A DNA stretch of 64,000 nt from the NCBI GenBank assembly GCA_964017185.1, contig OZ024875.1, positions 61,437,043 through 61,501,042 on the forward strand. Reading direction: 5' to 3'. The stretch is from Rugalucina vietnamica. Lineage: Eukaryota > Mollusca > Bivalvia > Lucinida > Lucinidae. The stretch's first letter is position 1, and every line of letters begins with the position of its first letter. Under the pieces are notes generated by a model. The model saw only the letters and a program-made list of their open reading frames with translations, was not told the origin of the DNA and ran no database searches. This document shows, in pieces, positions 1 to 64,000 of this stretch. A program made the position numbers and the translations under genes.

Positions 1-406
1 AGAGATTCAACACGAGGACCGAACAACTAACTATATATATAAATGTTGTAAACCACTGCAGAAGATGATGGTGAGGTTAGGGCCCTGTAAAACCGGTTAA
101 CCTCCCCCCCCCCCCAGTAATTTTATATTACTGATCGTTCCAAGGCGATACCTCTATTGTGTTTCTAATCATTTTGTGTTTTGGAGTCGAATTTTTGTGA
201 GCCTTATGTATGTTTTTATATTTTTAGTTAAGTTCTGGTAACTGAGTGACCGCTTAATGGGGAAAAGCCGCTCACTCGGCTTACGATATGTTTTCTTGGT
301 ATAAGTACCTAATTGACATTTTAGTTTGTCCCACCCCTCGGTTTGTGGAGTGGGAATTTCTTTTTGACTGTGCTATGTCCTGATCATTGCCTACTTGTAC
401 TTTTTT
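1..406 (+). mobile_element. Old, diverged Naiad-type tail (3' UTR fragment)
   Basis: Matches the family tail in sense orientation, from the region of the AGAGATTC motif to a final CCTACTTGTAC plus six T. It has many substitutions and a C-run of about 14 replacing the GCCCGCCAG segment, so it belongs to an older subfamily than the tails at 45 or 56 kb. The left edge of the window cuts it. Confidence 0.8.
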
Positions 407-2223
407 GCTGTCATAGAAGCAGTCTTATTCTTTTCTCAAGTATCCTCTTAATTTGTCTTATTTTGACATGATAATGAAACACAATGCCTTTGGCAACAAT
501 TAGTACTCATCTCAGTTCCAAATCTCAATGAATCAGGCAATAAAGCCTATCAAACAACTTTTTATCCTGATATTAGCAAGGATTTACGGAACATAATCTC
601 TTAGAACACGCAAATTGTTTCTATGGTAATTTCTCTGATATGCTAATCTACTTTAATCCAGGTTGTCTTATTTCTTCTATAAAATGAAAATGAAAATCAA
701 TCTATCTGTCTGTGACGATACACAGTGTCCTATATCACTTGATAAAATTCAAATGAGAAAAGTAACTTCCAGAAAATTAATCAAATATGCTGACAAGCAG
801 TTTTTCAGTTGATAGTTTCAGTCCTGTTGTAACTTGAGTTTCAAGCTCTTGCAAAAATAACAGAAAGACAATCAGAGCAAGCATGTGGTGATAATGTGTA
901 GAATACATGTATTTTCTATTTGTATTTTGCTGAAGTTCCCACCCGACCTAACATTAACGTTGCTATTGTGTTTAATAACATTCGGTCATATTGAAACATT
1001 CCTTCCTTTACGAAGATCATTTTAGTGATCCATAATAATATCATATCATGGATCAGAAATTGATGCCAATATCTCTTTCCCAACAAGGGTGTCATCCGAC
1101 AAGTCTCAACCAAACCAAAGGCAACGATCACAACAGAGAGACAGACAAGATGTACCATGACTATAAATCAACGCGCTGGAATGGGGACGTTTTTTCTGGG
1201 CGTGACGTCTTACTGGGTTGGCGAACTGGCCAGTTACGAAGTTATTAATAAATAAATTTAAATGAAAAATAAACATTGTGCTCAACTGGCGAATACGCTC
1301 ACGATTTACTGGGACAGCAAATGATCATTCACGATTATCTAATTATTTACAAAGGCTCATTTTATCGCAGTGATTATGAGGTCATTAGCCATTATAGCGC
1401 AAATACTTTGGCCGGTTGACCTCTAATACAGATAAGCATTTGTTGGTCGTCCTGCTTAAAATGAATGTTTTCAACTCTTTGCTGGTAAAAAAATGACAAC
1501 GTGCTTCGTTTGGTGCTGGGAAAAATGTGGGTGTCCCTTTTCTAGTTTTTACAAAACTTTGTCACGTGAGATCAACCGGCACGGTGGAAGTATTTGCGCT
1601 ATACCTAAAATTGGACCGGATATGAGGGATTGATCAATATGTACAGATACCCTTCTTTGGAATCTGAGAAAATCATTTTTCTGTTAGAGGTTCATTTTTT
1701 ATTTATTATATAGTGTGACAAACTGCGAAAAACGACATTTCTGCATTATTTTCCCTTGCGTGCCTTGGGAGACATTGACAGAATGAAGAAATGTAAAGCG
1801 TAAAATAGACGATAGGCCAATGTTTATTCATGCTTAAAGTTGTTCTGATCGTGATTCGGAATTTCTCGAGTTGATAAAACATTCACTCAATAATTCTAGA
1901 CATAAGCTAAGTGGCATCGTAATAGAATAGCCCTGAACTATTGTTATGACATTCAAAGTCGAAAACAAGATTTTCGAAAATGTAGGCAGAAAAGGCTTGA
2001 AAATTAAATGGTTAATAAATGAAAGAACTTAAATACATGTCATGAAGGAAAAATACGGTGGTGTAACTGTGGGTAAATAAAGTCTAAAATATAAATAAGA
2101 TGGACAAGTACCAAACTGTTCTTACAGTTCTCAAACAGTTCTATCGAATCATTCTATGACATTTCGCAGATGCAAAAAAAATGTATCACCATGGGATTTG
2201 TTTTGTCGAAAAGTATATGAACG
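407..2223. other. AT-rich sequence without recognised genes
   Basis: No credible coding frame, RNA gene or family repeat is recognised here. Short open frames, such as one near 1048-1248 facing another at 916-1158, overlap on opposite strands and show no domain. The right end (about 1990-2220) resembles 18640-18960 and is part of an old duplication around the Naiad nest. Confidence 0.5.
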
Positions 2224-3486
2224 TAAAAGTAGGCAATGATCAGGAAACGGCGCAATCAGAGAGAAATTCCCACTCCAAAAATCATAGTGGAAAAGAAACT
2301 AAATTAACAATTAGGTACTTATACTAAGAAAACATATTGTAAGCCGCATGTTCAGCTATTTTCCCAATACATGGCCACTCAGTTAGCTTAACTAAAATAT
2401 GAAAACATGTATAAGGTGCTAACAGCACAAAAATTCAACACCAAGGCATAAAACAATAACAATCAAAACAGAAGTTTCGCCTTTGAACGATCAGTGATAT
2501 AAAATTATAAGGATGTTCGCTGCTAACATTTGACATTTCGGAACTTCCGGTTTTTCTTTTGTTGAATATCTCGTAAACGGTTGCAGATATTTTCCTAATA
2601 TTTTATATTTGGATACATATTGATGATATGCAATGAATGAGCCATGAAAATTGTCAGTCTAAGAAACTTCATTTTTTCACCCCATTTTCTGCGACTTTTC
2701 AGAAATTTTTTATGGTCAGTAAAATTTAGGGGGAAGGGTAGATTAAACTTGAATATTGCACATCTTCAAATTTTTTGCACTAGTTCGATGTTTATTTTAG
2801 CAGCAGTATATGTGTACATGGTCTTCTAAGTCAGTCTTTGTGTCTTTGGTGTGCTGGTTTTAAAATTTTAGGTGGTTTTATGAAATGGGCTTTAAGAAAC
2901 AAAACAGACGAAAAAAGGATGAAAATGGCAATTTTCAAGTTGTTGGTTCTCTCTTATATGCACACTACCCTATATATTTCTTTCTTTTATTCGAATAATA
3001 TTACCAAGTTCTATGTTGTGTGAAAATACAAGAACAAGTTTGAATCAACAAATATGGGTTTGGCACATTTCAAAATATTGATTTTTTCCGACTTTTCAAG
3101 TATGGGGGTAGGGTTGGAAAAGCAATCGTAAAAATTTGTCATCCACTTCAAGTTGCAAATTTTTCTATGCTTTTGGTCCAAAATAGTCTGCGTTTCGTAA
3201 ATATTATGACTCTTGAAAGCATTCTAGGTGTTGTTTTGTTCAAGACAGGTATGATTCAAAGAATTAAAAAATACATTAATTTCAATAAATTTAAAACATG
3301 GTGCTCAGAGGTATCATTCAGAGGTCTGTAGCTTGAAAAAATGCCCACTACCCTATATTTATTTTGTTTTCAAATGTTTTGTGTTGTATTTTGAATAAAA
3401 AAGAGTGGTTACAAAAAATGTTTGAATACTTTTTCATTGGCAGCGAACATCCTTAAATCTATTTTACATGACCATAACCTCACCCT
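2224..3486 (-). mobile_element. Diverged Naiad-type tail interrupted by a TTAA element
   Basis: Reading on the minus strand, the tail ends at about 2224 with a degraded form of the family terminus. It is split at 2511-3452 by an inverted-repeat element and resumes at 3453 with the stretch that precedes the GGTTATGGCC motif in other copies. Divergence is similar to the copies at 23.5 and 38.4 kb. Confidence 0.8.
2511..3452. mobile_element. TTAA-flanked inverted-repeat DNA element, copy A
   Basis: Begins GGATGTTCGCTGC and ends with its reverse complement GCAGCGAACATCC. The right flank is TTAA and the left flank is ATAA, which looks like a once-perfect TTAA target duplication. The 942-bp interior is AT-rich with no transposase frame; its 61-aa frames are not conserved in copy B. 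Duplication of TTAA is typical of piggyBac-type integration, but the termini are not the canonical piggyBac ones, so the superfamily is open. A non-autonomous element is the best reading. Confidence 0.8.
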
Positions 3487-4164
3487 GTCGAAATATGATA
3501 CTGTTTTCGCTTGACTACATAGTTTTTCTCCATATTTGTGTCTCTTACGGGAATGTCTTGAAAACTTAATTGGGCAAACATATGCTATTTCATAAAAACA
3601 TCAGGAAAATCGTATTAGCAGCTCGATCATTTTAGAGCTGTTTTAAGTTTATACACGCTACATGATCCTACATGCAGGACTCGAAAGACGTATCTTTTAT
3701 GGACTGGGTACCGACTTTTTTATCATTATTTATTTATGACTCTCTAAGCTCCCTTTCGTTATTTATTTGTCACTTTAAATATTTTTGCAATAATTCTCCG
3801 AATTCAGAACATGTAAGACAACAAATTTCTGTCTCATACACGAGTTTCAACTTTTCAACCATTCGCGCTCTTGCTGTTTTCGTTAAAGACTTCTGAAAAC
3901 CAATGATTAAATTCTTAAAATAAAGAACCCGAGTCATCTTTAATATTGTCTTTAGTTGTCACAATTTTAAGACGATCTTCTGTCGAGGTTACGGTATTGA
4001 AATTTTAAAGCGTCTGTCATCAGGCATCGGCTCATTAGGTCTTCAGATATTTGCTGCATTTGGCAACGCATAATCAATTTTTCCATGACAGTACGTTTTT
4101 CATTTTTCTAAGGTAGAACGAATAATAAACATGCAAATAAGGTTTGCAATATAAATTCCCGTTA
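3487..4164. other. Non-coding segment, paralogous to about 18990-19870
   Basis: Shares short blocks with the later segment, for example the TTGTGTCTCTT and AATTGGGCAAA stretches and the GGCAACGCATAAT motif near 4060 against 19800. This suggests the Naiad nest inserted into one member of a duplicated host segment. No gene is recognised. Confidence 0.5.
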
Positions 4165-4741
4165 AAAAAGGTACAAGTAGGCAAAGATCAGGAAAAGGCG
4201 CAATCAGAAAAAGACTCCCACTCCAAAAACCAAGGTGGGAAAAAACCAAACTAACAATCAGGCACTTATACCATGAAAACACTTCGTAAGCCGAATGAGC
4301 AGCTATTTTCCCAATAGGTGGCCACTCAGTTACCTTAACTTAACTAAAAATATGCAAACATACATAAGGCGCCAACAGCACAAAAATATTTTAAACACCA
4401 AGACATAAAACAAAAAGAACCACCACAGAAGTATCGACTTGGAACGATCAGTAACACAAAGTTACTGGCGGGTTTAAATCGATTTTACACGGCCGTAACC
4501 TCACCCTCAGCTTCTGCAGTGGTTCATAACATTTAGTTAGTTCTTCGGTCCTCGTGGTGAATCTCTAACTAGTAAATGAATCATCAAGAACAAACAAATA
4601 AATCATGATAAACATCCTGATGAATCAAAAACCAGGACTCACAGATACAGTAAGCTGCCCGACGATGGAGATCCCTGGGCGCCAAATAACTTACTACCTC
4701 CGGAACTAAAGAAAAACATCAGTTGGACCCCGGTGGGCCAA

Positions 4742-4817
4742 GCAACAGACAAGAAGCTCCGGCCCCAACCAACTAAAATGAATAGCTTTAAGTCGGGGCC
4801 ATCATAGAGTCTGACGC
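4742..4817 (-). promoter_or_regulatory. SECIS-like hairpin of Naiad copy 2
   Basis: Same architecture as the hairpin at 61188-61263: an AUGA and GA quartet pair, a GC-rich helix II, unpaired AA 12-13 bases after AUGA, a five-pair apical helix and a basal helix. The frame stop TAA (4788-4790) lies in the apical loop. The call rests on manual folding. Confidence 0.72.
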
Positions 4818-5858
4818 CCGACCCACCGGCGTGCAATTAAAGAAGGTAGCATAGTTATCAACCGTGATTGGGTTAAAAACTAAGCATGCAGACTGTCGCA
4901 TAACATTCAAGTTATAACCTATACGTCTGTAACGTGTTATGATTTTTCTAAACTGAAAAGAAAAATCATGACTTCCTATAAGTTTCTTAAATTTGTAAAC
5001 CAAGTCACCATAAAATTCTGGTTCCGAAAGACCCTCACTTAAAAGTGTCTTTAACCCAACATTATATTTGGAAACCAATTCATAGTGTCTACGATAAAAT
5101 TTAGAAAAGGTTTTTCGAAGTTTATGATACCGATAGCCCTGTTGGAGAAGTTTGGCCGTTAAAGATTTATTTCGAGCGTTGAAGTCTGTAACATGATTGC
5201 AGACTCTAGCAAACCTAATAAGTTGCGAAATGTATACACCATAAGAAGCACGACGAGGAACGTCACCATCCAAAAACGGAAAATTTACTATATCAAAATC
5301 AAAATCATCGCGCTTATCATAAATTTTAGAAGAAACAAATCCATTTGCAACAGAAAGATGTAGATCTAAAAAGGGGGCTTCGGTATCCGAGATATTGGCT
5401 TTGTTCAACTGTAGTTCAGATGGATAAATTTGATTGACCATACCTTCAAAATAAGGGTTGTCAATGTTCAAAAGGTCATCGAGGTACCTAGAAGTGGAAT
5501 TAAAAGCCTCGATAACATCAGCTTGATTATCATGGTTAAGAGAATCCATGAAATCTCTTTCATAGCAGTATAAAAATAAATCAGCTACGAGAGGTGCGCA
5601 ATTTGTACCCATCGGAATTCCAACAATTTGTCTGTATAACTTGGTCCCAAATCTAATATAAATATTATCCAGGAGATAGGATAAGCCGTCGCACACATTC
5701 TGACATGACCAAAGTGTATACCGACTTTGGTCAGAGGAAGTGAAAAAAGCCTTTCTGTCATTACATGCCAAATAAAGTGAACCATAGTTTTTTAATGCCC
5801 TTTTGAAGGTCCACTCTATCAAATCCAGAAGTTTTTCTTTAATTAGATTATGTGGTAA
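4788..5858 (-). pseudogene. Penelope-like reverse transcriptase, C-terminal two-thirds (copy 2)
   Basis: An open frame of about 350 codons read on the minus strand to TAA at 4788-4790. It contains the RT motif B core GIPMGTNCAPL, the catalytic YLDD box of motif C and the later FLDLHL motif, all typical of Penelope-like and telomerase-related RTs. It lacks the endonuclease, linker and RT fingers including motif A. The frame runs open into the preceding tail sequence, so the apparent first codons are fused junk and not a real start. This best-preserved stretch shows that the palm and thumb have not decayed much. It cannot make a working element alone. Confidence 0.85.
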
Positions 5859-6430
5859 AAAGGTACAAGTAGGCAAAGATCAGGAAAAGACGCAATCAGA
5901 AAAAGATTCCCACTCCAAAAACCTAGGTGGGAAAAAACCAAAGTAACAATCAGGTCTTTATACCATAAAACATATAGTAAGCCGAATGAGCAGCTATTTT
6001 CCCAATAGGTGGCCACTCAGTTACCTTAACTTAACTAAAAATATGAAAACATACATAAGGCGCCAACAGCACAAAAAAATTAAACACCAAGACATAAAAC
6101 AAAAAGAACCACTACAGAAGTATCGACTTGGAACGATCAGTAACACAAAGTTACTGGCGGGCTTAAACCGGTTTTACAGGTACCTAACCTCACCCTCAGC
6201 TTCTGCAGTGGTTCATAACATTTAGTTAGTTATTTGGTCCTTGTGGTGAATCTCTAACTAGTCAATGAATCATCAAGAACAAACAAATAAATCATGATAA
6301 ACATCCTGATGAATCAAAACCCAGGACTCACAGATTGAGTAAGCTGCCCGACGATGGAGATCCCTGGGCGCCGAATAACCTACTAACTCCGGAGCAAAAG
6401 AAAAACACCAGTTGGACCCCGGTGGGCCAA
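5859..6430 (-). promoter_or_regulatory. Naiad 3' tail (3' UTR) of copy 1
   Basis: The reference full tail, about 570 nt after the SECIS-like hairpin. Visible structures on the sense strand are a hairpin TAGTTAG/CTAACTA, a perfect short hairpin AGTAAC-loop-GTTACT, and a stem formed by TCCCAC and GTGGGA about 75 nt before the end. These are candidates for recognition by the element's RT. The terminus is TTGCCTACTTGTACC plus T-run. Confidence 0.7.
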
Positions 6431-6506
6431 GCAACAGACAAGAAGCTCCGGCCCCAACCAACTAAAATGAATAGCTTTAAGTCGGGGCCATCATAGAGTC
6501 TGACGC
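6431..6506 (-). promoter_or_regulatory. SECIS-like hairpin of Naiad copy 1
   Basis: Minus-strand RNA folds as at 61188-61263. The loop reads GACTTAAAGC instead of GACATAAAGC but keeps the AA and the UAA stop. If the three UGAs are recoded, this element would recruit SBP2 and the Sec elongation machinery. Folded by hand. Confidence 0.74.
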
Positions 6507-7375
6507 CCGACCCACCGGCGTGCAATTAAAGAAGGCAGCATAGTTATCAACCATGATTGGGTTAAAAACTAAGCATGCAGACTGTCGCATAACATTCAAG
6601 TTATAACCTATACGTCTGTAACGTGTTATGATTTTTCTGAACTGAAAAGAAAAATCGTTAATTCCTTTAAGTTTCTTAAATTTGTAAACCAAGTCACCAT
6701 AAAATTCAGGTTCCGCAAGGCCCTCACTTAAAAGCGTCTTTAACCCAACATTATATTTGGAAATCAATTCATAGTGTCTACGATAAAATTTAGAAAAGGT
6801 TTTTCGAAGTTTATGATACCGATAGCCCTGTTGAAGAAGTTTTGCCGTTAAACATTTATTTCTAGCGTTGAAGTCTGTAACATGATTGCAGACTCTAGCA
6901 AACCTAATAAGTTGCGAAATGTATACACCATAAGAAGCACGACGAGGAACGTCACCATCCAAAAACGGAAAATTTACTATATCAAAATCAAAGTCATCGC
7001 GCTTATCACAAATTTTAGAAGAAACAAATCCATTTGAAACAGAAAGATGTAGATCTAAAAAGGGGGCTTCGGTATCTGAGATATTGGCTTTGTTTAACTG
7101 AAGTTCAGGTGGATAAATTTGATTGACCATACCTTCAAAATAAGGGTTGTCAATGTTCAGAAGGTCATCGAGGTACCTAGATGTGGAATTAAAAGCCTCG
7201 ATAACATCAGCTTGATTATCATGGTTAAGAGAATCCATGAAATCTCTTTCGTAGCAGTATAAAAATAAATCAGCTACGAGAGGTGCGCAATTTGTACCCA
7301 TCGGAATTCCAACAATTTGTCTGTATAACTTGGATCCAAATCTAATATAAATATTATCAAGTTGTATACAGAGTA
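6477..7375 (-). pseudogene. Naiad-type RT C-terminal half (part 5 of copy 1)
   Basis: Resumes after the 188-nt deletion with the helix before motif B, then GIPMGTNCAPL (motif B), YLDD (motif C), FLDLHL and a basic thumb region. It ends in the stop TAA at 6477-6479 that also lies in the SECIS-like loop. Very close in sequence to the copies at 4788-5858 and 57293-58297, with no internal stop. Confidence 0.86.
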
Positions 7376-8211
7376 GAAAAATCATATGTGGACAAGCTCG
7401 TCGCACGGAACCCTCTACACTTCAATTTATTGAGCACCTCACCAGAATTTTTCATTGACCAAAACCAATTTTTATTTGAAGTTTCATACACTGTCTCACA
7501 GTATCTTATAACATGAGATTTGATAGCAGTAAGACAGGAAGTTAATAATTTAGAAAGTTCAGTAGTAGTACAAGAGCTAGAATTTGCAATAAATCTTGCT
7601 TTGTATGGTCTTTTGTGAAGCTTAGGTAACCAATACATCGTAGGAAGTTTGTCTTGGCCTTCATTGACACAAACAGAAAACTTAACAGGTAAATCGTTTA
7701 AGTGGGCATTTACTACAGACACCTCATCAGTATCTGTCTCCAGATAAGCCCTGGTACCATCCAGCTCCTGTTTTAAGGTGTTAACGTAGTGAAGCCTACA
7801 AACAACAACAACATTGTTTGCGGCTTTGTCTGCCGGAACCAAGACATACTTTCTGTGAAATTCTTGGATACCCTGCTTCAAATGCCTAAATGACGATTTA
7901 GGTTTAGGAGGTAAAAGATTAGTATTTTGTGAATAAAACTGTATACGTTTATCCACGATAGTGAAGATACTTCTTTTCCATTCTTTAAGAGCATTATCCT
8001 CAACACCCTCTCGTTTACACCATCGATTACCGAAATCATTCAATGCAGACGCAATCTCCTCTCTACATTTATCGAAATTGATGTATGATGGGAATCTATA
8101 TTTCGGACCTTTAGAAACAATTTTGCGAATTCTAGAATCCGAAATTATTTTTAAATTTCCAGTAACTATATGTCCGGCTGGTTGATAAACAAATTTTGAA
8201 TCTTTACAATC
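7357..8211 (-). pseudogene. Naiad-type linker and RT N-terminal half (part 4 of copy 1)
   Basis: Read on from UGA 3, this frame is fully open for about 280 codons. It includes the linker GHIVTG motif, then RT fingers with the DKAANNVVVV region, LPKLHKRPYKARFI, and motif A YDFSTLYTT with its catalytic Asp. The frame then breaks because 188 nt present in the copy at 58185-58372 are missing here, joined between CAAG and TTGTATAC near 7370. The predicted product is the N-terminal part of a telomerase-related RT. Confidence 0.85.
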
Positions 8212-9068
8212 TCAAGACTTAGGAGTATTAGCATGGATATCAAGATCAGAAACAAGTTTATTGAAATTAAAATAGTATTTCTGATTGGTTTATTATATTT
8301 GTAACAAATAATAGGAGGTTCTGAATTTTGGAAGTACGTAGGTATAGACTGTATCACTGATTTATCCTGGAATATGCTTGGTAAATCAATAAAGTCAATT
8401 CCTTTATTAATGAAAGGAATTTTAATGAAACTTCTAATGTGATTAGATTCGGAATCGATAAATGGACGAAGAGCATGCTGAGTATAACATCTTGTTAACA
8501 GTGCAGCGTCATACATTTGATGATTTCTATCGTAAAATCTATTAGCCTCTGTGTCCAAGGAACGTAATACAGCAATAGGCAGAGAACTAAGATAAGACAG
8601 CATTGGATGTCGACCGTGAATCCTTAGTTTAACAGCTAAAACATTAAGGGAAGTGTTCAATTTCATTGTAGCGCACCGTTTACGTTTGTCATTACCCTTT
8701 TTCCGTATACCATGAGATCTAGATTTACGTTTACGAGACTCTGAAAGTGTAAGTACACCAAAATCGGGCATTTTGGAAATATTTTCCTCATGGTAAATGT
8801 TGTCGTTAAATCCCAGTGGAAAGGGAGTTTGCAATAATTTTATCCATTTAAGTTCAGTTTCAAATCGTTTGATGTTTTTGAATCTAACAGAAGAATTTTC
8901 ATCATATGAGATTTTTTCCACTGGTTGAACTATAACATTATTGGGAGAATGACCAGTGTGCTTAAAATGCTGGTACAGAAAGGTATCATTATTTTTGGGC
9001 TTTCTGATTCTACGATAGTGCTCACCAAATCGTTTTTGCAAAGTTCGACAAGTTTGTCCAACATACTG
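8166..9068 (-). pseudogene. Naiad-type polyprotein, GIY-YIG endonuclease remainder and linker (part 3 of copy 1)
   Basis: Begins in phase after the LTR insertion with YVGQT (the YIG element), followed by LQKRFGEHYRRI holding the catalytic Arg and a conserved His, and later ETELKWIKLLQT with the probable catalytic Glu. A basic stretch rich in Arg/Lys follows, then a poorly known linker. One T lost from a T-run near 8273 (four T, against five in the copy at 59.3 kb) shifts the frame, so the open frame ends artificially at 8166. In the other phase the linker continues to the UGA-Asp-Cys motif and the RT. Confidence 0.82.
8212..8214 (-). other. In-frame UGA, probable selenocysteine codon 3 (linker UxC motif)
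   Basis: Reads Lys-Ser-UGA-Asp-Cys-Lys-Asp-Ser, ahead of YQPAGHIVTGNL. Naiad-type elements carry a conserved CxC motif in this linker, so UGA takes the place of the first Cys. The identical codon is present in the independent copy at 59223-59225. Confidence 0.8.
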
Positions 9069-9880
9069 TGTTATATATAATTGATTCAATAATATTGATT
9101 CTTTTAAAAGCTATTACTTATAATTTATATATATATATATATTCAAAGGGGAGTAACCCAATTAATTAATATATATTTCTTTTTATGTTTCTACAATTTA
9201 TTATCTAGAACTTTGTAGAAGAATGTCATTGATTATTTTTATCACTGTTATATAATTTAGAAGTATAGAAAATTCTATGAGGACTTTGTGGATAATTCCA
9301 GATGAAAATGGGGTTAGTGTTTTTTTTACCATAAGTTAAAAATATATTTGGACTATGTATACTGAGATCTCGAAGGGTCTAGTGGGCTCTCGTTTAGTCT
9401 TGATGGTCGTTGCGGCCTTGAATTCTCTCTGGAGAATTCTAAATTCTCTTTGGAGAATTTAAAAGAACTTTCGTTTAGTTCGTTTCTTTTCTAGAGAAAA
9501 GTTTATTATATCATTCTCTAGAAACCTGGAGAATTTCCTTAGATGTATAAATATAGGTCCCAATTCAGTCGTAGGTATTCAGAAATTTGAAGTGGTTTAA
9601 AGTATATAATTTTGGTTGTTTCACTAGTGTTTTGGATTAGAATAAAAGTGTGGATTAAAATATACATGTGCTCATATTCTGGTTACTGGATTGTGGACTT
9701 ACATTTGAGGGACAAGGACTTATTTGACATTAACTTTGTAAGTTATTTATTTATTTATTTACTTATCTGTTTGTTTGTTTGTATGTATTTGCAGCATTTA
9801 TTTGTTTGATTAAATATTGTTAAGTTTAAATTACTTGGTTGTTTTTCGCTGTACCTGTCTAGTTACGCTAGGTCGTAACA
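9069..9880 (+). repeat. 5' LTR
   Basis: Starts TGTTATATATAA and ends GGTCGTAACA. It contains a TATA box (TATAAATATA, 9546-9555), an initiator-like TCAGTC (9565-9570) and AATAAA (9641-9646), so R probably begins near 9567. Several TTCTC/GAGAA palindromes lie at 9420-9540. Every base I compared matches the 3' LTR with an offset of 6001. Confidence 0.93.
9546..9570 (+). promoter_or_regulatory. Putative LTR core promoter (TATA plus initiator)
   Basis: TATAAATATA at 9546-9555 is followed at 9565 by TCAGTC, the invertebrate initiator consensus. The spacing is slightly short of the usual 25-30 bp. The same pair is in the 3' LTR at 15547. Confidence 0.5.
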
Positions 9881-9885
9881 GATTT

Positions 9886-9903
9886 TGGGGGCTCGTCCGG
9901 GAT
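9886..9903 (+). promoter_or_regulatory. Primer binding site, tRNA-Pro type
   Basis: TGGGGGCTCGTCCGGGAT, five bases after the 5' LTR end. It equals the 18-nt site complementary to the 3' end of tRNA-Pro used by many retroviruses, so minus-strand DNA synthesis is probably primed by tRNA-Pro. Confidence 0.85.
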
Positions 9904-9978
9904 TGAACATTTTGTGCACCTATATTATTCTGAATTTGAAAAGATATTTATTGTTTGTCATACCAGCAAAAAGCAACC

Positions 9979-12900
9979 ATGTTATTCAAACTTGAAGATT
10001 TCATTGCTGCGCCTTCTCAAGAGCTGTTAAACTTGGCCAAAAAGAGTGATCTTTTAGACATTGCTAGTCATTATAGCATACCTGATGTCAAAACATCTAT
10101 GTTAAAACGTGAAATTAAGAATGTTATCATTCAGTTTCTTGTTGATGAGGAATGTTTTGAACCCTCAGCTACATCTCTTATTATGGTCTCACAAACCGAC
10201 ATACAGTTGAAAGAGTTAGAATTAAAAAGGCATCTTGAACTGGAAAAATTAAGATTAGAGTTTGAAGAAAAAAGAAGGGCAGATAAGGAAGAAAGGGAAG
10301 AAAAACTTGCAAGAGATAAAGCTGAAAGGGAAGAAAGAATGCAAAAAGAAAAGTTAGCATTTGAAGAAAGAGAGAAAGAAAAACAAAGAGAGTTTGAAAG
10401 AGAAAAGTCGGAAAAACAAAGAGAGTTAGAAGAAAGGCTTTTAAAAGAAAAATTAGATATGGAAGAAAGAGAAAAGGCAAAGCAAAGGGAAATGGAAGAA
10501 CGAGAAAAGGAAAAACACAGAGAAATGTTAAAAGAAATAGAACTTGAAAAAGAAAGAATGCATTATGATATTAAAATGAAAGAGCTTGAATTAAGCAGTA
10601 AATCAATGCCTCCTGTGTCTTTTGATCCTAGTAAAGTATTTGATGTTACAAAGCATATCAGGCTCGTTCCTCCATTTCAAGAAAAAGAGGTAGATAAGTA
10701 CTTTTTACATTTTGAGAAGGTAGCAGAAAATTTGAAATGGCCAAAAGAGCATTGGACCTTGCTTCTACAGAGTGTTGTTATTGGTAAAGCTCGAGAAATT
10801 TACACTCAACTTCCACTTGATCAAAGTTCAGATTATGACACAGTCAAAAATATGATTCTTAAGGCTTATGAATTAGTACCTGAAGCTTACAGGCAGAAAT
10901 TCAGAAATTGTAGGAAAGAACATGATCAAACCCATGTAGAATTTGCTAGAACTAAGGAGCAATTATTTGATAGGTGGTGTTCTTCAAAGGATGTAAAGTC
11001 TGATCATGCAAAATTAAGACAGCTCATGCTTGTTGAAGAGTTCAAACGATGCATACACTCTGATGTCAAATCTTTTCTTGACGAAAGGGAAGTAGAAACT
11101 TTAGATGTAGCAGCACGATTAGCTGATGATTATGCTTTGACTCATAAGGTGTCTTTTGTAAATAAGCCTTACAAGAAACCTTTTAATCCTCAATTTAAAC
11201 CTAATACACCTCAGTCAAAACCATTTAACCCTCAACAGAGAAATAATTCTCCTCAACCTAATCCACAACCACAAGCTGGACTAACAGCTGATAGTTCCAG
11301 TCCTTCACATAATCCTAAAAATAAAGATACTAGTGAAAACAAAGGTCAAAGATCCTCATACTCACCCCGGCTGTTTTGCAATTATTGTAAAGGTGACGGT
11401 CACGTCATTTCTGAATGTGAAACTTTGAAAAGAAGAAAAGAGAGACAAAATCAAAATAATTCTAGACCAACAGGTCTTACTTCTTTAAGGTCAAAACCAC
11501 AGTCGATTATTCAGGATGAAAATCCTATTTTGGCCAAAACGTCTGCGACTGATTGTATTATGGAGATTTATGAACCATTCTTATCAGAAGGTTTTGTGTC
11601 ACTTACTAGTGATTCTGCCCAGTCTACCCCTATTAAAATCTTACGAGATACCGGAGCTTCTCAGTCTCTTATTTTAGCAGATACCCTGCCTTTTTCCGAG
11701 AAGACTTCAACTGGGACAAGTGTCCTTATTCAGGGAGTAGAGTGTGGATTTGTTAATGTACCGCTCCATAACATTTATTTGTCTTCAGACTTAGTTTCTG
11801 GTCCTGTGGCTGTAGGTATTAGGCCTTCTTTACCTTTTAAAGGTGTTCACTTGCTATTAGGCAATGACTTAGCCGGAGATAAGGTTGTGGTAAACCCACT
11901 TTTGACCAATATACCTTGTGAGGATCAATTGCCTGATCCCATTGAGCAGGAAATTCCTGATCTTTACCCTTCATGTGCCGTTACAAGGGCTATGGCAAAA
12001 AAAGTCAAATTGAATGATGGGATACAGGATATTGACTTAACTGACACTTTTATAGGTCAGTCTTTTCATGATGAGATTTCAAAATCTCTTTCTTCAAGTC
12101 AAACTGACTTCAACAATCAAAGGTCAGACAATGACCTTTCACCTTCAATTTTTGACCAAGGTCACGACCAAATGTCAAGGTCACAACTTTGTCAAGAACA
12201 GCACAGTGATCCTGAAATCTCGCCTTTATTTGAACGGGCTTTAGATGAAAATGAAATTTCTCAGGTTCCTGTTTGTTTTTATGTCAAAAATGACATCTTA
12301 ATGAGAAAATGGCGTCCTCCTGATGTTTCAGCGGAAGACGAATGGACCATAAATCACCAAATTGTGGTTCCTAAGGCGTATCGTCCTGAAATCTTAAACT
12401 TGGCCCATGAAACTCCCATGTCAGGTCATTTAGGGATAAATAAGACTTACCACAAAATTCTCAAGCATTTCTACTGGCCAGGATTAAAATCTGATGTTTC
12501 CCAACATTGCAAATCCTGTCACACTTGTCAAATGGTAGGAAAACCTAATCAGACTATTCCAAAAGCTAATTTACAGCCTATTCCTGCATTTGATGAACCA
12601 TTTAGTAGGATTATCATTGACTGTGTAGGTCCGTTACCCAAGACTAAATCAGGTTGCCAATATCTCTTGACTATAATGTGTGCTTCAACACGTTTTCCTG
12701 AAGCAATTCCACTCAGGAATATCAAGACGAAAACAATAGTTAAGGCCCTTGTAAAGTTTTTCACACTTGTAGGTCTTCCAAAATCAGTCCAATCAGATCA
12801 GGGTTCCAATTTTATGTCAGGAACATTTCAGCAAGTAATGCATGAACTTGGCATTAAACAATACAAGTCATCAGCTTATCATCCTGAAAGTCAAGGTGCT

Positions 12901-14985
12901 TTGGAAAGATTCCATCAAACTTTGAAGAACATGATCAGATCTTACTGTTTTGACACCGAAAAAGATTGGGATGGAGGCATACATTTGCTATTATTTGCTG
13001 TCAGAGAGTCAGTACAAGAGTCTCTTGGGTTCAGTCCGTTTGAACTTGTTTTCGGACACACTGTTCGTGGACCTTTAAAACTTATGAAAGAGAAGTTTCT
13101 TTCAAGTAATGAAAGTCCTTTGAACTTACTTCAGTATGTGTCTGACTTCAAAACTAGATTGACAAAAGCTTGGGACGTTGCTCGGTCCAATCTTAAGTCA
13201 GCTCAGAGCAAAATGAAGTTGCATTTTGATGAAAATGCTCAGAACAGAAATTTTGACCCTGGAGACAAGGTGATTGCTCTTTTGCCCATTCCTGGCAGGC
13301 CATTACAAGCTAGATATTATGGTCCATATACTGTTGAGAAAAAGTTAAGTGATGTAAATTACATTGTTAACACTCCTGGGAGGCGCAAGCAAAAACAATT
13401 ATGTCATATTAACATGCTTAAAAAGTACATTGATAGGGATAGTGATAATGATAGTTCAGTTATTTCCTCAGTAAGCATAGTTAATTCTGTCCCTCATGAA
13501 CAAAATCAGACAGACTTTGAAAAAATGAACTCTGTGAACTGTGAACCATTATCCTCAAAACTCCAGAATTCTGACATTCTTCATGACCTCGATCAGAAAC
13601 TGTCACATCTAGATCCGGACAAGAAACATGAACTAAAACAATTAATTCTTGAATATGAGCACTTATTTCCGGACATTCCATCCAGAACCGATAAAATCTA
13701 CCATGATGTAGACATTATTGAAGGAGCAAAACCGGTGAAACAACATCCGTATAGACTTCATCCTGAAAGACAACAATATCTCAGGAAAGAAGTGAAGTAT
13801 TTGCTGGACAATGACTTTATAGAACCTAGTCAAAGTGAATGGAGTTCTCCTTGTATACTTGTGCCAAAATCTGATGGGACATTTCGAATGTGCACAGACT
13901 ATAGAAAAGTAAATTCTGTCACAAAAACTGACACATTTCCCATACCAAGAATTGATGACTGCATCGACAACATTGGTCACGCCAAATATGTGACGAAATT
14001 CGATCTTTTGAAAGGGTTTTGGCAGATTCCACTTACAGACAGAGCAAAGGAGATCTCGGCATTTGTTACTCCTGATGGACTTTATCAATATAAAGTGATG
14101 CCTTTTGGCATGAAAAACTCTCCAGCAACATTTCAGCGCTTGGTTAATAGTTTGATTTTCGGTCTGGATGGGTGTAAAGCTTACATCGACGATGCCATCA
14201 TCTACAGTGAAAAATGGAAACAACACCTGGAGATCATCAGAGAATTTTTCAAAAGACTCAGTGATGCTAAACTGACAATAAACTTACCGAAAAGTGAATT
14301 TTGCCATGCTAGTTTGACATTTCTAGGACATATTGTTGGACAAGGTCAGGTCAGACCTGTAGAAGCCAAAGTTGAGGCTATATCAGATTTTCCTGTACCT
14401 ACAGGAAAACGGCAACTGATGCGCTTTTTGGGTATGGCTGGATATTACAGAAAGTTCTGTAATAATTTTTCAGTTATAGCTGAGCCTTTGACAAATTTAC
14501 TTGGTAAGAAGGTCAGGTATGATTGGTCTGAGGCTTGTCAGAAGTCTTTTGATCAGTTAAAGGCCATACTTAAGAGTGCTCCAGTTCTATCAGCACCACG
14601 CTTTGACAGAGAATTCAAAATGGCGGTGGATGCAAGTGATGTTGGTGCAGGCAGTATATTGTTACAAGAAGATGACAATGGTGTTGATCATCCTGTTTGT
14701 TACTTTTCAAAGAAGTTTGACAAACATCAAAGAAATTATTCTACTATAGAGAAAGAATGTCTATCTCTTATTCTTGCCCTTCAACACTTTCAAGTGTATC
14801 TGTCTTCTGCAAATTCACCAATTGTCGTCTTCAGTGATCACAATCCACTGACCTTCATACACAAAATGAAAAACAAGAATCAGCGTTTGTTCAGATGGAG
14901 TCTCATGTTGCAAGAGCACAATCTTGACATTAGACACATAAAAGGTAGAGATAATATAATTCCAGACACCCTTTCAAGAGCTTGA
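9979..14985 (+). CDS. gag-pol: Gag-Pol polyprotein (Gag, protease, integrase, reverse transcriptase, RNase H)
   Basis: One 1668-codon frame; the first ATG (9979, with A at -3) is chosen over an upstream in-phase TTG. Domains: N-terminal 60 residues with a SAP-like helix pair; a highly charged coiled coil (about 75-205); capsid-like Gag; CCHC knuckle CNYCKGDGHVISEC (467-480); protease DTGAS (557-561); integrase HHCC zinc domain from 810, catalytic D881, D940 and E976 (35 residues apart), GPY-type tail near 1115; RT with YIDD (1402-1405); RNase H with Asp 1551 and 1620. The frame ends a few residues after the typical DTLSRA motif. No frameshift or stop separates gag from pol, so Gag and Pol would be made as one protein unless processed otherwise. 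All catalytic residues I checked are present. Confidence 0.95.
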   Translation: MLFKLEDFIAAPSQELLNLAKKSDLLDIASHYSIPDVKTSMLKREIKNVIIQFLVDEECFEPSATSLIMVSQTDIQLKELELKRHLELEKLRLEFEEKRRADKEEREEKLARDKAEREERMQKEKLAFEEREKEKQREFEREKSEKQRELEERLLKEKLDMEEREKAKQREMEEREKEKHREMLKEIELEKERMHYDIKMKELELSSKSMPPVSFDPSKVFDVTKHIRLVPPFQEKEVDKYFLHFEKVAENLKWPKEHWTLLLQSVVIGKAREIYTQLPLDQSSDYDTVKNMILKAYELVPEAYRQKFRNCRKEHDQTHVEFARTKEQLFDRWCSSKDVKSDHAKLRQLMLVEEFKRCIHSDVKSFLDEREVETLDVAARLADDYALTHKVSFVNKPYKKPFNPQFKPNTPQSKPFNPQQRNNSPQPNPQPQAGLTADSSSPSHNPKNKDTSENKGQRSSYSPRLFCNYCKGDGHVISECETLKRRKERQNQNNSRPTGLTSLRSKPQSIIQDENPILAKTSATDCIMEIYEPFLSEGFVSLTSDSAQSTPIKILRDTGASQSLILADTLPFSEKTSTGTSVLIQGVECGFVNVPLHNIYLSSDLVSGPVAVGIRPSLPFKGVHLLLGNDLAGDKVVVNPLLTNIPCEDQLPDPIEQEIPDLYPSCAVTRAMAKKVKLNDGIQDIDLTDTFIGQSFHDEISKSLSSSQTDFNNQRSDNDLSPSIFDQGHDQMSRSQLCQEQHSDPEISPLFERALDENEISQVPVCFYVKNDILMRKWRPPDVSAEDEWTINHQIVVPKAYRPEILNLAHETPMSGHLGINKTYHKILKHFYWPGLKSDVSQHCKSCHTCQMVGKPNQTIPKANLQPIPAFDEPFSRIIIDCVGPLPKTKSGCQYLLTIMCASTRFPEAIPLRNIKTKTIVKALVKFFTLVGLPKSVQSDQGSNFMSGTFQQVMHELGIKQYKSSAYHPESQGALERFHQTLKNMIRSYCFDTEKDWDGGIHLLLFAVRESVQESLGFSPFELVFGHTVRGPLKLMKEKFLSSNESPLNLLQYVSDFKTRLTKAWDVARSNLKSAQSKMKLHFDENAQNRNFDPGDKVIALLPIPGRPLQARYYGPYTVEKKLSDVNYIVNTPGRRKQKQLCHINMLKKYIDRDSDNDSSVISSVSIVNSVPHEQNQTDFEKMNSVNCEPLSSKLQNSDILHDLDQKLSHLDPDKKHELKQLILEYEHLFPDIPSRTDKIYHDVDIIEGAKPVKQHPYRLHPERQQYLRKEVKYLLDNDFIEPSQSEWSSPCILVPKSDGTFRMCTDYRKVNSVTKTDTFPIPRIDDCIDNIGHAKYVTKFDLLKGFWQIPLTDRAKEISAFVTPDGLYQYKVMPFGMKNSPATFQRLVNSLIFGLDGCKAYIDDAIIYSEKWKQHLEIIREFFKRLSDAKLTINLPKSEFCHASLTFLGHIVGQGQVRPVEAKVEAISDFPVPTGKRQLMRFLGMAGYYRKFCNNFSVIAEPLTNLLGKKVRYDWSEACQKSFDQLKAILKSAPVLSAPRFDREFKMAVDASDVGAGSILLQEDDNGVDHPVCYFSKKFDKHQRNYSTIEKECLSLILALQHFQVYLSSANSPIVVFSDHNPLTFIHKMKNKNQRLFRWSLMLQEHNLDIRHIKGRDNIIPDTLSRA

Positions 14986-15057
14986 CAGTTTTGCCTTGTA
15001 TGTTTGCATATGAGTATTGCAAAAGAAAGTTTTATTTCACAAAACTTTCTTTTCGTT

Positions 15058-15069
15058 GAAGAGGGGAAG
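15058..15069 (+). promoter_or_regulatory. Polypurine tract
   Basis: GAAGAGGGGAAG directly abuts the 3' LTR start TGTTAT. It is the expected plus-strand primer position. Confidence 0.85.
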
Positions 15070-15881
15070 TGTTATATATAATTGATTCAATAATATTGAT
15101 TCTTTTAAAAGCTATTACTTATAATTTATATATATATATATATTCAAAGGGGAGTAACCCAATTAATTAATATATATTTCTTTTTATGTTTCTACAATTT
15201 ATTATCTAGAACTTTGTAGAAGAATGTCATTGATTATTTTTATCACTGTTATATAATTTAGAAGTATAGAAAATTCTATGAGGACTTTGTGGATAATTCC
15301 AGATGAAAATGGGGTTAGTGTTTTTTTTACCATAAGTTAAAAATATATTTGGACTATGTATACTGAGATCTCGAAGGGTCTAGTGGGCTCTCGTTTAGTC
15401 TTGATGGTCGTTGCGGCCTTGAATTCTCTCTGGAGAATTCTAAATTCTCTTTGGAGAATTTAAAAGAACTTTCGTTTAGTTCGTTTCTTTTCTAGAGAAA
15501 AGTTTATTATATCATTCTCTAGAAACCTGGAGAATTTCCTTAGATGTATAAATATAGGTCCCAATTCAGTCGTAGGTATTCAGAAATTTGAAGTGGTTTA
15601 AAGTATATAATTTTGGTTGTTTCACTAGTGTTTTGGATTAGAATAAAAGTGTGGATTAAAATATACATGTGCTCATATTCTGGTTACTGGATTGTGGACT
15701 TACATTTGAGGGACAAGGACTTATTTGACATTAACTTTGTAAGTTATTTATTTATTTATTTACTTATCTGTTTGTTTGTTTGTATGTATTTGCAGCATTT
15801 ATTTGTTTGATTAAATATTGTTAAGTTTAAATTACTTGGTTGTTTTTCGCTGTACCTGTCTAGTTACGCTAGGTCGTAACA
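15070..15881 (+). repeat. 3' LTR
   Basis: 812 bp, TGTTATATATAA to GGTCGTAACA. No difference from the 5' LTR was seen. It is followed by ACTG, the target duplication, and then by the rest of the Naiad endonuclease on the other strand. Confidence 0.93.
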
Positions 15882-15906
15882 ACTGTATCCTACAATTGTT
15901 TGTATT

Positions 15907-15909
15907 TCA
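15907..15909 (-). other. In-frame UGA, probable selenocysteine codon 2 (endonuclease)
   Basis: Between LVYVLT and NTNNC, eleven codons after the first UGA. Relatives usually have a Cys right after the VYLIT-like strand, forming a metal-binding pair with the Cys a few residues later. That second Cys is kept here. Confidence 0.72.
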
Positions 15910-15939
15910 AGTAAGAACATATACAAGATCCATTGATTT

Positions 15940-15942
15940 TCA
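15940..15942 (-). other. In-frame UGA, probable selenocysteine codon 1 (endonuclease)
   Basis: Between DSDLD and KSMDLVY. From family knowledge this position is normally Cys in the C-x-S-x-N-V-[IV]-Y lead-in of GIY-YIG domains of this type. The surrounding frame is otherwise open on both sides. Confidence 0.72.
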
Positions 15943-16121
15943 GTCTAAATCAGAATCATTAACCACTGAAAATGTCCTACCATTCACAGATGAAGTGATA
16001 GTAGTCTTAGAGCATAAATGATTGCAACAGTTGCACTTCTTGGCATTGCACTTAGAAATACTAGGGTACATTCCAGGTCTCTTGAACGGATTAATATATT
16101 TACGTAAAATTGGTGATTTAA

Positions 16122-17068
16122 GGATGTTCGCTGCCAACATTTGACATTTCGGAACTTCCGGTTTTTATTTTGTTGAATATCTCGTAAACGGTTGCAGATA
16201 TCTTCCTAATATTTTATATTTGAATACATATTGATGATATGCATTGAATGAGTCATGAAAATTGTCAATCTAAGGAACTTCATTTTTTCACCCCATTTTC
16301 TGCAAATTTTTTGAAAATTTTATGTGTCAGCAAAATTTAGGGGGTAGGGTTGATTAAACTTGAATAGTACACAACTTCAAATTACTTGCACTGATTTGAT
16401 GTTTATTTTAGCAAAAGTAGATGTATACGATGTCTTCTTTATCCGTATTTCTTTTTTGGGTGTGCTAGTTTTAAAATTTTGGGTGGTTTTATGAAATGGG
16501 GTGTTGGAAGAAAAACAGCCGAATAAAGGCTTAAAATGGCGATTTTCAAGTTGTTGGTTCTCTCTTATATGCGCACTACCCTATATTTTTCATTCTTTTA
16601 TTCGAATAATATGAACAAGTTCTATGTCGTGTGAAAATACAAGAAAAAGTTTGAATCTACAAATATGGATTTGACACATTTATAAATATTGATTTTTTTT
16701 GCGACTTTTCAAGTTAGGGGGTAGGGTTGTTCAAAGAGTCGAAAAAAATTGTCATCCACTTCAAGGTGAAAATCTATGTATGCTTTAAGTCCAAAATAGA
16801 CAGAGTTACTTCAACTATATGCCTTTTGAAAGCATTCGTGACGCATTGTTTGTCCAGGAAGGTTTGTGTGAAAAAATTGAAAATTAAATTATTTTTTTCT
16901 AATTTTCAAACATGTGGTTTATAGGTCTCATTCAGAGCCCTGTATCTCGAAAAAATGCACACTACCCTATATTTATTTTGTTTTCATGTGTCTTATTTTA
17001 TCTTTTGGAATCAAAAAAGGGCGGTTAGAAAAAAAGTTTGAATACTTTTTCATTGGCAGCGAACATCC
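16122..17068. mobile_element. TTAA-flanked inverted-repeat DNA element, copy B
   Basis: 947 bp, GGATGTTCGCTGCC to its inverse, flanked by perfect TTAA on both sides (16118-16121 and 17069-17072). Removing the element and one TTAA makes the Naiad frame continuous, so the insertion is direct evidence for both the boundaries and the target duplication. The interior resembles copy A over its length but with many substitutions and small indels. No transposase frame. Confidence 0.88.
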
Positions 17069-17072
17069 TTAA

Positions 17073-17361
17073 GTGGAGATAACCTTATCTGAAGATTATT
17101 ACGAAACATATAAGAATTAGAAGCTCCGTGTAGATTAACAGTAGATGCCGAAAATAAATTAAGAGGTGTCACCCTAACAGTAGGTAATAAATTTTGAAAA
17201 TTGTTAGTTGAACGAGGAATCCGTACAGTAGACGCGGCATGCAACCTAAGGGGAGTTAATGTAATTCCTAATCTTTTTGTGATAGTCATAGTTGGGAGTT
17301 CTGTGTTGATACTGCCAAAAGAAGCGCGACACTCATACCGGTTATAGAAAAAATAATGCAT
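17073..17361 (-). pseudogene. Naiad-type polyprotein, N-terminal segment (exon-like part 1 of copy 1)
   Basis: The frame opens at ATG 17361 (minus strand). A TAA codon lies immediately upstream in frame, which fixes this ATG as the earliest start. About 98 codons of Ser/Thr/Asn/Leu-rich sequence follow, with no domain I recognise. The frame is cut by the TTAA element at 17072/16118 and continues in phase on the other side, so this is the true N-terminus of the endonuclease-RT protein. The following segment carries the cysteine cluster. Confidence 0.75.
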
Positions 17362-17661
17362 TTAATCGTAATGCAAAATCTCTCAAATGAAAGAACAAGG
17401 TATAACCGAAGCCCACATCTCAGGTCAATGTCTTATACAAGTCTATGGATAGAAACGTAAGAATCGTTTATACAACGAGATACGAGTGACGGTCAACTAA
17501 TGACCTTCAATACGGTATCGAAGAGTTGTGGTAGTTAGAGATAGGAAAATACAAACTGATTGCAAGCAATCCCTGAGGATTGGAAAAATAAGAGCATTGA
17601 ATGGATGTACGGGGAAACTTTTTAGGGCCGCCACACGGCACAACCACAAGAACTCTGATAT
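17362..17661 (-). other. Naiad copy 1 5' leader
   Basis: The 300 nt between the upstream tail terminus and the ATG of the Naiad frame. About 60 nt of it (17527-17585) recur at 38756-38815 beside an old tail, supporting its membership of the element. No upstream frame of note. Confidence 0.55.
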
Positions 17662-17662
17662 A

Positions 17663-17856
17663 AAAAAGGTACAAGTAGGCAAAGATCAGGAAAAGGCGCA
17701 ATCAGAAAAAGACTCCCACTCCAAAAACCAAGGTGGGAAAAAACCAAACTAACAATCAGGCACTTATACCATGAAAACACTTCGTAAGCCGAATGAGCAG
17801 CTATTTTCCCAATAGGTGGCCACTCAGTTACCTTAACTTAACTAAAAATATGCAAA
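17663..17856 (-). mobile_element. Truncated Naiad tail, upstream tandem partner of copy 1
   Basis: Only the last 190 nt of the tail, same orientation as copy 1, with its T-run abutting the copy 1 leader. It fits the left partial repeat (pseudo-LTR) of a tandem Penelope-like insertion. Confidence 0.85.
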
Positions 17857-19457
17857 GTATTTTAACTGACATTTATTCTTGAACTTTTAGCTCAAGGGTC
17901 TGGCTTTCGTTGCCAGTTTGCAAAGGGTCACTGATGAGGGTTCAATACCTGAATTTGTACAACATGGACCACCTTATTCCTTTGACTTTTTAGCTGCTTC
18001 CAAAGTATCTAACAAATATATATCATATGGAATATTGGTATGCAAACTTAGCTTGAAATTAAAGTCAAATTGAATTATAACCACTTACAAAGAAGCACTA
18101 TATCAATGTGACGCATATAGTTCTATTTCATATTATATATAATCTTGCTATACGTCAAATTAATCCATGATATCTTCAGCAGAATTTGGTAAAAATAATA
18201 CACTATTTCCTCGAGACACCAACGTTCAAAGCCGGGGTCATTAGTCTAGTGTAGTCACACCAGGGACTATACTGCCTGGTTATATCCCAAAATAGATAAA
18301 CGACAGAAACGCGCAATTTTCTGTCGAATTTGTAAATCTGTCATCAGATTGTCTACTTGTATGTATCAACAAAGTTTCACCATCCTACATGGTAAAAGTC
18401 CGTTTTTGTGAAACAGTGCTGTTTTGTAATATTTAACAGAAAACAGTTATGCGACGCTGCTATTTATTCATGCTCAATATGATACGTGCTGGATTCTGCA
18501 TTAAATCTTTATTACCGTTTTGTTGATAAACTGGCAGATATTTGTTTGGCGACAAACTTGAGTACTGAATTGGAATTAAAATGCAAGTACAAACACTTGA
18601 TAAACACGATTGTCCCAAACATACCTGTAGATGCACAAATGAATAAATAAATCCTTGGCCAGAAACATAAAATTATAACAAAAATACAGCATATGAAATA
18701 GGCAATGAATCACAATCTAACGACCGTTGCTCTATGTAAAGGGACAGGTAGACAATGATTTGGAAATGGCGCAATATACCGAGGGGTGGGAAAAAAAACT
18801 AAAAAATGCGTACACATACCTTTAAAATGTAAACAAATAAGAAACATAATACATGATATAGGTTCCTCTAAGCTGTTTATCGATTCTTGAACTGACATTT
18901 TGCAGATGTTAAAAGATGAAAGCAGCAACTTGTTTCGTCGTGGGAATTGTATTGTCGAAAAACTATATGCTTCTGTTTATCGCTTGATTACAAACTTTTT
19001 CCGATATAATTGTGTCTCTTTTGGGAAATGTCTTAAGCATCTAATTGGGCAAAAAGGGATATTTTGCAAGCAACATAGTTATTTGAGAGAATGTTTTGCT
19101 TTAGCAACCGAAATCGTATGACAAAGTGAATGATTGCTCAATGTATTGTTTTCGGTTAATATTGTCCCATTTAAGGGAGAGCCAGGGTCCCCTATATGTA
19201 GGTCGAATGCTCGACAACCATTGTTTTTCACGTGAGTTTCAATGTTTGCCCGCAGACTTATTTTTTAAGTCTGGAAAACTTCAAAAAAGTGATGATAAAT
19301 TTCTAAATACAAAAAGGACTCGTGTCACCTTAAATATACCCACTTCGGATGTCTCAATCATCAAAGAGACATTACGAAAAGACGCCCATGGTATATTCGG
19401 AGATTTGTGAAGTTGTAAAAAATGAAAATTGGAAAATTTTGGATGTTTTTTTTTTTT
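17857..19457. other. Non-coding sequence with an old Naiad tail relic at 18738-18805
   Basis: Mostly AT-rich unique sequence. At 18738-18805 a decayed minus-strand tail is visible (GGTAGACAATGAT, GGCGCAAT, GGTGGGAAAAAA). From about 18900 onwards it is paralogous to 2160-4160. No gene recognised. Confidence 0.55.
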
Positions 19458-19566
19458 TTCTTATTTTTGCTCAAAACATAGATTGTGGGTACACGTTGCG
19501 ACCGCCTCGACGACGCTGTTCTAACGAGTACCCACAATCTATGTTTTGGAACAAAAATAAGAAAAA
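19458..19566. mobile_element. Foldback (palindromic) element
   Basis: Arms CTTATTTTTGCTCAAAACAT...and their inverse flank a GC-rich centre containing ACCGCCTCG and CTAACGAGTACC. The same palindrome recurs at 22.7, 23.1, 28.0, 34.65, 41.0, 42.75 and 49.5 kb in both intact and decayed form. Flanking sequence (GAAGTTGT... before, GTGGGGTT...TTCCTGAT after) is also shared, so the mobile unit may be about 300 bp. Confidence 0.65.
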
Positions 19567-20198
19567 ATAGGTACACCCTGCAAACCCTATGCCCCATCCC
19601 TTTTCTCATTAAAACGCTCACTGCTCTTAAAGGATCTCAGTTTTAATTTTATTTTTCTTACTATATAAGAGTGGGGTTTAAGGGGTATTCATTGTGCGGA
19701 CATGTTTTCCTGATGGGTTGTCTGTCGTGGTATCTATAGAAAAAGTTAAAAACGTCCATCTTACTTAGCATCAAGTCATTAGGCACTCGCTGTGTTTAGC
19801 AACGCATAATGAATTTTGCTATATATAACAAAATGACCCTCATTTTATCTTGGTAATAATAAACATGCTAATGAGGTTTTAAATAGCTTGCTACATACTT
19901 TCGTATTTAAACTGTGTTTGAGTGAAAACTATAATACTTTACCAATTTAAAAACCCAAGAGCAAGTTCTGTCGATATTTTAAAAGGATCGACTCCTTTAA
20001 CATTGCAAATATGAGGGTCATTGGTCTAGCAATTTTATGCTTCTCGGTATTGGAGAACAATCTCGATGTCACTTTTGTAACCCGAGCAAGCTTGCCTACA
20101 TACGATTCAAGTCTCCAAGTTTATTAGTTCTCTCTAGGTGAGATTAACTGGCATGCAAAAAATGTGGGACGACCTACCAATTTGTAATGGATGGACAT

Positions 20199-20276
20199 AT
20201 TGTCCACCATTGCAATTTACATGTAGGTGAAGCCACTATTGTCCACCATTGCAATTTACATGGAGGTGAAGCCACT
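20199..20276 (+). repeat. Two-copy 39-bp tandem repeat
   Basis: Unit beginning ATTGTCCACCATTGCAA, repeated twice with one substitution (TGTAGG/TGGAGG). Lies just before the tRNA-like array. Confidence 0.8.
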
Positions 20277-20345
20277 ATTATTTCATGGCCATTAGAAGTG
20301 ATTTGGGTTTATATATATGCTAAAATTGGCGTACAGAATCGGAAG

Positions 20346-20418
20346 ACCGCGGTGGTGTAATGGTTAGCACGTCAGCCCGGAATGCAGGAGGTCCGTGGTT
20401 CGATTCCCGGTCGCGGCA
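20346..20418 (+). tRNA. tRNA-like gene, unit 1 (degenerate; not a standard tRNA)
   Basis: 73 nt with recognisable cloverleaf arms. The A box (TGGTGTAATGG) and B box (GGTTCGATTCC) fit Pol III consensus, and a TTTT run follows about 10 nt downstream. The D arm is like tRNA-Gln. The anticodon loop would be CCGGAAT (C at 33, triplet GGA), and two T-stem pairs are broken. This unit also has TCAGC instead of TCTGC in the anticodon stem. It may be a Pol III small RNA or tRNA-derived repeat, not a decoder. Confidence 0.5.
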
Positions 20419-20698
20419 CGACCGACTTTTGTACGCTAATTCTGTTTGTTTATATAATTTCCTGTATCGTGGCATTCTCTATTTCTTCAAAACTTCTTCC
20501 CGATGCAGTAGAGCGTCTATAAATCTAATATAATAAATGAAAAGCAAACACAAATAGAATAAAAATGGCCGCCGTCCGTAGGTAATAAAAAGAACCGAAA
20601 ATGATAGGGTCGCCTATGGCGGTAAATGAAAGGCCGCTAAATAGCGTCATTGACGTCAAAGGTTTATAGATGCTAAAATTGGCGTACAGAATCGGAAG

Positions 20699-20771
20699 AC
20701 CGCGGTGGTGTAATGGTTAGCACGTCTGCCCGGAATGCAGGAGGTCCGTGGTTCGATTCCCGGTCGCGGCA
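20699..20771 (+). tRNA. tRNA-like gene, unit 2
   Basis: Same as unit 1 but with the anticodon stem TCTGC/GCAGG restored. Boxes A and B and the TTTT stop are intact. Confidence 0.5.
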
Positions 20772-21051
20772 CGACCGACTTTTGTACGCTAATTCTGTTT
20801 GTTTATATAATTTCCTGTATCGTGGCATTCTCTATTTCTTCAAAACTTCTTCCCGATGCAGTAGAGCGTCTATAAATCTAATATAATAAATAAAAAGCAA
20901 ACACAAATAGAATAAAAATGGCCGCCGTCCGTAGGTAATAAAAAGAACCGAAAATGATAGGGTCGCCTATGGCTGTAAATGAAAGGCCGCTAAATAGCGT
21001 CATTGACGTCAAAGGTTTATAGATGCTAAAATTGGCGTACAGAATCGGAAG

Positions 21052-21124
21052 ACCGCGGTGGTGTAATGGTTAGCACGTCTGCCCGGAATGCAGGAGGTCC
21101 GTGGTTCGATTCCCGGTCGCGGCA
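21052..21124 (+). tRNA. tRNA-like gene, unit 3
   Basis: Identical core to unit 2. Confidence 0.5.
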
Positions 21125-21404
21125 CGACCGACTTTTGTACGCTAATTCTGTTTGTTTATATAATTTCCTGTATCGTGGCATTCTCTATTTCTTCAAAACT
21201 TCTTCCCGATGCAGTAGAGCGTCTATAAATCTAATATAATAAATAAAAAGCAAACACAAATAGAATAAAAATGGCCGCCGTCCGTAGGTAATAAAAAGAA
21301 CCGAAAATGATAGGGTCGCCTATGGCGGTAAATGAAAGGCCGCTAAATAGCGTCATTGACGTCAAAGGTTTATAGATGCTAAAATTGGCGTACAGAATCG
21401 GAAG

Positions 21405-21477
21405 ACCGCGGTGGTGTAATGGTTAGCACGTCTGCCCGGAATGCAGGAGGTCCGTGGTTCGATTCCCGGTCGCGGCA
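21405..21477 (+). tRNA. tRNA-like gene, unit 4
   Basis: Identical core to unit 2. The following spacer carries a private substitution (AGCTTCATTG for AGCGTCATTG). Confidence 0.5.
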
Positions 21478-21757
21478 CGACCGACTTTTGTACGCTAATT
21501 CTGTTTGTTTATATAATTTCCTGTATCGTGGCATTCTCTATTTCTTCAAAACTTCTTCCCGATGCAGTAGAGCGTCTATAAATCTAATATAATAAATAAA
21601 AAGCAAACACAAATAGAATAAAAATGGCCGCCGTCCGTAGGTAATAAAAAGAACCGAAAATGATAGGGTCGCCTATGGCTGTAAATGAAAGGCCGCTAAA
21701 TAGCTTCATTGACGTCAAAGGTTTATAGATGCTAAAATTGGCGTACAGAATCGGAAG

Positions 21758-21830
21758 ACCGCGGTGGTGTAATGGTTAGCACGTCTGCCCGGAATGCAGG
21801 AGGTCCGTGGTTCGATTCCCGGTCGCGGCA
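21758..21830 (+). tRNA. tRNA-like gene, unit 5
   Basis: Identical core to unit 2. The downstream spacer has TTTCCGGTATCG in place of TTTCCTGTATCG. Confidence 0.5.
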
Positions 21831-22110
21831 CGACCGACTTTTGTACGCTAATTCTGTTTGTTTATATAATTTCCGGTATCGTGGCATTCTCTATTTCTTC
21901 AAAACTTCTTCCCGATGCAGTAGAGCGTCTATAAATCTAATATAATAAATAAAAAGCAAACACAAATAGAATAAAAATGGCCGCCGTCCGTAGGTAATAA
22001 AAAGAACCGAAAATGATAGGGTCGCCTATGGCGGTAAATGAAAGGCCGCTAAATAGCGTCATTGACGTCAAAGGTTTATAGATGCTAAAATTGGCGTACA
22101 GAATCGGAAG

Positions 22111-22183
22111 ACCGCGGTGGTGTAATGGTTAGCACGTCTGCCCGGAATGCAGGAGGTCCGTGGTTCGATTCCCGGTCGCGGCA
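22111..22183 (+). tRNA. tRNA-like gene, unit 6 (last)
   Basis: Identical core to unit 2. Its spacer ends after 30 nt where the AT microsatellite starts. Confidence 0.5.
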
Positions 22184-22212
22184 CGACCGACTTTTGTACG
22201 CTAATTCTGTTT

Positions 22213-22214
<2 letters not shown>

Positions 22215-22292
<78 letters not shown>
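22215..22292. repeat. (AT)n microsatellite
   Basis: About 78 bp of alternating A and T with one phase break, marking the end of the tRNA-like array. Confidence 0.95.
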
Positions 22293-22295
<3 letters not shown>

Positions 22296-22486
22296 TGAGA
22301 TTTGGGTGATATACATCAAACAGACAAACCTGTCGGTAGCACCGGATCCATAAATGGATGCTCGAATGATATGCTTTAAGTATATGTGGAGATTTTATCA
22401 TTAACGGTGCAAAATTTTATTTTGACGCAACGTTCTGTGGCGTCATATCTGGTGTCGTACTTTTTGCTTATGTTCCACAGAGACCG

Positions 22487-22694
22487 AGCGTTATGTACGT
22501 TTTCATATTTTAGTCAAGGTCAGGTAAATGAGTGGCGCCTATTGGGGAATAGCTGCTCACTCGGCTTACGATAAGCTTTATCGGTATAAGTACCTAAGTG
22601 TCATTTTAGTTTTTTCCCACCCCTCGGTTTGTGGAGTGGGAATTTCTTCCTGATTGCGCCATTTCCTGATCATTGCCTACTTGTACCTTTTTCT
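22487..22694 (+). mobile_element. Old Naiad tail
   Basis: The last 200 nt of the tail in an older subfamily form (GATCATTGCC in place of GATCTTTGCC), ending TTGTACC plus T-run. It is followed at once by a foldback element. Confidence 0.8.
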
Positions 22695-22775
22695 TATTTT
22701 TGCTCCATAACATAGATTGCGGGTATTCGTTAGAACCGCCTTGGCCCACAATCTATGTTTTGATTAAAACTAAGA
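22695..22775. mobile_element. Foldback element, partly decayed
   Basis: Arms TTATTTTTGCTCC.TAACATAGATTG and ACAATCTATGTTTTGATTAAAA. The centre has TTAGAACCGCCTTGG. Confidence 0.6.
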
Positions 22776-23495
22776 AAATATCATAATTTTCCAAATGAAA
22801 ATTTTAAATTTAAACGTTATAGTTACATTGCACGGGCATGTTTTAGTAATTCTACAGGCTTATGTGGGTTGATGAAGTGGGTTTGTACATTTGTACATTT
22901 AATCTTAAGATTCGCCACGACCTTCTAATCAAGATAAAGACGGAGACGTTTTATATCATCAGGAAAACATGTCCATGAAAAGTAAATCCCCATACACCCC
23001 ACTTTTATATAACAAAACTATGCTATACAGGACCATACAAATTTAATAATTCTTGATACAAAACATATGTAGTGGGTACTCATTATAACCGCCTAAGCAA
23101 TCTAACAATCTATGATTTGATCAAATATATGAGAATTATCTTTTTTCTACTATTTTTTATATAGCTTAAGAAAAATCTGTAAACTACATGGACGCATTTT
23201 CGTAATGCTCAAAGTACTACCAATCAGCATTATAAGCTCAGCCATTTCCGTGAATATGAGTATTAATAACTTCCTTTAGGAAGCTTCTCAGACGGAAGAT
23301 GATTTTTCAGTTGACATTTATAAAACTAATCCCAAATTATGAAACAACAAATTACAACAAATGCCGATCGCTGAGAAAAGTTCAAGGTTTGTCGGGAAGT
23401 AAGCGATAGACACGTTTTTGTTTACCAAAAACGAATTCATTAATTTGAAAACTTGAGTAGCCTTGGGATGGATTTTTTTCTGCACATAAATATAA
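22776..23495. other. Non-coding sequence; start of segmental duplication copy I
   Basis: Includes a decayed foldback palindrome at about 23050-23140. From there on it is paralogous to 34628-35620, with shared landmarks CCATTTCCGTGAATATGAG and GATGATTTTTCAGTTGACAT. Confidence 0.6.
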
Positions 23496-23899
23496 AAAGG
23501 TACAAGTAGGCAATGATCAGGAAAAGGCGTTATCAGAAAGAAATTCCCACTCAAGAAACCAAGGTGGGAAAAACTAAATTGACAATTATGTACTTATAAA
23601 TTTATCGTAAGCTGAGTGAGCAGCTATTTCCCACTAGGCGGCCACTCAGTTACCCGAACTTAAATAGAATATGAAAACGTACATAAGGTTCAAACAGCAC
23701 TATCGACTCCATAACATAAAACAAATGGAACCACAACAGAAGTATCGCCTTGGAACGATCAGTAATATAAAACTACTGGGGGGGCTTAAATCGATTTTAC
23801 AGGCGCCTCACCTCACCCTCATCTTCTGCAGTGGTTCACAACATTTAGTTAGTTGTTCGGTCCTCGTGGTGAATCTCTAACTAGTCAATGAATCATCAA
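23496..23899 (-). mobile_element. Naiad tail, older subfamily
   Basis: Full distal tail from the GATTCATTGACTAG region to the terminus. It reads GATCATTGCC at the end and lacks the CAC triplet near the CGTAAG motif. The paralogous position at 35610 has no insertion there. Confidence 0.85.
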
Positions 23900-24688
23900 A
23901 GAATCATTATTTTTGCTTTTAATAGATGTAACAAATTTTCTTAAATATAATTAACGAACTCATGAAACTAGTCTTAACAGACATGTCACGTGTCATTTTC
24001 TCGACCCACCACGTACTAACTTCCATGTCAAATAAGGTAAAACTTATTCGCAGGGTAAGTGTTTGAGACGCCGGGTTAGACTTAAAACTGATGCCCCATC
24101 ACTGTATTACCTTTGCTGTTGGTGGTGACGTTAAATCCCAAAACAACCCGGTCCTCAATCAAACACTGTGCGCATGACCGTGCGATGAACTTTGGTGTCA
24201 ATTACTTCACAATCACAGATATTTCGTAATTGGTTTCTTCGGAAGCACAGAAAATGAGTAAAAGAAAAGCAGACATACCACATTGCTTTAGTTTGGCTGT
24301 GTCTCACTAACATTGTCAATTTTGGCCTCACTATAGACGACATAATTAAGAAGTGAACGTTTCATCTTCATGATCTTGGCGAATCTATGTCTGTTTTGAC
24401 AGAATCAAGAAAAAGGGAAAACACTCATTATTCATATAATGTATCAATATTCTGAGTATAGCTTTCAAATATACCGGTTCCAAAGGATATATCTTCATGA
24501 AGGAAGAAAATGGTAAATATTGGAACCTAGCTGACCAAATCCGACAATATTCAAGGTCGTGCGTGCCAAACAGCTGTAAGTCTGCATTGCTATTCCTTTG
24601 ATTGTCATAGAAGTAATTGTCTAAAAAGAAAATATTGTGTCAACATGGTCAGAAGTTACAGATTGAAATAACGCAATGAATATAATAT

Positions 24689-24922
24689 GAGCCTGTGCGT
24701 GAAAACAACATCAATTTGGGTTCCGACCAGGTCCGACACAAACCGGCCTGTACAGTCACAGAAGATGGTTAGAGGCTTGATTTTTTTGTATTAAGTAGAA
24801 GAGGGATTGTACTATCAGTGTAGCGAAAACAAAGGCGCTGATCAGCTTCGCAGTTACCGCGATGCTGATCTGCGCCTTTGTTTTCGCCCAAGCATTTTGT
24901 TGGTTTTCTTATGCGGCGGCTC
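24689..24922. mobile_element. Palindromic inverted-repeat element K1
   Basis: Ends GAGCCTGTGCGTGA and TTATGCGGCGGCTC are imperfect terminal repeats. The centre is a near-perfect palindrome with arms GCGAAAACAAAGGCGC...AGATCAGC/GCTGATC...GCGCCTTTGTTTTCGC. Both strands therefore translate to KGADQL...LCFR-like peptides, which are artefacts. Confidence 0.75.
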
Positions 24923-25200
24923 ATATTCAAGAACTCGTTAATATTACAGACCGCTCTGGAATACCATTAAACAGACAGTATTTTAAGAAAGACGAGTAGT
25001 CCATTGTCACTGGAAGAATCTTTTCTCTGAGCTTAATTGAAATACGAGTGCAAATGACATTTCTGATATTATTACTAATTGTTATAAGATCGTAAATACG
25101 TGACATTATTGCACAAAATATAAACAAAAATAACGATAATTCTAGACGTTTGGATCGGCAATTTCCTTCGGATTAAATTTCTGCAATTCTCATTATAATT

Positions 25201-25416
25201 GAGCCTGTGCGTGATAAAACCAACAATTTGGGTTCCGACCAGGTCCGACACAAACCGGCCTGTACAGTCACAGACGATGGTTAGGGATTTAGAAAGTAGA
25301 GGAATCATATTATCCGAGCGAAAACAAAGGCGCTGATCAGCTTCGCAGATACTGCAAAGCTGATCTGCGCCTTTGTTTTCGCCTTTGCAGATTGTTGGTT
25401 TTCCCATGCGGCGGCC
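25201..25416. mobile_element. Palindromic inverted-repeat element K2
   Basis: Second copy 510 bp after K1. K1 plus its right flank (AAGAACTCGTTAATATTACAG) and K2 plus the same flank form a local tandem duplication absent from copy II. Confidence 0.75.
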
Positions 25417-25874
25417 ATATTCAAGAACTCGTTAATATTACAGACCGCTCTGGAATACCATTAAACAGACAGTGTTATAAAATAAAATCAAATAAATTTA
25501 TTGGTATAAAATCCAATGACAGGATTGTCACCATATACAATACAGTACATATAACATACATGTAGAGCAAATTCATGTTATATACTACAAGTATACTTAA
25601 TATTTTACGTGTTAATCAAAACAACATTTATTAACATGCAAAATGTCCAAGGCACCCGTAGCACACTTAGATAACACAATGTGTATTATCCAAGTGTACC
25701 ACGAGTACCACGAGTACACCAAACACTCAACATGCCAATACATACCGCATTGATGTACACAAAAGTAGAACACACTGACTTTTCAGAAATTAATCAAACA
25801 CGTATGTTTCAATTCAACTAATGATACTATGAAAATCTGCTCTGGCACAACTAATTTATCTTAAATATTCTTCT

Positions 25875-26361
25875 TCAACTATTTACCAGCATGTTTCTTT
25901 CATTATATAACTCAGATGTAAATGACACACATAGTACATTTAAATCATAATCTTTACTTGTCATTATAAACTTAAATTTATCAGATGTGTCCATTAAATT
26001 AAACATTGGGCATATATTATTCACTTTGTCAAAGAAGGGTTTTCTACAGGCCTCTAGCTTTGAACAATACATCACAAAATGCTTTTCATCTTCTACCTCT
26101 ACTTTACAGAACTGACATATTGTCTCTTGCAGTGACAGTTTTCTATGTCTACCTTCTTCTATATGTTATTTATGACTACTTATTCTAATTTTTGCAAATG
26201 TGTGTATTTCTGTTTTTGAATTACTGCTAGATAATAAATAGTTCTCCAGACTGTATGAAGTCTTAAAAGTACGATATGTCCTAAGTTTATTCCCATTACC
26301 TGTAGGTACGTTAGTTCTGTCATCATCAAATAGGCATTCTCTCCAAAATGTAACACAAAGA
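25875..26361 (-). pseudogene. LINE ORF2 C-terminus with CCHC motif
   Basis: The minus-strand frame encodes a region with KLRTYRTFK and SLENYLL, then KIRISSHK, a stop codon TAA near 26170, then GRHRKLSLQETICQFC, DEKHFVMYCSKL and RKPFFDKV to the end of the frame at 25875. The C-x2-C...H-x4-C pattern followed by RKPFF is the usual C-terminal zinc motif of CR1/L2-like ORF2 proteins. The TAA, in a position normally coding, shows decay. The 5' part was probably lost by truncated reverse transcription. Confidence 0.75.
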
Positions 26362-26693
26362 GGTACAAGTAGGCAAAGATCAGGAAAAGGCGCAATCAGA
26401 AAGAGATTCCCACTCCAAAAACCGAGGTGGGAAAAAACAAACAAACAATCAGGCACGTATACCATGAAACATATCGTAAGCCGAATGAGCAGCTATTTTC
26501 CCAATAGGTGGCCACTCAGTTACCTTAACTTAATTAAAAATATGAAAACATACATAAGGCGCCAACAGCACAAAAAAAAAAAAAATTAAACACCAAGACA
26601 TAAAACAAAAAGAACCACCACAGAAGTATCGCCTTGGAACGATCAGTAACACAAAGTTACTGGCGGGCTTAAACCGATTTTACAGGATCCTAA
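26362..26693 (-). mobile_element. Naiad tail inserted in the LINE fragment
   Basis: Young-type tail with an A13 run inside. Truncated just after the GGTTTTACAGG motif, at the point where LINE sequence resumes (CTAACAAGAATC). Confidence 0.85.
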
Positions 26694-27954
26694 CAAGAAT
26701 CTTTTATATTAACTGTAACGGCATGTAACAATTGATAAGAAAGACGAGTAGTCCATTGTCACTGGAAGAATCTTTTCACTGAGCTTAATTGAAATACGAG
26801 TGCAAATGACATTTCTGATATTATTACTAATTGTTATAAGATCGTAAATACGTGACATTATTGCACAAAATATAAACAAAAATAACGATCATTCTAGACG
26901 GCAATTTCTCTGCAATTCTCATAATAATTATAATTATGACAGTAAATTGTATCAAGCTAACAAGCCTGTCTCAATGCAAAACAAACAGCCTAGCCCAATC
27001 ATACAATTCCAATGATGTTCTAAGCAACCACGTGGGCACATAGCAACGACAATGCGCTTAGTCGAGGGTTTAAATCTTATTTAGTCACAAGCAAGATGCC
27101 TGTTCACCTTTTTTGTCATTTTCAAAACGGACAGATCTTAACAATTTTTTCAGACCCTAGTCACTGCTTAATTTGTTCTGGATAGATTGTTCCAATAACT
27201 AGAGGTAATTTGAGTCTAACAAACCTCGATAACTCGAAGGAATAGAAGGTTCTTTCCACTAGGATCTTTATGTAGCAGTTAGCCAAGTTATTAGCAGAGA
27301 ACTCGGTGACATGAAATATATCTTTAATGATCCGTGCTTATGGTTATTGAAAACGCGATGTTTTGTCTTTTCATTGCCAGTTTTGCTGGTTACTACCTTT
27401 CATTGCACGATAATACTAATTAAAAAAATGTAATTGACATAAAGTTTAGCATCCATAACTGACAATGCATGAGAAAACCTGACCAACATTATGCAAAAGG
27501 TCATTACAGTCTTTAATGATAACCATCACAATTCTTCGGTGAGGTCAAAATATTTGCTCTATTCAGGAATTATTTGCTCACACTTGTTGTAAGTGTAACA
27601 CATGGGGCGTCGAAATAAGTGACAGAATCATCTATCATTCAATATTAGAACAAACCAATCATCTGATTCGGCAATTTGTTTGTTACTCAGGCTGTTGCTC
27701 AGTATGCTCTGTATTGGTCATAGTGCAGTAATATATCAACTGGAAGTTCAATCATTTTAACTGATTAGTCCATGGAATGGTAGGTAGCCATGCTATCTTT
27801 TCAATAGCTACGTTATCATTGAAGCCAACATTATCCTAACCTTTAGGTATGATAACACCCTCAATGTGTTGATCACTCTCTGCGTTCATGATTACGAAAA
27901 CACACCCATGTAATATATATAGATTTTTCTGAAGTTGTTAAAATTGAAAATTTT

Positions 27955-28075
27955 CGGTAGATATTTCTAGATATTTTTCTCATTTTTGCTCAAAACATAG
28001 ATTGTGCCTCGTTAAGGCGGTTCTAACGAGTACCAACAATCTATGTTTTGCAGCAAAAATGAGAAATATAGGTAT
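27955..28075. mobile_element. Foldback element, well preserved
   Basis: Arms TTTCTCATTTTTGCTCAAAA and inverse, centre GCCTCGTTAAGGCGGTTC. The copy at 40975 in duplication copy II is nearly identical, so this insertion predates the duplication. Confidence 0.7.
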
Positions 28076-28390
28076 ACCCCCGCATACCCCAGTTTTGCTG
28101 TATAAAAGTGGGGTTCGAGGGGATATACATGTCACGGACATGTATTCCTGATAATACTGATTTATACAGCATTTTGTTGTCTTCTTGTTTATAAAAGTGA
28201 AACGGCGTATATCACTGTCTCATTTTCCAACCCATTCTTGCCATATATCTAGGGAATCATTTTCAAAACATTTTTCTCAACAGTACCCATTACATTCATC
28301 TGCCGATGGGTTTCCTGTCGAGATTTGCCTTCAATTCTCTGTGGCTGATAAAATCCATAGTAGTAAGCAGGGAGGCGGTTAGGTTGGATC

Positions 28391-28392
28391 GT

Positions 28393-28477
<85 letters not shown>
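28391..28477. repeat. (GATA)n microsatellite
   Basis: About 22 uninterrupted GATA units. The paralogous locus at 41409 is more than twice as long and has a GACC/GACA core. Confidence 0.95.
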
Positions 28478-28802
28478 TAATTCAATATCTGGAAATGTCT
28501 CGCAATAGACTTTCCTAATGTGTTAAAGACCTTATTCTCAATGGGTGGTTGAAAGCGTTTTCTGTCTTTAATGGCTCTTAAAGAAAAATCTAAATTATAT
28601 CACATCGTTTAGGGGAAAATCCATTACTCTCAAGTAGAACTAATGGATTTTAGCGAGCACTAAAGACTATATTTATCAAATTTCCTTCTTTAATATACCC
28701 AAGAGTGGGGATTTCAATTAACAATTACGAGGGCTTCCATTTGAGATCGCAGCATTGACCCATCTTTCTTCGTCAAATGTGTTTGAATTATGTTGTTCCT
28801 CT

Positions 28803-29268
28803 AAAAAAGTACAAGTAGGCAAAGATCAGGAAAAGGCGCAATCAGAAAAAGACTCCCACTCCAAAAACCAAGGTGGGAAAAAACCAAACTAACAATCAGG
28901 CACTTATACCATGAAAACACTTCGTAAGCCGAATGAGCAGCTATTTTCCCAATAGGTGGCCACTCAGTTACCTTAACTTAACTAAAAATATGCAAACATA
29001 CATAAGGCGCCAACAGCACAAAAATATTTTAACCACCAAGACATAAAACAAAAAGAACCACCACAGAAGTATCGACTTGGAACGATCAGTAACACAAAGT
29101 TACTGGCGGGTTTAAATCGATTTTACACGGCCGTAACCTCACCCTCAGCTTCTGCAGTGGTTCATAACATTTAGTTAGTTCTTCGGTCCTCGTGGTGAAT
29201 CTCTAACTAGTAAATGAATCATCAAGAACAAACAAATAAATCATGATAAACATCCTGATGAATCAAAA
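28803..29268 (-). mobile_element. Naiad tail present only in duplication copy I
   Basis: Long tail reaching back to the CATCCTGATGAATCAAAA motif. The paralogous site near 41945 is uninterrupted. Very close to the tail of copy 2 at 4165, sharing CCAAGGTGGG and TATGCAAACATA. Confidence 0.86.
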
Positions 29269-29762
29269 CATCTTTAATAGCACGTCCCTCTTAAATCGGT
29301 CAACAGACCTCTTTAGCATTCAAGCACGTATCGGAGATGTTTTTCATGCTTACGTTCAAGAAATTGCAAAATAGCCTGTGCAATATACACTGATTTTAAG
29401 CCTGTTATGAAAGGCTAACTAAACGATAAAATTCATTTGTTTGGTACTGTTCTGTTTGAAAGATCTTGCCCTTCTTTTTAACGTATATCTTAGGAAGACT
29501 GGCAACTGTCGTAAAACAACACGCCTTATCTGTCCCTTTGTTAGAAAGAGCATGATCTTGGTTAATATTTCAATATTTCGCTCTTGTTTTGCCTAAGCAT
29601 GAGTTCCATTAAATGTCTCTCGTGAAAAATGTAAAACGGTACAAGTCGACAATAAAACTATAAAAGCTTAAACGTTTGTGTAAATTGCTTTCGTGGTTTT
29701 GTGAATGCCACCTATAAATGGATTTGTTTTGGTGCTTACGATGACTTGGTTGTCTCTCAGCT

Positions 29763-29998
29763 GAGCCGCATCGTGAGAAAACCGGATGTTTGTCAATGCG
29801 AAAACAAAGGCGCAGATCAGCTTCACAATAACTGCGAAGCTGATCAGCGCCTATGTTTTCGCTACACGGATAGTACAATTTATCTTCTTCTTATATCCAA
29901 AAATTCAAGCTTCTTGCCTGCTTCTGTGACTGTACAGGTCCGGTTGTGTCGGACCTAGTCGGACCCCGAAGACCGGTGTTCTTGCGTCGTGGTTCAGC
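29763..29998. mobile_element. Palindromic inverted-repeat element K3
   Basis: Ends GAGCCGCATCGTGAGAAAAC and CTTGCGTCGTGGTTC, flanked by AGCT on each side. Copy II near 42415 lacks it (CTCAGCTCATAATAC), so it inserted after the duplication. Confidence 0.78.
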
Positions 29999-32394
29999 TA
30001 ATGGTGTTTAATTGAACTTCCTATAGTCATTTGTCTCGTGTTATACATGTTTGGAATAATACCGGTGGCTGATTCCTTAATGCTTTCCAAAGTGAGATCA
30101 GCAGGCTATTAGAACAGATTTACCTCAACTCTAATACTTACTGACAAAAACAAGACTTTTTACTTTAAAAGTATGCATAATTCGCCTAAATCATGTTAGA
30201 ACAAGCATTACGAGAAGAGATATATGGCTTGCCACTGGCCGTTTCATTATGAAAAGATATTGTTCCGTTTGATTATGGAACTCGCATGTCCTTCAAAACA
30301 CTTGCCTTTTGCTTTCGGAAATTCACAAGACGGAGTTTCTAGTCAATGTTGAAGCAAACATTGACCTTTGATACAAAATGTTTCCCGTATCCAAATTAAG
30401 TGAATGAATTCTGGAACCATAATGGCTGATTAGAACTGGATAACAGACATATGCTATGCACCAAAGTATCATACAATCCAACAGCAACATAGATTATAAA
30501 AATAAAATCTGCGATCCTTTAAGAGCAGTGAATAAACTAAAGAGAAAGGGGATGGGCCATACAACCGGCGAACGGTCAAGAGACATTGAGCAAGTTAAAG
30601 TACCTACAGAAAAGACCGTTTAAAATAATTATAAGGAATTAATTCTCAATTCACAATTTTTGTAGCGTAACTGCCGATAAGACTGAGTACAAGCAATCTA
30701 TGGAACTGTGGGTTTCATATGAGAACCATCTTTTGGTTAATGCCCGGGCTCATATAATGATCTTCACTATATTGGAAGTGGCAACACAATAAGTAATAAA
30801 AGTGAATGACTCCTATATGAAGCTGTCAGCCACAATCTTATTAATTCTGAATCTGGTGGCATAGTTTGATAAAGTGAAAGGAGGACATTTAGACCTTGAT
30901 AATAATGACAACGCTTCGCCAGACTTGCAATTGATTTTGCAGTGTGAGCAGAGGACGAAGAATAACCTTCGTATAGAAATATTCCTGAAGTAATTGCCGA
31001 TTACTTATCACAATCATTTGCTTTCGGTACTAGCGAGGCCAACATGGCCAAAAACGGGATATGTAGTAAAACATAGTCAACAGAAATTTTTAACGAATAA
31101 AAATATAACTGAGACTGTTTACGACATTTTCCAACAAGACAATGCTTGCAACAGACTAAAACAGAACAGGTGTTTTAAGTGTTTAAATTGTTTAAATTGG
31201 AACCTCGCCTTTCTTTTAAGGCGTTGCCTTGGCTCTTATAGTTTCTGTTCAACAGTTTATGCTTTGTTATTCTTTACTATCGGCAAAGAACATGTATCTT
31301 GACACCGAATACTATGGAGTCGTTGGTTTTGTCCTATTTCGTAGCGGAAGAAATTTCTTATACAATATACATTGTAGTGTCAGAAAATGCTCGAATAAAA
31401 GTGCACACTGGTATAATTAGACGTCTTTAGCACCAAAACCGCTATTTGTGGATCAATCAAATCCAAGACAGCATTTAATTTCATAAACTGTTTGATCTGA
31501 CTATTTTAGCAAATTGATATTATTTGCGTCACGATCCTGCATTTTCAGATTGTAATTGTCTTCATGTCTGAAAAGCAATTCTGCAGTTGAACGTTTTCAC
31601 CGTCGCTAAACAAATCCGCAATTCATCTAGATTTACACATTAAAGACGTTTTATTTTCAAACGTTTCTTCTGTCCAGATCACTTTTGATGTGCATTGCTC
31701 ACTTTTTACCGATTCAAAGTGAACCGACTTTTAACATACGATGGACGAAGAATACCCTTCGTACAGAGATGTATTCCTGAAGAAATTACCGAATACTTAT
31801 CACAAGCATTTAATTTCGGTACTAGCAAAAAACGCTAAAATAAGATACTACACGATCAAAAAACGGAATAAGAAGTAAAATTTAGTCAATAGAAATATTC
31901 AACGAACCTTGCAAGTTTAAATAGCAATTCTGCAGCTGAACTTTTTCACCGTCTATAAACAAATCAGCAATCCATCTAGAAGTTACCCATTAAAGTCATT
32001 GAAGACGTTTCAATTTTAAACGTTTCTTCCTTCAGGTTCTCCTTTCATGTAAATTGCTCACTTTTTACCGCCATAAAATGAATAAAAATAATTGTTAGAT
32101 CCTTTGGAAGCAGTAAAACATTCAAAGCGAGAAGATGGGCCATATTGTACAATTTCGGGTAATGTAGCTTCATCATGACCCTTTACAAAACTGGCAGAGA
32201 AAGCCAGACATTGTTGTTGCAATTTCAAGAATTTCAAAGTGAATCAACTGTTTACATATGACGGAAAGAAACACAAAATAGACGTTTACAGCCATCAACA
32301 CTAGGTGCATACGGTTCAAGTAGATAAATATGTATGGAGACGATGTAAAATAAATCTTAATATAAAATAAGCTTTACAAAATCATAACCAGAGG

Positions 32395-33920
32395 ACCAAT
32401 GGTCCTGTAAACGCTCACCTGAGATCAGCTGCATATACCAATAAACATGTTTGAAAATTATGGTATTTAACTCCAGTGCAGGGGCAGATAAGCCCTTGGG
32501 CCATTTTCTTTTTTCAGAATCTTCAATATTCTGTCCATTTGCCAATTTCCTGTTGGCTTTTTCCTTCAAATGACATTTTAACAGTTTTCCCAATTCAGAT
32601 GCACAGGCAACCCATGTTGACCTTGCCATAAACTTGGTCAAGGTCATCACAGGGTCATGATTTATATATACATTGGAGTACTTTAGCCATCGATGCCTCA
32701 CGCCAAGTTTCCTTGAAATCAGTCTATTGGTTTCAGAGAAGATGATTTTTGATGGGTTTTTACCATATATGGGCATGGCGGCCATCTTGGTCATGTGATC
32801 TAGATTATTTATATATACATTGATTCCCCCATTCTATAGATGCTTCACTTAAAATTTGGCTTTGTTTGGCCAAGCGGTTTCAGAGGAGAAGACGTTTGAA
32901 TATTATGGAAATATACATGTATATTGCCCCGGGGTGGGGGCACATGAGCCCCTGGGGTCCAATTTTTTTCAGAATCATTAATATCCAGTCCTACTGCCCA
33001 TTTTCTGCAAGATTTTCACTTTAAATGACATTTTAAAAGTTTTCCCCATTCAAATGCATTGGTGACCTATGTTGACCTTCCCGTAAAATAGGTCAAGGTC
33101 ATCACAGGGTCATGATTTATATACACATTGTAGTGCTTGAGCCATCAATGCTTCGTGCCAAGTTTCGTTGAAATCGGTCAACCGGTTCTGGAGAAGAAGA
33201 TTTTTGAACGGTTTTTACCATATATGGGCATGGCGGCCATCTTGGTCATGTGACCTGGATTTTTTATATACATATTTGTTACCCCTTCCTATTCATGCTT
33301 CACATAAAATTTCGCTTTGATTGGCCGAGCAGTTTCAGAGGAGAAGATGTTTGAATATTATGGAGATATACATGTATATTGCCCCGGGGTGGGGGCGGAT
33401 GAGCCCCTGGTGCCCAATTTTTTTCAGAATCATTAATATTCAGTCCTACTGCTCATTTTCTGCAAGTTTTTCCTTTAAATGACAATTTAACAATTTTTCC
33501 CATTCAAATGCATTCGCGACCTATGTTGACCTTGCCGTAAAATAGGTCAAGGTCATCATAGGGTCATGATTTATATACACATTGTAGTGCTTGAGCCATT
33601 AATGCTTCATGCCAAGTTTCGTTGAAATCGGTCCAGTGGTTCCGGAGAAGAAGATTTTTGAAGGGTTTTTACCATATATGGGCATGGCGGCCATCTTGGT
33701 CATGTGACCTGGATTAATTATATACACATTGGTTCCCCCTCCCCATAGATGCTTCATGTAAAATTTGGCTTTGATTGGCCAAGCGGTTTCCGAGGAGACG
33801 ATCTTTGAAAATGGTGGACGACGGACGACGGACGGACGGACGACGGACGACGGACGGACGGACGACGGAGCATGGGTATACTATAAGCTCACCTTGTGAG
33901 CCTGACGGCTCAGGTGAGCT
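32395..33920. repeat. Repeat with about 450-bp internal units, GACGG tract and terminal hairpin
   Basis: Three to four head-to-tail units, each with GGTCAAGGTCATCACAGGGTCATG, GGCATGGCGGCCATCTTGGT and a TTGGCC...GCGGTTTC motif, at about 32395, 32812, 33256 and 33715. It ends with a (GACG/GACGG) tract (33814-33870) and a hairpin AGCTCACCT...AGGTGAGCT (33886-33920) followed by AAAA. I recognise this layout as a common molluscan repeat but cannot assign a class. The 145-aa minus frame at 32357-32794 lies in it and is not convincing as a gene. Confidence 0.7.
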
Positions 33921-34294
33921 AAAAAGGTACAAGTAGGCAAAGATCAGGAAAAGGCGCAATCAGGAATAGATTCCCACTCCAAAAACCGAGGTGGGAAAAA
34001 ACCAAACTAACAATCAGGTACTTATACCATGAAACATATCGTAAGCCGAATGAGTAGCTATTTTCCCAATAGGTGGCCACTCAGTTACCTTAACTTAACT
34101 AAACTATGAAAACATAAGGCGCCAACAGCACAAAAAAAATTTTAAACACCAAGACATAAAACAAAAAGAACAACCACAGAAGTATCGCCTTGGAACGATC
34201 AGTAACACAAAGTTACTGGCGGGCTTAAACCGGTTTTACAGGCGCCTAACCTCACCCTCAGCTTCTGCAGTGGTTCATAACATTTAGTTAGTTC
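33921..34294 (-). mobile_element. Naiad tail abutting the hairpin repeat
   Basis: The T-run end joins the AAAA of the hairpin repeat directly. The tail is cut after CATTTAGTTAGTT. Confidence 0.85.
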
Positions 34295-34365
34295 TTTTGA
34301 ATCGATGGAGAGTAATTCCCAAACAATGATGAATATGTCAATAATGCTTCAAGTGCAATTATTGC

Positions 34366-34623
34366 TAAAAAGGTACAAGTAGGCAAAGATCAGGAAAAGG
34401 CGCAATCAGAAAAAGATTCCAACTAACAATCAGGTACTTATACCATGAAAACAGATCGTAAGCCGAATGAGCAGCTATTTTCCCAATTGGTGGCCACTCA
34501 GTTACCTTAACTTAACTAAAAATATGAAAAGATACATAAGGCGCCAACAGCACAAAAATTTTAAACACCAAGACATAAACAAAAAGAACCACCACAGAAG
34601 TATCGCCTTGGAACGATCAGTAA
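34366..34623 (-). mobile_element. Naiad tail with internal deletion
   Basis: Inserted in a segment whose empty form is at 52141-52225 (GTGCAATTATTGCT then TTGTTATTATAAGC). It lacks the CCACTCCAAAAACC...AAACC part and stops at AACGATCAGTAA. No clear target duplication. Confidence 0.85.
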
Positions 34624-34627
34624 TATT

Positions 34628-34690
34628 GTTATTATAAGCAAAAACATAGATTGTGGGTACGCGTTAGAACCGCCTCGTCGAGGCGGTTTA
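34628..34690. mobile_element. Foldback element, half copy
   Basis: The left arm GCAAAAACATAGATTGTGGG and the centre ACCGCCTCGTCGAGGCGG are present; the right arm is lost. Confidence 0.6.
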
Positions 34691-34799
34691 TCAAAATATT
34701 TCGAAAGAAATTTTCAACGTCTTCAGATGAAGAGATCTCTGTATGTTGCATGGGCCTGTTTTCGTAATGTTTTCGTTTTCGTAACTACTACCAATCAGA

Positions 34800-35295
34800 A
34801 GGTACAAGTAGGCAAAGATAAGGAAAAGGCGCAATCAGCAAAAGATTCCCACTCCAAAAACCCGAGGTGGGAAAAAACCAAACTAACAATCAGGTACCTA
34901 TACCATGAAAACATTTCGTAAGCCGAATGAGCAGCTTTTTTCCCAATAGGTGGCCAATCAGTTACCTTAATTTAACTAAAAATATGATAACATACATAAG
35001 GCGCCAACAGCACAAAAATATTAAACACCAAGACATAAAACAAAAAGATCCACCACAGAAGTATCGACTTGGAACGATCAGTAACAAAAAGTTACTGGCG
35101 GGCTTAAATCGATTTTACATGGCCGTAACCTCACCCTCAGCTTCTGCAGTGGTTCATAACATTTAGTTAGTTCTTCGGTCCTCGTGGTGAATCTCTAACT
35201 AGTCAATGAATCATCAAGAACAAACAAATAAATCATGATTAACATCCTTATGAATCAAAAACCAGGACTCACAGATTCAGTAAGCTGCCCGACGA
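34800..35295 (-). mobile_element. Naiad tail, nearly complete
   Basis: Runs back to GTAAGCTGCCCGACGA, within about 150 nt of the SECIS-like region. Interrupts CCAATCAG|GCATTA, intact at 23220 in copy I. Confidence 0.87.
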
Positions 35296-36451
35296 AGCAT
35301 TAAAAGCTCAACCATTTCCGTGAATATGAGTATTAATATCTTCCTATAGGAAGCTAGTCAGACGGAAGATGATTTTTCAGTTGACATTTACAAAACTTAT
35401 CCCAAATTATGAAACAACAAATTACAAAAAGCGGAGCGCAGAGACAATGTTGGTCGGGAAGTATGTCCTTGTTGTAAGTGACACTATATTAGACATCTTT
35501 CTATTTATCAGAAGCGAATTTATTTATTTGTATACTTGGGTAGCCTCAGGATATAAAAAGTGCGATTTTCTTTGTCTAATTTGATTTTTTTTTCTGAACA
35601 TAAATATGAAATAATCATTATTTCTTGCTTTTTATAGTTGAAACAAATTTTCTTAAATAATAAACGAACTCATGAAACTACTGTAGTCTTTACAGACATG
35701 CCACGTGTCATTTGCTTGACGCACTACGTACAAAGTTCCGTATCAAATAAGGTAAAACTTCCTCGCAGGGTAAGTCTTTGCGACGACGATTGCCCCATCA
35801 CACTAGTACCTTAGCTGTTGGTGGGACATTAAATCACCCCCACCCCCCACCCCTACCCCCTAATAAACGGAGAAAAAACAACAACAAAAAGCAAAAAAAA
35901 ACAAAACAAACAAAAAAAGACGGTGCTCAGTCATACACTTTGCGCATGACCGTGCGATGAAACAGAACCTAGCAACTTCATGATCACAGATATTTTATAT
36001 TTGGATTCTTTGGAAGCACAGAAAACATGTAAAATCAAAGCAGACATACCATATTGCTTATTTTCGGATAATTATTCGCAGTGTCTCACTGACATTGCTT
36101 GTTATGGCCACTAGACGACATCATAAGTAAACGCTTCATCTTCATGAGTTTGGCGAATCTAGGTCTGTTTTGACAATCTCAAGAAACTAAATGCATAAAA
36201 CAGGTGAAACACTCATTATTCATATAACATATCAATATTCTGATGGTAATATTCTTAGTATAGCTTTCAAATACACCAGTTTCTCTTCTCCAGAGAAAAA
36301 ATGGTCAATACTGGAACCTAGCTGACCAAATCTGACAATACACAAGGTCGTGCGTGCCAAACAGCTATAAGTCTACATTGCTATTCCTTTGATTGTCAAT
36401 GAAGTAATAGTCAAAAAAGAAAATATTGTGTCAACATGATCAGAAATTGCT

Positions 36452-37360
36452 AAGGACATCTATGCCTTAGATTGGGATAGTCCCTAAATGACAAATATGT
36501 CTCTTTCAAAGTCGAAAATGCCTTGTTTGATAAAATTATTGTGTTCATGCATATTTTAATTGTCAATGACATAATTTATGTCAATTTTAACATAAAATTT
36601 GGAATCACATTTCTAAGCATTAATGCAATACGCATAGATTGAAAGCAAATTTACTTTTGAACCTGTACTGTATCTCTATAAATACATCTACATGACCTAC
36701 ATATGCTCACCCTGACACCGGTTTGACAAGAAATACGACCATTAATGTTTACAATTCTACAGTTGATGTCTTTAAAATTGTCCATAACAACTGTGCTTAT
36801 TTTAGTTCAGGGAAAATTTCAGGAAATTGTACATTTTCGCCTTGCTCCCTGTTCCCCCCCTAGACCCAGGATGCCACTTTGAAATGTTGTGTGACTGTGA
36901 AAAACACATAAACTGACGAAAGGGCATGCTGGGTCCCGGGGGGAACACACCTAGAATTAAACTATAAGATCGTAAATTAAAGATCTTATGCACCATGGTA
37001 ACATTTCTTTCAAAATAAACTTAAAATTACAAAACAATAAACAATCAATGTGTGGATATTGTTCAGTATTCATATGACAAATGAGCCCGTATTTATTTGC
37101 TTAAAAAGTGCTGTTGACAAACAAATGCAAATCAGTTCAATGTCTAATGGTTCATTTGTCCCAACGATGGGGTGGGTTATGAAAATATTTAGTTGCATTG
37201 TCTCGATTCTGTTAAATCAGCCAAACTGTTTTGTAAACGAAAGTGTATACATTTCTTCGCCTATAAATGTTAAATTCAGCCCAATGGTCATAACATGAAA
37301 ATTTCGTCCTCCCAAATCTGACATTTAGGGACTTCTTACATCTTAGCCATAGATCTTCTT
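36452..37360. mobile_element. 909-bp inverted-repeat DNA element, present only in copy II
   Basis: Starts AAGGACATCTATGCCTTAG and ends as its imperfect inverse. The roughly 48-bp terminal repeats share GTCCCTAAATG...AAAT. Copy I runs straight through the position (near 24645), giving an empty site. No transposase frame inside: the 82-aa frame at 37050 has no recognised domain. Target duplication unclear, so superfamily unassigned. Confidence 0.72.
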
Positions 37361-37384
37361 GAAATAATGCAATGGAAATAATAT

Positions 37385-37619
37385 GAGCCTGTGCGTGAGA
37401 AAACCAACAATTTGGGTTCCGACCAGGTCCGACAAAAAACGGGCTTTACAGTCACAGAAGAAGGTTAGAGGCTTAAAAGTTTGTATTGAAGAAGAAGAGG
37501 GATTGTACTATCCGTGTAGCGAAAACAAAGGCGCTGATCAGCATCGATGTTACCGCGAAGCTGATCTGCGCCTTTGTTTTCGCCCAAGCATTTTGTTGGG
37601 TTTCTGATGCAGTGGCTCA
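37385..37619. mobile_element. Palindromic inverted-repeat element K4
   Basis: Paralogous to K1, so older than the duplication. The palindrome centre is intact apart from GATGTTACC. Confidence 0.75.
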
Positions 37620-37628
37620 TATTCAAGA

Positions 37629-38158
37629 AAAAGGTACAAGTAGGCAAAGATCAGGAAAAGGCGCAATCAGAAAAAGATTCCCACTCCAAAAACCGAGGTG
37701 GGAAAAAACCAAACTAACAATCAGGTACTTATACCATGAAACAATCGTAAGCCGAATGGGCAGCTATTTTCCCAATAGGTGGCCACTCAGTTACCTTAAC
37801 TTAACTAAAAATATGAAAACATACATAAGGCGCCAACAGCACAAAAAATTTTTTAAACACCAAGACATAAAACAAAAAGAACCACCACAGAAGTATCGAC
37901 TTGGAACGATCAGTAACACAAAGTTACTGGCGGGCTTAAACCGATTTTACATGGCCATAACCTCACCCTCAGCTTCCGCAGTGGTTCAGTGATATACAAG
38001 AAATAAGAAAAAATCATATTAAGAAAATACTAAACATAGATACCAACGTTTAACATGAATAACGGAAAGCAGGGTGAGCAGCTATTGAAGGTATTAGGTG
38101 GTCACAGTGCTAGCTTGGACAGAACAAGTAAAATGCAGAGGGCTAAGAACTCGTTAAT
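37629..38158 (-). mobile_element. Composite Naiad tail (young tail joined to a diverged tail)
   Basis: 37629-37989 is a young tail. 37990-38158 continues with a diverged relative (CTATTGAAGGTATTAGGTGG resembles the GGTGGCCACT part). Exactly the same junction occurs inverted at 61685-62182. Confidence 0.78.
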
Positions 38159-38436
38159 ATTACAGACCGCTCTGGAATATCATTAAACAGACAGTGTTAT
38201 AAGAAAGACGAGTAGTCCATTGTCACTGGAAGAATCTTTTCTCTGAGCTTAAATGAAATACGAGTGCAAATGACATTTCTGATATTATTACTAATTGTTA
38301 TAAGATCGTAAATACGTGACATTATTGCACAAAATATAAACAATGATAACGATCATTCTAGACGTTTAGATCGGCAATTTCCTTCGGATTAAATTTCTGC
38401 AATTCTCATTATAATTATGACAGTAAGCAAACAAGT

Positions 38437-38752
38437 TACAAGTAAGCAATGATCAGGAAAACGCGCAATTAGAAAGAAATTCCCACTACAAAAACCGAGG
38501 TGGGGAAAACTAGATTGACAATTAAGTACTTATACTTGGAAACCATATGGTAAGCCGAGTGAGCAGCTATTTCCCAATAGGCGACCACTCAGTTACCTGA
38601 ACTTAAATAAAAATATTATGAAAATGTACAAAGGGTTCAAACAGCACAAAACTTTGACTACAACACATAAAACAAATGGAAACAAAACAAAAGTATCGCC
38701 TTGTAACGATCAGTAATGTAAAATTACTGGGGGGGTGCTAAACCGGTTTTAC
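38437..38752 (-). mobile_element. Old Naiad tail
   Basis: Older subfamily (GCAATGATCAGG, GGGGGGTGCTAAACC). Followed by 60 nt (38756-38815) that match the 5' leader of Naiad copy 1, which suggests an old head-to-tail dimer remnant. Confidence 0.78.
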
Positions 38753-38815
38753 AATTATGATAGTTAGAGATAGGAAATTGCAAACTGATTGCCAACAATC
38801 CCTGAGGATTTTCCC

Positions 38816-39663
38816 TCTATGCAAAACAAGCTGAGGGCACATATCAACCGGATTTCCCACTGGAATATTAGAACCTTTGTTCTCTACCTAGAAAGTTTTA
38901 TTTTCTGCTTTATCTGTCTAAAATAACATGACGACAGCTAGCTTCTGTAAATCCTCAACTAAAAGCTGGATAAGTAAGGCTTAGCAATGACAAAGGTTTC
39001 TAAGAAAACAAGAAATTAAGCTTAAGATGACAATAGTGCACGAAATGAGTACTGAACGGAATCAATGTGTCTTGCTCAAGGACAGAACACGTTGCCGCCT
39101 GTGGAGATCGATCCAGGACCTCTCGATTCGGAGTCCGATGCTGTAGTGCTGCCCTTCCAATAACTTTGTTAAAGTCATTAACGTTAAAAGCAAACATAGT
39201 TGAACGACCTACCCTGCTCATCAAAACATTTGCTTTGTCCATGTCTTATATTTTTTGTATTGATGTTTAACGTCCCAGTCAACATTTTTTTCAAGTCATT
39301 TCGGGACATAGCCACAGCTTAAGTGTATTAAGGTACTCAGTGGGGAATGAACTCAAGATCGATGACAGAAAAATTTGATTGCAAACAAAAAAAATCAAGC
39401 GTCAATGAAGCTTATGTTACAAATGCAAGACAATTCCCAGTCACAACTGTAGACTGAAGGTCTAATGGAAGAGTATCAACTTCAAATGTTACTGCTCTCT
39501 ATAGACTGTAAAGGCTAATGAATTCGTTCTAAGATAAACTAAATTTGTCCCTTGGTATATTAACGTCAGCAATAATTTATTGTAGAGACATACATAAACT
39601 GCAGCACTAACGTTTAGTCATCATAATAGGACCGCGTCGTAACAAATCGAAACGTGGCACAGC
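38816..39663. other. Copy II-specific sequence without recognised features
   Basis: About 850 bp lacking from copy I between the TTATGACAGTAA and AAGCAACCACG landmarks. Only short opposing frames; nothing recognised. Confidence 0.5.
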
Positions 39664-40098
39664 GCCGTCAGCCGAGCCCAGTCATACAATACCACTGATG
39701 GTCTAAGCAACCACGTGGGCACATAGCAACGACAATGCGCTTAGTCGAATGTTTAAATCTTATTTAGTCACAAGCAAGATGCCTTTTCACCTTTTTTGTC
39801 ATTTTCAAAACGGACAGATCTTATTTATAATTTTGTCAGACCCTAGTCATTGCTTAATTTGTTCTGGATAAATTGTTCCAATAACTAAATGAGGTAATTT
39901 GAGTCTAACATACCTCGATAATTCGAAGGGATAGAAGGTTCTTTCCATTAGGATCTTTATGTAGCAGTTAACCAAGTTATTAGCAGAGAACTCGGTGACA
40001 TGAAATAAACAGTATGTTTAATGATCCGTGCTTATGGTTATTGAAAAAGCGACGTTTTTGTCTTTTCATTGCCATTTTTGCTGGTACTGGAAGAGAAA

Positions 40099-40406
40099 AG
40101 CCCGCCAGTAACTTTGTGTTACTGATCGTTCCAAGGCGATACTTCTGTGGTGATTCTTTTTGTTTTATGTCTTGGTGTTTAAAATTTTTATGTGCTGTTG
40201 GCGCCTTATGTATGTTTTCATATTTTTAATTAAGTTAAGGTAACTGAGTGGCCACCTATTGGGAAAATAGCTGCTCATTCGGCTTACGATATGTTTCATG
40301 GTATAAGTGCCTGATTGTTAGTTTGGTTTTTTCCCACCTCGGTTTTTGGAGTGGAAATCTCTTTCTGATTGCGCCTTTTCCTGATCTTTTCGTACTTGTA
40401 CCTTTC
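40099..40406 (+). mobile_element. Naiad tail present only in duplication copy II
   Basis: Starts at GCCCGCCAGTAACTTTG and ends TTGTACCTTT. Copy I at 27380-27400 reads TTGCTGGTTACTACCTTTCATTGC, the empty site. A few bases (CTGGAAGAGAAAA) accompany the 5' junction. Confidence 0.87.
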
Positions 40407-40971
40407 ATTGCACGATAATACTAATTAAAAAAATGTTATTGACATAAAGTTTAGCATCCATAACTGACAATGCATGAGAAAACCTGACCAACATTATGCA
40501 AAAGGTCATTACAGTCTTTAATGATAACCATCACAACTCTTCGGTGAGGTCAAAATATTTGCTCTATTCAGGAATTATTTGCTCACACTTGTTGTAAGTG
40601 TAACGCATGGGGCGTCGAAATAAGTGACAGAACCATCTATCATTCTATATTATATCAAGCCAATCATCTGATTCGGTTATTTGTTTGTTACTCAGGCTGT
40701 TGCTCAGTATGCTCTGTATTGGTCATCGTGCAGTAATTTATCAACTGGAAGTTCAATCATTTTAACTGATTATTCCATGGAATGGTAGGTAGCCATGCTA
40801 TCTTTTCAATAGCTACGTTATCATTGAAGCCAACATTATCCTTACCTTTAGGTATGATAACACCCTCAATGTGTTGATCACTCTCTGCGTTCATGATAAC
40901 GAAAACACACCCATGTAATATATATAGATTTTTCTGAAGTTGTTAAAATTGAAAATTTTCGGTAGATATTT

Positions 40972-41075
40972 CTAGATATTTTTCTCATTTTTGCTCAAAA
41001 CATAGATTGTGCCTCGTTAAGGCGGTTCTAACGAGTACCAACAATCTATGTTTTGCAGCAAAAATGAGAAATATA
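40972..41075. mobile_element. Foldback element, paralogue of 27955
   Basis: Same arms and centre as the copy I element. Inherited through the duplication. Confidence 0.7.
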
Positions 41076-41408
41076 GGTATACCCCCGCATACCCCAGTTT
41101 TGCAGTATAAAAGCGGGGTTCGAGGGGATATACATGTCACGGACATGTATTCCTGATAATACTGATTTATACAGCATTTTGTTGTCTTCTTGTTTATAAA
41201 ATTGAAACGGCATATATCACTGTTTCATTTTCCAACTTGTTCTTGACATATATCTAGGAAATCGTTTTCAAAACATTTTTCTCAACAATACCCAATGCAC
41301 AATTGTTCAAATTATTACATACATGTACATCTGATGTTCTGGGTCCTGTTGAAATTAGCCTTCAATTATGTGCGACAGATAAAATCCATAGCACGCAGTC
41401 AGGCAGGC

Positions 41409-41410
41409 TC

Positions 41411-41504
<94 letters not shown>

Positions 41505-41561
41505 CAGACAGACCGACCGACCGACCGACCGACCGACCGACCGACAGACCGACAGACAGAC

Positions 41562-41614
<53 letters not shown>
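41409..41614. repeat. Compound (GATA)n-(GACC)n-(GATA)n microsatellite
   Basis: About 206 bp: GATA units, then GACA, then about eight GACC units, GACA, and GATA again. Expanded and reorganised relative to 28391. Confidence 0.95.
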
Positions 41615-41615
<1 letters not shown>

Positions 41616-42732
41616 TAATTCAATATCTGGAAATGTCTCGCAATAGACTTTCCTAATGTGTTAAAGACCTTATTCTCAATGGGTGGTTGAAAGCGTTTTC
41701 TGTCTTTAATGGCTCTTAAAGAAAAATCTAAATTATATCACATCTTTTAGGGGAAAATCCATTACTCTCAAGTAGAACTAATGGATTTTAGCGAGCACTA
41801 AAGACTATATTTATCAAATTTACTTCTTTAATATACCCAAGAGTGGGGCTTTCAATTAACAATTACGAGGGCTTCCATTTGAGATCGCAGCATTGACCTT
41901 AGCTTCCCATCTTTCTTCGTCAAATACGTTTGAATTATGTTTTTCATCTAAAACATTTTAAATGTCACGTGCCTCTTGACTGCTTACAGGAAGTCGGTCA
42001 ACATAACTATTTAGCATTCTAGCACGTTTCGAAGATGCTTTTCATGCTTACGCCCATGCAATATACAGTGATTTTTTATCTGTTATGAAGGGTATCTAAA
42101 CTATAAAATTTATTGGTTTGGTACTCTTCTGTTTGAAATATCTAGCCCTGATTGTGAACAAAACGAATTCCACTTCTTTTTAACGTATATCTAAGGAAGA
42201 CTGACGACTGTCAACAAACAACATCTAGAATGAGCATGGCATTGGTAAATATTGAAATAGTTCACTCTTGTTTTGCTTAAGCACGAGTTCCATTAAATGT
42301 CTCGTATGAATAATGTAAAACTATAAAAGCTTTGTGTAAATGTATTTCGTTGTTTTGTTAATGTCATTTATAAATGCATTTGTTTTGGTGCTTACGATTA
42401 CTTGGTTGGCTCTCAGCTCATAATACTGACTTGCATTCCTATAGTCATTTGTTATATAGATTTATTATACATGTTTGCAATAATACAAGTGGCTGATTCC
42501 TTAATGCTTTCAAGAGTGAAATCAGCAGGCCATTAGAACAGATTTACCTCAACTCCAATACTTACTGACAAAAACAAGACTTTTTACTTTAAAAGTATGC
42601 ATAATTTGCCTAAATCATGTTAGAACAAACATAACGAGAAGAGATATATAGCTTGCCACTGGCCGTTTATTACGAAAAGAAATATACAAAGACTTTTAAA
42701 GATTTAAAACACGAAAATGTTTAGCAAAAATG

Positions 42733-42810
42733 GATATTTGTCTTTCATTTGCTCAAAAAATTGATTGTGTGTACACGTTAGAGCCGCCACGCCAACAATC
42801 AAAGAAACGT
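42733..42810. mobile_element. Decayed foldback element (copy II only)
   Basis: TTTGCTCAAAAAATTGATTG, GTTAGAGCCGCC and CCAACAATC remain. Copy I at 30240 lacks it. Confidence 0.5.
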
Positions 42811-45227
42811 TGTAAACCCTTGTAAACCAAAATTTCACTACATCAAGTGGGGTATAAAGGGGTATTTATTTCACTGACACGTTTTCTTGATGGTAGTATG
42901 CATTGTTTCGTTTGACTATGGAACTCGCCTGTCCTTCAAAACACTTGCCGTTTGCTTTTGGAAATTCACAGGACGGAGTTTCTAGAGTCAATTTTGAAGC
43001 AAACATGACCTTTAACAAATTGATACAATATGTTTCCCGTATCCAAATTAAGTGAAGGAATTCTGGAACCATAATGGCTGATTTGCTCCAAAACATAGAA
43101 TTGGATAACAGACATATGCTATGAGCCAACATGGTCAAAGTATGATACAATCCAACATCAACTAGAAACAGAAAACTGCGAATTTTTAAGAGCAGTGAAT
43201 ATACTAAAGAGAAAAGGGATGGGCCATACAACCGGCGAACGGTCAAGAGACATTGAGCAAGTTCATGTACTCGGAAGGACGGAGTTGTATCAGTCTGCTG
43301 AGGGTAGAATTAATCCAATTTTTGTCGATCAATAGAGTAAAGCAGAAATTCCCTTGGGACACACTCTCTGAGCAATTTCAGCATTGCTAACTTTGATCCA
43401 ATTTCGCGATAACGCTACAATGAGATACTAAGGATGGAGCCACGGCATGATGTTTCCGAGCAGGCAATGTAGTCCAGTCACCTACAGAAAAAAAACGTTT
43501 AAAATAATTATAAGGAATTAATTCTCAATTCACAATTTTTGTAGCGTAACTGCCGATAAGACTGAGTACAAGCAATCTATGGAACTGTGGGTTTCATATG
43601 AGAACCATCTTTTGGTTAATGCCCGGGCTCATATAATGATCTTCACTATATTGGAAGTGGCAACACAATAAGTAATAAAAGTGAATGACTCCTATATGAA
43701 GCTGTCAGCCACAATCTTATTAATTCTGAATCTCGTGGCATAGTTTGATAAAGTGAAAGTGAGGACATTTGACCTTGATAATAATGACAACGCTTCGCCA
43801 GACTTACAATTGATTTTGCAGTATGAGAAGAGGACGAAGAATAACCTTCGTATAAAAATATTCCTTAAGTAATTGCCGAATACTTTTCACAAGCATTTGA
43901 TTTCGGTACTAGCGAGGCCAACATGGCCAAAAAACGGTATTAGTAGGAAAACTTAGTCAATCAGAAATATATAACGAATAAAAAATATAACTGAGACTGA
44001 TCACGACATATTCCAAAAAGACAATGCTTGCACCAGACTAAAGCAGTACAGGTGCTGACTTAAGTGTTTAAATTGGAATCTCGCCTTTCTTTTAAGGTGT
44101 GACCTTGGCTCTTATAGCTTCTGTTCAACAGTTTATGCTTTGTTATTCGTTACTATCGGCAAAGAACATTTATCTTGACACCGAATACTGTGGAGTCGTT
44201 GTTTTCGTCCAGCGAAAGAAAATATTTTATACAATATACGTTGTAGTGTCAGAAAATGCTCGAATAAAAGTGCACAGTGGTATAATTAGTCGTCTTTAGC
44301 ACCAAAACCGCTATTTGCGGATCAATCAAATCCAAGACAGCATTTAATTTCATAAACTGTTTGATCTGACTATTTTAGCACATTGATATTATTTGCGTCA
44401 CGATCCTGCATTTTCAGATTGTAATTGCCTTCATGTCTGAATAGCAATTCTGCAGTTGAACTTTTTCTCCGTCGCTAAACAAATCGGCAATTCATCTAGA
44501 TTTACCCATTTAAGACGTTTCATTTTCAAACGTTTCTTCTGTTAAGATCACCTTTGATGTGCATTGCTCACTTTTTACCGATTCAAAGTGAACCGACTAT
44601 TAACATACGACGGACGAAGAATACCCTTCGTATAGAGATGTATTCCTGAAGAAATTGCCGAATACTTATCACAAGCATTTAATTTCGGTACTAGCAAAAA
44701 ACGCTACAATAAGATACTACACGATCAAAAAACGGAATAAGAAGTAAAATTTAGTCAATAGAAGTATTCAACGAGCCTTCATGTCTGAATAGCAATTCTG
44801 CAGCTGAACTTTTTCACCGTCTATAAATAAATCAGCAATCCATCTAGATTTACCCATTAAAGACGTTTCATTTTCAAACGTTTCTTCTGTCAAGATCACC
44901 TTTGATATGCATTGCTCACTTTTTACCGCCATAAAGTGAATTTCAAAGTGAATCAGCTGTTTACGTATGACGGCAAGGAACACAAAATAGACGTTTACAG
45001 CCATCAACGCTTAGTTTGATAAAGTGAAAACAAGGACACACACTTTAATAATAAATGCACTTCTAGAAAGTTGGAAAATGCGAAGTAATTTCTGTGAAAC
45101 ACAAACAAAGTCCTATGCACTATTAGACTTCTGCTTGGATACACACGAGCCCACATGCACAAAGGTTATAAGACAACGCGATTTAAAAGATATGAAATAC
45201 ATCAATTTACGAAATCATACATGACTT

Positions 45228-45598
45228 TAAATGTTATGAACCACTGCAGAAGCTGAGGGTGAGGTTATGGCCATGTAAAACCGGTTTAAGCCCGCCAGTA
45301 ACTTTGTGTTACTGATCGTTCCAAGTCGATACTTCTGTGGTGGTTCTTTTTGTTTTATGTCTTGGTGTATAACATTTTTTGTGCTGTTGGCGCCTTATGT
45401 ATGTTTTCATATTTTTAGTTAAGTTAAGGTAACTGAGTGGCCACCTATTGGGAAAATAGCTGCTCATTCGGCTTACGATATGTTTCATGGTATAAGTACC
45501 TGATTGTTAGTTTGGTTTTTTCCCACCTCGGTTTTTGGAGTGGGAATCTTTTTCTGATTGCGCCTTTTCCTGATCTTTGCCTACTTGTACCTTTTTTA
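45228..45598 (+). mobile_element. Naiad tail
   Basis: Starts at AAATGTTATGAACCACTG and ends TTGTACC plus T-run. The paralogous site near 54040 (CATACATGTCTTTTT...GACTGCATATTTAATAC) is empty. Confidence 0.87.
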
Positions 45599-45994
45599 TA
45601 CATATTTAATACAGATGTACTTTACTAAAATACGTTTGTTGTATGGATGGAGATTTTGAATTTAATTAAGTTTCAGTTTATTCATTACTAGACTAAGACG
45701 GCAAAATAGTCTTCCAGTAGTTAACCTATTAGAATTTCTGCTTTCTTTAATTCCAGAACAGCATTCAATTCCATAGACTTATTAATCTGACTAGTTTAGC
45801 AAGCTGAACTTATTTGCGTCATGAGATTGCATTTTCAGATTAAATTTTCTGTACGTGTGAATAGCATTGTCGCTGTTGATTTTTTCCTATCAACACTTTA
45901 TCTAGCCTTGCATATTTAATGTCGTGTTACTTAAAGATCCTTTTTCTGCTTTTATAAGTAAGGTAGCCTTCATGAATACAACAATCAACGGCTT

Positions 45995-46265
45995 TAATGA
46001 TCGTTCCAAGGCGATACTTCTATGGTGGTTCTTGGTGTTTAAAATTTTCGTGCAGTTGGCGTCTTATGTATGTTTTCATATTTTAGTTAAGTTTAGGTAA
46101 CTGAGTGGCCACCTATTGGGAAAATAGCTGCCCATTCGTCTAACGATATGTTTTCATGGTTTAAGTACCTGATTGTTAATTTAGTTTTTTCCCATCTCGG
46201 TTTTTGGAATGGGAATCTCTTTCTCATTGCGCCTTTTCCTGATCTTTGCCTACTTGTATCTTTTT
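45995..46265 (+). mobile_element. Naiad tail, short
   Basis: Begins at the GATCGTTCCAAGGCG motif and lacks the TTTTGTTTTATGT stretch. The paralogue near 54455 (ATCAACGGCTTGTCTTATTAA) is empty. Confidence 0.85.
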
Positions 46266-47136
46266 GTCTCATATATGTAATGATGGGGTCAATAGCCTCC
46301 ACCTGGATGGGACCACGGGACCACATAAAGGGTAAAACTCAATGTTTAAAATAACCCCTTCATTGGCAAATGATAACGTCAAAGCGAGTCTAAGCCACTG
46401 ACACATTTCTAGATATCACATCAGGTAAACATGAGTTATGTAATTGGTCTAGAACGCGGAAATGAATCATAATCCGACATAAGCTTCGTAAATTCATAAA
46501 TGCTCTTGAAATGTCTGAGAACAATTCTGATGAAATTGAAGCTTATGATGATATCAGTAATGATGTAAGTTATGTTGTTATTGTCGCTCGCTATTTAAAT
46601 TTGCCCATCAGTGACGAATGAGCTTTCCGTACATTATCGTTTGGATGACTCTGCTTTCGTTTTAAGGGCAATGAGAGTAATTTTGTTTATCTATTTTGAC
46701 TCTGATTGTTCTTTGAAATTCTTTTAAGCTAACAGAATAGTCCCAGATGGGACGCCGCATACTGTGTCGTCACGTCTGGGGCTATACTGTTTGCATATTT
46801 TAATGGGGTGCTGTACTTATGCAACTGATGGTCCATGGAGGGAGGCCACAGCAACAACAAACAGGCAACGGAACTTTAAGGTTAATGAACAAATTAATCA
46901 CAATAGAACTGCAGAGCATGCCGTATATTGTGTATAAATACATAAGTTTTACCACGACAAGAAACCTGATCAATTAAAATGACAATAATATGAACAACCC
47001 TTTAACCTCCATTGAGGTAAAGTCAGCGATGTGAAGATTCGCTGCCATGCCTAAATTTCATCTCCTGGTTTCCGTCATAGACTGTCTAATTGTTTTACTG
47101 TTGGATCAGATTTGTCAACTTGATATGCGCAAGGGG

Positions 47137-47357
47137 AAAAGTACAAGTAGGCAAAGATCAGGAAAAGGCGCAATCAGAAAAAGACTCCCACTCCAAAAAC
47201 CAAGGTGGGAAAAAACCAAACTAACAATCAGGCACTTACACCATGAAAACACTTCGTAAGCCGAATGAGCAGCTATTTTCCCAATAGGTGGCCACTCAGT
47301 TACCTTAACTTAACTAAAAATATGCAAACATACATAAGGCGCCAACAGCACAAAAAG
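47137..47357 (-). mobile_element. Naiad tail, short
   Basis: The last 220 nt of the tail. The left neighbour is duplicated sequence (paralogue near 60630); the right neighbour matches 62297 onwards. Confidence 0.85.
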
Positions 47358-47633
47358 CCAAAACATGAACGACAGTGTCAATTCAAACAAAACAACAAAA
47401 CTGTAATTTTGCCTCTTATTTATCTTTGTTCGATCCAATTGCTCTTATGCGCCTTTGCTGCACACGACGTCAATAGCATCATACTACTATTTCACGGTGA
47501 CTAACCGAATAAGCCAATTGACCCTTGATGCAAATACGTACACTGGCATTTTCAACTGTTTTGCCACATTACCACTCGGGTATTTTTCAAAATCACAGAG
47601 TGATATATAACATGGTCTGGTGCCTAACGTATG

Positions 47634-47765
47634 GGCCGCGTCATGAGAAACATTTTTTTCTAGTTTTCAACCATGTCCGACACAAATCGGCCTGTTCAGT
47701 CACAGGCGAAGGCTAGAAGCTTGGATTATCTGGTTTCAGGCGAAGAGGGACTGTATTACCCATAA
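47634..47765. mobile_element. K-type element fragment
   Basis: The left end GGGCCGCGTCATGAGAAAC and the CCATGTCCGACACAAATCGG stretch are kept; the palindrome is lost. The paralogous copy is at 62543. Confidence 0.6.
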
Positions 47766-48771
47766 GGCAAAAACGCAGACACTTAACAACATACACAGGC
47801 TGGACAGTGCCACCGTTGTTCGAATTCAAAAAGCCATGTTTTCACTGAAATGGGGGTCATATCATGCGAGCTTAACACACATAAACCCGGCATCATTTTT
47901 AACGGATATGCGCAAAGAGCATTATCACTGGTGTGATGCCGCAGAACATGGCGTCCCGTCTGGGGCTATTCTCTTTTAGATCACAGAAATTTCATTAAAA
48001 TTAAAGAATATCTTAAAGTCACTCTCGGTGCCCCTAAAATGAGAGTTTGTTCACCCAAATAATAATGATGCATGATTCCATTTGTCACGAATGGGTTAAT
48101 TCTATCAAAGGGAAACTGGTTCTACAGTCGACATGACATCAATCTTGATTTGAATTTATCAATGTTGGACTAATTGCATGAATTGTCTCAGTTTTTTGTA
48201 GCCCAAGTCAATGCCATGATATGCTGTAGACGCTTATCTTGGGCGACATCCAATTCTAGGAAATTCACAGTATTGAACATTTAGCACTAGCACGTAGTTG
48301 ACTAACTGAATATGCAAATATGATAATAGTTCGAAGAAGACATGAGAAAATATGAGCATTTGCATTCAATATATATCACAGACTTTTATTTTCTTTAAGT
48401 ACGGGTACTTCGGTCATAGTATTCCCTCCGTTATTGAACGATATTATATCTGTGTACACATGAAAACATAAGGGATCGAATTCCCTTTGCCTCATGACCA
48501 AGATGTCTGCCACAATTGTTTTTGTACTTTCGTTCAGATCGTTTTAGACCTTCAGTTATACATTAGCTAAGAGTACACAATGGCCTACATGGTTTTGAAT
48601 TCCATCAATTTGCTTCGTTAGATGCCATTAAGACTATGAAAACATTAACACATCCGAATACACGTCACATGCAACTTGAGCCTACGGAAACCCTGAATAA
48701 AGTATTTCTGACAACGCAGCTCCATTGCCAACTTAGCTGGGCATTAGTAAAATCATGTCAATAAGTTTTGG

Positions 48772-49007
48772 ATCCGCGTCATGAGAAAATCCGATTTTTG
48801 CCTAGGCGAAAACAAAGGCGCAGATCAGCTTCGCAGTAACTGCGAAGCTGATCGGCGCCTTTGTTTTCGCTACATGGATAGTACAGTTCCCCTTCTTTAT
48901 AAATCCAAAATTCCCAGCCTCTAGCCATCTTCTGTGATTGCACAGGCCTGTTTGTGTCGGACCTGGTCGGTAACCCCGAAGCAAGGTTTTCTCGTGTCGC
49001 GGCTCTT
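48772..49007. mobile_element. Palindromic element K5 (best palindrome)
   Basis: The central palindrome 48807-48871 has arms of about 31 bp with one or two mismatches. Ends CCGCGTCATGAGAAAATC and CTCGTGTCGCGGCTC. Confidence 0.78.
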
Positions 49008-49050
49008 GGAAAAGCCATCATTACTCGGTCTTTCTCCATTCATTGAAATG

Positions 49051-49641
49051 AACCAGACAGAAAATTATATTACTGCCACGATAATCTTTTTATACCTCTA
49101 ATGTATGTGACGGTATAAGGCTTAGCTTTATTTTTATGCCTTATATGCAGATTCCATTATCTGGCATTATTTGATAAATTACTCAAGGCGGCTGTATGTG
49201 ATTTAGTTACGACATGCAAATGCATAACTTGTATCATGTCTATGGCGGCCACTAAAAAGGCCGTGGGCGGTAGCTCTGAATTTCATTTGATAACGCCGTA
49301 TAAATGGCATGTCCTCCCTAGATGGTGTTGAACGTGATGGTTGTTCTGCAGAGGCACGACTCGTTTTTATTTTCCTGTTCAGCGTGAATGGTGGTAGTTC
49401 AAGCCTTGAACACATAGTGATTAGTTATATATTTTACACAGGATAACTTGTCAAGGCAACGTCTATCCATTAAACTCAATTTTCATAGAGTAAAACTGGG
49501 GTGTGCAGGGTTATACTTTTACTTATTTTCGCTCCAAAAATAGATTGTAGTTGCTCATTAGAACCTAAGCGAGGCGATTCTAGCGAGTACTTAAAATCAA
49601 CGTTTTGAGCAAAAATATGAAAATAGTATAAATTTTATTCC

Positions 49642-49688
<47 letters not shown>

Positions 49689-52100
49689 CACAGCCAAGAG
49701 AAGATAACTGTTATTAAATAGGTGAAGTTTCGTAATATATAAAAGGAAACGATCAAAACAGACGAGGAAGCGTAGGAGCATCCCAGCCCAATAGGCTACT
49801 GAAAACACTGCAGTAACAAAAACATCAAACACTTTAAAATATTAATTAATGAAAATGTGTGAAAACGTGTCACTTGCACTTAATCACCAGACACCAGTAA
49901 TTAAACATTTTTGTTCGCTGTAATGCTCTTTTTAATGACAACTCATCATGCATTAATGATGATCAACAGAATTGCTTATGAAAAAGTAAAACATTGGAAA
50001 TGCATTAGGGCATATCAACCAGTATAGTTGGGCTGGAAGTACATCACAGTCTTTTTCATGTGTATTTTAATGGTTATCTAGGTCGGACCTGGACATTCTA
50101 ACATTTTATTATAGCTTCGCGTGCATATGGTGACATTGCTGAGGTTTTGTGACCATCGTCGATGATATAAGACACATGTTGGCACAATGACAGTGTAATA
50201 ATTATTATTTGGATACTCTTTTTATTGTCTGACTCTACTGCTCTGGTGATAATAATTTAGTTCTCTCTTTTTTGTCCATATTTCAATTCTTTTTAAAATA
50301 GACGTTTACGGGCTGCAACAATAGGTGCATATGGTTCAAGTAGATAAATAGGTCTCGAGACGCTGGAAAATGAATCTTAATATAAAACAAGAAAATTATA
50401 GCATGTTCTTAGTTACATGCTATACGGAGGGGTTCATAGAAATTTGGAAGTTTAAAATAATATGAGATTGTGATAGAAGTCTACACTGACAAGAAGAATG
50501 ATTCCTTTAGTAACGTATAGTGCATTTTGATACCAAATAAAACAGATATTGTGTTAAACCGTGAATGGTTCATCATCACGTCTGAAAAATTGTTGACTTG
50601 ACCTTTAAAAATTAAAAGAAACAAACAAACATATGTAAAATTCCATCAGCAAAGGAAGTTTTATTCAAAATTCCAAACGTATATCCTTGCTCTCTGATTG
50701 ACCCAAAGTTGTAAAGCGTGCTTGTGCCTAACCTGATTAGATTCTCTGAGTCTCCAAACAAAGATTTAAAATACATGATGAAAGTTTGATTTTGCTAGAG
50801 CCAATCAGAATAATACTAAATATCGCATAATCAAGCAATAATGGAAGGACAGAGTGAATCCTATGGTTCGAATTTTATAAACCTGTGCTATAAATATAAT
50901 TTAAATCTAAGGTTGTGTGGCATAAGCCAAAATCTGCTAGCACGTGACCCAAATGGTATAATCTTAAAAGTGAGGTTAAAATGAAACCTCATAAATCTGC
51001 ATCCATGAGGCTTGGTTAGGGGTAGTGTGATCCAGACTTTGCCTTAGCTGTTTGTTTTGTAAATAACACTGGCAAAATATCTGGGACATTCACCTAGTTA
51101 TACTCTATTTTCCGTGACAAACAATGTGAAATAATACATGTCTACAAATAATACATGTCTGTAGACATGTAACATTTCAAGTTGGCGTTTTCTGTGAACA
51201 TACTTTCAAAACTTAAAAATGTCACATAGTTGAAACAGAAAAGAAATGAATCAAACGTTTCCGAATTCTCCACAATTTTTCCTAAAATCTGATATATCTT
51301 TTGTGAACTTTTGCACTACAGCAATTTAGATATTTTGTCACCACTTGAAATTACAAACGGTTGCATTTTAAGAGTTCGATCAATATCAATATATTTTGTG
51401 TGTCGTCGTGTGATGTAGCATAAATCCGTACTGTAAGAAATCCGGTTGCATGGCGGATACATGTATGCAGGGTGCAATAACTCTTCAGGTACAGTTTTCT
51501 TGCTTTCTACGTAAATCACAATATTGTTGTGTACACACAATGCTACTACATGTATGCGGTGACCCATGATTAGCTTTGTAGCTATGATATTATTTATGTC
51601 CGATCCGGACAGTATCGGTTCGTTTCGGACAGTTTCAGTCCAATTGGTAGTTCGTGATACCGCATGTCAATCATCTATGTACAGCGGACGTGAAAGAGAA
51701 CACAGTAATTGGAAACAACAAAACGTTTCCGATAAAAAGGTCAACGAGAGAGTTTGTCCAAATCTTATAATTTAAAAAACATTTGAAACTAAGCAACCCT
51801 AGTAAATATCATTAAACAATACATCTCCAGTTTAATTTTATCATAAGCATCGCATGTACTGATCTTGTTAGCGTGAAGAAAATAGATTTATTTATCGAAG
51901 TGAAAGTGACAAAAAATGGCCGACAAAACAAACACTAGCCTAGTCTAGCCTCGAAGTGTGAGGCCCAAGAAAGGGAATTCAATATCGTGTATAGAAACAG
52001 AAATGAAAATGCACCTTCATAAACCCCTAAGGAGCCTTATTACGTCAAATGATTGACAAAATACTGAAAACATATGGAGAGGTCAATACTACGGCAAATG
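49051..52100. other. Low-feature sequence between duplication copies
   Basis: Contains a decayed foldback palindrome (49523-49625), a 45-base T run (49644-49688), and from 50290 a short match to 32275-32370. Remaining sequence is AT-rich with opposing short frames; I recognise no gene. Confidence 0.5.
49644..49688. repeat. Poly-T tract (45 T)
   Basis: Uninterrupted run after CCG. It could be a retroposon A-tail on the minus strand, but no element body was recognised upstream. Confidence 0.9.
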
Positions 52101-53591
52101 GCTTCCCTCCAAATAAGTCTTGCAAATTGATAAATGCTTTTGAATCGATGGAGAGTAATTCCAAAGCGATAAAAAATGACGAATATGTCAGTAATGCTTC
52201 AAGTGCAATTATTGCTTTGTTATTATAAGCAAAAAAGAGACCGAGATAGTACTCCTGCTCTGCATTTTTGAAACTTACACTGGCATTTGACGAATATATT
52301 ATACAGAAGAGATATAGATTGCCACCTACCGTTTTGAGGTGGTGGCTTTGGTGTAATTTTATTCATATTGAGTCGTATTTAGCATTTCATTCATATACAT
52401 GCTCTAGAAGAGTGGTTTTCTCAGTTAAAATTGGGAGAGCCCCTGATGCTGTTTCGTGTTTGTTTAGAGAGGGCGGCGTTTACTCCTCGTGTTGTGTAAG
52501 TGGTGTTCCGTTTTTGTGGCTTTCTCCGGTTCTTCCATTAAGTGCATTTTGCTTTGGAAATATCAAGGACAAAAATTACTGCACCCGACGTTGAAGCAAA
52601 GAACAATGACCTTTAACAGAATAATGTGGTATATGCTTCTACAATCTAAATTAAGTGAATGAATTCTAGGACCATAATAGCCGATTCTCTCCACAAATGA
52701 GAATTGGATAACCGGCATATGTCAAGAGCCAGAACACAAGACTAAATATCAACATCGTCAAATACACGGGCAAACGATGACGAGCTAGTAAGTACAATCT
52801 GCTGAATTTTGGGCAGAATTCATCCAATTCTTGGCAATCTATATAGTAGCGCAGCAATACACCCGGGACCTTCTCTCTGAACAGTTATAGTGTTGCTGAT
52901 TTTGATCATATTTCGCAATAATACTTCAATGAGATAATAAAAAGGTAGGCCTGGTCACGAGGTGTTCCAACAAGGAAATACTCACACAAGACTTCTAGAG
53001 TAAATATCCTGCATGTTTAATGGGTTGAATGTGAGATTAAGAAACTGTACCGATCAAATCTTGTAGTGAAACAACCGATTACCTGTTCAAACTATGATCT
53101 TCCCACAGCAATCTTAGGAATCGTTATATATTGAAAATCACTCTTTCTTACATCGGAGCTCAAATAATGATATTCACTACATTAGAAGTGGCAACACAAT
53201 AAGTAATAAAAGAGAATGACTCCTATATGAAGCTGTCAGTCAAAACCTTATTATTTCTGAATCTCGTGGCATAGCTTGATAAAGTGAAAACAAGGACACA
53301 CAGACCTTAATAATAATGACATCGATTCGCCAGAATTGCAATTGATTTTGGTGGAATTACTAGTATAGTTACGTATTCATGCCTCGTATTCATGACCTGG
53401 CCTCAACGCATAATTATAAGTCAAACTTGGATCTGTTGTACACACATCGCGAATATGCATTGTCTCGAAACACCAAAATAAGAGATTCAATGTAAGCATC
53501 TAAATGCTCTTCTGGAATGTTGGAAAAAGTTCATTGTACAATACCAAGTCACTTCTGAAAAACACAAACAAAGTCCTATGCACTATTAGAC

Positions 53592-53938
53592 GGTACAAGT
53601 AGGCAAAGATCAGGAAAAAGCGCAATCAGAAAGAGATTCCCACTCCAAAAACCGAGTTGGGAAAAAACCAAACTAACAATCAGGCACTTATACCATGAAA
53701 CATATCGTAAGCCGAATGAGCAGCTATTTTCCCAATAGGTGGCCACTCAGTTACCTTAACTTAATTAAAAATATGAAAACACACATAAGGCGCCAACAGC
53801 ACAAAAAATTTTAAACACCAAGACATAAAACAAAAAGAACCACCACAGAAGTATCGCCTTGGAACGATCAGTAACACAAAGTTACTGGCGGGTTAAACCG
53901 GTTTTACAGGATCCTAACCTCACCCTCAGCTTCTGCAG
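53592..53938 (-). mobile_element. Naiad tail inserted in copy III
   Basis: The empty site is in copy II at 45130 (CACTATTAGAC then TTCTGCTTGGAT). The insert ends at its truncated side with CTTCTGCAGCGGGACAC. Confidence 0.87.
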
Positions 53939-54665
53939 CGGGACACCTGCTTGGATTCACACAAGTCAAAATGCACAAAGGTTGTACGACAACGCTATTT
54001 AAAAGACCTAAACTACACTCATGAACAACTTATGAAACCATACATGTCTTTTTTTGACTGCATATTTAATACAGATATACTTTACCAACATTGGGAGTGT
54101 TTGTTGTTTGGATGGAAATTTTGAATTTAATTTAATTTCAGTTTATTCATTTCTATACAAAGACGACAAAATAGTCTTCCAGTAGTTTTAACCGAAATAG
54201 AATTTTTGCTTTGTTTAATTTCAGGACAGCATTCAATTTCATAGACTTATTAATCTGACTAGTTTAGCAAGCTGATATCATTTGCGTCATGAGATTGCAT
54301 TTTCAGATTAAATTTTCTGTCTGTGTGAATAGCATTGCCGTAGTTGATTTTTCCTATCAACACTTTATCTAGCCTTGCATATATAATGTCGTGTTACTTA
54401 AAGATCTTTTTTCTGCTTTTATAAGTAAGGTAGCCTTCATGAATACAACCATCAACGGCTTGTCTTATTAAAGTGATAATGGGGTCAATAGTCTCTACCT
54501 GGATGAGGCCACATAAAGTGATTAAGTTGTTTAGAATAACCCCTTCATTGGCAAATGATTACGTCACAACGGATAAATGCGTATGGAGTCTAACACACAG
54601 ACAAACTTCTAGATATCACATCGGGTAAACATGGTAATTGATCTAGAGCGCAGAAAATGAATCAT

Positions 54666-55085
54666 AAAAAGGTACAAGTAGGCAAAGATCAGGAAAAGGC
54701 GCAATCAGAAAAAGATTCCCACTCCAAAAACCGAGGTGGGAAAAAACCAAACTAACAATCAGGTACTTATACCATGAAACATATCGTAAGCCGAATGAGC
54801 AGCTATTTTCCCAATAGGTGGCCACTCAGTTACCTTAACTTAACTAAAAATATGAAAACACACATAAGGCGCCAACAGCACAAAAAAAAATTATACACCA
54901 AGACATAAAACAAAAAGAACCACCACAGAAGTATCGACTTGGAACGATCAGTTGCACAAAGTTACTGGCGGGCTTAAACCGGTTTTACATGGCCATAACC
55001 TCACCCTCAGCTTCTGCAGTGGTTCATAACATTTAGTTAGTTATTCGGTCCTCGTGGTGAATCTCTAACTAGTCAATGAATCATC
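54666..55085 (-). mobile_element. Naiad tail inserted in copy III
   Basis: The empty site is in copy II at 46465-46482 (ATGAATCATAATCCGACATAAGC). The truncated end is GTCAATGAATCATC, so ATGAATCAT(A/C) appears at both ends by microhomology. Confidence 0.87.
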
Positions 55086-55200
55086 GACATAAGCTTCGCA
55101 AATTCATAAATGCTCTTGAAATGTCTGAGAACAATTCCAATGTGATTGAAGCTTATGATAATGTCTGTAAGGATATATGTTTTGTTGTTATTGTCGCTAT

Positions 55201-55802
55201 TAAAAGGATCTTGGAAGAAGATCCATGTTCTCCGCCCACAGTTTGAGTGTTTCTGACGGCAACTGTGTTATTTGTATAGAATATCTGTTGCATTCTCAGT
55301 AAAATTTAACATTTGATAAATGCAACAACATTGCGGAAACCTCTTGATGTTACATACCTGCAGCATAAATCCGTGTCAACTGGGGAGCGGGTCAGATTTT
55401 TTTTTTTTTTAAATAGTTTGTCAGAAAACATATGTTTTGCCATAGATTATCAAGAAAATACAATAATATGCTTATTGCAACCTAAAATTTTGGTAGAAAC
55501 GATTTCTGCATCAATAAAAGGTATACCATCTTTATCAGATTTATAACTGTAAATGACACTGTCCATCACTTATGCAAATGACTGTATCTTAAATATACTA
55601 TGCAAAATAAATTAAACAACTTTTAGTTTGAACATTGACTCCATATGTTTACAGTCATTAGGTAAGTCCTTCTGACAATATTTTGCATGTATCAAATTGG
55701 GTAAAAACCAATCATTGAGTGGTGCTGTAGTGACGTTAGATTTTAATTCCAGTGAGAAACATCTCAAATAAAACATAAACCATCAAAAATTGATAAACAT
55801 AC
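55201..55802. other. Copy III-specific sequence, no gene recognised
   Basis: AT-rich; the 77-aa frame at 55313 has no domain. Ends at the 5' junction of the next tail. Confidence 0.5.
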
Positions 55803-56286
55803 TGAATCTGTGAGTCCTGGTTTTTGATTCATCAGGATGTTTATCATGATTTATTTGTTTGTTCTTGATGATTCATTTACTAGTTAGAGATTCACCACGA
55901 GGACCGAAGAACTAACTAAATGTTATGAACCACTGCAGAAGCTGAGGGTGAGGTTACGGCCGTGTAAAATCGATTTAAACCCGCCAGTAACTTTGTGTTA
56001 CTGAACGTTCCAAGTCGATACTTCTGTGGTGGTTCTTTTTGTTTTATGTCTTGGTGTTTAAAATATTTTTGTGCTGTTGACGCCTTATGTATGTTTGCAT
56101 ATTTTTAGTTAAGTTAAGGTAACTGAGTGGCCACCTATTGGGAAAATAGCTGCTCATTCGGCTTACGAAATGTTTTCATGGTGTGGGTGCCTGATTGTTG
56201 GTTTGGTTTTTTCCCACCTTGGTTTTTGGAGTGGGAGTCTTTTTTTGATTGCGCCTTTTCCTGATCTTTGCCTACTTGTACTTTTT
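55803..56286 (+). mobile_element. Naiad tail, nearly complete, plus strand
   Basis: Starts at CTGAATCTGTGAGTCCTGG, about 110 nt after the SECIS-like hairpin of fuller copies, and ends TTGTAC plus T-run. Faces the minus-strand copy that begins 410 bp later. Confidence 0.87.
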
Positions 56287-56696
56287 GTACAGTATATTTA
56301 TATACATTATAGTATGTACACTTTGTGTATACCTGTTAAAATAGGACAGATAGTCTGTTCTGTTCATTCAGGTAGAGTATACATATACAGTATATTTCCA
56401 TAGTCTTGGTACAAAACAAATAATATAGCTGTGCCCATACATCGGTTTTGGGGCTTTTTGACAGCCCCCCACCCCTTGTCCAAACATGGCATTTTGATAT
56501 AATATGTCTTTGACAAAATACAGTTGTGTTCAAAATATTTTGACTGGACAGGGGGGGTGGCAAATGATTCCTATTTCCTACATGATCCTATATTAAATTC
56601 AAAGATTTCATAAAATTTCTAGAGAAGTCACTACTCGAGTTACACAATACATTATACGGCTAAATACAATAGAAATTTATGTTTCGACTGTAAAAA
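56287..56696. other. Spacer between convergent Naiad insertions
   Basis: About 410 bp of AT-rich sequence with two G/C homopolymer patches (56466-56475, 56551-56559). Nothing recognised. Confidence 0.5.
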
Positions 56697-57261
56697 GGTA
56701 CAAAGGTACAAGTAGGCAAAGATCAGGAAAAGGCGCAATCGGAAAAAGATTCCCACTCCAAAAACCGAGGTGGGGAAAAAACCATACTAACAATCAGGTA
56801 CTTATATCATGAAACATATCGTAATCCGAATGAGCAGCTATTTTCCCAATAGGTGGCCACTCAGTTACCTTTACTTAACTAAAAATATGAAAACATACAT
56901 AAGGCGCCAACAGCACGAAAAATTTTTTTAACACACCAAGACATAAAACAAAAAGAACCACCACAGAAGTATCGACTTGGAACGATCAGTAACACAAAGT
57001 TACTGGCGGGCTTAAACCGGTTTTACATGGCCATAACCTCACCCTCAGCTTCTGCAGTGGTTCATAACATTTAGTTAGTTATTCGGTCCTCGTGGTGAAT
57101 CTCTAACTAGTCAATGAATCATCAAGAACAAACAAATAAATCATGATAAACATCCTGATGAATCAAAAACCAGGCTGCCCGACGATGGAGATCCCTGGGC
57201 GCCGAATAACCTACTAACTCCGGAGCAAAAGAAAAACACCAGTTGGACCCCGGTGGGCCAA

Positions 57262-57337
57262 GCAACAGACAAGAAGCTCCGGCCCCAACCAACTAAAATG
57301 AATAGCTTAATGTCGGGGCCATCATAGAGTCTGACGC
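57262..57337 (-). promoter_or_regulatory. SECIS-like hairpin of Naiad copy 3
   Basis: Helices I and II and the quartet are unchanged. The loop is GACATTAAGC, so the AA is kept one base later while the stop codon is lost. Confidence 0.7.
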
Positions 57338-59920
57338 CCGACCCACCGGCGTGCAATTAAAGAAGGCAGCATAGTTATCAACCATGATTGGGTTAAAAAC
57401 TAAGCATGCAGACTGTCGCATAACATTCAAGTTATAACCTATACGTCTGTAACGTGTTATGATTTTTCTGAACTGAAAAGAAAAATCATTAATTCCTTTA
57501 AGTTTCTTAAATTTGTAAACCAAGTCACCATAAAATTCAGGTTCCGAAAGGCCCTCACTTAAAAGCGTCTTTAACCCAACATTATATTTGGAAATCAATT
57601 CATAGTGTCTACGATAAAATTTAGAAAATGTTTTTCGAAGTTTATGATACCGATAGCCCTGTTGGAGAAGTTTTGCCGTTAAACATTTATTTCGAGCGTT
57701 GAAGTCTGTAACATGATTGCAGACTCTAGCAAACCTAATAAGTTGCGAAATGTATACACCATAAGAAGCACGACGAGGAACGTCACCATCCAAAAAAGGA
57801 AAATTTACTATATCAAAATCAAAGTCATCGCGCTTATCATAAATTTTAGAAGAAACAAATCCATTTGCAACAGAAAGATGTAGATCTAAAAAGGGGGCTT
57901 CAGTATCTGTGATATTGGCTTTGTTCAACTGAAATTCAGGTGGATAAATTTGATTGACCATACCTTCAAAATAAGGGTTGTCAATGTTCAAAAGGTCATC
58001 GAGGTACCTAGATGTGGAATTAAAAGCCTCGATAACATCAGCTTGATTATCATGGTTAAGAGAATCCATGAAATCTCTTTCGTAGCAGTATAAAAATAAA
58101 TCAGCTACGAGAGGTGCGCAATTTGTACCCATCGGAATTCCAACTGTATAACTTGGTCCCAAATCTAATATAAATATTATCAAGGAGATAGGATAAGGCG
58201 TCGCATACATTCTGACATGACCAAAGTGTATACCGACTTTGGTCAGAGGAAGTGAAAAAAGCCTTTCTGTCATTACATGCCAAATAAAGTGAACCATAGT
58301 TTTTTAATGCCCTTTTGAAGGTCCACTCTATCAAATCCAGAAGTTTTTCTTTTATTAGATTATGTGGTAATGTTGTATACAGAGTAGAAAAATCATATGT
58401 GGACAAGCTTGTCGCACGGAACCCTCTACACTTCAATTTACTGAGCACCTCACCAGAATTTTTAATTGACCAAAACCAATTTTTATTTGAAGTTTCATAC
58501 ACTGTCTCACAGTATCTTATAACATGAGATTTGATAGCAGTAAGACAGGAAGTTAATAATTTAGAAAGTTCAGTGGTAGTACAAGAGCTAGAATTTGCAA
58601 TAAATCTAGCTTTGTATGGTCTTTTGTGAAGCTTAGGTAACCAATACATCGTAGGAAGTTTGTCTTGGCCTTCATTGACACAAACAGAAAACTTAACAGG
58701 TAAATCGTTTAAGTGGGCATTAACTACAGAAACCTCATCAGTATCTGTCTCCAGATAAGCCCTGGTACCATCAAGCTCCTGTTTTAAGGTGTTAACGTAG
58801 TGAAGCCTACAAACGACAACAACATTGTTTGCGGCTTTATCTGCCGGAACCAAGACATACTTTCTATGAAATTCTTGGATACCCTGCTTCAAATGCTTAT
58901 ATGACGATTTGGGTTTAGGAGGTAAAAGATTAGTATTTTGTGAATAAAACTTAATACGTTTATCCACGATAGTGAAGATACTTCTTTTCCATTCTTTAAG
59001 AGCATTATCCTCAACACCCTCTCGTTTACACCATCGATTACCGAAATCATTTAATGCAGATGAAATCTCCTCTCTACATTTGTCGAAATTAATGTAGGAA
59101 GGGAATCTATATTTCGGACCTTTAGAAACAATTTTGCTAATTCTAGAATCCGAAATTATTTTTAAATTTCCAGTAACAATATGTCCAGCGGGTTGATAAA
59201 CATACTTTGAATCTTTACAATCTCAAGACTTAGGAGTATTAGCATGGATATCAAGATCAGAAACAAGTTTATTGAAATTAAAAATTGTATTTTTGATTGG
59301 TTTGTTATATTTGTAACAAATAATAGGAGGTTCTGAATTTTGGAAGTACAGCTGTAGGTAGGTATAGACTGTATCACTGATTTATCATGGAATATGCTTG
59401 GTAAATCAATAAAGTCAATTCCTTTATTGATGAAAGGAATTTTAATAAAACTTCTAATGTGATTAGATTCGGAATCGATAAATGGACGAAGAGCATGTTG
59501 AGTATAACATCTTGTTAACAGTGCAGCGTCATACATTTGATGATTTCTATCGTAAAATCTATTAGCCTCTGTGTCCAAGGAACGTAATGCAGCAATAGGT
59601 AGAGAACTAAGATACGACAGCATTGGATGTCGACCGTGAATCCTTAGTTTAACAGCTAAATCATTAAGAGAAATGTTCAATTTCAATGCAGCGCACCGTT
59701 TACGTTTGTCATTACCCTTTTTCCGTATACCATGAGATCGAGATTTACGTTGACGAGAGTCCGAAAGTGTAAGTACATCAAAATCGGGCATTTTGGAAAT
59801 ATTGCCTTCATGGTAAATGTTGTCGTTAAATCCCAGTGGAAAGGGTGTTTGCAGTAATTTTATCCATTTAAGTTCAGTTTCAAATCGTTTAATGTTTTTA
59901 AATCTAACTGAAGAATTTTC
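57293..59920 (-). pseudogene. Naiad-type endonuclease-linker-RT polyprotein, copy 3 (frameshifted)
   Basis: Three overlapping frames make one ancestral protein. Frame 1 (59920 to about 59355) has ETELKWIKLLQT of the endonuclease; an 8-nt insertion (AGCTGTAG, near 59352) shifts it. Frame 2 is open through the linker from there to 59226 and, past the UGA at 59223-59225, on through RT motif A (FSTLYTTLPH) to 58144. An 8-nt loss near 58145 shifts to frame 3, with motif B, YLDD and the thumb. The stop is changed: TAA to TTA extends the protein five codons to TAG at 57293. This copy retains the 188 nt missing from copy 1 and shows the intact reading across the copy 1 frameshift. Confidence 0.85.
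59223..59225 (-). other. In-frame UGA in linker UxC motif (copy 3)
   Basis: Same codon and context (Lys-Ser-UGA-Asp-Cys) as 8212-8214, in a frame open on both sides in this copy. Confidence 0.78.
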
Positions 59921-59983
59921 ACAAGTAGGCAACGATCAGGAAAAGGCGCAATCAGAAAAAGATTCCCACTCCAAAAACCGAGG
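59921..59983 (-). mobile_element. 63-nt Naiad tail fragment upstream of copy 3
   Basis: ACAAGTAGGCAACGATCAGG to ACCGAGG: the last part of a tail lacking its terminal GGT and T-run, joined directly to the truncated endonuclease of copy 3. Confidence 0.8.
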
Positions 59984-60099
59984 CGGTTATGTTTCGACTA
60001 TGTTTCGACTGTAATAATCTTCATTTCAGCACCTGGAACTTGAGATTTTTTAAAAAATCTTGGGCAATCTCACATAAGACCTCTTCCCATATCCTTTGT

Positions 60100-60634
60100 C
60101 CATTAGTTACGATTGGGCTTTCTCGGTCATTTGGATGACTCTGCTTTCGTTATAGGGGCAATAAGAGTGATTCTATTTATTTATTTTGATTCTGATAGTT
60201 CTTTGAAATTCTTTTAAGCAACAGAATAGTGCCAGATGGGACGCCGCATGCTGTGGTGTCACAACTGTGACTATTCTGTTTGACTATTTTAATGGGGCCA
60301 TGTACTTATGCAAGACTGGTGGTCCATGGAGGGAGGTCACAGCAGCAACACACTAAGGTTAATGCAAGGTCGATGAACAAATTGATAACAATAGAACTGC
60401 AGAGTATGCAGCACATTGTGTATAAATATATGAATTTTACCACAACAAGTATCCTGATCAATTAAAATGGCAATAACATGGACCACCGTTTAACCCCATT
60501 AAGGTTAACCCCCATCAATTAAATTCAGCGATGTGGAGACCCGCTGCTAGTATTCGAATTCAATGCCTAAATTTAATCACCTGGTTTATCTAATTTCTGT
60601 CATAGACATTCCTATTTATATGCAGTTAGATCAG
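60100..60634. repeat. Segmental duplication, copy III (right part begins)
   Basis: Paralogous to 46610-47130 (shared GATGGGACGCCGCAT, TGGTCCATGGAGGGAGG, ATAGAACTGCAGAG). No gene. Confidence 0.7.
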
Positions 60635-60851
60635 ATGTGTCAACAAAAGCAATAGAGCTGTCACAGGACAGCGTAGCTCGCCTGACTTGTGCTCTGCCAC
60701 TGAATCTATTAAAATCCATGACCCATGACATTGACCTAAAGGTCACTCAGGTGGGTCGTGATGGTACAGCATAAAACTTCAGATCGATATCTAACAACAG
60801 GCAAAGTATCAGCTTGATCCATCTACAACTTCAAGAGATATAGACTTCTAG
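60635..60851. repeat. Short dispersed-type repeat with GAGCT/AGCTC palindrome
   Basis: Starts near AGAGCTGTCACAGGACAGCG and contains TGACATTGACCTAAAGGTCA. It resembles sequence seen in molluscan repeats. Its right end joins the RT fragment at 60852. Confidence 0.4.
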
Positions 60852-61217
60852 AAACTTCTCCAACAGGGCTATCGGTATCATAAACTTCGAAAAACATTTT
60901 CTAAATTTTATCGTAGACACTATGAATTGATTTCCAAATATAATGTTGGGTTAAAGACGCTTTTAAGTGAGGGCCTTTCGGAACCTGAATTTTATGGTGA
61001 CTTGGTTTACAAATTTAAGAAACTTAAAGGAATTAATGATTTTTCTTTTCAGTTCAGAAAAATCATAACACGTTACAGACGTATAGGTTATAACTTGAAT
61101 GTTATGCGACAGTCTGCATGCTTAGTTTTTAACCCAATCATGGTTGATAACTACGCTGCCTTCTTTAATTGCACGCCGGTGGGTCGGGCGTCAGACTCTA
61201 TGATGGCCCCGACATAA
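60852..61217 (+). pseudogene. Penelope-like RT, C-terminal 121 codons
   Basis: In frame from AAACTTCTCCAACAG (KLLQQG) through KTFSKFYRRHYELISKY to the final SMMAPT and TAA at 61215-61217. It corresponds to the RT thumb and C-terminus of copy 3; motifs A-C are absent. An internal ATG at 60927 is not a biological start. Confidence 0.82.
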
Positions 61218-61263
61218 AGCTATTCATTTTAGTTGGTTGGGGCCGGAGCTTCTTGTCTGTTGC
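61188..61263 (+). promoter_or_regulatory. SECIS-like hairpin (reference copy, plus strand)
   Basis: Helix I: 61188-61196 with 61255-61263 (8 of 9 pairs). Quartet: AUGA 61200-61203 with GA 61246-61247. Helix II: 61204-61213 with 61236-61245 (10 pairs including two G-U). Unpaired AA at 61216-61217, 12 nt after AUGA. Helix III: 61218-61222 with 61230-61234. This is the layout of a type II eukaryotic SECIS, which directs UGA to selenocysteine. The stop UAA (61215-61217) lies in the loop. Confidence 0.75.
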
Positions 61264-61822
61264 TTGGCCCACCGGGGTCCAACTGGTGTTTTTCTTTTGC
61301 TCCGGAGTTAGTAGGTTATTCGGCGCCCAGGGATCTCCATCGTCGGGCAGCTTACTCAGTCTGTGAGTCCTGGTTTTTGATTCATCAGGATGTTTATCAT
61401 GATTTATTTGTTTGTTCTTGATGATTCATTGACTAGTTAGAGATTCACCACGAGGACCGAATAACTAACTAAATGTTATGAACCACTGCAGAAGCTGAGG
61501 GTGAGGTTATGGCCATGTAAAACCGGTTTAAGCCCCCCAGTTATTTATAACTGACCGTTCCAAGGCGGTACTACTGTTGTGGTTCACACTTATCAAAGTT
61601 ATCCCGATTACCAGTTTTATGTTGCATGGCTTTGTGGCCACCCGATTATAATTTGGCTGTTCACTTAGCCCTCTGCATTTTACTTGTTCTGTCCAAGCTA
61701 GCACTGTGACCACCTAATACCTTCAATAGCTGCTCACCCTGCTTTCCGTTATTCATGTTAAACGTTGGTATCTATGTTTAGTATTTTCTTAATATGTTTT
61801 TTCTTATTTCTTGTATATCACT

Positions 61823-62182
61823 GAACCACTGCGGAAGCTGAGGGTGAGGTTATGGCCATGTAAAATCGGTTTAAGCCCGCCAGTAACTTTGTGTTACTGA
61901 TCGTTCCAAGTCGATACTTCTGTGGTGGTTCTTTTTGTTTTATGTCTTGGTGTTTAAAAACTTTTTTGTGCTGTTGGCGCCTTATGTGTGTTTTCATAAT
62001 TTTAGTTAAGTTAAGGTAACTGAGTGGCCACCTATTGGGAAAATAGCTGCTCATTCGGCTTACGATATGTTTCATGGTATAAGTACCTGATTGTTGGTTT
62101 GGTTTTTTCCCACCTCGGTTTTTGGAGTGGGAATCTTTTTCTGATTGCGCCTTTTCCTGATCTTTGCCTACTTGTACCTTTC
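61823..62182 (+). mobile_element. Naiad tail (young), follows the chimeric tail
   Basis: From TGAACCACTGCGGAAGC to TTGTACCTTT. With 61685-61822 it forms the same composite as 37629-38158 in inverse orientation. Confidence 0.86.
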
Positions 62183-62210
62183 TAAAAACTTTAACCAAAA
62201 ACTTTAACAT

Positions 62211-62296
62211 TTGAACGCCGACGCTTACGCCAACGCCGACGGCGACGCCGGGGTGACTGCAATAGCTCTTCCTGTACTTTCTTACAGGCGAGCTAA
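62211..62296. repeat. GACGCC-rich tract with GAGCTAAAA end
   Basis: CGCCAACGCCGACGGCGACGCC then AATAGCTCTTCC...GGCGAGCTAAAA. It resembles the end layout of the repeat finishing at 33920 (GC microsatellite, hairpin, GAGCTAAAA), so probably a truncated relative. Confidence 0.5.
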
Positions 62297-63782
62297 AAAC
62301 GACAGTTTCAATTCAAATAAAATTGTAATTGTGCCTCCTTTTTCGCTCCAAGTGCTCTTGTGCCTCTTTGCTACACACGATGTAAAAAGCTTCATACTAC
62401 AATTTTTCTGTGACTTAACGAATGACCCAGTTGACATTTAAACCAACTTTGTAAACTGGAATTTTCAACTGTTTTGGCACATTGCAATTCCGTCATTTTT
62501 CAACTTCACAGATTAATACATTGTCTGATGGCTAACATTTGAGCCGCGTAATGTGAAAACTTGTCTTTCTAGTTTCCGACCATGTCTGACACAAACCAGC
62601 CTGCTCAGTCAAAGACGAAGGCTAGAAGTTTTGGAATTTCTTATTTCAGGCGAAGAGGGACAACATACGAAGGCTGGACAGTGCCACCGTTGTTCGAATT
62701 CAAAAAGTCATGTTTTCACGGTACTGGGGTCATATTATGCGAGCTTAACACACATAAACCCGGCATCCTTTTTAACGGATATGCGCAAACAGCATTATCA
62801 CTGGTGTGATGCCGCAGAAAATTGCGTCCCGTGTTGGGCTGTTCCCTTTTTGATCACAGAAATTTCACCAAAATGAAATAAAATTTTAAATTCACTCTTG
62901 GTGCCCCTAAAATGAAAGTGTTCATCCAAAGAATAATGATGCATGATTCCATTTGTCACAAATGGGTAACTTATATGAAAGGGAAACTGATTCTACAGTC
63001 GACATGACATCAATCTTGATTTGAATTTATCATTGCATGAATTGTCTCAGATTTTGTAGCCCAAGTCAATGCCATGATAGTAGCATGTTGTAGACGCTTA
63101 TCTTGGGCGACATCCAATTCTGGGAAAGTCACATTATTGCAAGTTTAGCACTATCTCGTGGATGTCTTGTACTAGCTGACTCACTGAATATTTGTGTGAG
63201 ATAAGAGTTCTTGGAAGACACGAGCAAAACAGCAACATTTGAGTCGCCTCATGGGAAAAGCAACATTGTGGTTTCCGAATAGGTCGAACACAAAGCAGGC
63301 TCTATAGTCACAGAGCAGGCTAGAAGCCTGAAATTTCATATTTATGAAGAAGAGGAAGAGTACTATCCGTGTAGCGAAATCGAAGGCGCTGATCAGCTTC
63401 GCATATGCAGATTGTTGGTTTTCTCATGAGGCGGGTCACTTGTATTCAATACATATCACAGACTTTGTTTGTGGAGTACGGGTGCTTCCGTTGTTGAATT
63501 CCCTCCGTTGTTGAACGTTTGTATATTTGTATATACATGAATACATGACGTATCGAATTCTATTTGCCTGATGACCAAGATGTCCGCCACAATTATTGTT
63601 TTTGTACTTTTGTTCAGATGCAATATATCTAATCGTCAGCGACCATCAATTAGAGTACACAATGTCCTACATGGTTTTGAATTTCAACAAATTGCCCCAT
63701 TAGCTGCCATTAAGACTCTAAAAATCTGAATACATCCAAATAGACGTCAGCATGCAACTTGAGCCTTCGGAAATCCCTGAGA
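62297..63782. repeat. Segmental duplication, copy III (right part continued), with K fragments
   Basis: Paralogous to 47370-48720. K-type fragments lie at 62543-62672 (left end only) and 63241-63432 (ends GAGTCGCCTCATG and CATGAGGCGGGTC, half palindrome). The frames at 62553-62876 and 62582-62809 run through these fragments and are not genes. Confidence 0.65.
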
Positions 63783-63893
63783 CAGTATAAGTACCTGATT
63801 GTTAATTTAGTTTTTTCCCACCTCGGATTTTGGAGTGGGAATCTTTTTCTGATTGCGCCTTTTTCTGATCGTTGCCTAGTTGTACCTTTTTCT
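63783..63893 (+). mobile_element. Naiad tail, last 110 nt
   Basis: GTATAAGTACCTGATTG to TTGTACC plus T-run. It interrupts the site whose paralogue at 48695-48715 (CCCTGAATAAAGTATTTCTGACAACG) is empty. Confidence 0.85.
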
Positions 63894-64000
63894 GACAACG
63901 CAACTCAATTGCCAACTTAGCTGTACATTAGTGAAATCATGTCAATAAGAGGTATGAAAAGCCATCATTACTCGGTCTTTCTCCATTCATTGAAATGAAC

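Follow-up and report, generated by a model that had tools for sequence, protein, structure and literature searches.

The 64,000-nt window of Rugalucina vietnamica DNA (contig OZ024875.1) raises the question of whether a retrotransposon with UGA codons in its reading frame encodes a selenoprotein. The sequence-only reading had claimed that the main copy of this element keeps a single frame without TAA or TAG, that the frame holds three UGAs where relatives have Cys, and that four copies of the 3' end carry a SECIS-like hairpin. The window copies were assigned to decayed Naiad-type Penelope-like elements by their endonuclease-in-front domain order. The parts of the main copy are as follows (residues are numbered as in L059, a copy fetched from elsewhere in the genome):

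17664..17856, minus strand: 5' pseudo-LTR piece (93.8% identity to the 3' end at 5857-6049)
17069..17411, minus strand: 5' part of the ORF region, the N-terminal leader (98.5% identity to L059 1163-1505, no indels)
16123..17068, no strand assigned: nested insert resembling a DNA transposon, its inverted ends flanked by TTAA on each side, splitting the ORF (sequence read; bounds from the L059 alignment)
15882..16122, minus strand: N-terminal part of the endonuclease (EN), with a Cys-rich knuckle, the start of the GIY-YIG fold and UGA sites 1 and 2 (99.6% identity to L059 1501-1741)
15940..15942, minus strand: UGA (candidate Sec) site 1, residue 133 (TGA in 32/32 places)
15907..15909, minus strand: UGA (candidate Sec) site 2, residue 144 (TGA in 32/32 places)
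9069..15881, plus strand: nested LTR retrotransposon of Gmr1-like domain order (LTR repeat pair; Pfam domains of ORF 9955-14985)
8215..9068, minus strand: rest of EN and linker, with a 1-nt deletion near 8269 (L059 alignment)
8212..8214, minus strand: UGA (candidate Sec) site 3, residue 437, where a conserved CxC has its first Cys (TGA in 33/33 places)
6480..8211, minus strand: reverse transcriptase (RT) region, TERT-like fold in the L059 model, ~188 nt missing near 7360
6477..6479, minus strand: stop codon UAA, within the SECIS (ORF end and SECIS span)

The three in-frame UGAs at 15940, 15907 and 8212 were borne out on the minus strand. The 5' end of the main copy repeats the element's 3' end, and window positions 9068-7359 matched L059 1738-3448 at 98.7% identity with one indel. 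The nested LTR retrotransposon is bounded by a CAGT target duplication; the DNA-transposon-like insert has a second window copy at 3434-2537 (84%), and its queried end was found at 39 further genome places. With the reading of the main copy kept in phase, neither TAA nor TAG occurred before the end, but its frame is not continuous, even when both nested insertions are ignored, because the 1-nt and ~188-nt deletions relative to L059 (near 8269 and near 7360) shift the reading between frames. The single open frame claimed for the main copy is instead a property of 5/20 copies fetched from elsewhere in the genome. Three more copies lie in the window:

56699..59921, minus strand: second Naiad copy, truncated at the 5' end, its coding part frameshifted by two 8-nt indels (95.4% identity to L059 1905-5142)
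59223..59225, minus strand: UGA site 3 of the second copy
4165..5859, minus strand: third Naiad copy, 5'-truncated, directly abutting the main copy (98.6% identity to L059 3447-5141)
60852..61585, plus strand: fourth Naiad copy, a fragment of the RT end and 3' UTR (94.8% identity to L059 4153-4889)

The element is a young, multicopy Penelope-like retrotransposon with an N-terminal endonuclease (Naiad type). It occurs at no fewer than 40 near-identical places in the 1.09-Gb genome, a lower bound that reflects the scoring of 40 of 1,011 candidate places, and three places lie in tandem, spaced by 4,228 bp within a single contig. It encodes a single protein of ~1,077 residues. The five open copies (L054, L059, L063, L065 and L066; open over 1,077-1,101 codons, with frames equal in length) run to a common UAA; each holds three in-frame stops and no more, every one of them UGA, with no UAA or UAG ahead of that shared end. 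The other 15 fetched copies are broken. About 74 stops would be expected in 1,077 random codons of the same base composition, so the open frame exceeds chance. Between L059 and L063, pN/pS was 0.10 before site 1, 0.17 over residues 144-436 and 0.14 over residues 437-1057, and by these ratios the stretches downstream of each UGA are under purifying selection. A GIY-YIG motif (YVGQT) lies at residues 153-157, ahead of the RT; Pfam matched GIY-YIG in 23/42 aligned members, and a search with L059 itself at 0.001 gave no Pfam match. The structure model of L059 (pLDDT 78) had TERT chains as its 15 best PDB matches (best E 5.6e-11, with modest TM-scores), so that the element's RT is, on this model, related to telomerase RT.

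The proposed test of the three sites was whether TGT or TGC would appear in other copies. Neither was seen in the 32, 32 and 33 places counted at sites 1, 2 and 3; these counts cover the window and the fetched and flank loci, with one place possibly counted twice, and the genome-wide scoring behind them took in 40 of 1,011 candidates. The copy-finding query contained sites 1 and 2 (and itself read TGA there) but not site 3. The copies are young, with flanks 95-100% alike, so their common TGA is partly a matter of recency. If three new stops arose at random, the probability that every one would be a UGA in place of a Cys codon was roughly 1e-4 (7e-5 to 2e-4, depending on transition bias).

The hairpins were scored against Rfam SECIS_1 (RF00031; cut-off 35 bits), as follows:

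6435..6502, minus strand: SECIS of the main copy (39 bits, over the cut-off)
4746..4813, minus strand: SECIS of the third copy (39 bits, over the cut-off)
57266..57333, minus strand: SECIS of the second copy (32.5 bits, under the cut-off; AAA motif changed)
61192..61259, plus strand: SECIS of the fourth copy (37.4 bits, over the cut-off)

All four hairpins were thus present and, rather than rejecting them all, the model accepted three. An identical hairpin (39 bits, over the cut-off) was found in 3/3 open copies scanned; that of L065, also an open copy, carries three changes, two of which read as pair-breaking. The fold z-score was -4.4 for the 68 nt of the main copy, and -5.6 and -6.0 for 141 nt of the main copy and L063. 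Against the SECIS reading, 39 bits exceed the cut-off by only 4, and on the 3' side of the quartet the hairpin has CGGAG, against CUGAU in the model consensus. It is quite unlikely, in our assessment, that the hairpin is a signal of the element's own, for example for RT recognition, that merely resembles a SECIS. Such a signal would suit a hairpin that is embedded in a far larger foldback of 141 nt (-65.9 kcal/mol), that belongs to an element with further structured RNA in its 3' UTR, and whose score is barely over the cut-off. However, the SECIS family model matches the hairpin at its AUGA, AAA and GA features (E 2.5e-4 for the whole window, both strands), and it occurs together with in-frame UGAs at Cys sites.

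The position of this SECIS is unusual. At 6502-6435 it is not confined to the 3' UTR: it holds the stop codon (6479-6477), roughly a third of its length is coding sequence, and in 5/5 open copies the UAA lies within it and contributes its AA to the apical AAA. From this position, it probably belongs to the same transcript as the UGAs. L059 and L063 had zero differences over an interval that reaches 75 nt upstream and 68 nt downstream of the last base of the stop codon; in the 505 positions that follow, 25 alignment positions differed. Among the 120 relatives listed, the tail motif was found in 70 and an AUGA was implied in 65, of which 64 end three codons later; the peptide tails of 64/120 therefore imply the same AUGA-to-stop spacing. 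The SECIS spans the stop codon, which adds weight to the earlier suggestion of a possibly new placement.

Further downstream, the 3' UTR holds a second structure:

6106..6215, minus strand: structured junction in the 3' UTR, in which an 8-nt self-complementary site shows compensated variation

A twister ribozyme was rejected for this structure (Rfam twister-P1 gave 20-23 bits, where the cut-off is 67.2), and its strong closing stem is also at odds with twister P1. Hammerhead ribozymes are known from other Penelope-like elements (passages of PMC11167929 and PMC7229834); none was found up to E = 5 in 4000-18000 and 54000-64000.

In protein relatives, columns 133, 144 and 437 are Cys in most cases, as had been claimed, and hold only Cys or Trp among the first-alignment rows with a residue there; a second alignment gave Leu at 437 in two rows (P0066 and P0074), in a misaligned stretch. 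The novelty that had been suggested for the Sec positions is weakened, since relatives share them. Among the Cys columns of L059, Trp occurs only at 133, 144, 437 and 575, and is absent from the fully Cys columns 97, 102, 105, 149 and 439; one relative, P0026, has Trp at all four. Relatives with Trp at the Sec columns are 39-80% identical to L059. Column 575 is Cys in this element (TGT in the main copy); some relatives have Trp there or end abruptly, and 21/39 relatives' proteins stop exactly ahead of it. The proteins that end before 575 include three gene models from Pinctada imbricata with 80-91% identity to P0026, so that W575 of P0026 is a stop in the standard code. The Pinctada models, together with hits that carry a symbiont label, suggest a bivalve host. 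The reading of Trp as UGA is direct for column 575 only and would extend to the other columns from protein sequences. The relatives' DNA was sought in viral contigs and prokaryote genome contigs, and none was found there.

These Trp residues could be taken to favour UGA readthrough without Sec, in which suppression inserts Trp, Arg or Cys and perhaps gives truncated and full-length products; the 132-residue N-terminal piece ahead of site 1 could be such a separate product. We consider this very unlikely. Trp in the database translations is most likely a genetic-code choice at the source, because the standard-code Pinctada models end at column 575, and readthrough would leave aside the placing of all three UGAs on Cys columns, the SECIS downstream and the tRNA-Sec loci of the genome (2/24 matches exceed the cut-off, at 79 and 71 bits, and their anticodon loops contain UCA). 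A set of tRNA repeats at 20312-22376 was rejected as tRNA-Sec: ARAGORN gave five tRNA-Ser GGA. Ordinary decay, in which nonsense mutations to UGA became fixed in a single founder copy that is mobilised in trans by intact Cys-type copies, agrees with the indels in the window copies and with the 15/20 fetched copies that lack an open frame from the UGAs to the UAA end, but is highly improbable against five open frames with just the three UGAs, the absence of a Cys codon from all 32-33 places, the purifying selection past each UGA, the relatives at 39-80% identity with Trp-read UGA in the same columns, and the presence of the SECIS.

The selenoprotein reading is supported by the conserved frame, TGA at the three sites, the SECIS match and the host tRNA-Sec loci: the element protein is very probably a selenoprotein, with UGAs 133, 144 and 437 read as Sec by the host machinery via one type II SECIS. 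The host tRNA-Sec and Sec elongation machinery would decode the UGAs under the guidance of this SECIS; Sec would be inserted at all three, and the residues would belong to Cys clusters, of metal-binding or redox type, next to the GIY-YIG and RT folds. Every terminating ribosome would be expected to open the SECIS, so Sec insertion would be tied to ribosome load. We propose, tentatively and as something that may well prove otherwise, that an entire bivalve-type retrotransposon lineage has a working stop-straddling SECIS with a built-in brake, in which the terminating ribosome opens the SECIS and Sec insertion falls as translation rises; if so, full-length transposase would drop along with Sec insertion when translation goes up.

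Selenoproteins are rare, and mobile elements reliant on host selenium machinery are rarer still. A high-copy, apparently recent family offers a natural set of replicate SECIS and UGA contexts, and the SECIS over the stop codon makes it directly testable whether a eukaryotic SECIS stays functional when ribosomes terminate on top of it. Relatives exchange Sec and Cys at four Cys columns, which likewise makes it possible to ask why an element gains or loses Sec.

A literature search on selenoprotein retrotransposons gave none among the matches listed. The closest system is the Naiad clade, in which selenoprotein members have reportedly been described. Naiads and this element both live in animals, place a GIY-YIG endonuclease N-terminal to a TERT-like RT, and show pseudo-LTRs as well as tandem copies. 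With selenoprotein Naiads thus reported already, the unusual part here is the SECIS placement. SELENOP, a redox and transport protein with several UGAs and SECIS elements in its 3' UTR, resembles the element in having several UGAs in one frame; it differs in that here three UGAs of a retrotransposase would depend on a single SECIS. Canonical Penelope/Poseidon elements, in the available passages of PMC11167929, share tandem copies with pLTRs and the combination of RT and GIY-YIG endonuclease, but their endonuclease is C-terminal and they carry a hammerhead ribozyme, whereas the endonuclease here is N-terminal and no hammerhead was found in the two scanned stretches. For placement, the nearest case is Fowlpox virus GPX4 (Mix, Lobanov, Gladyshev 2007), which has a working eukaryotic-type SECIS within its ORF (passages of PMC8310308 and PMC6769590); canarypox has a fossil coding-region SECIS (passages of PMC6769590), and all cellular counterparts are placed in the 3' UTR (passages of PMC8310308). 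In Fowlpox GPX4 the SECIS lies inside the reading frame of a viral enzyme, whereas that of this retrotransposon straddles the stop, although the element has a ~600-nt 3' UTR that could have housed it. Going by those passages of PMC8310308 and PMC6769590, a stop-straddling SECIS would be a placement not described for cellular genes.

The window holds a Penelope-like element, presumably a Naiad (a label taken from domain order), in the copies listed below; the host genome comprises 47 contigs (1.09 Gb).

Element copies and nested inserts in the window
17856-5856, minus strand: main copy, Penelope-like element with a front endonuclease, interrupted by two inserts
about 17068-16123: DNA-transposon-like insert, TTAA-flanked, within the main copy
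15881-9069: LTR retrotransposon insert, within the main copy
5859-4165, minus strand: partial element copy
59921-56699, minus strand: partial element copy (second copy)
60852-61585, plus strand: partial element copy

The sequence-only reading described one continuous frame in the main copy once the inserts were ignored. With the inserts removed, the parts read in phase and the only stops are three UGAs (sites 133, 144 and 437; window 15940, 15907 and 8212) and the final UAA, but the frame is not single: 1 nt is deleted near 8269 and about 188 nt are absent near 7360. The coding part of the second copy carries one 8-nt insertion and one 8-nt deletion.

The DNA-transposon-like insert, which sits in the Naiad ORF, has inverted ends with TTAA on both sides, a second window copy (3434-2537, 84%) and, for its queried end, 39 further genome places (94-98%). 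In the LTR retrotransposon (9069-15881) the Pfam domains run from a SCAN-like gag through integrase and RT to RNase H; integrase thus precedes RT, as it does in Gmr1-like Ty3/gypsy elements. Elsewhere, a 353-bp tandem repeat (20312-22376) has six copies, the last 69% alike; all six units gave an Rfam tRNA-like match and five were called as tRNA-Ser GGA.

The genome was searched with a 261-nt query that included UGA 1 and 2; 1,011 candidate places were obtained and 40 were scored, all of which matched. At the 39 non-window places the match ran from query position 25 to position 260 or 261, with 100% identity (rounded). Among 20 loci fetched at full length (L047-L066), five (L054, L059, L063, L065 and L066) have a single frame of 1,077-1,101 codons, closed by a shared UAA, in which the three UGA sites are the sole earlier stops; the frame was not kept open in the remaining 15. 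The open frames do not differ in length, and any two of them show 13 to 127 differences over 3,231 nt; L065 lacks the exact start string common to the other four. Across window, fetched and flank loci the codon was TGA in 32/32 (133), 32/32 (144) and 33/33 (437) places and TGT in 33/33 at a further Cys column, 575; owing to the overlap between L056 and L057, one place may have been counted twice. The finding query included sites 133 and 144 but not site 437. Some of the fetched loci contain several element ends, with two SECIS places each in L053, L057 and L058, consistent with tandem or clustered insertion.

Open copies L059 and L063 are separated by 85 nucleotide differences. Their pN/pS was 0.10 before site 133 (3 synonymous/1 nonsynonymous), 0.17 over 144-436 (16/10) and 0.14 over 437-1057 (36/19); the low ratio past each UGA indicates that the downstream parts have been maintained as protein. 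For the closely similar pair L059/L054 the value was 0.44, from 13 changes, too few to carry weight.

A full-protein search returned 43 proteins, of which 41 were aligned with the L059 protein (P0004 and P0043 omitted). In this alignment, columns 133, 144, 437 and 575 contain exclusively Cys (25, 28, 35 and 37 rows, L059 tallied as Cys) or W (2, 1, 4 and 5 rows), and W is absent from the fully Cys columns 97, 102, 105, 149 and 439; ordinary Trp columns also show W. Relative P0026 has W at all four columns and P0055 at the three UGA sites of the window family. Two observations run counter to this pattern: the W of P0028 at 133 stands opposite Cys in its near-identical paralogues and may reflect a single mutation, and a second alignment has two rows with L at 437, where the alignment itself appears faulty. 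A search with P0026 gave 39 proteins, of which 18 break off immediately before column 575 (17 detected by script, P0058 by eye). Three others in that set, Pinctada imbricata gene models, likewise stop there and are 80-91% identical to P0026 over the aligned part, which shows that the codon behind W575 of P0026 means stop under the standard code. The W residues and abrupt ends at Cys columns thus indicate up to four Sec sites in relatives, the window family having Cys at the fourth, and its TGT at 575 therefore points to Sec/Cys exchange at fixed columns. The fourth site (P0008, P0026, P0064, P0067 and P0045-P0065) falls on the Cys within RT motif (I/V)C(K/R)xxY. Two element proteins, P0099 and P0101, are filed under Candidatus Thiodiazotropha MAGs and are probably host DNA remaining in symbiont assemblies.

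An AlphaFold2 model of L059 (mean pLDDT 77.7) had telomerase RTs as its 15 best PDB folds (best E 5.6e-11, TM-scores modest). Among the strands of the model, the first of the GIY-YIG fold (138-144) is closely preceded by site 133 and ends with site 144, while site 437 corresponds to the leading Cys of a CxC ahead of the RT; we infer that the three sites lie in metal or redox clusters.

A SECIS-like hairpin had been proposed for four 3' ends in the window. Three exceeded the Rfam SECIS_1 cut-off of 35 bits (39.0, 39.0 and 37.4 bits) and the fourth fell below it (32.5 bits); three open genome copies also scored 39.0 bits. The hairpin was covered in 27 places, 14 matching the main copy exactly and the rest differing by 1-3 bases or one end gap. 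In open copy L065, one of the latter, it has three changes, two of them read as pair-breaking. For the 68-nt hairpin the folding energy is -28.0 kcal/mol (z -4.4); with flanks, it extends into a 141-nt foldback (-65.9 kcal/mol, z -5.6); for the decayed second copy z was -3.1, with 1/200 shuffles equally stable. Of 24 tRNA-Sec matches, two were above the cut-off of 47 (79 and 71 bits), both with a UCA anticodon. The window element is very likely a selenoprotein-encoding Penelope-like element; selenoprotein Naiads have reportedly been found in clams and spiders.

A c.110-nt RNA junction (6215-6106, minus strand) is also present in the equivalent 3'-UTR/pLTR copies and in L047-L066. Its 8-nt site is perfectly palindromic in 43 of 47 places and has one broken pair in the other four, a count that excludes six CTCA pattern matches as coding-region and in which overlapping loci may repeat a place. 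Six kinds occur: ACGGCCGT (n=26), ATGGCCAT (n=7), AGGTACCT (n=6), AGGCGCCT (n=2), AGGGCCCT (n=1) and AGGATCCT (n=1). A second palindrome downstream is AAATCGATTT or AAACCGGTTT in most places. The compensated self-complementarity of the 8-nt site suggests RNA dimerisation through a kissing loop, perhaps like the dimeric hammerheads described for other Penelope-like elements in PMC6466107. No hammerhead was found among matches up to E = 5 in window 4000-18000 and 54000-64000.

The element class is already known, and the part worth pursuing is a SECIS that spans the stop codon. On the minus strand of the main copy, AUGA lies at 6494-6491, the stop UAA at 6479-6477 and the apical AAA at 6478-6476, so two of the three AAA bases are stop codon bases. 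The AUGA-to-UAA offset (15 nt) is constant in the five open copies. L059 and L063 are identical over the 75 nt that lead up to the end of the stop codon and the 68 nt beyond it; the 505 that follow include 25 alignment positions at which they differ. In relatives, a Met-Met (or Met-Ile, Met-Thr) tail implies AUGA in the RNA, because Met has a single codon. Among the best 120 of 3,555 relatives, 70 have the tail motif and 50 lack it as searched; AUGA is implied in 65 of the 70 and not in five, and 64 of the 65 end three codons later, cases that are not independent because many clusters are close kin. The spacing in relatives was taken from peptide tails, which bear on the 5' halves of the hairpins, and a SECIS across the stop codon is apparently common to them. 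A regulatory role for this placement is our guess.

PMC7409322 describes a predicted SECIS in the coding region of one ciliate GPx, lying on the reverse strand. In the passages on fowlpox GPX4 in PMC8310308 and PMC6769590, the SECIS is located in the ORF, and its cellular counterparts are all placed in the 3' UTR (PMC8310308). As described there, the fowlpox SECIS lies within the ORF, whereas that of the window element lies over the stop codon.
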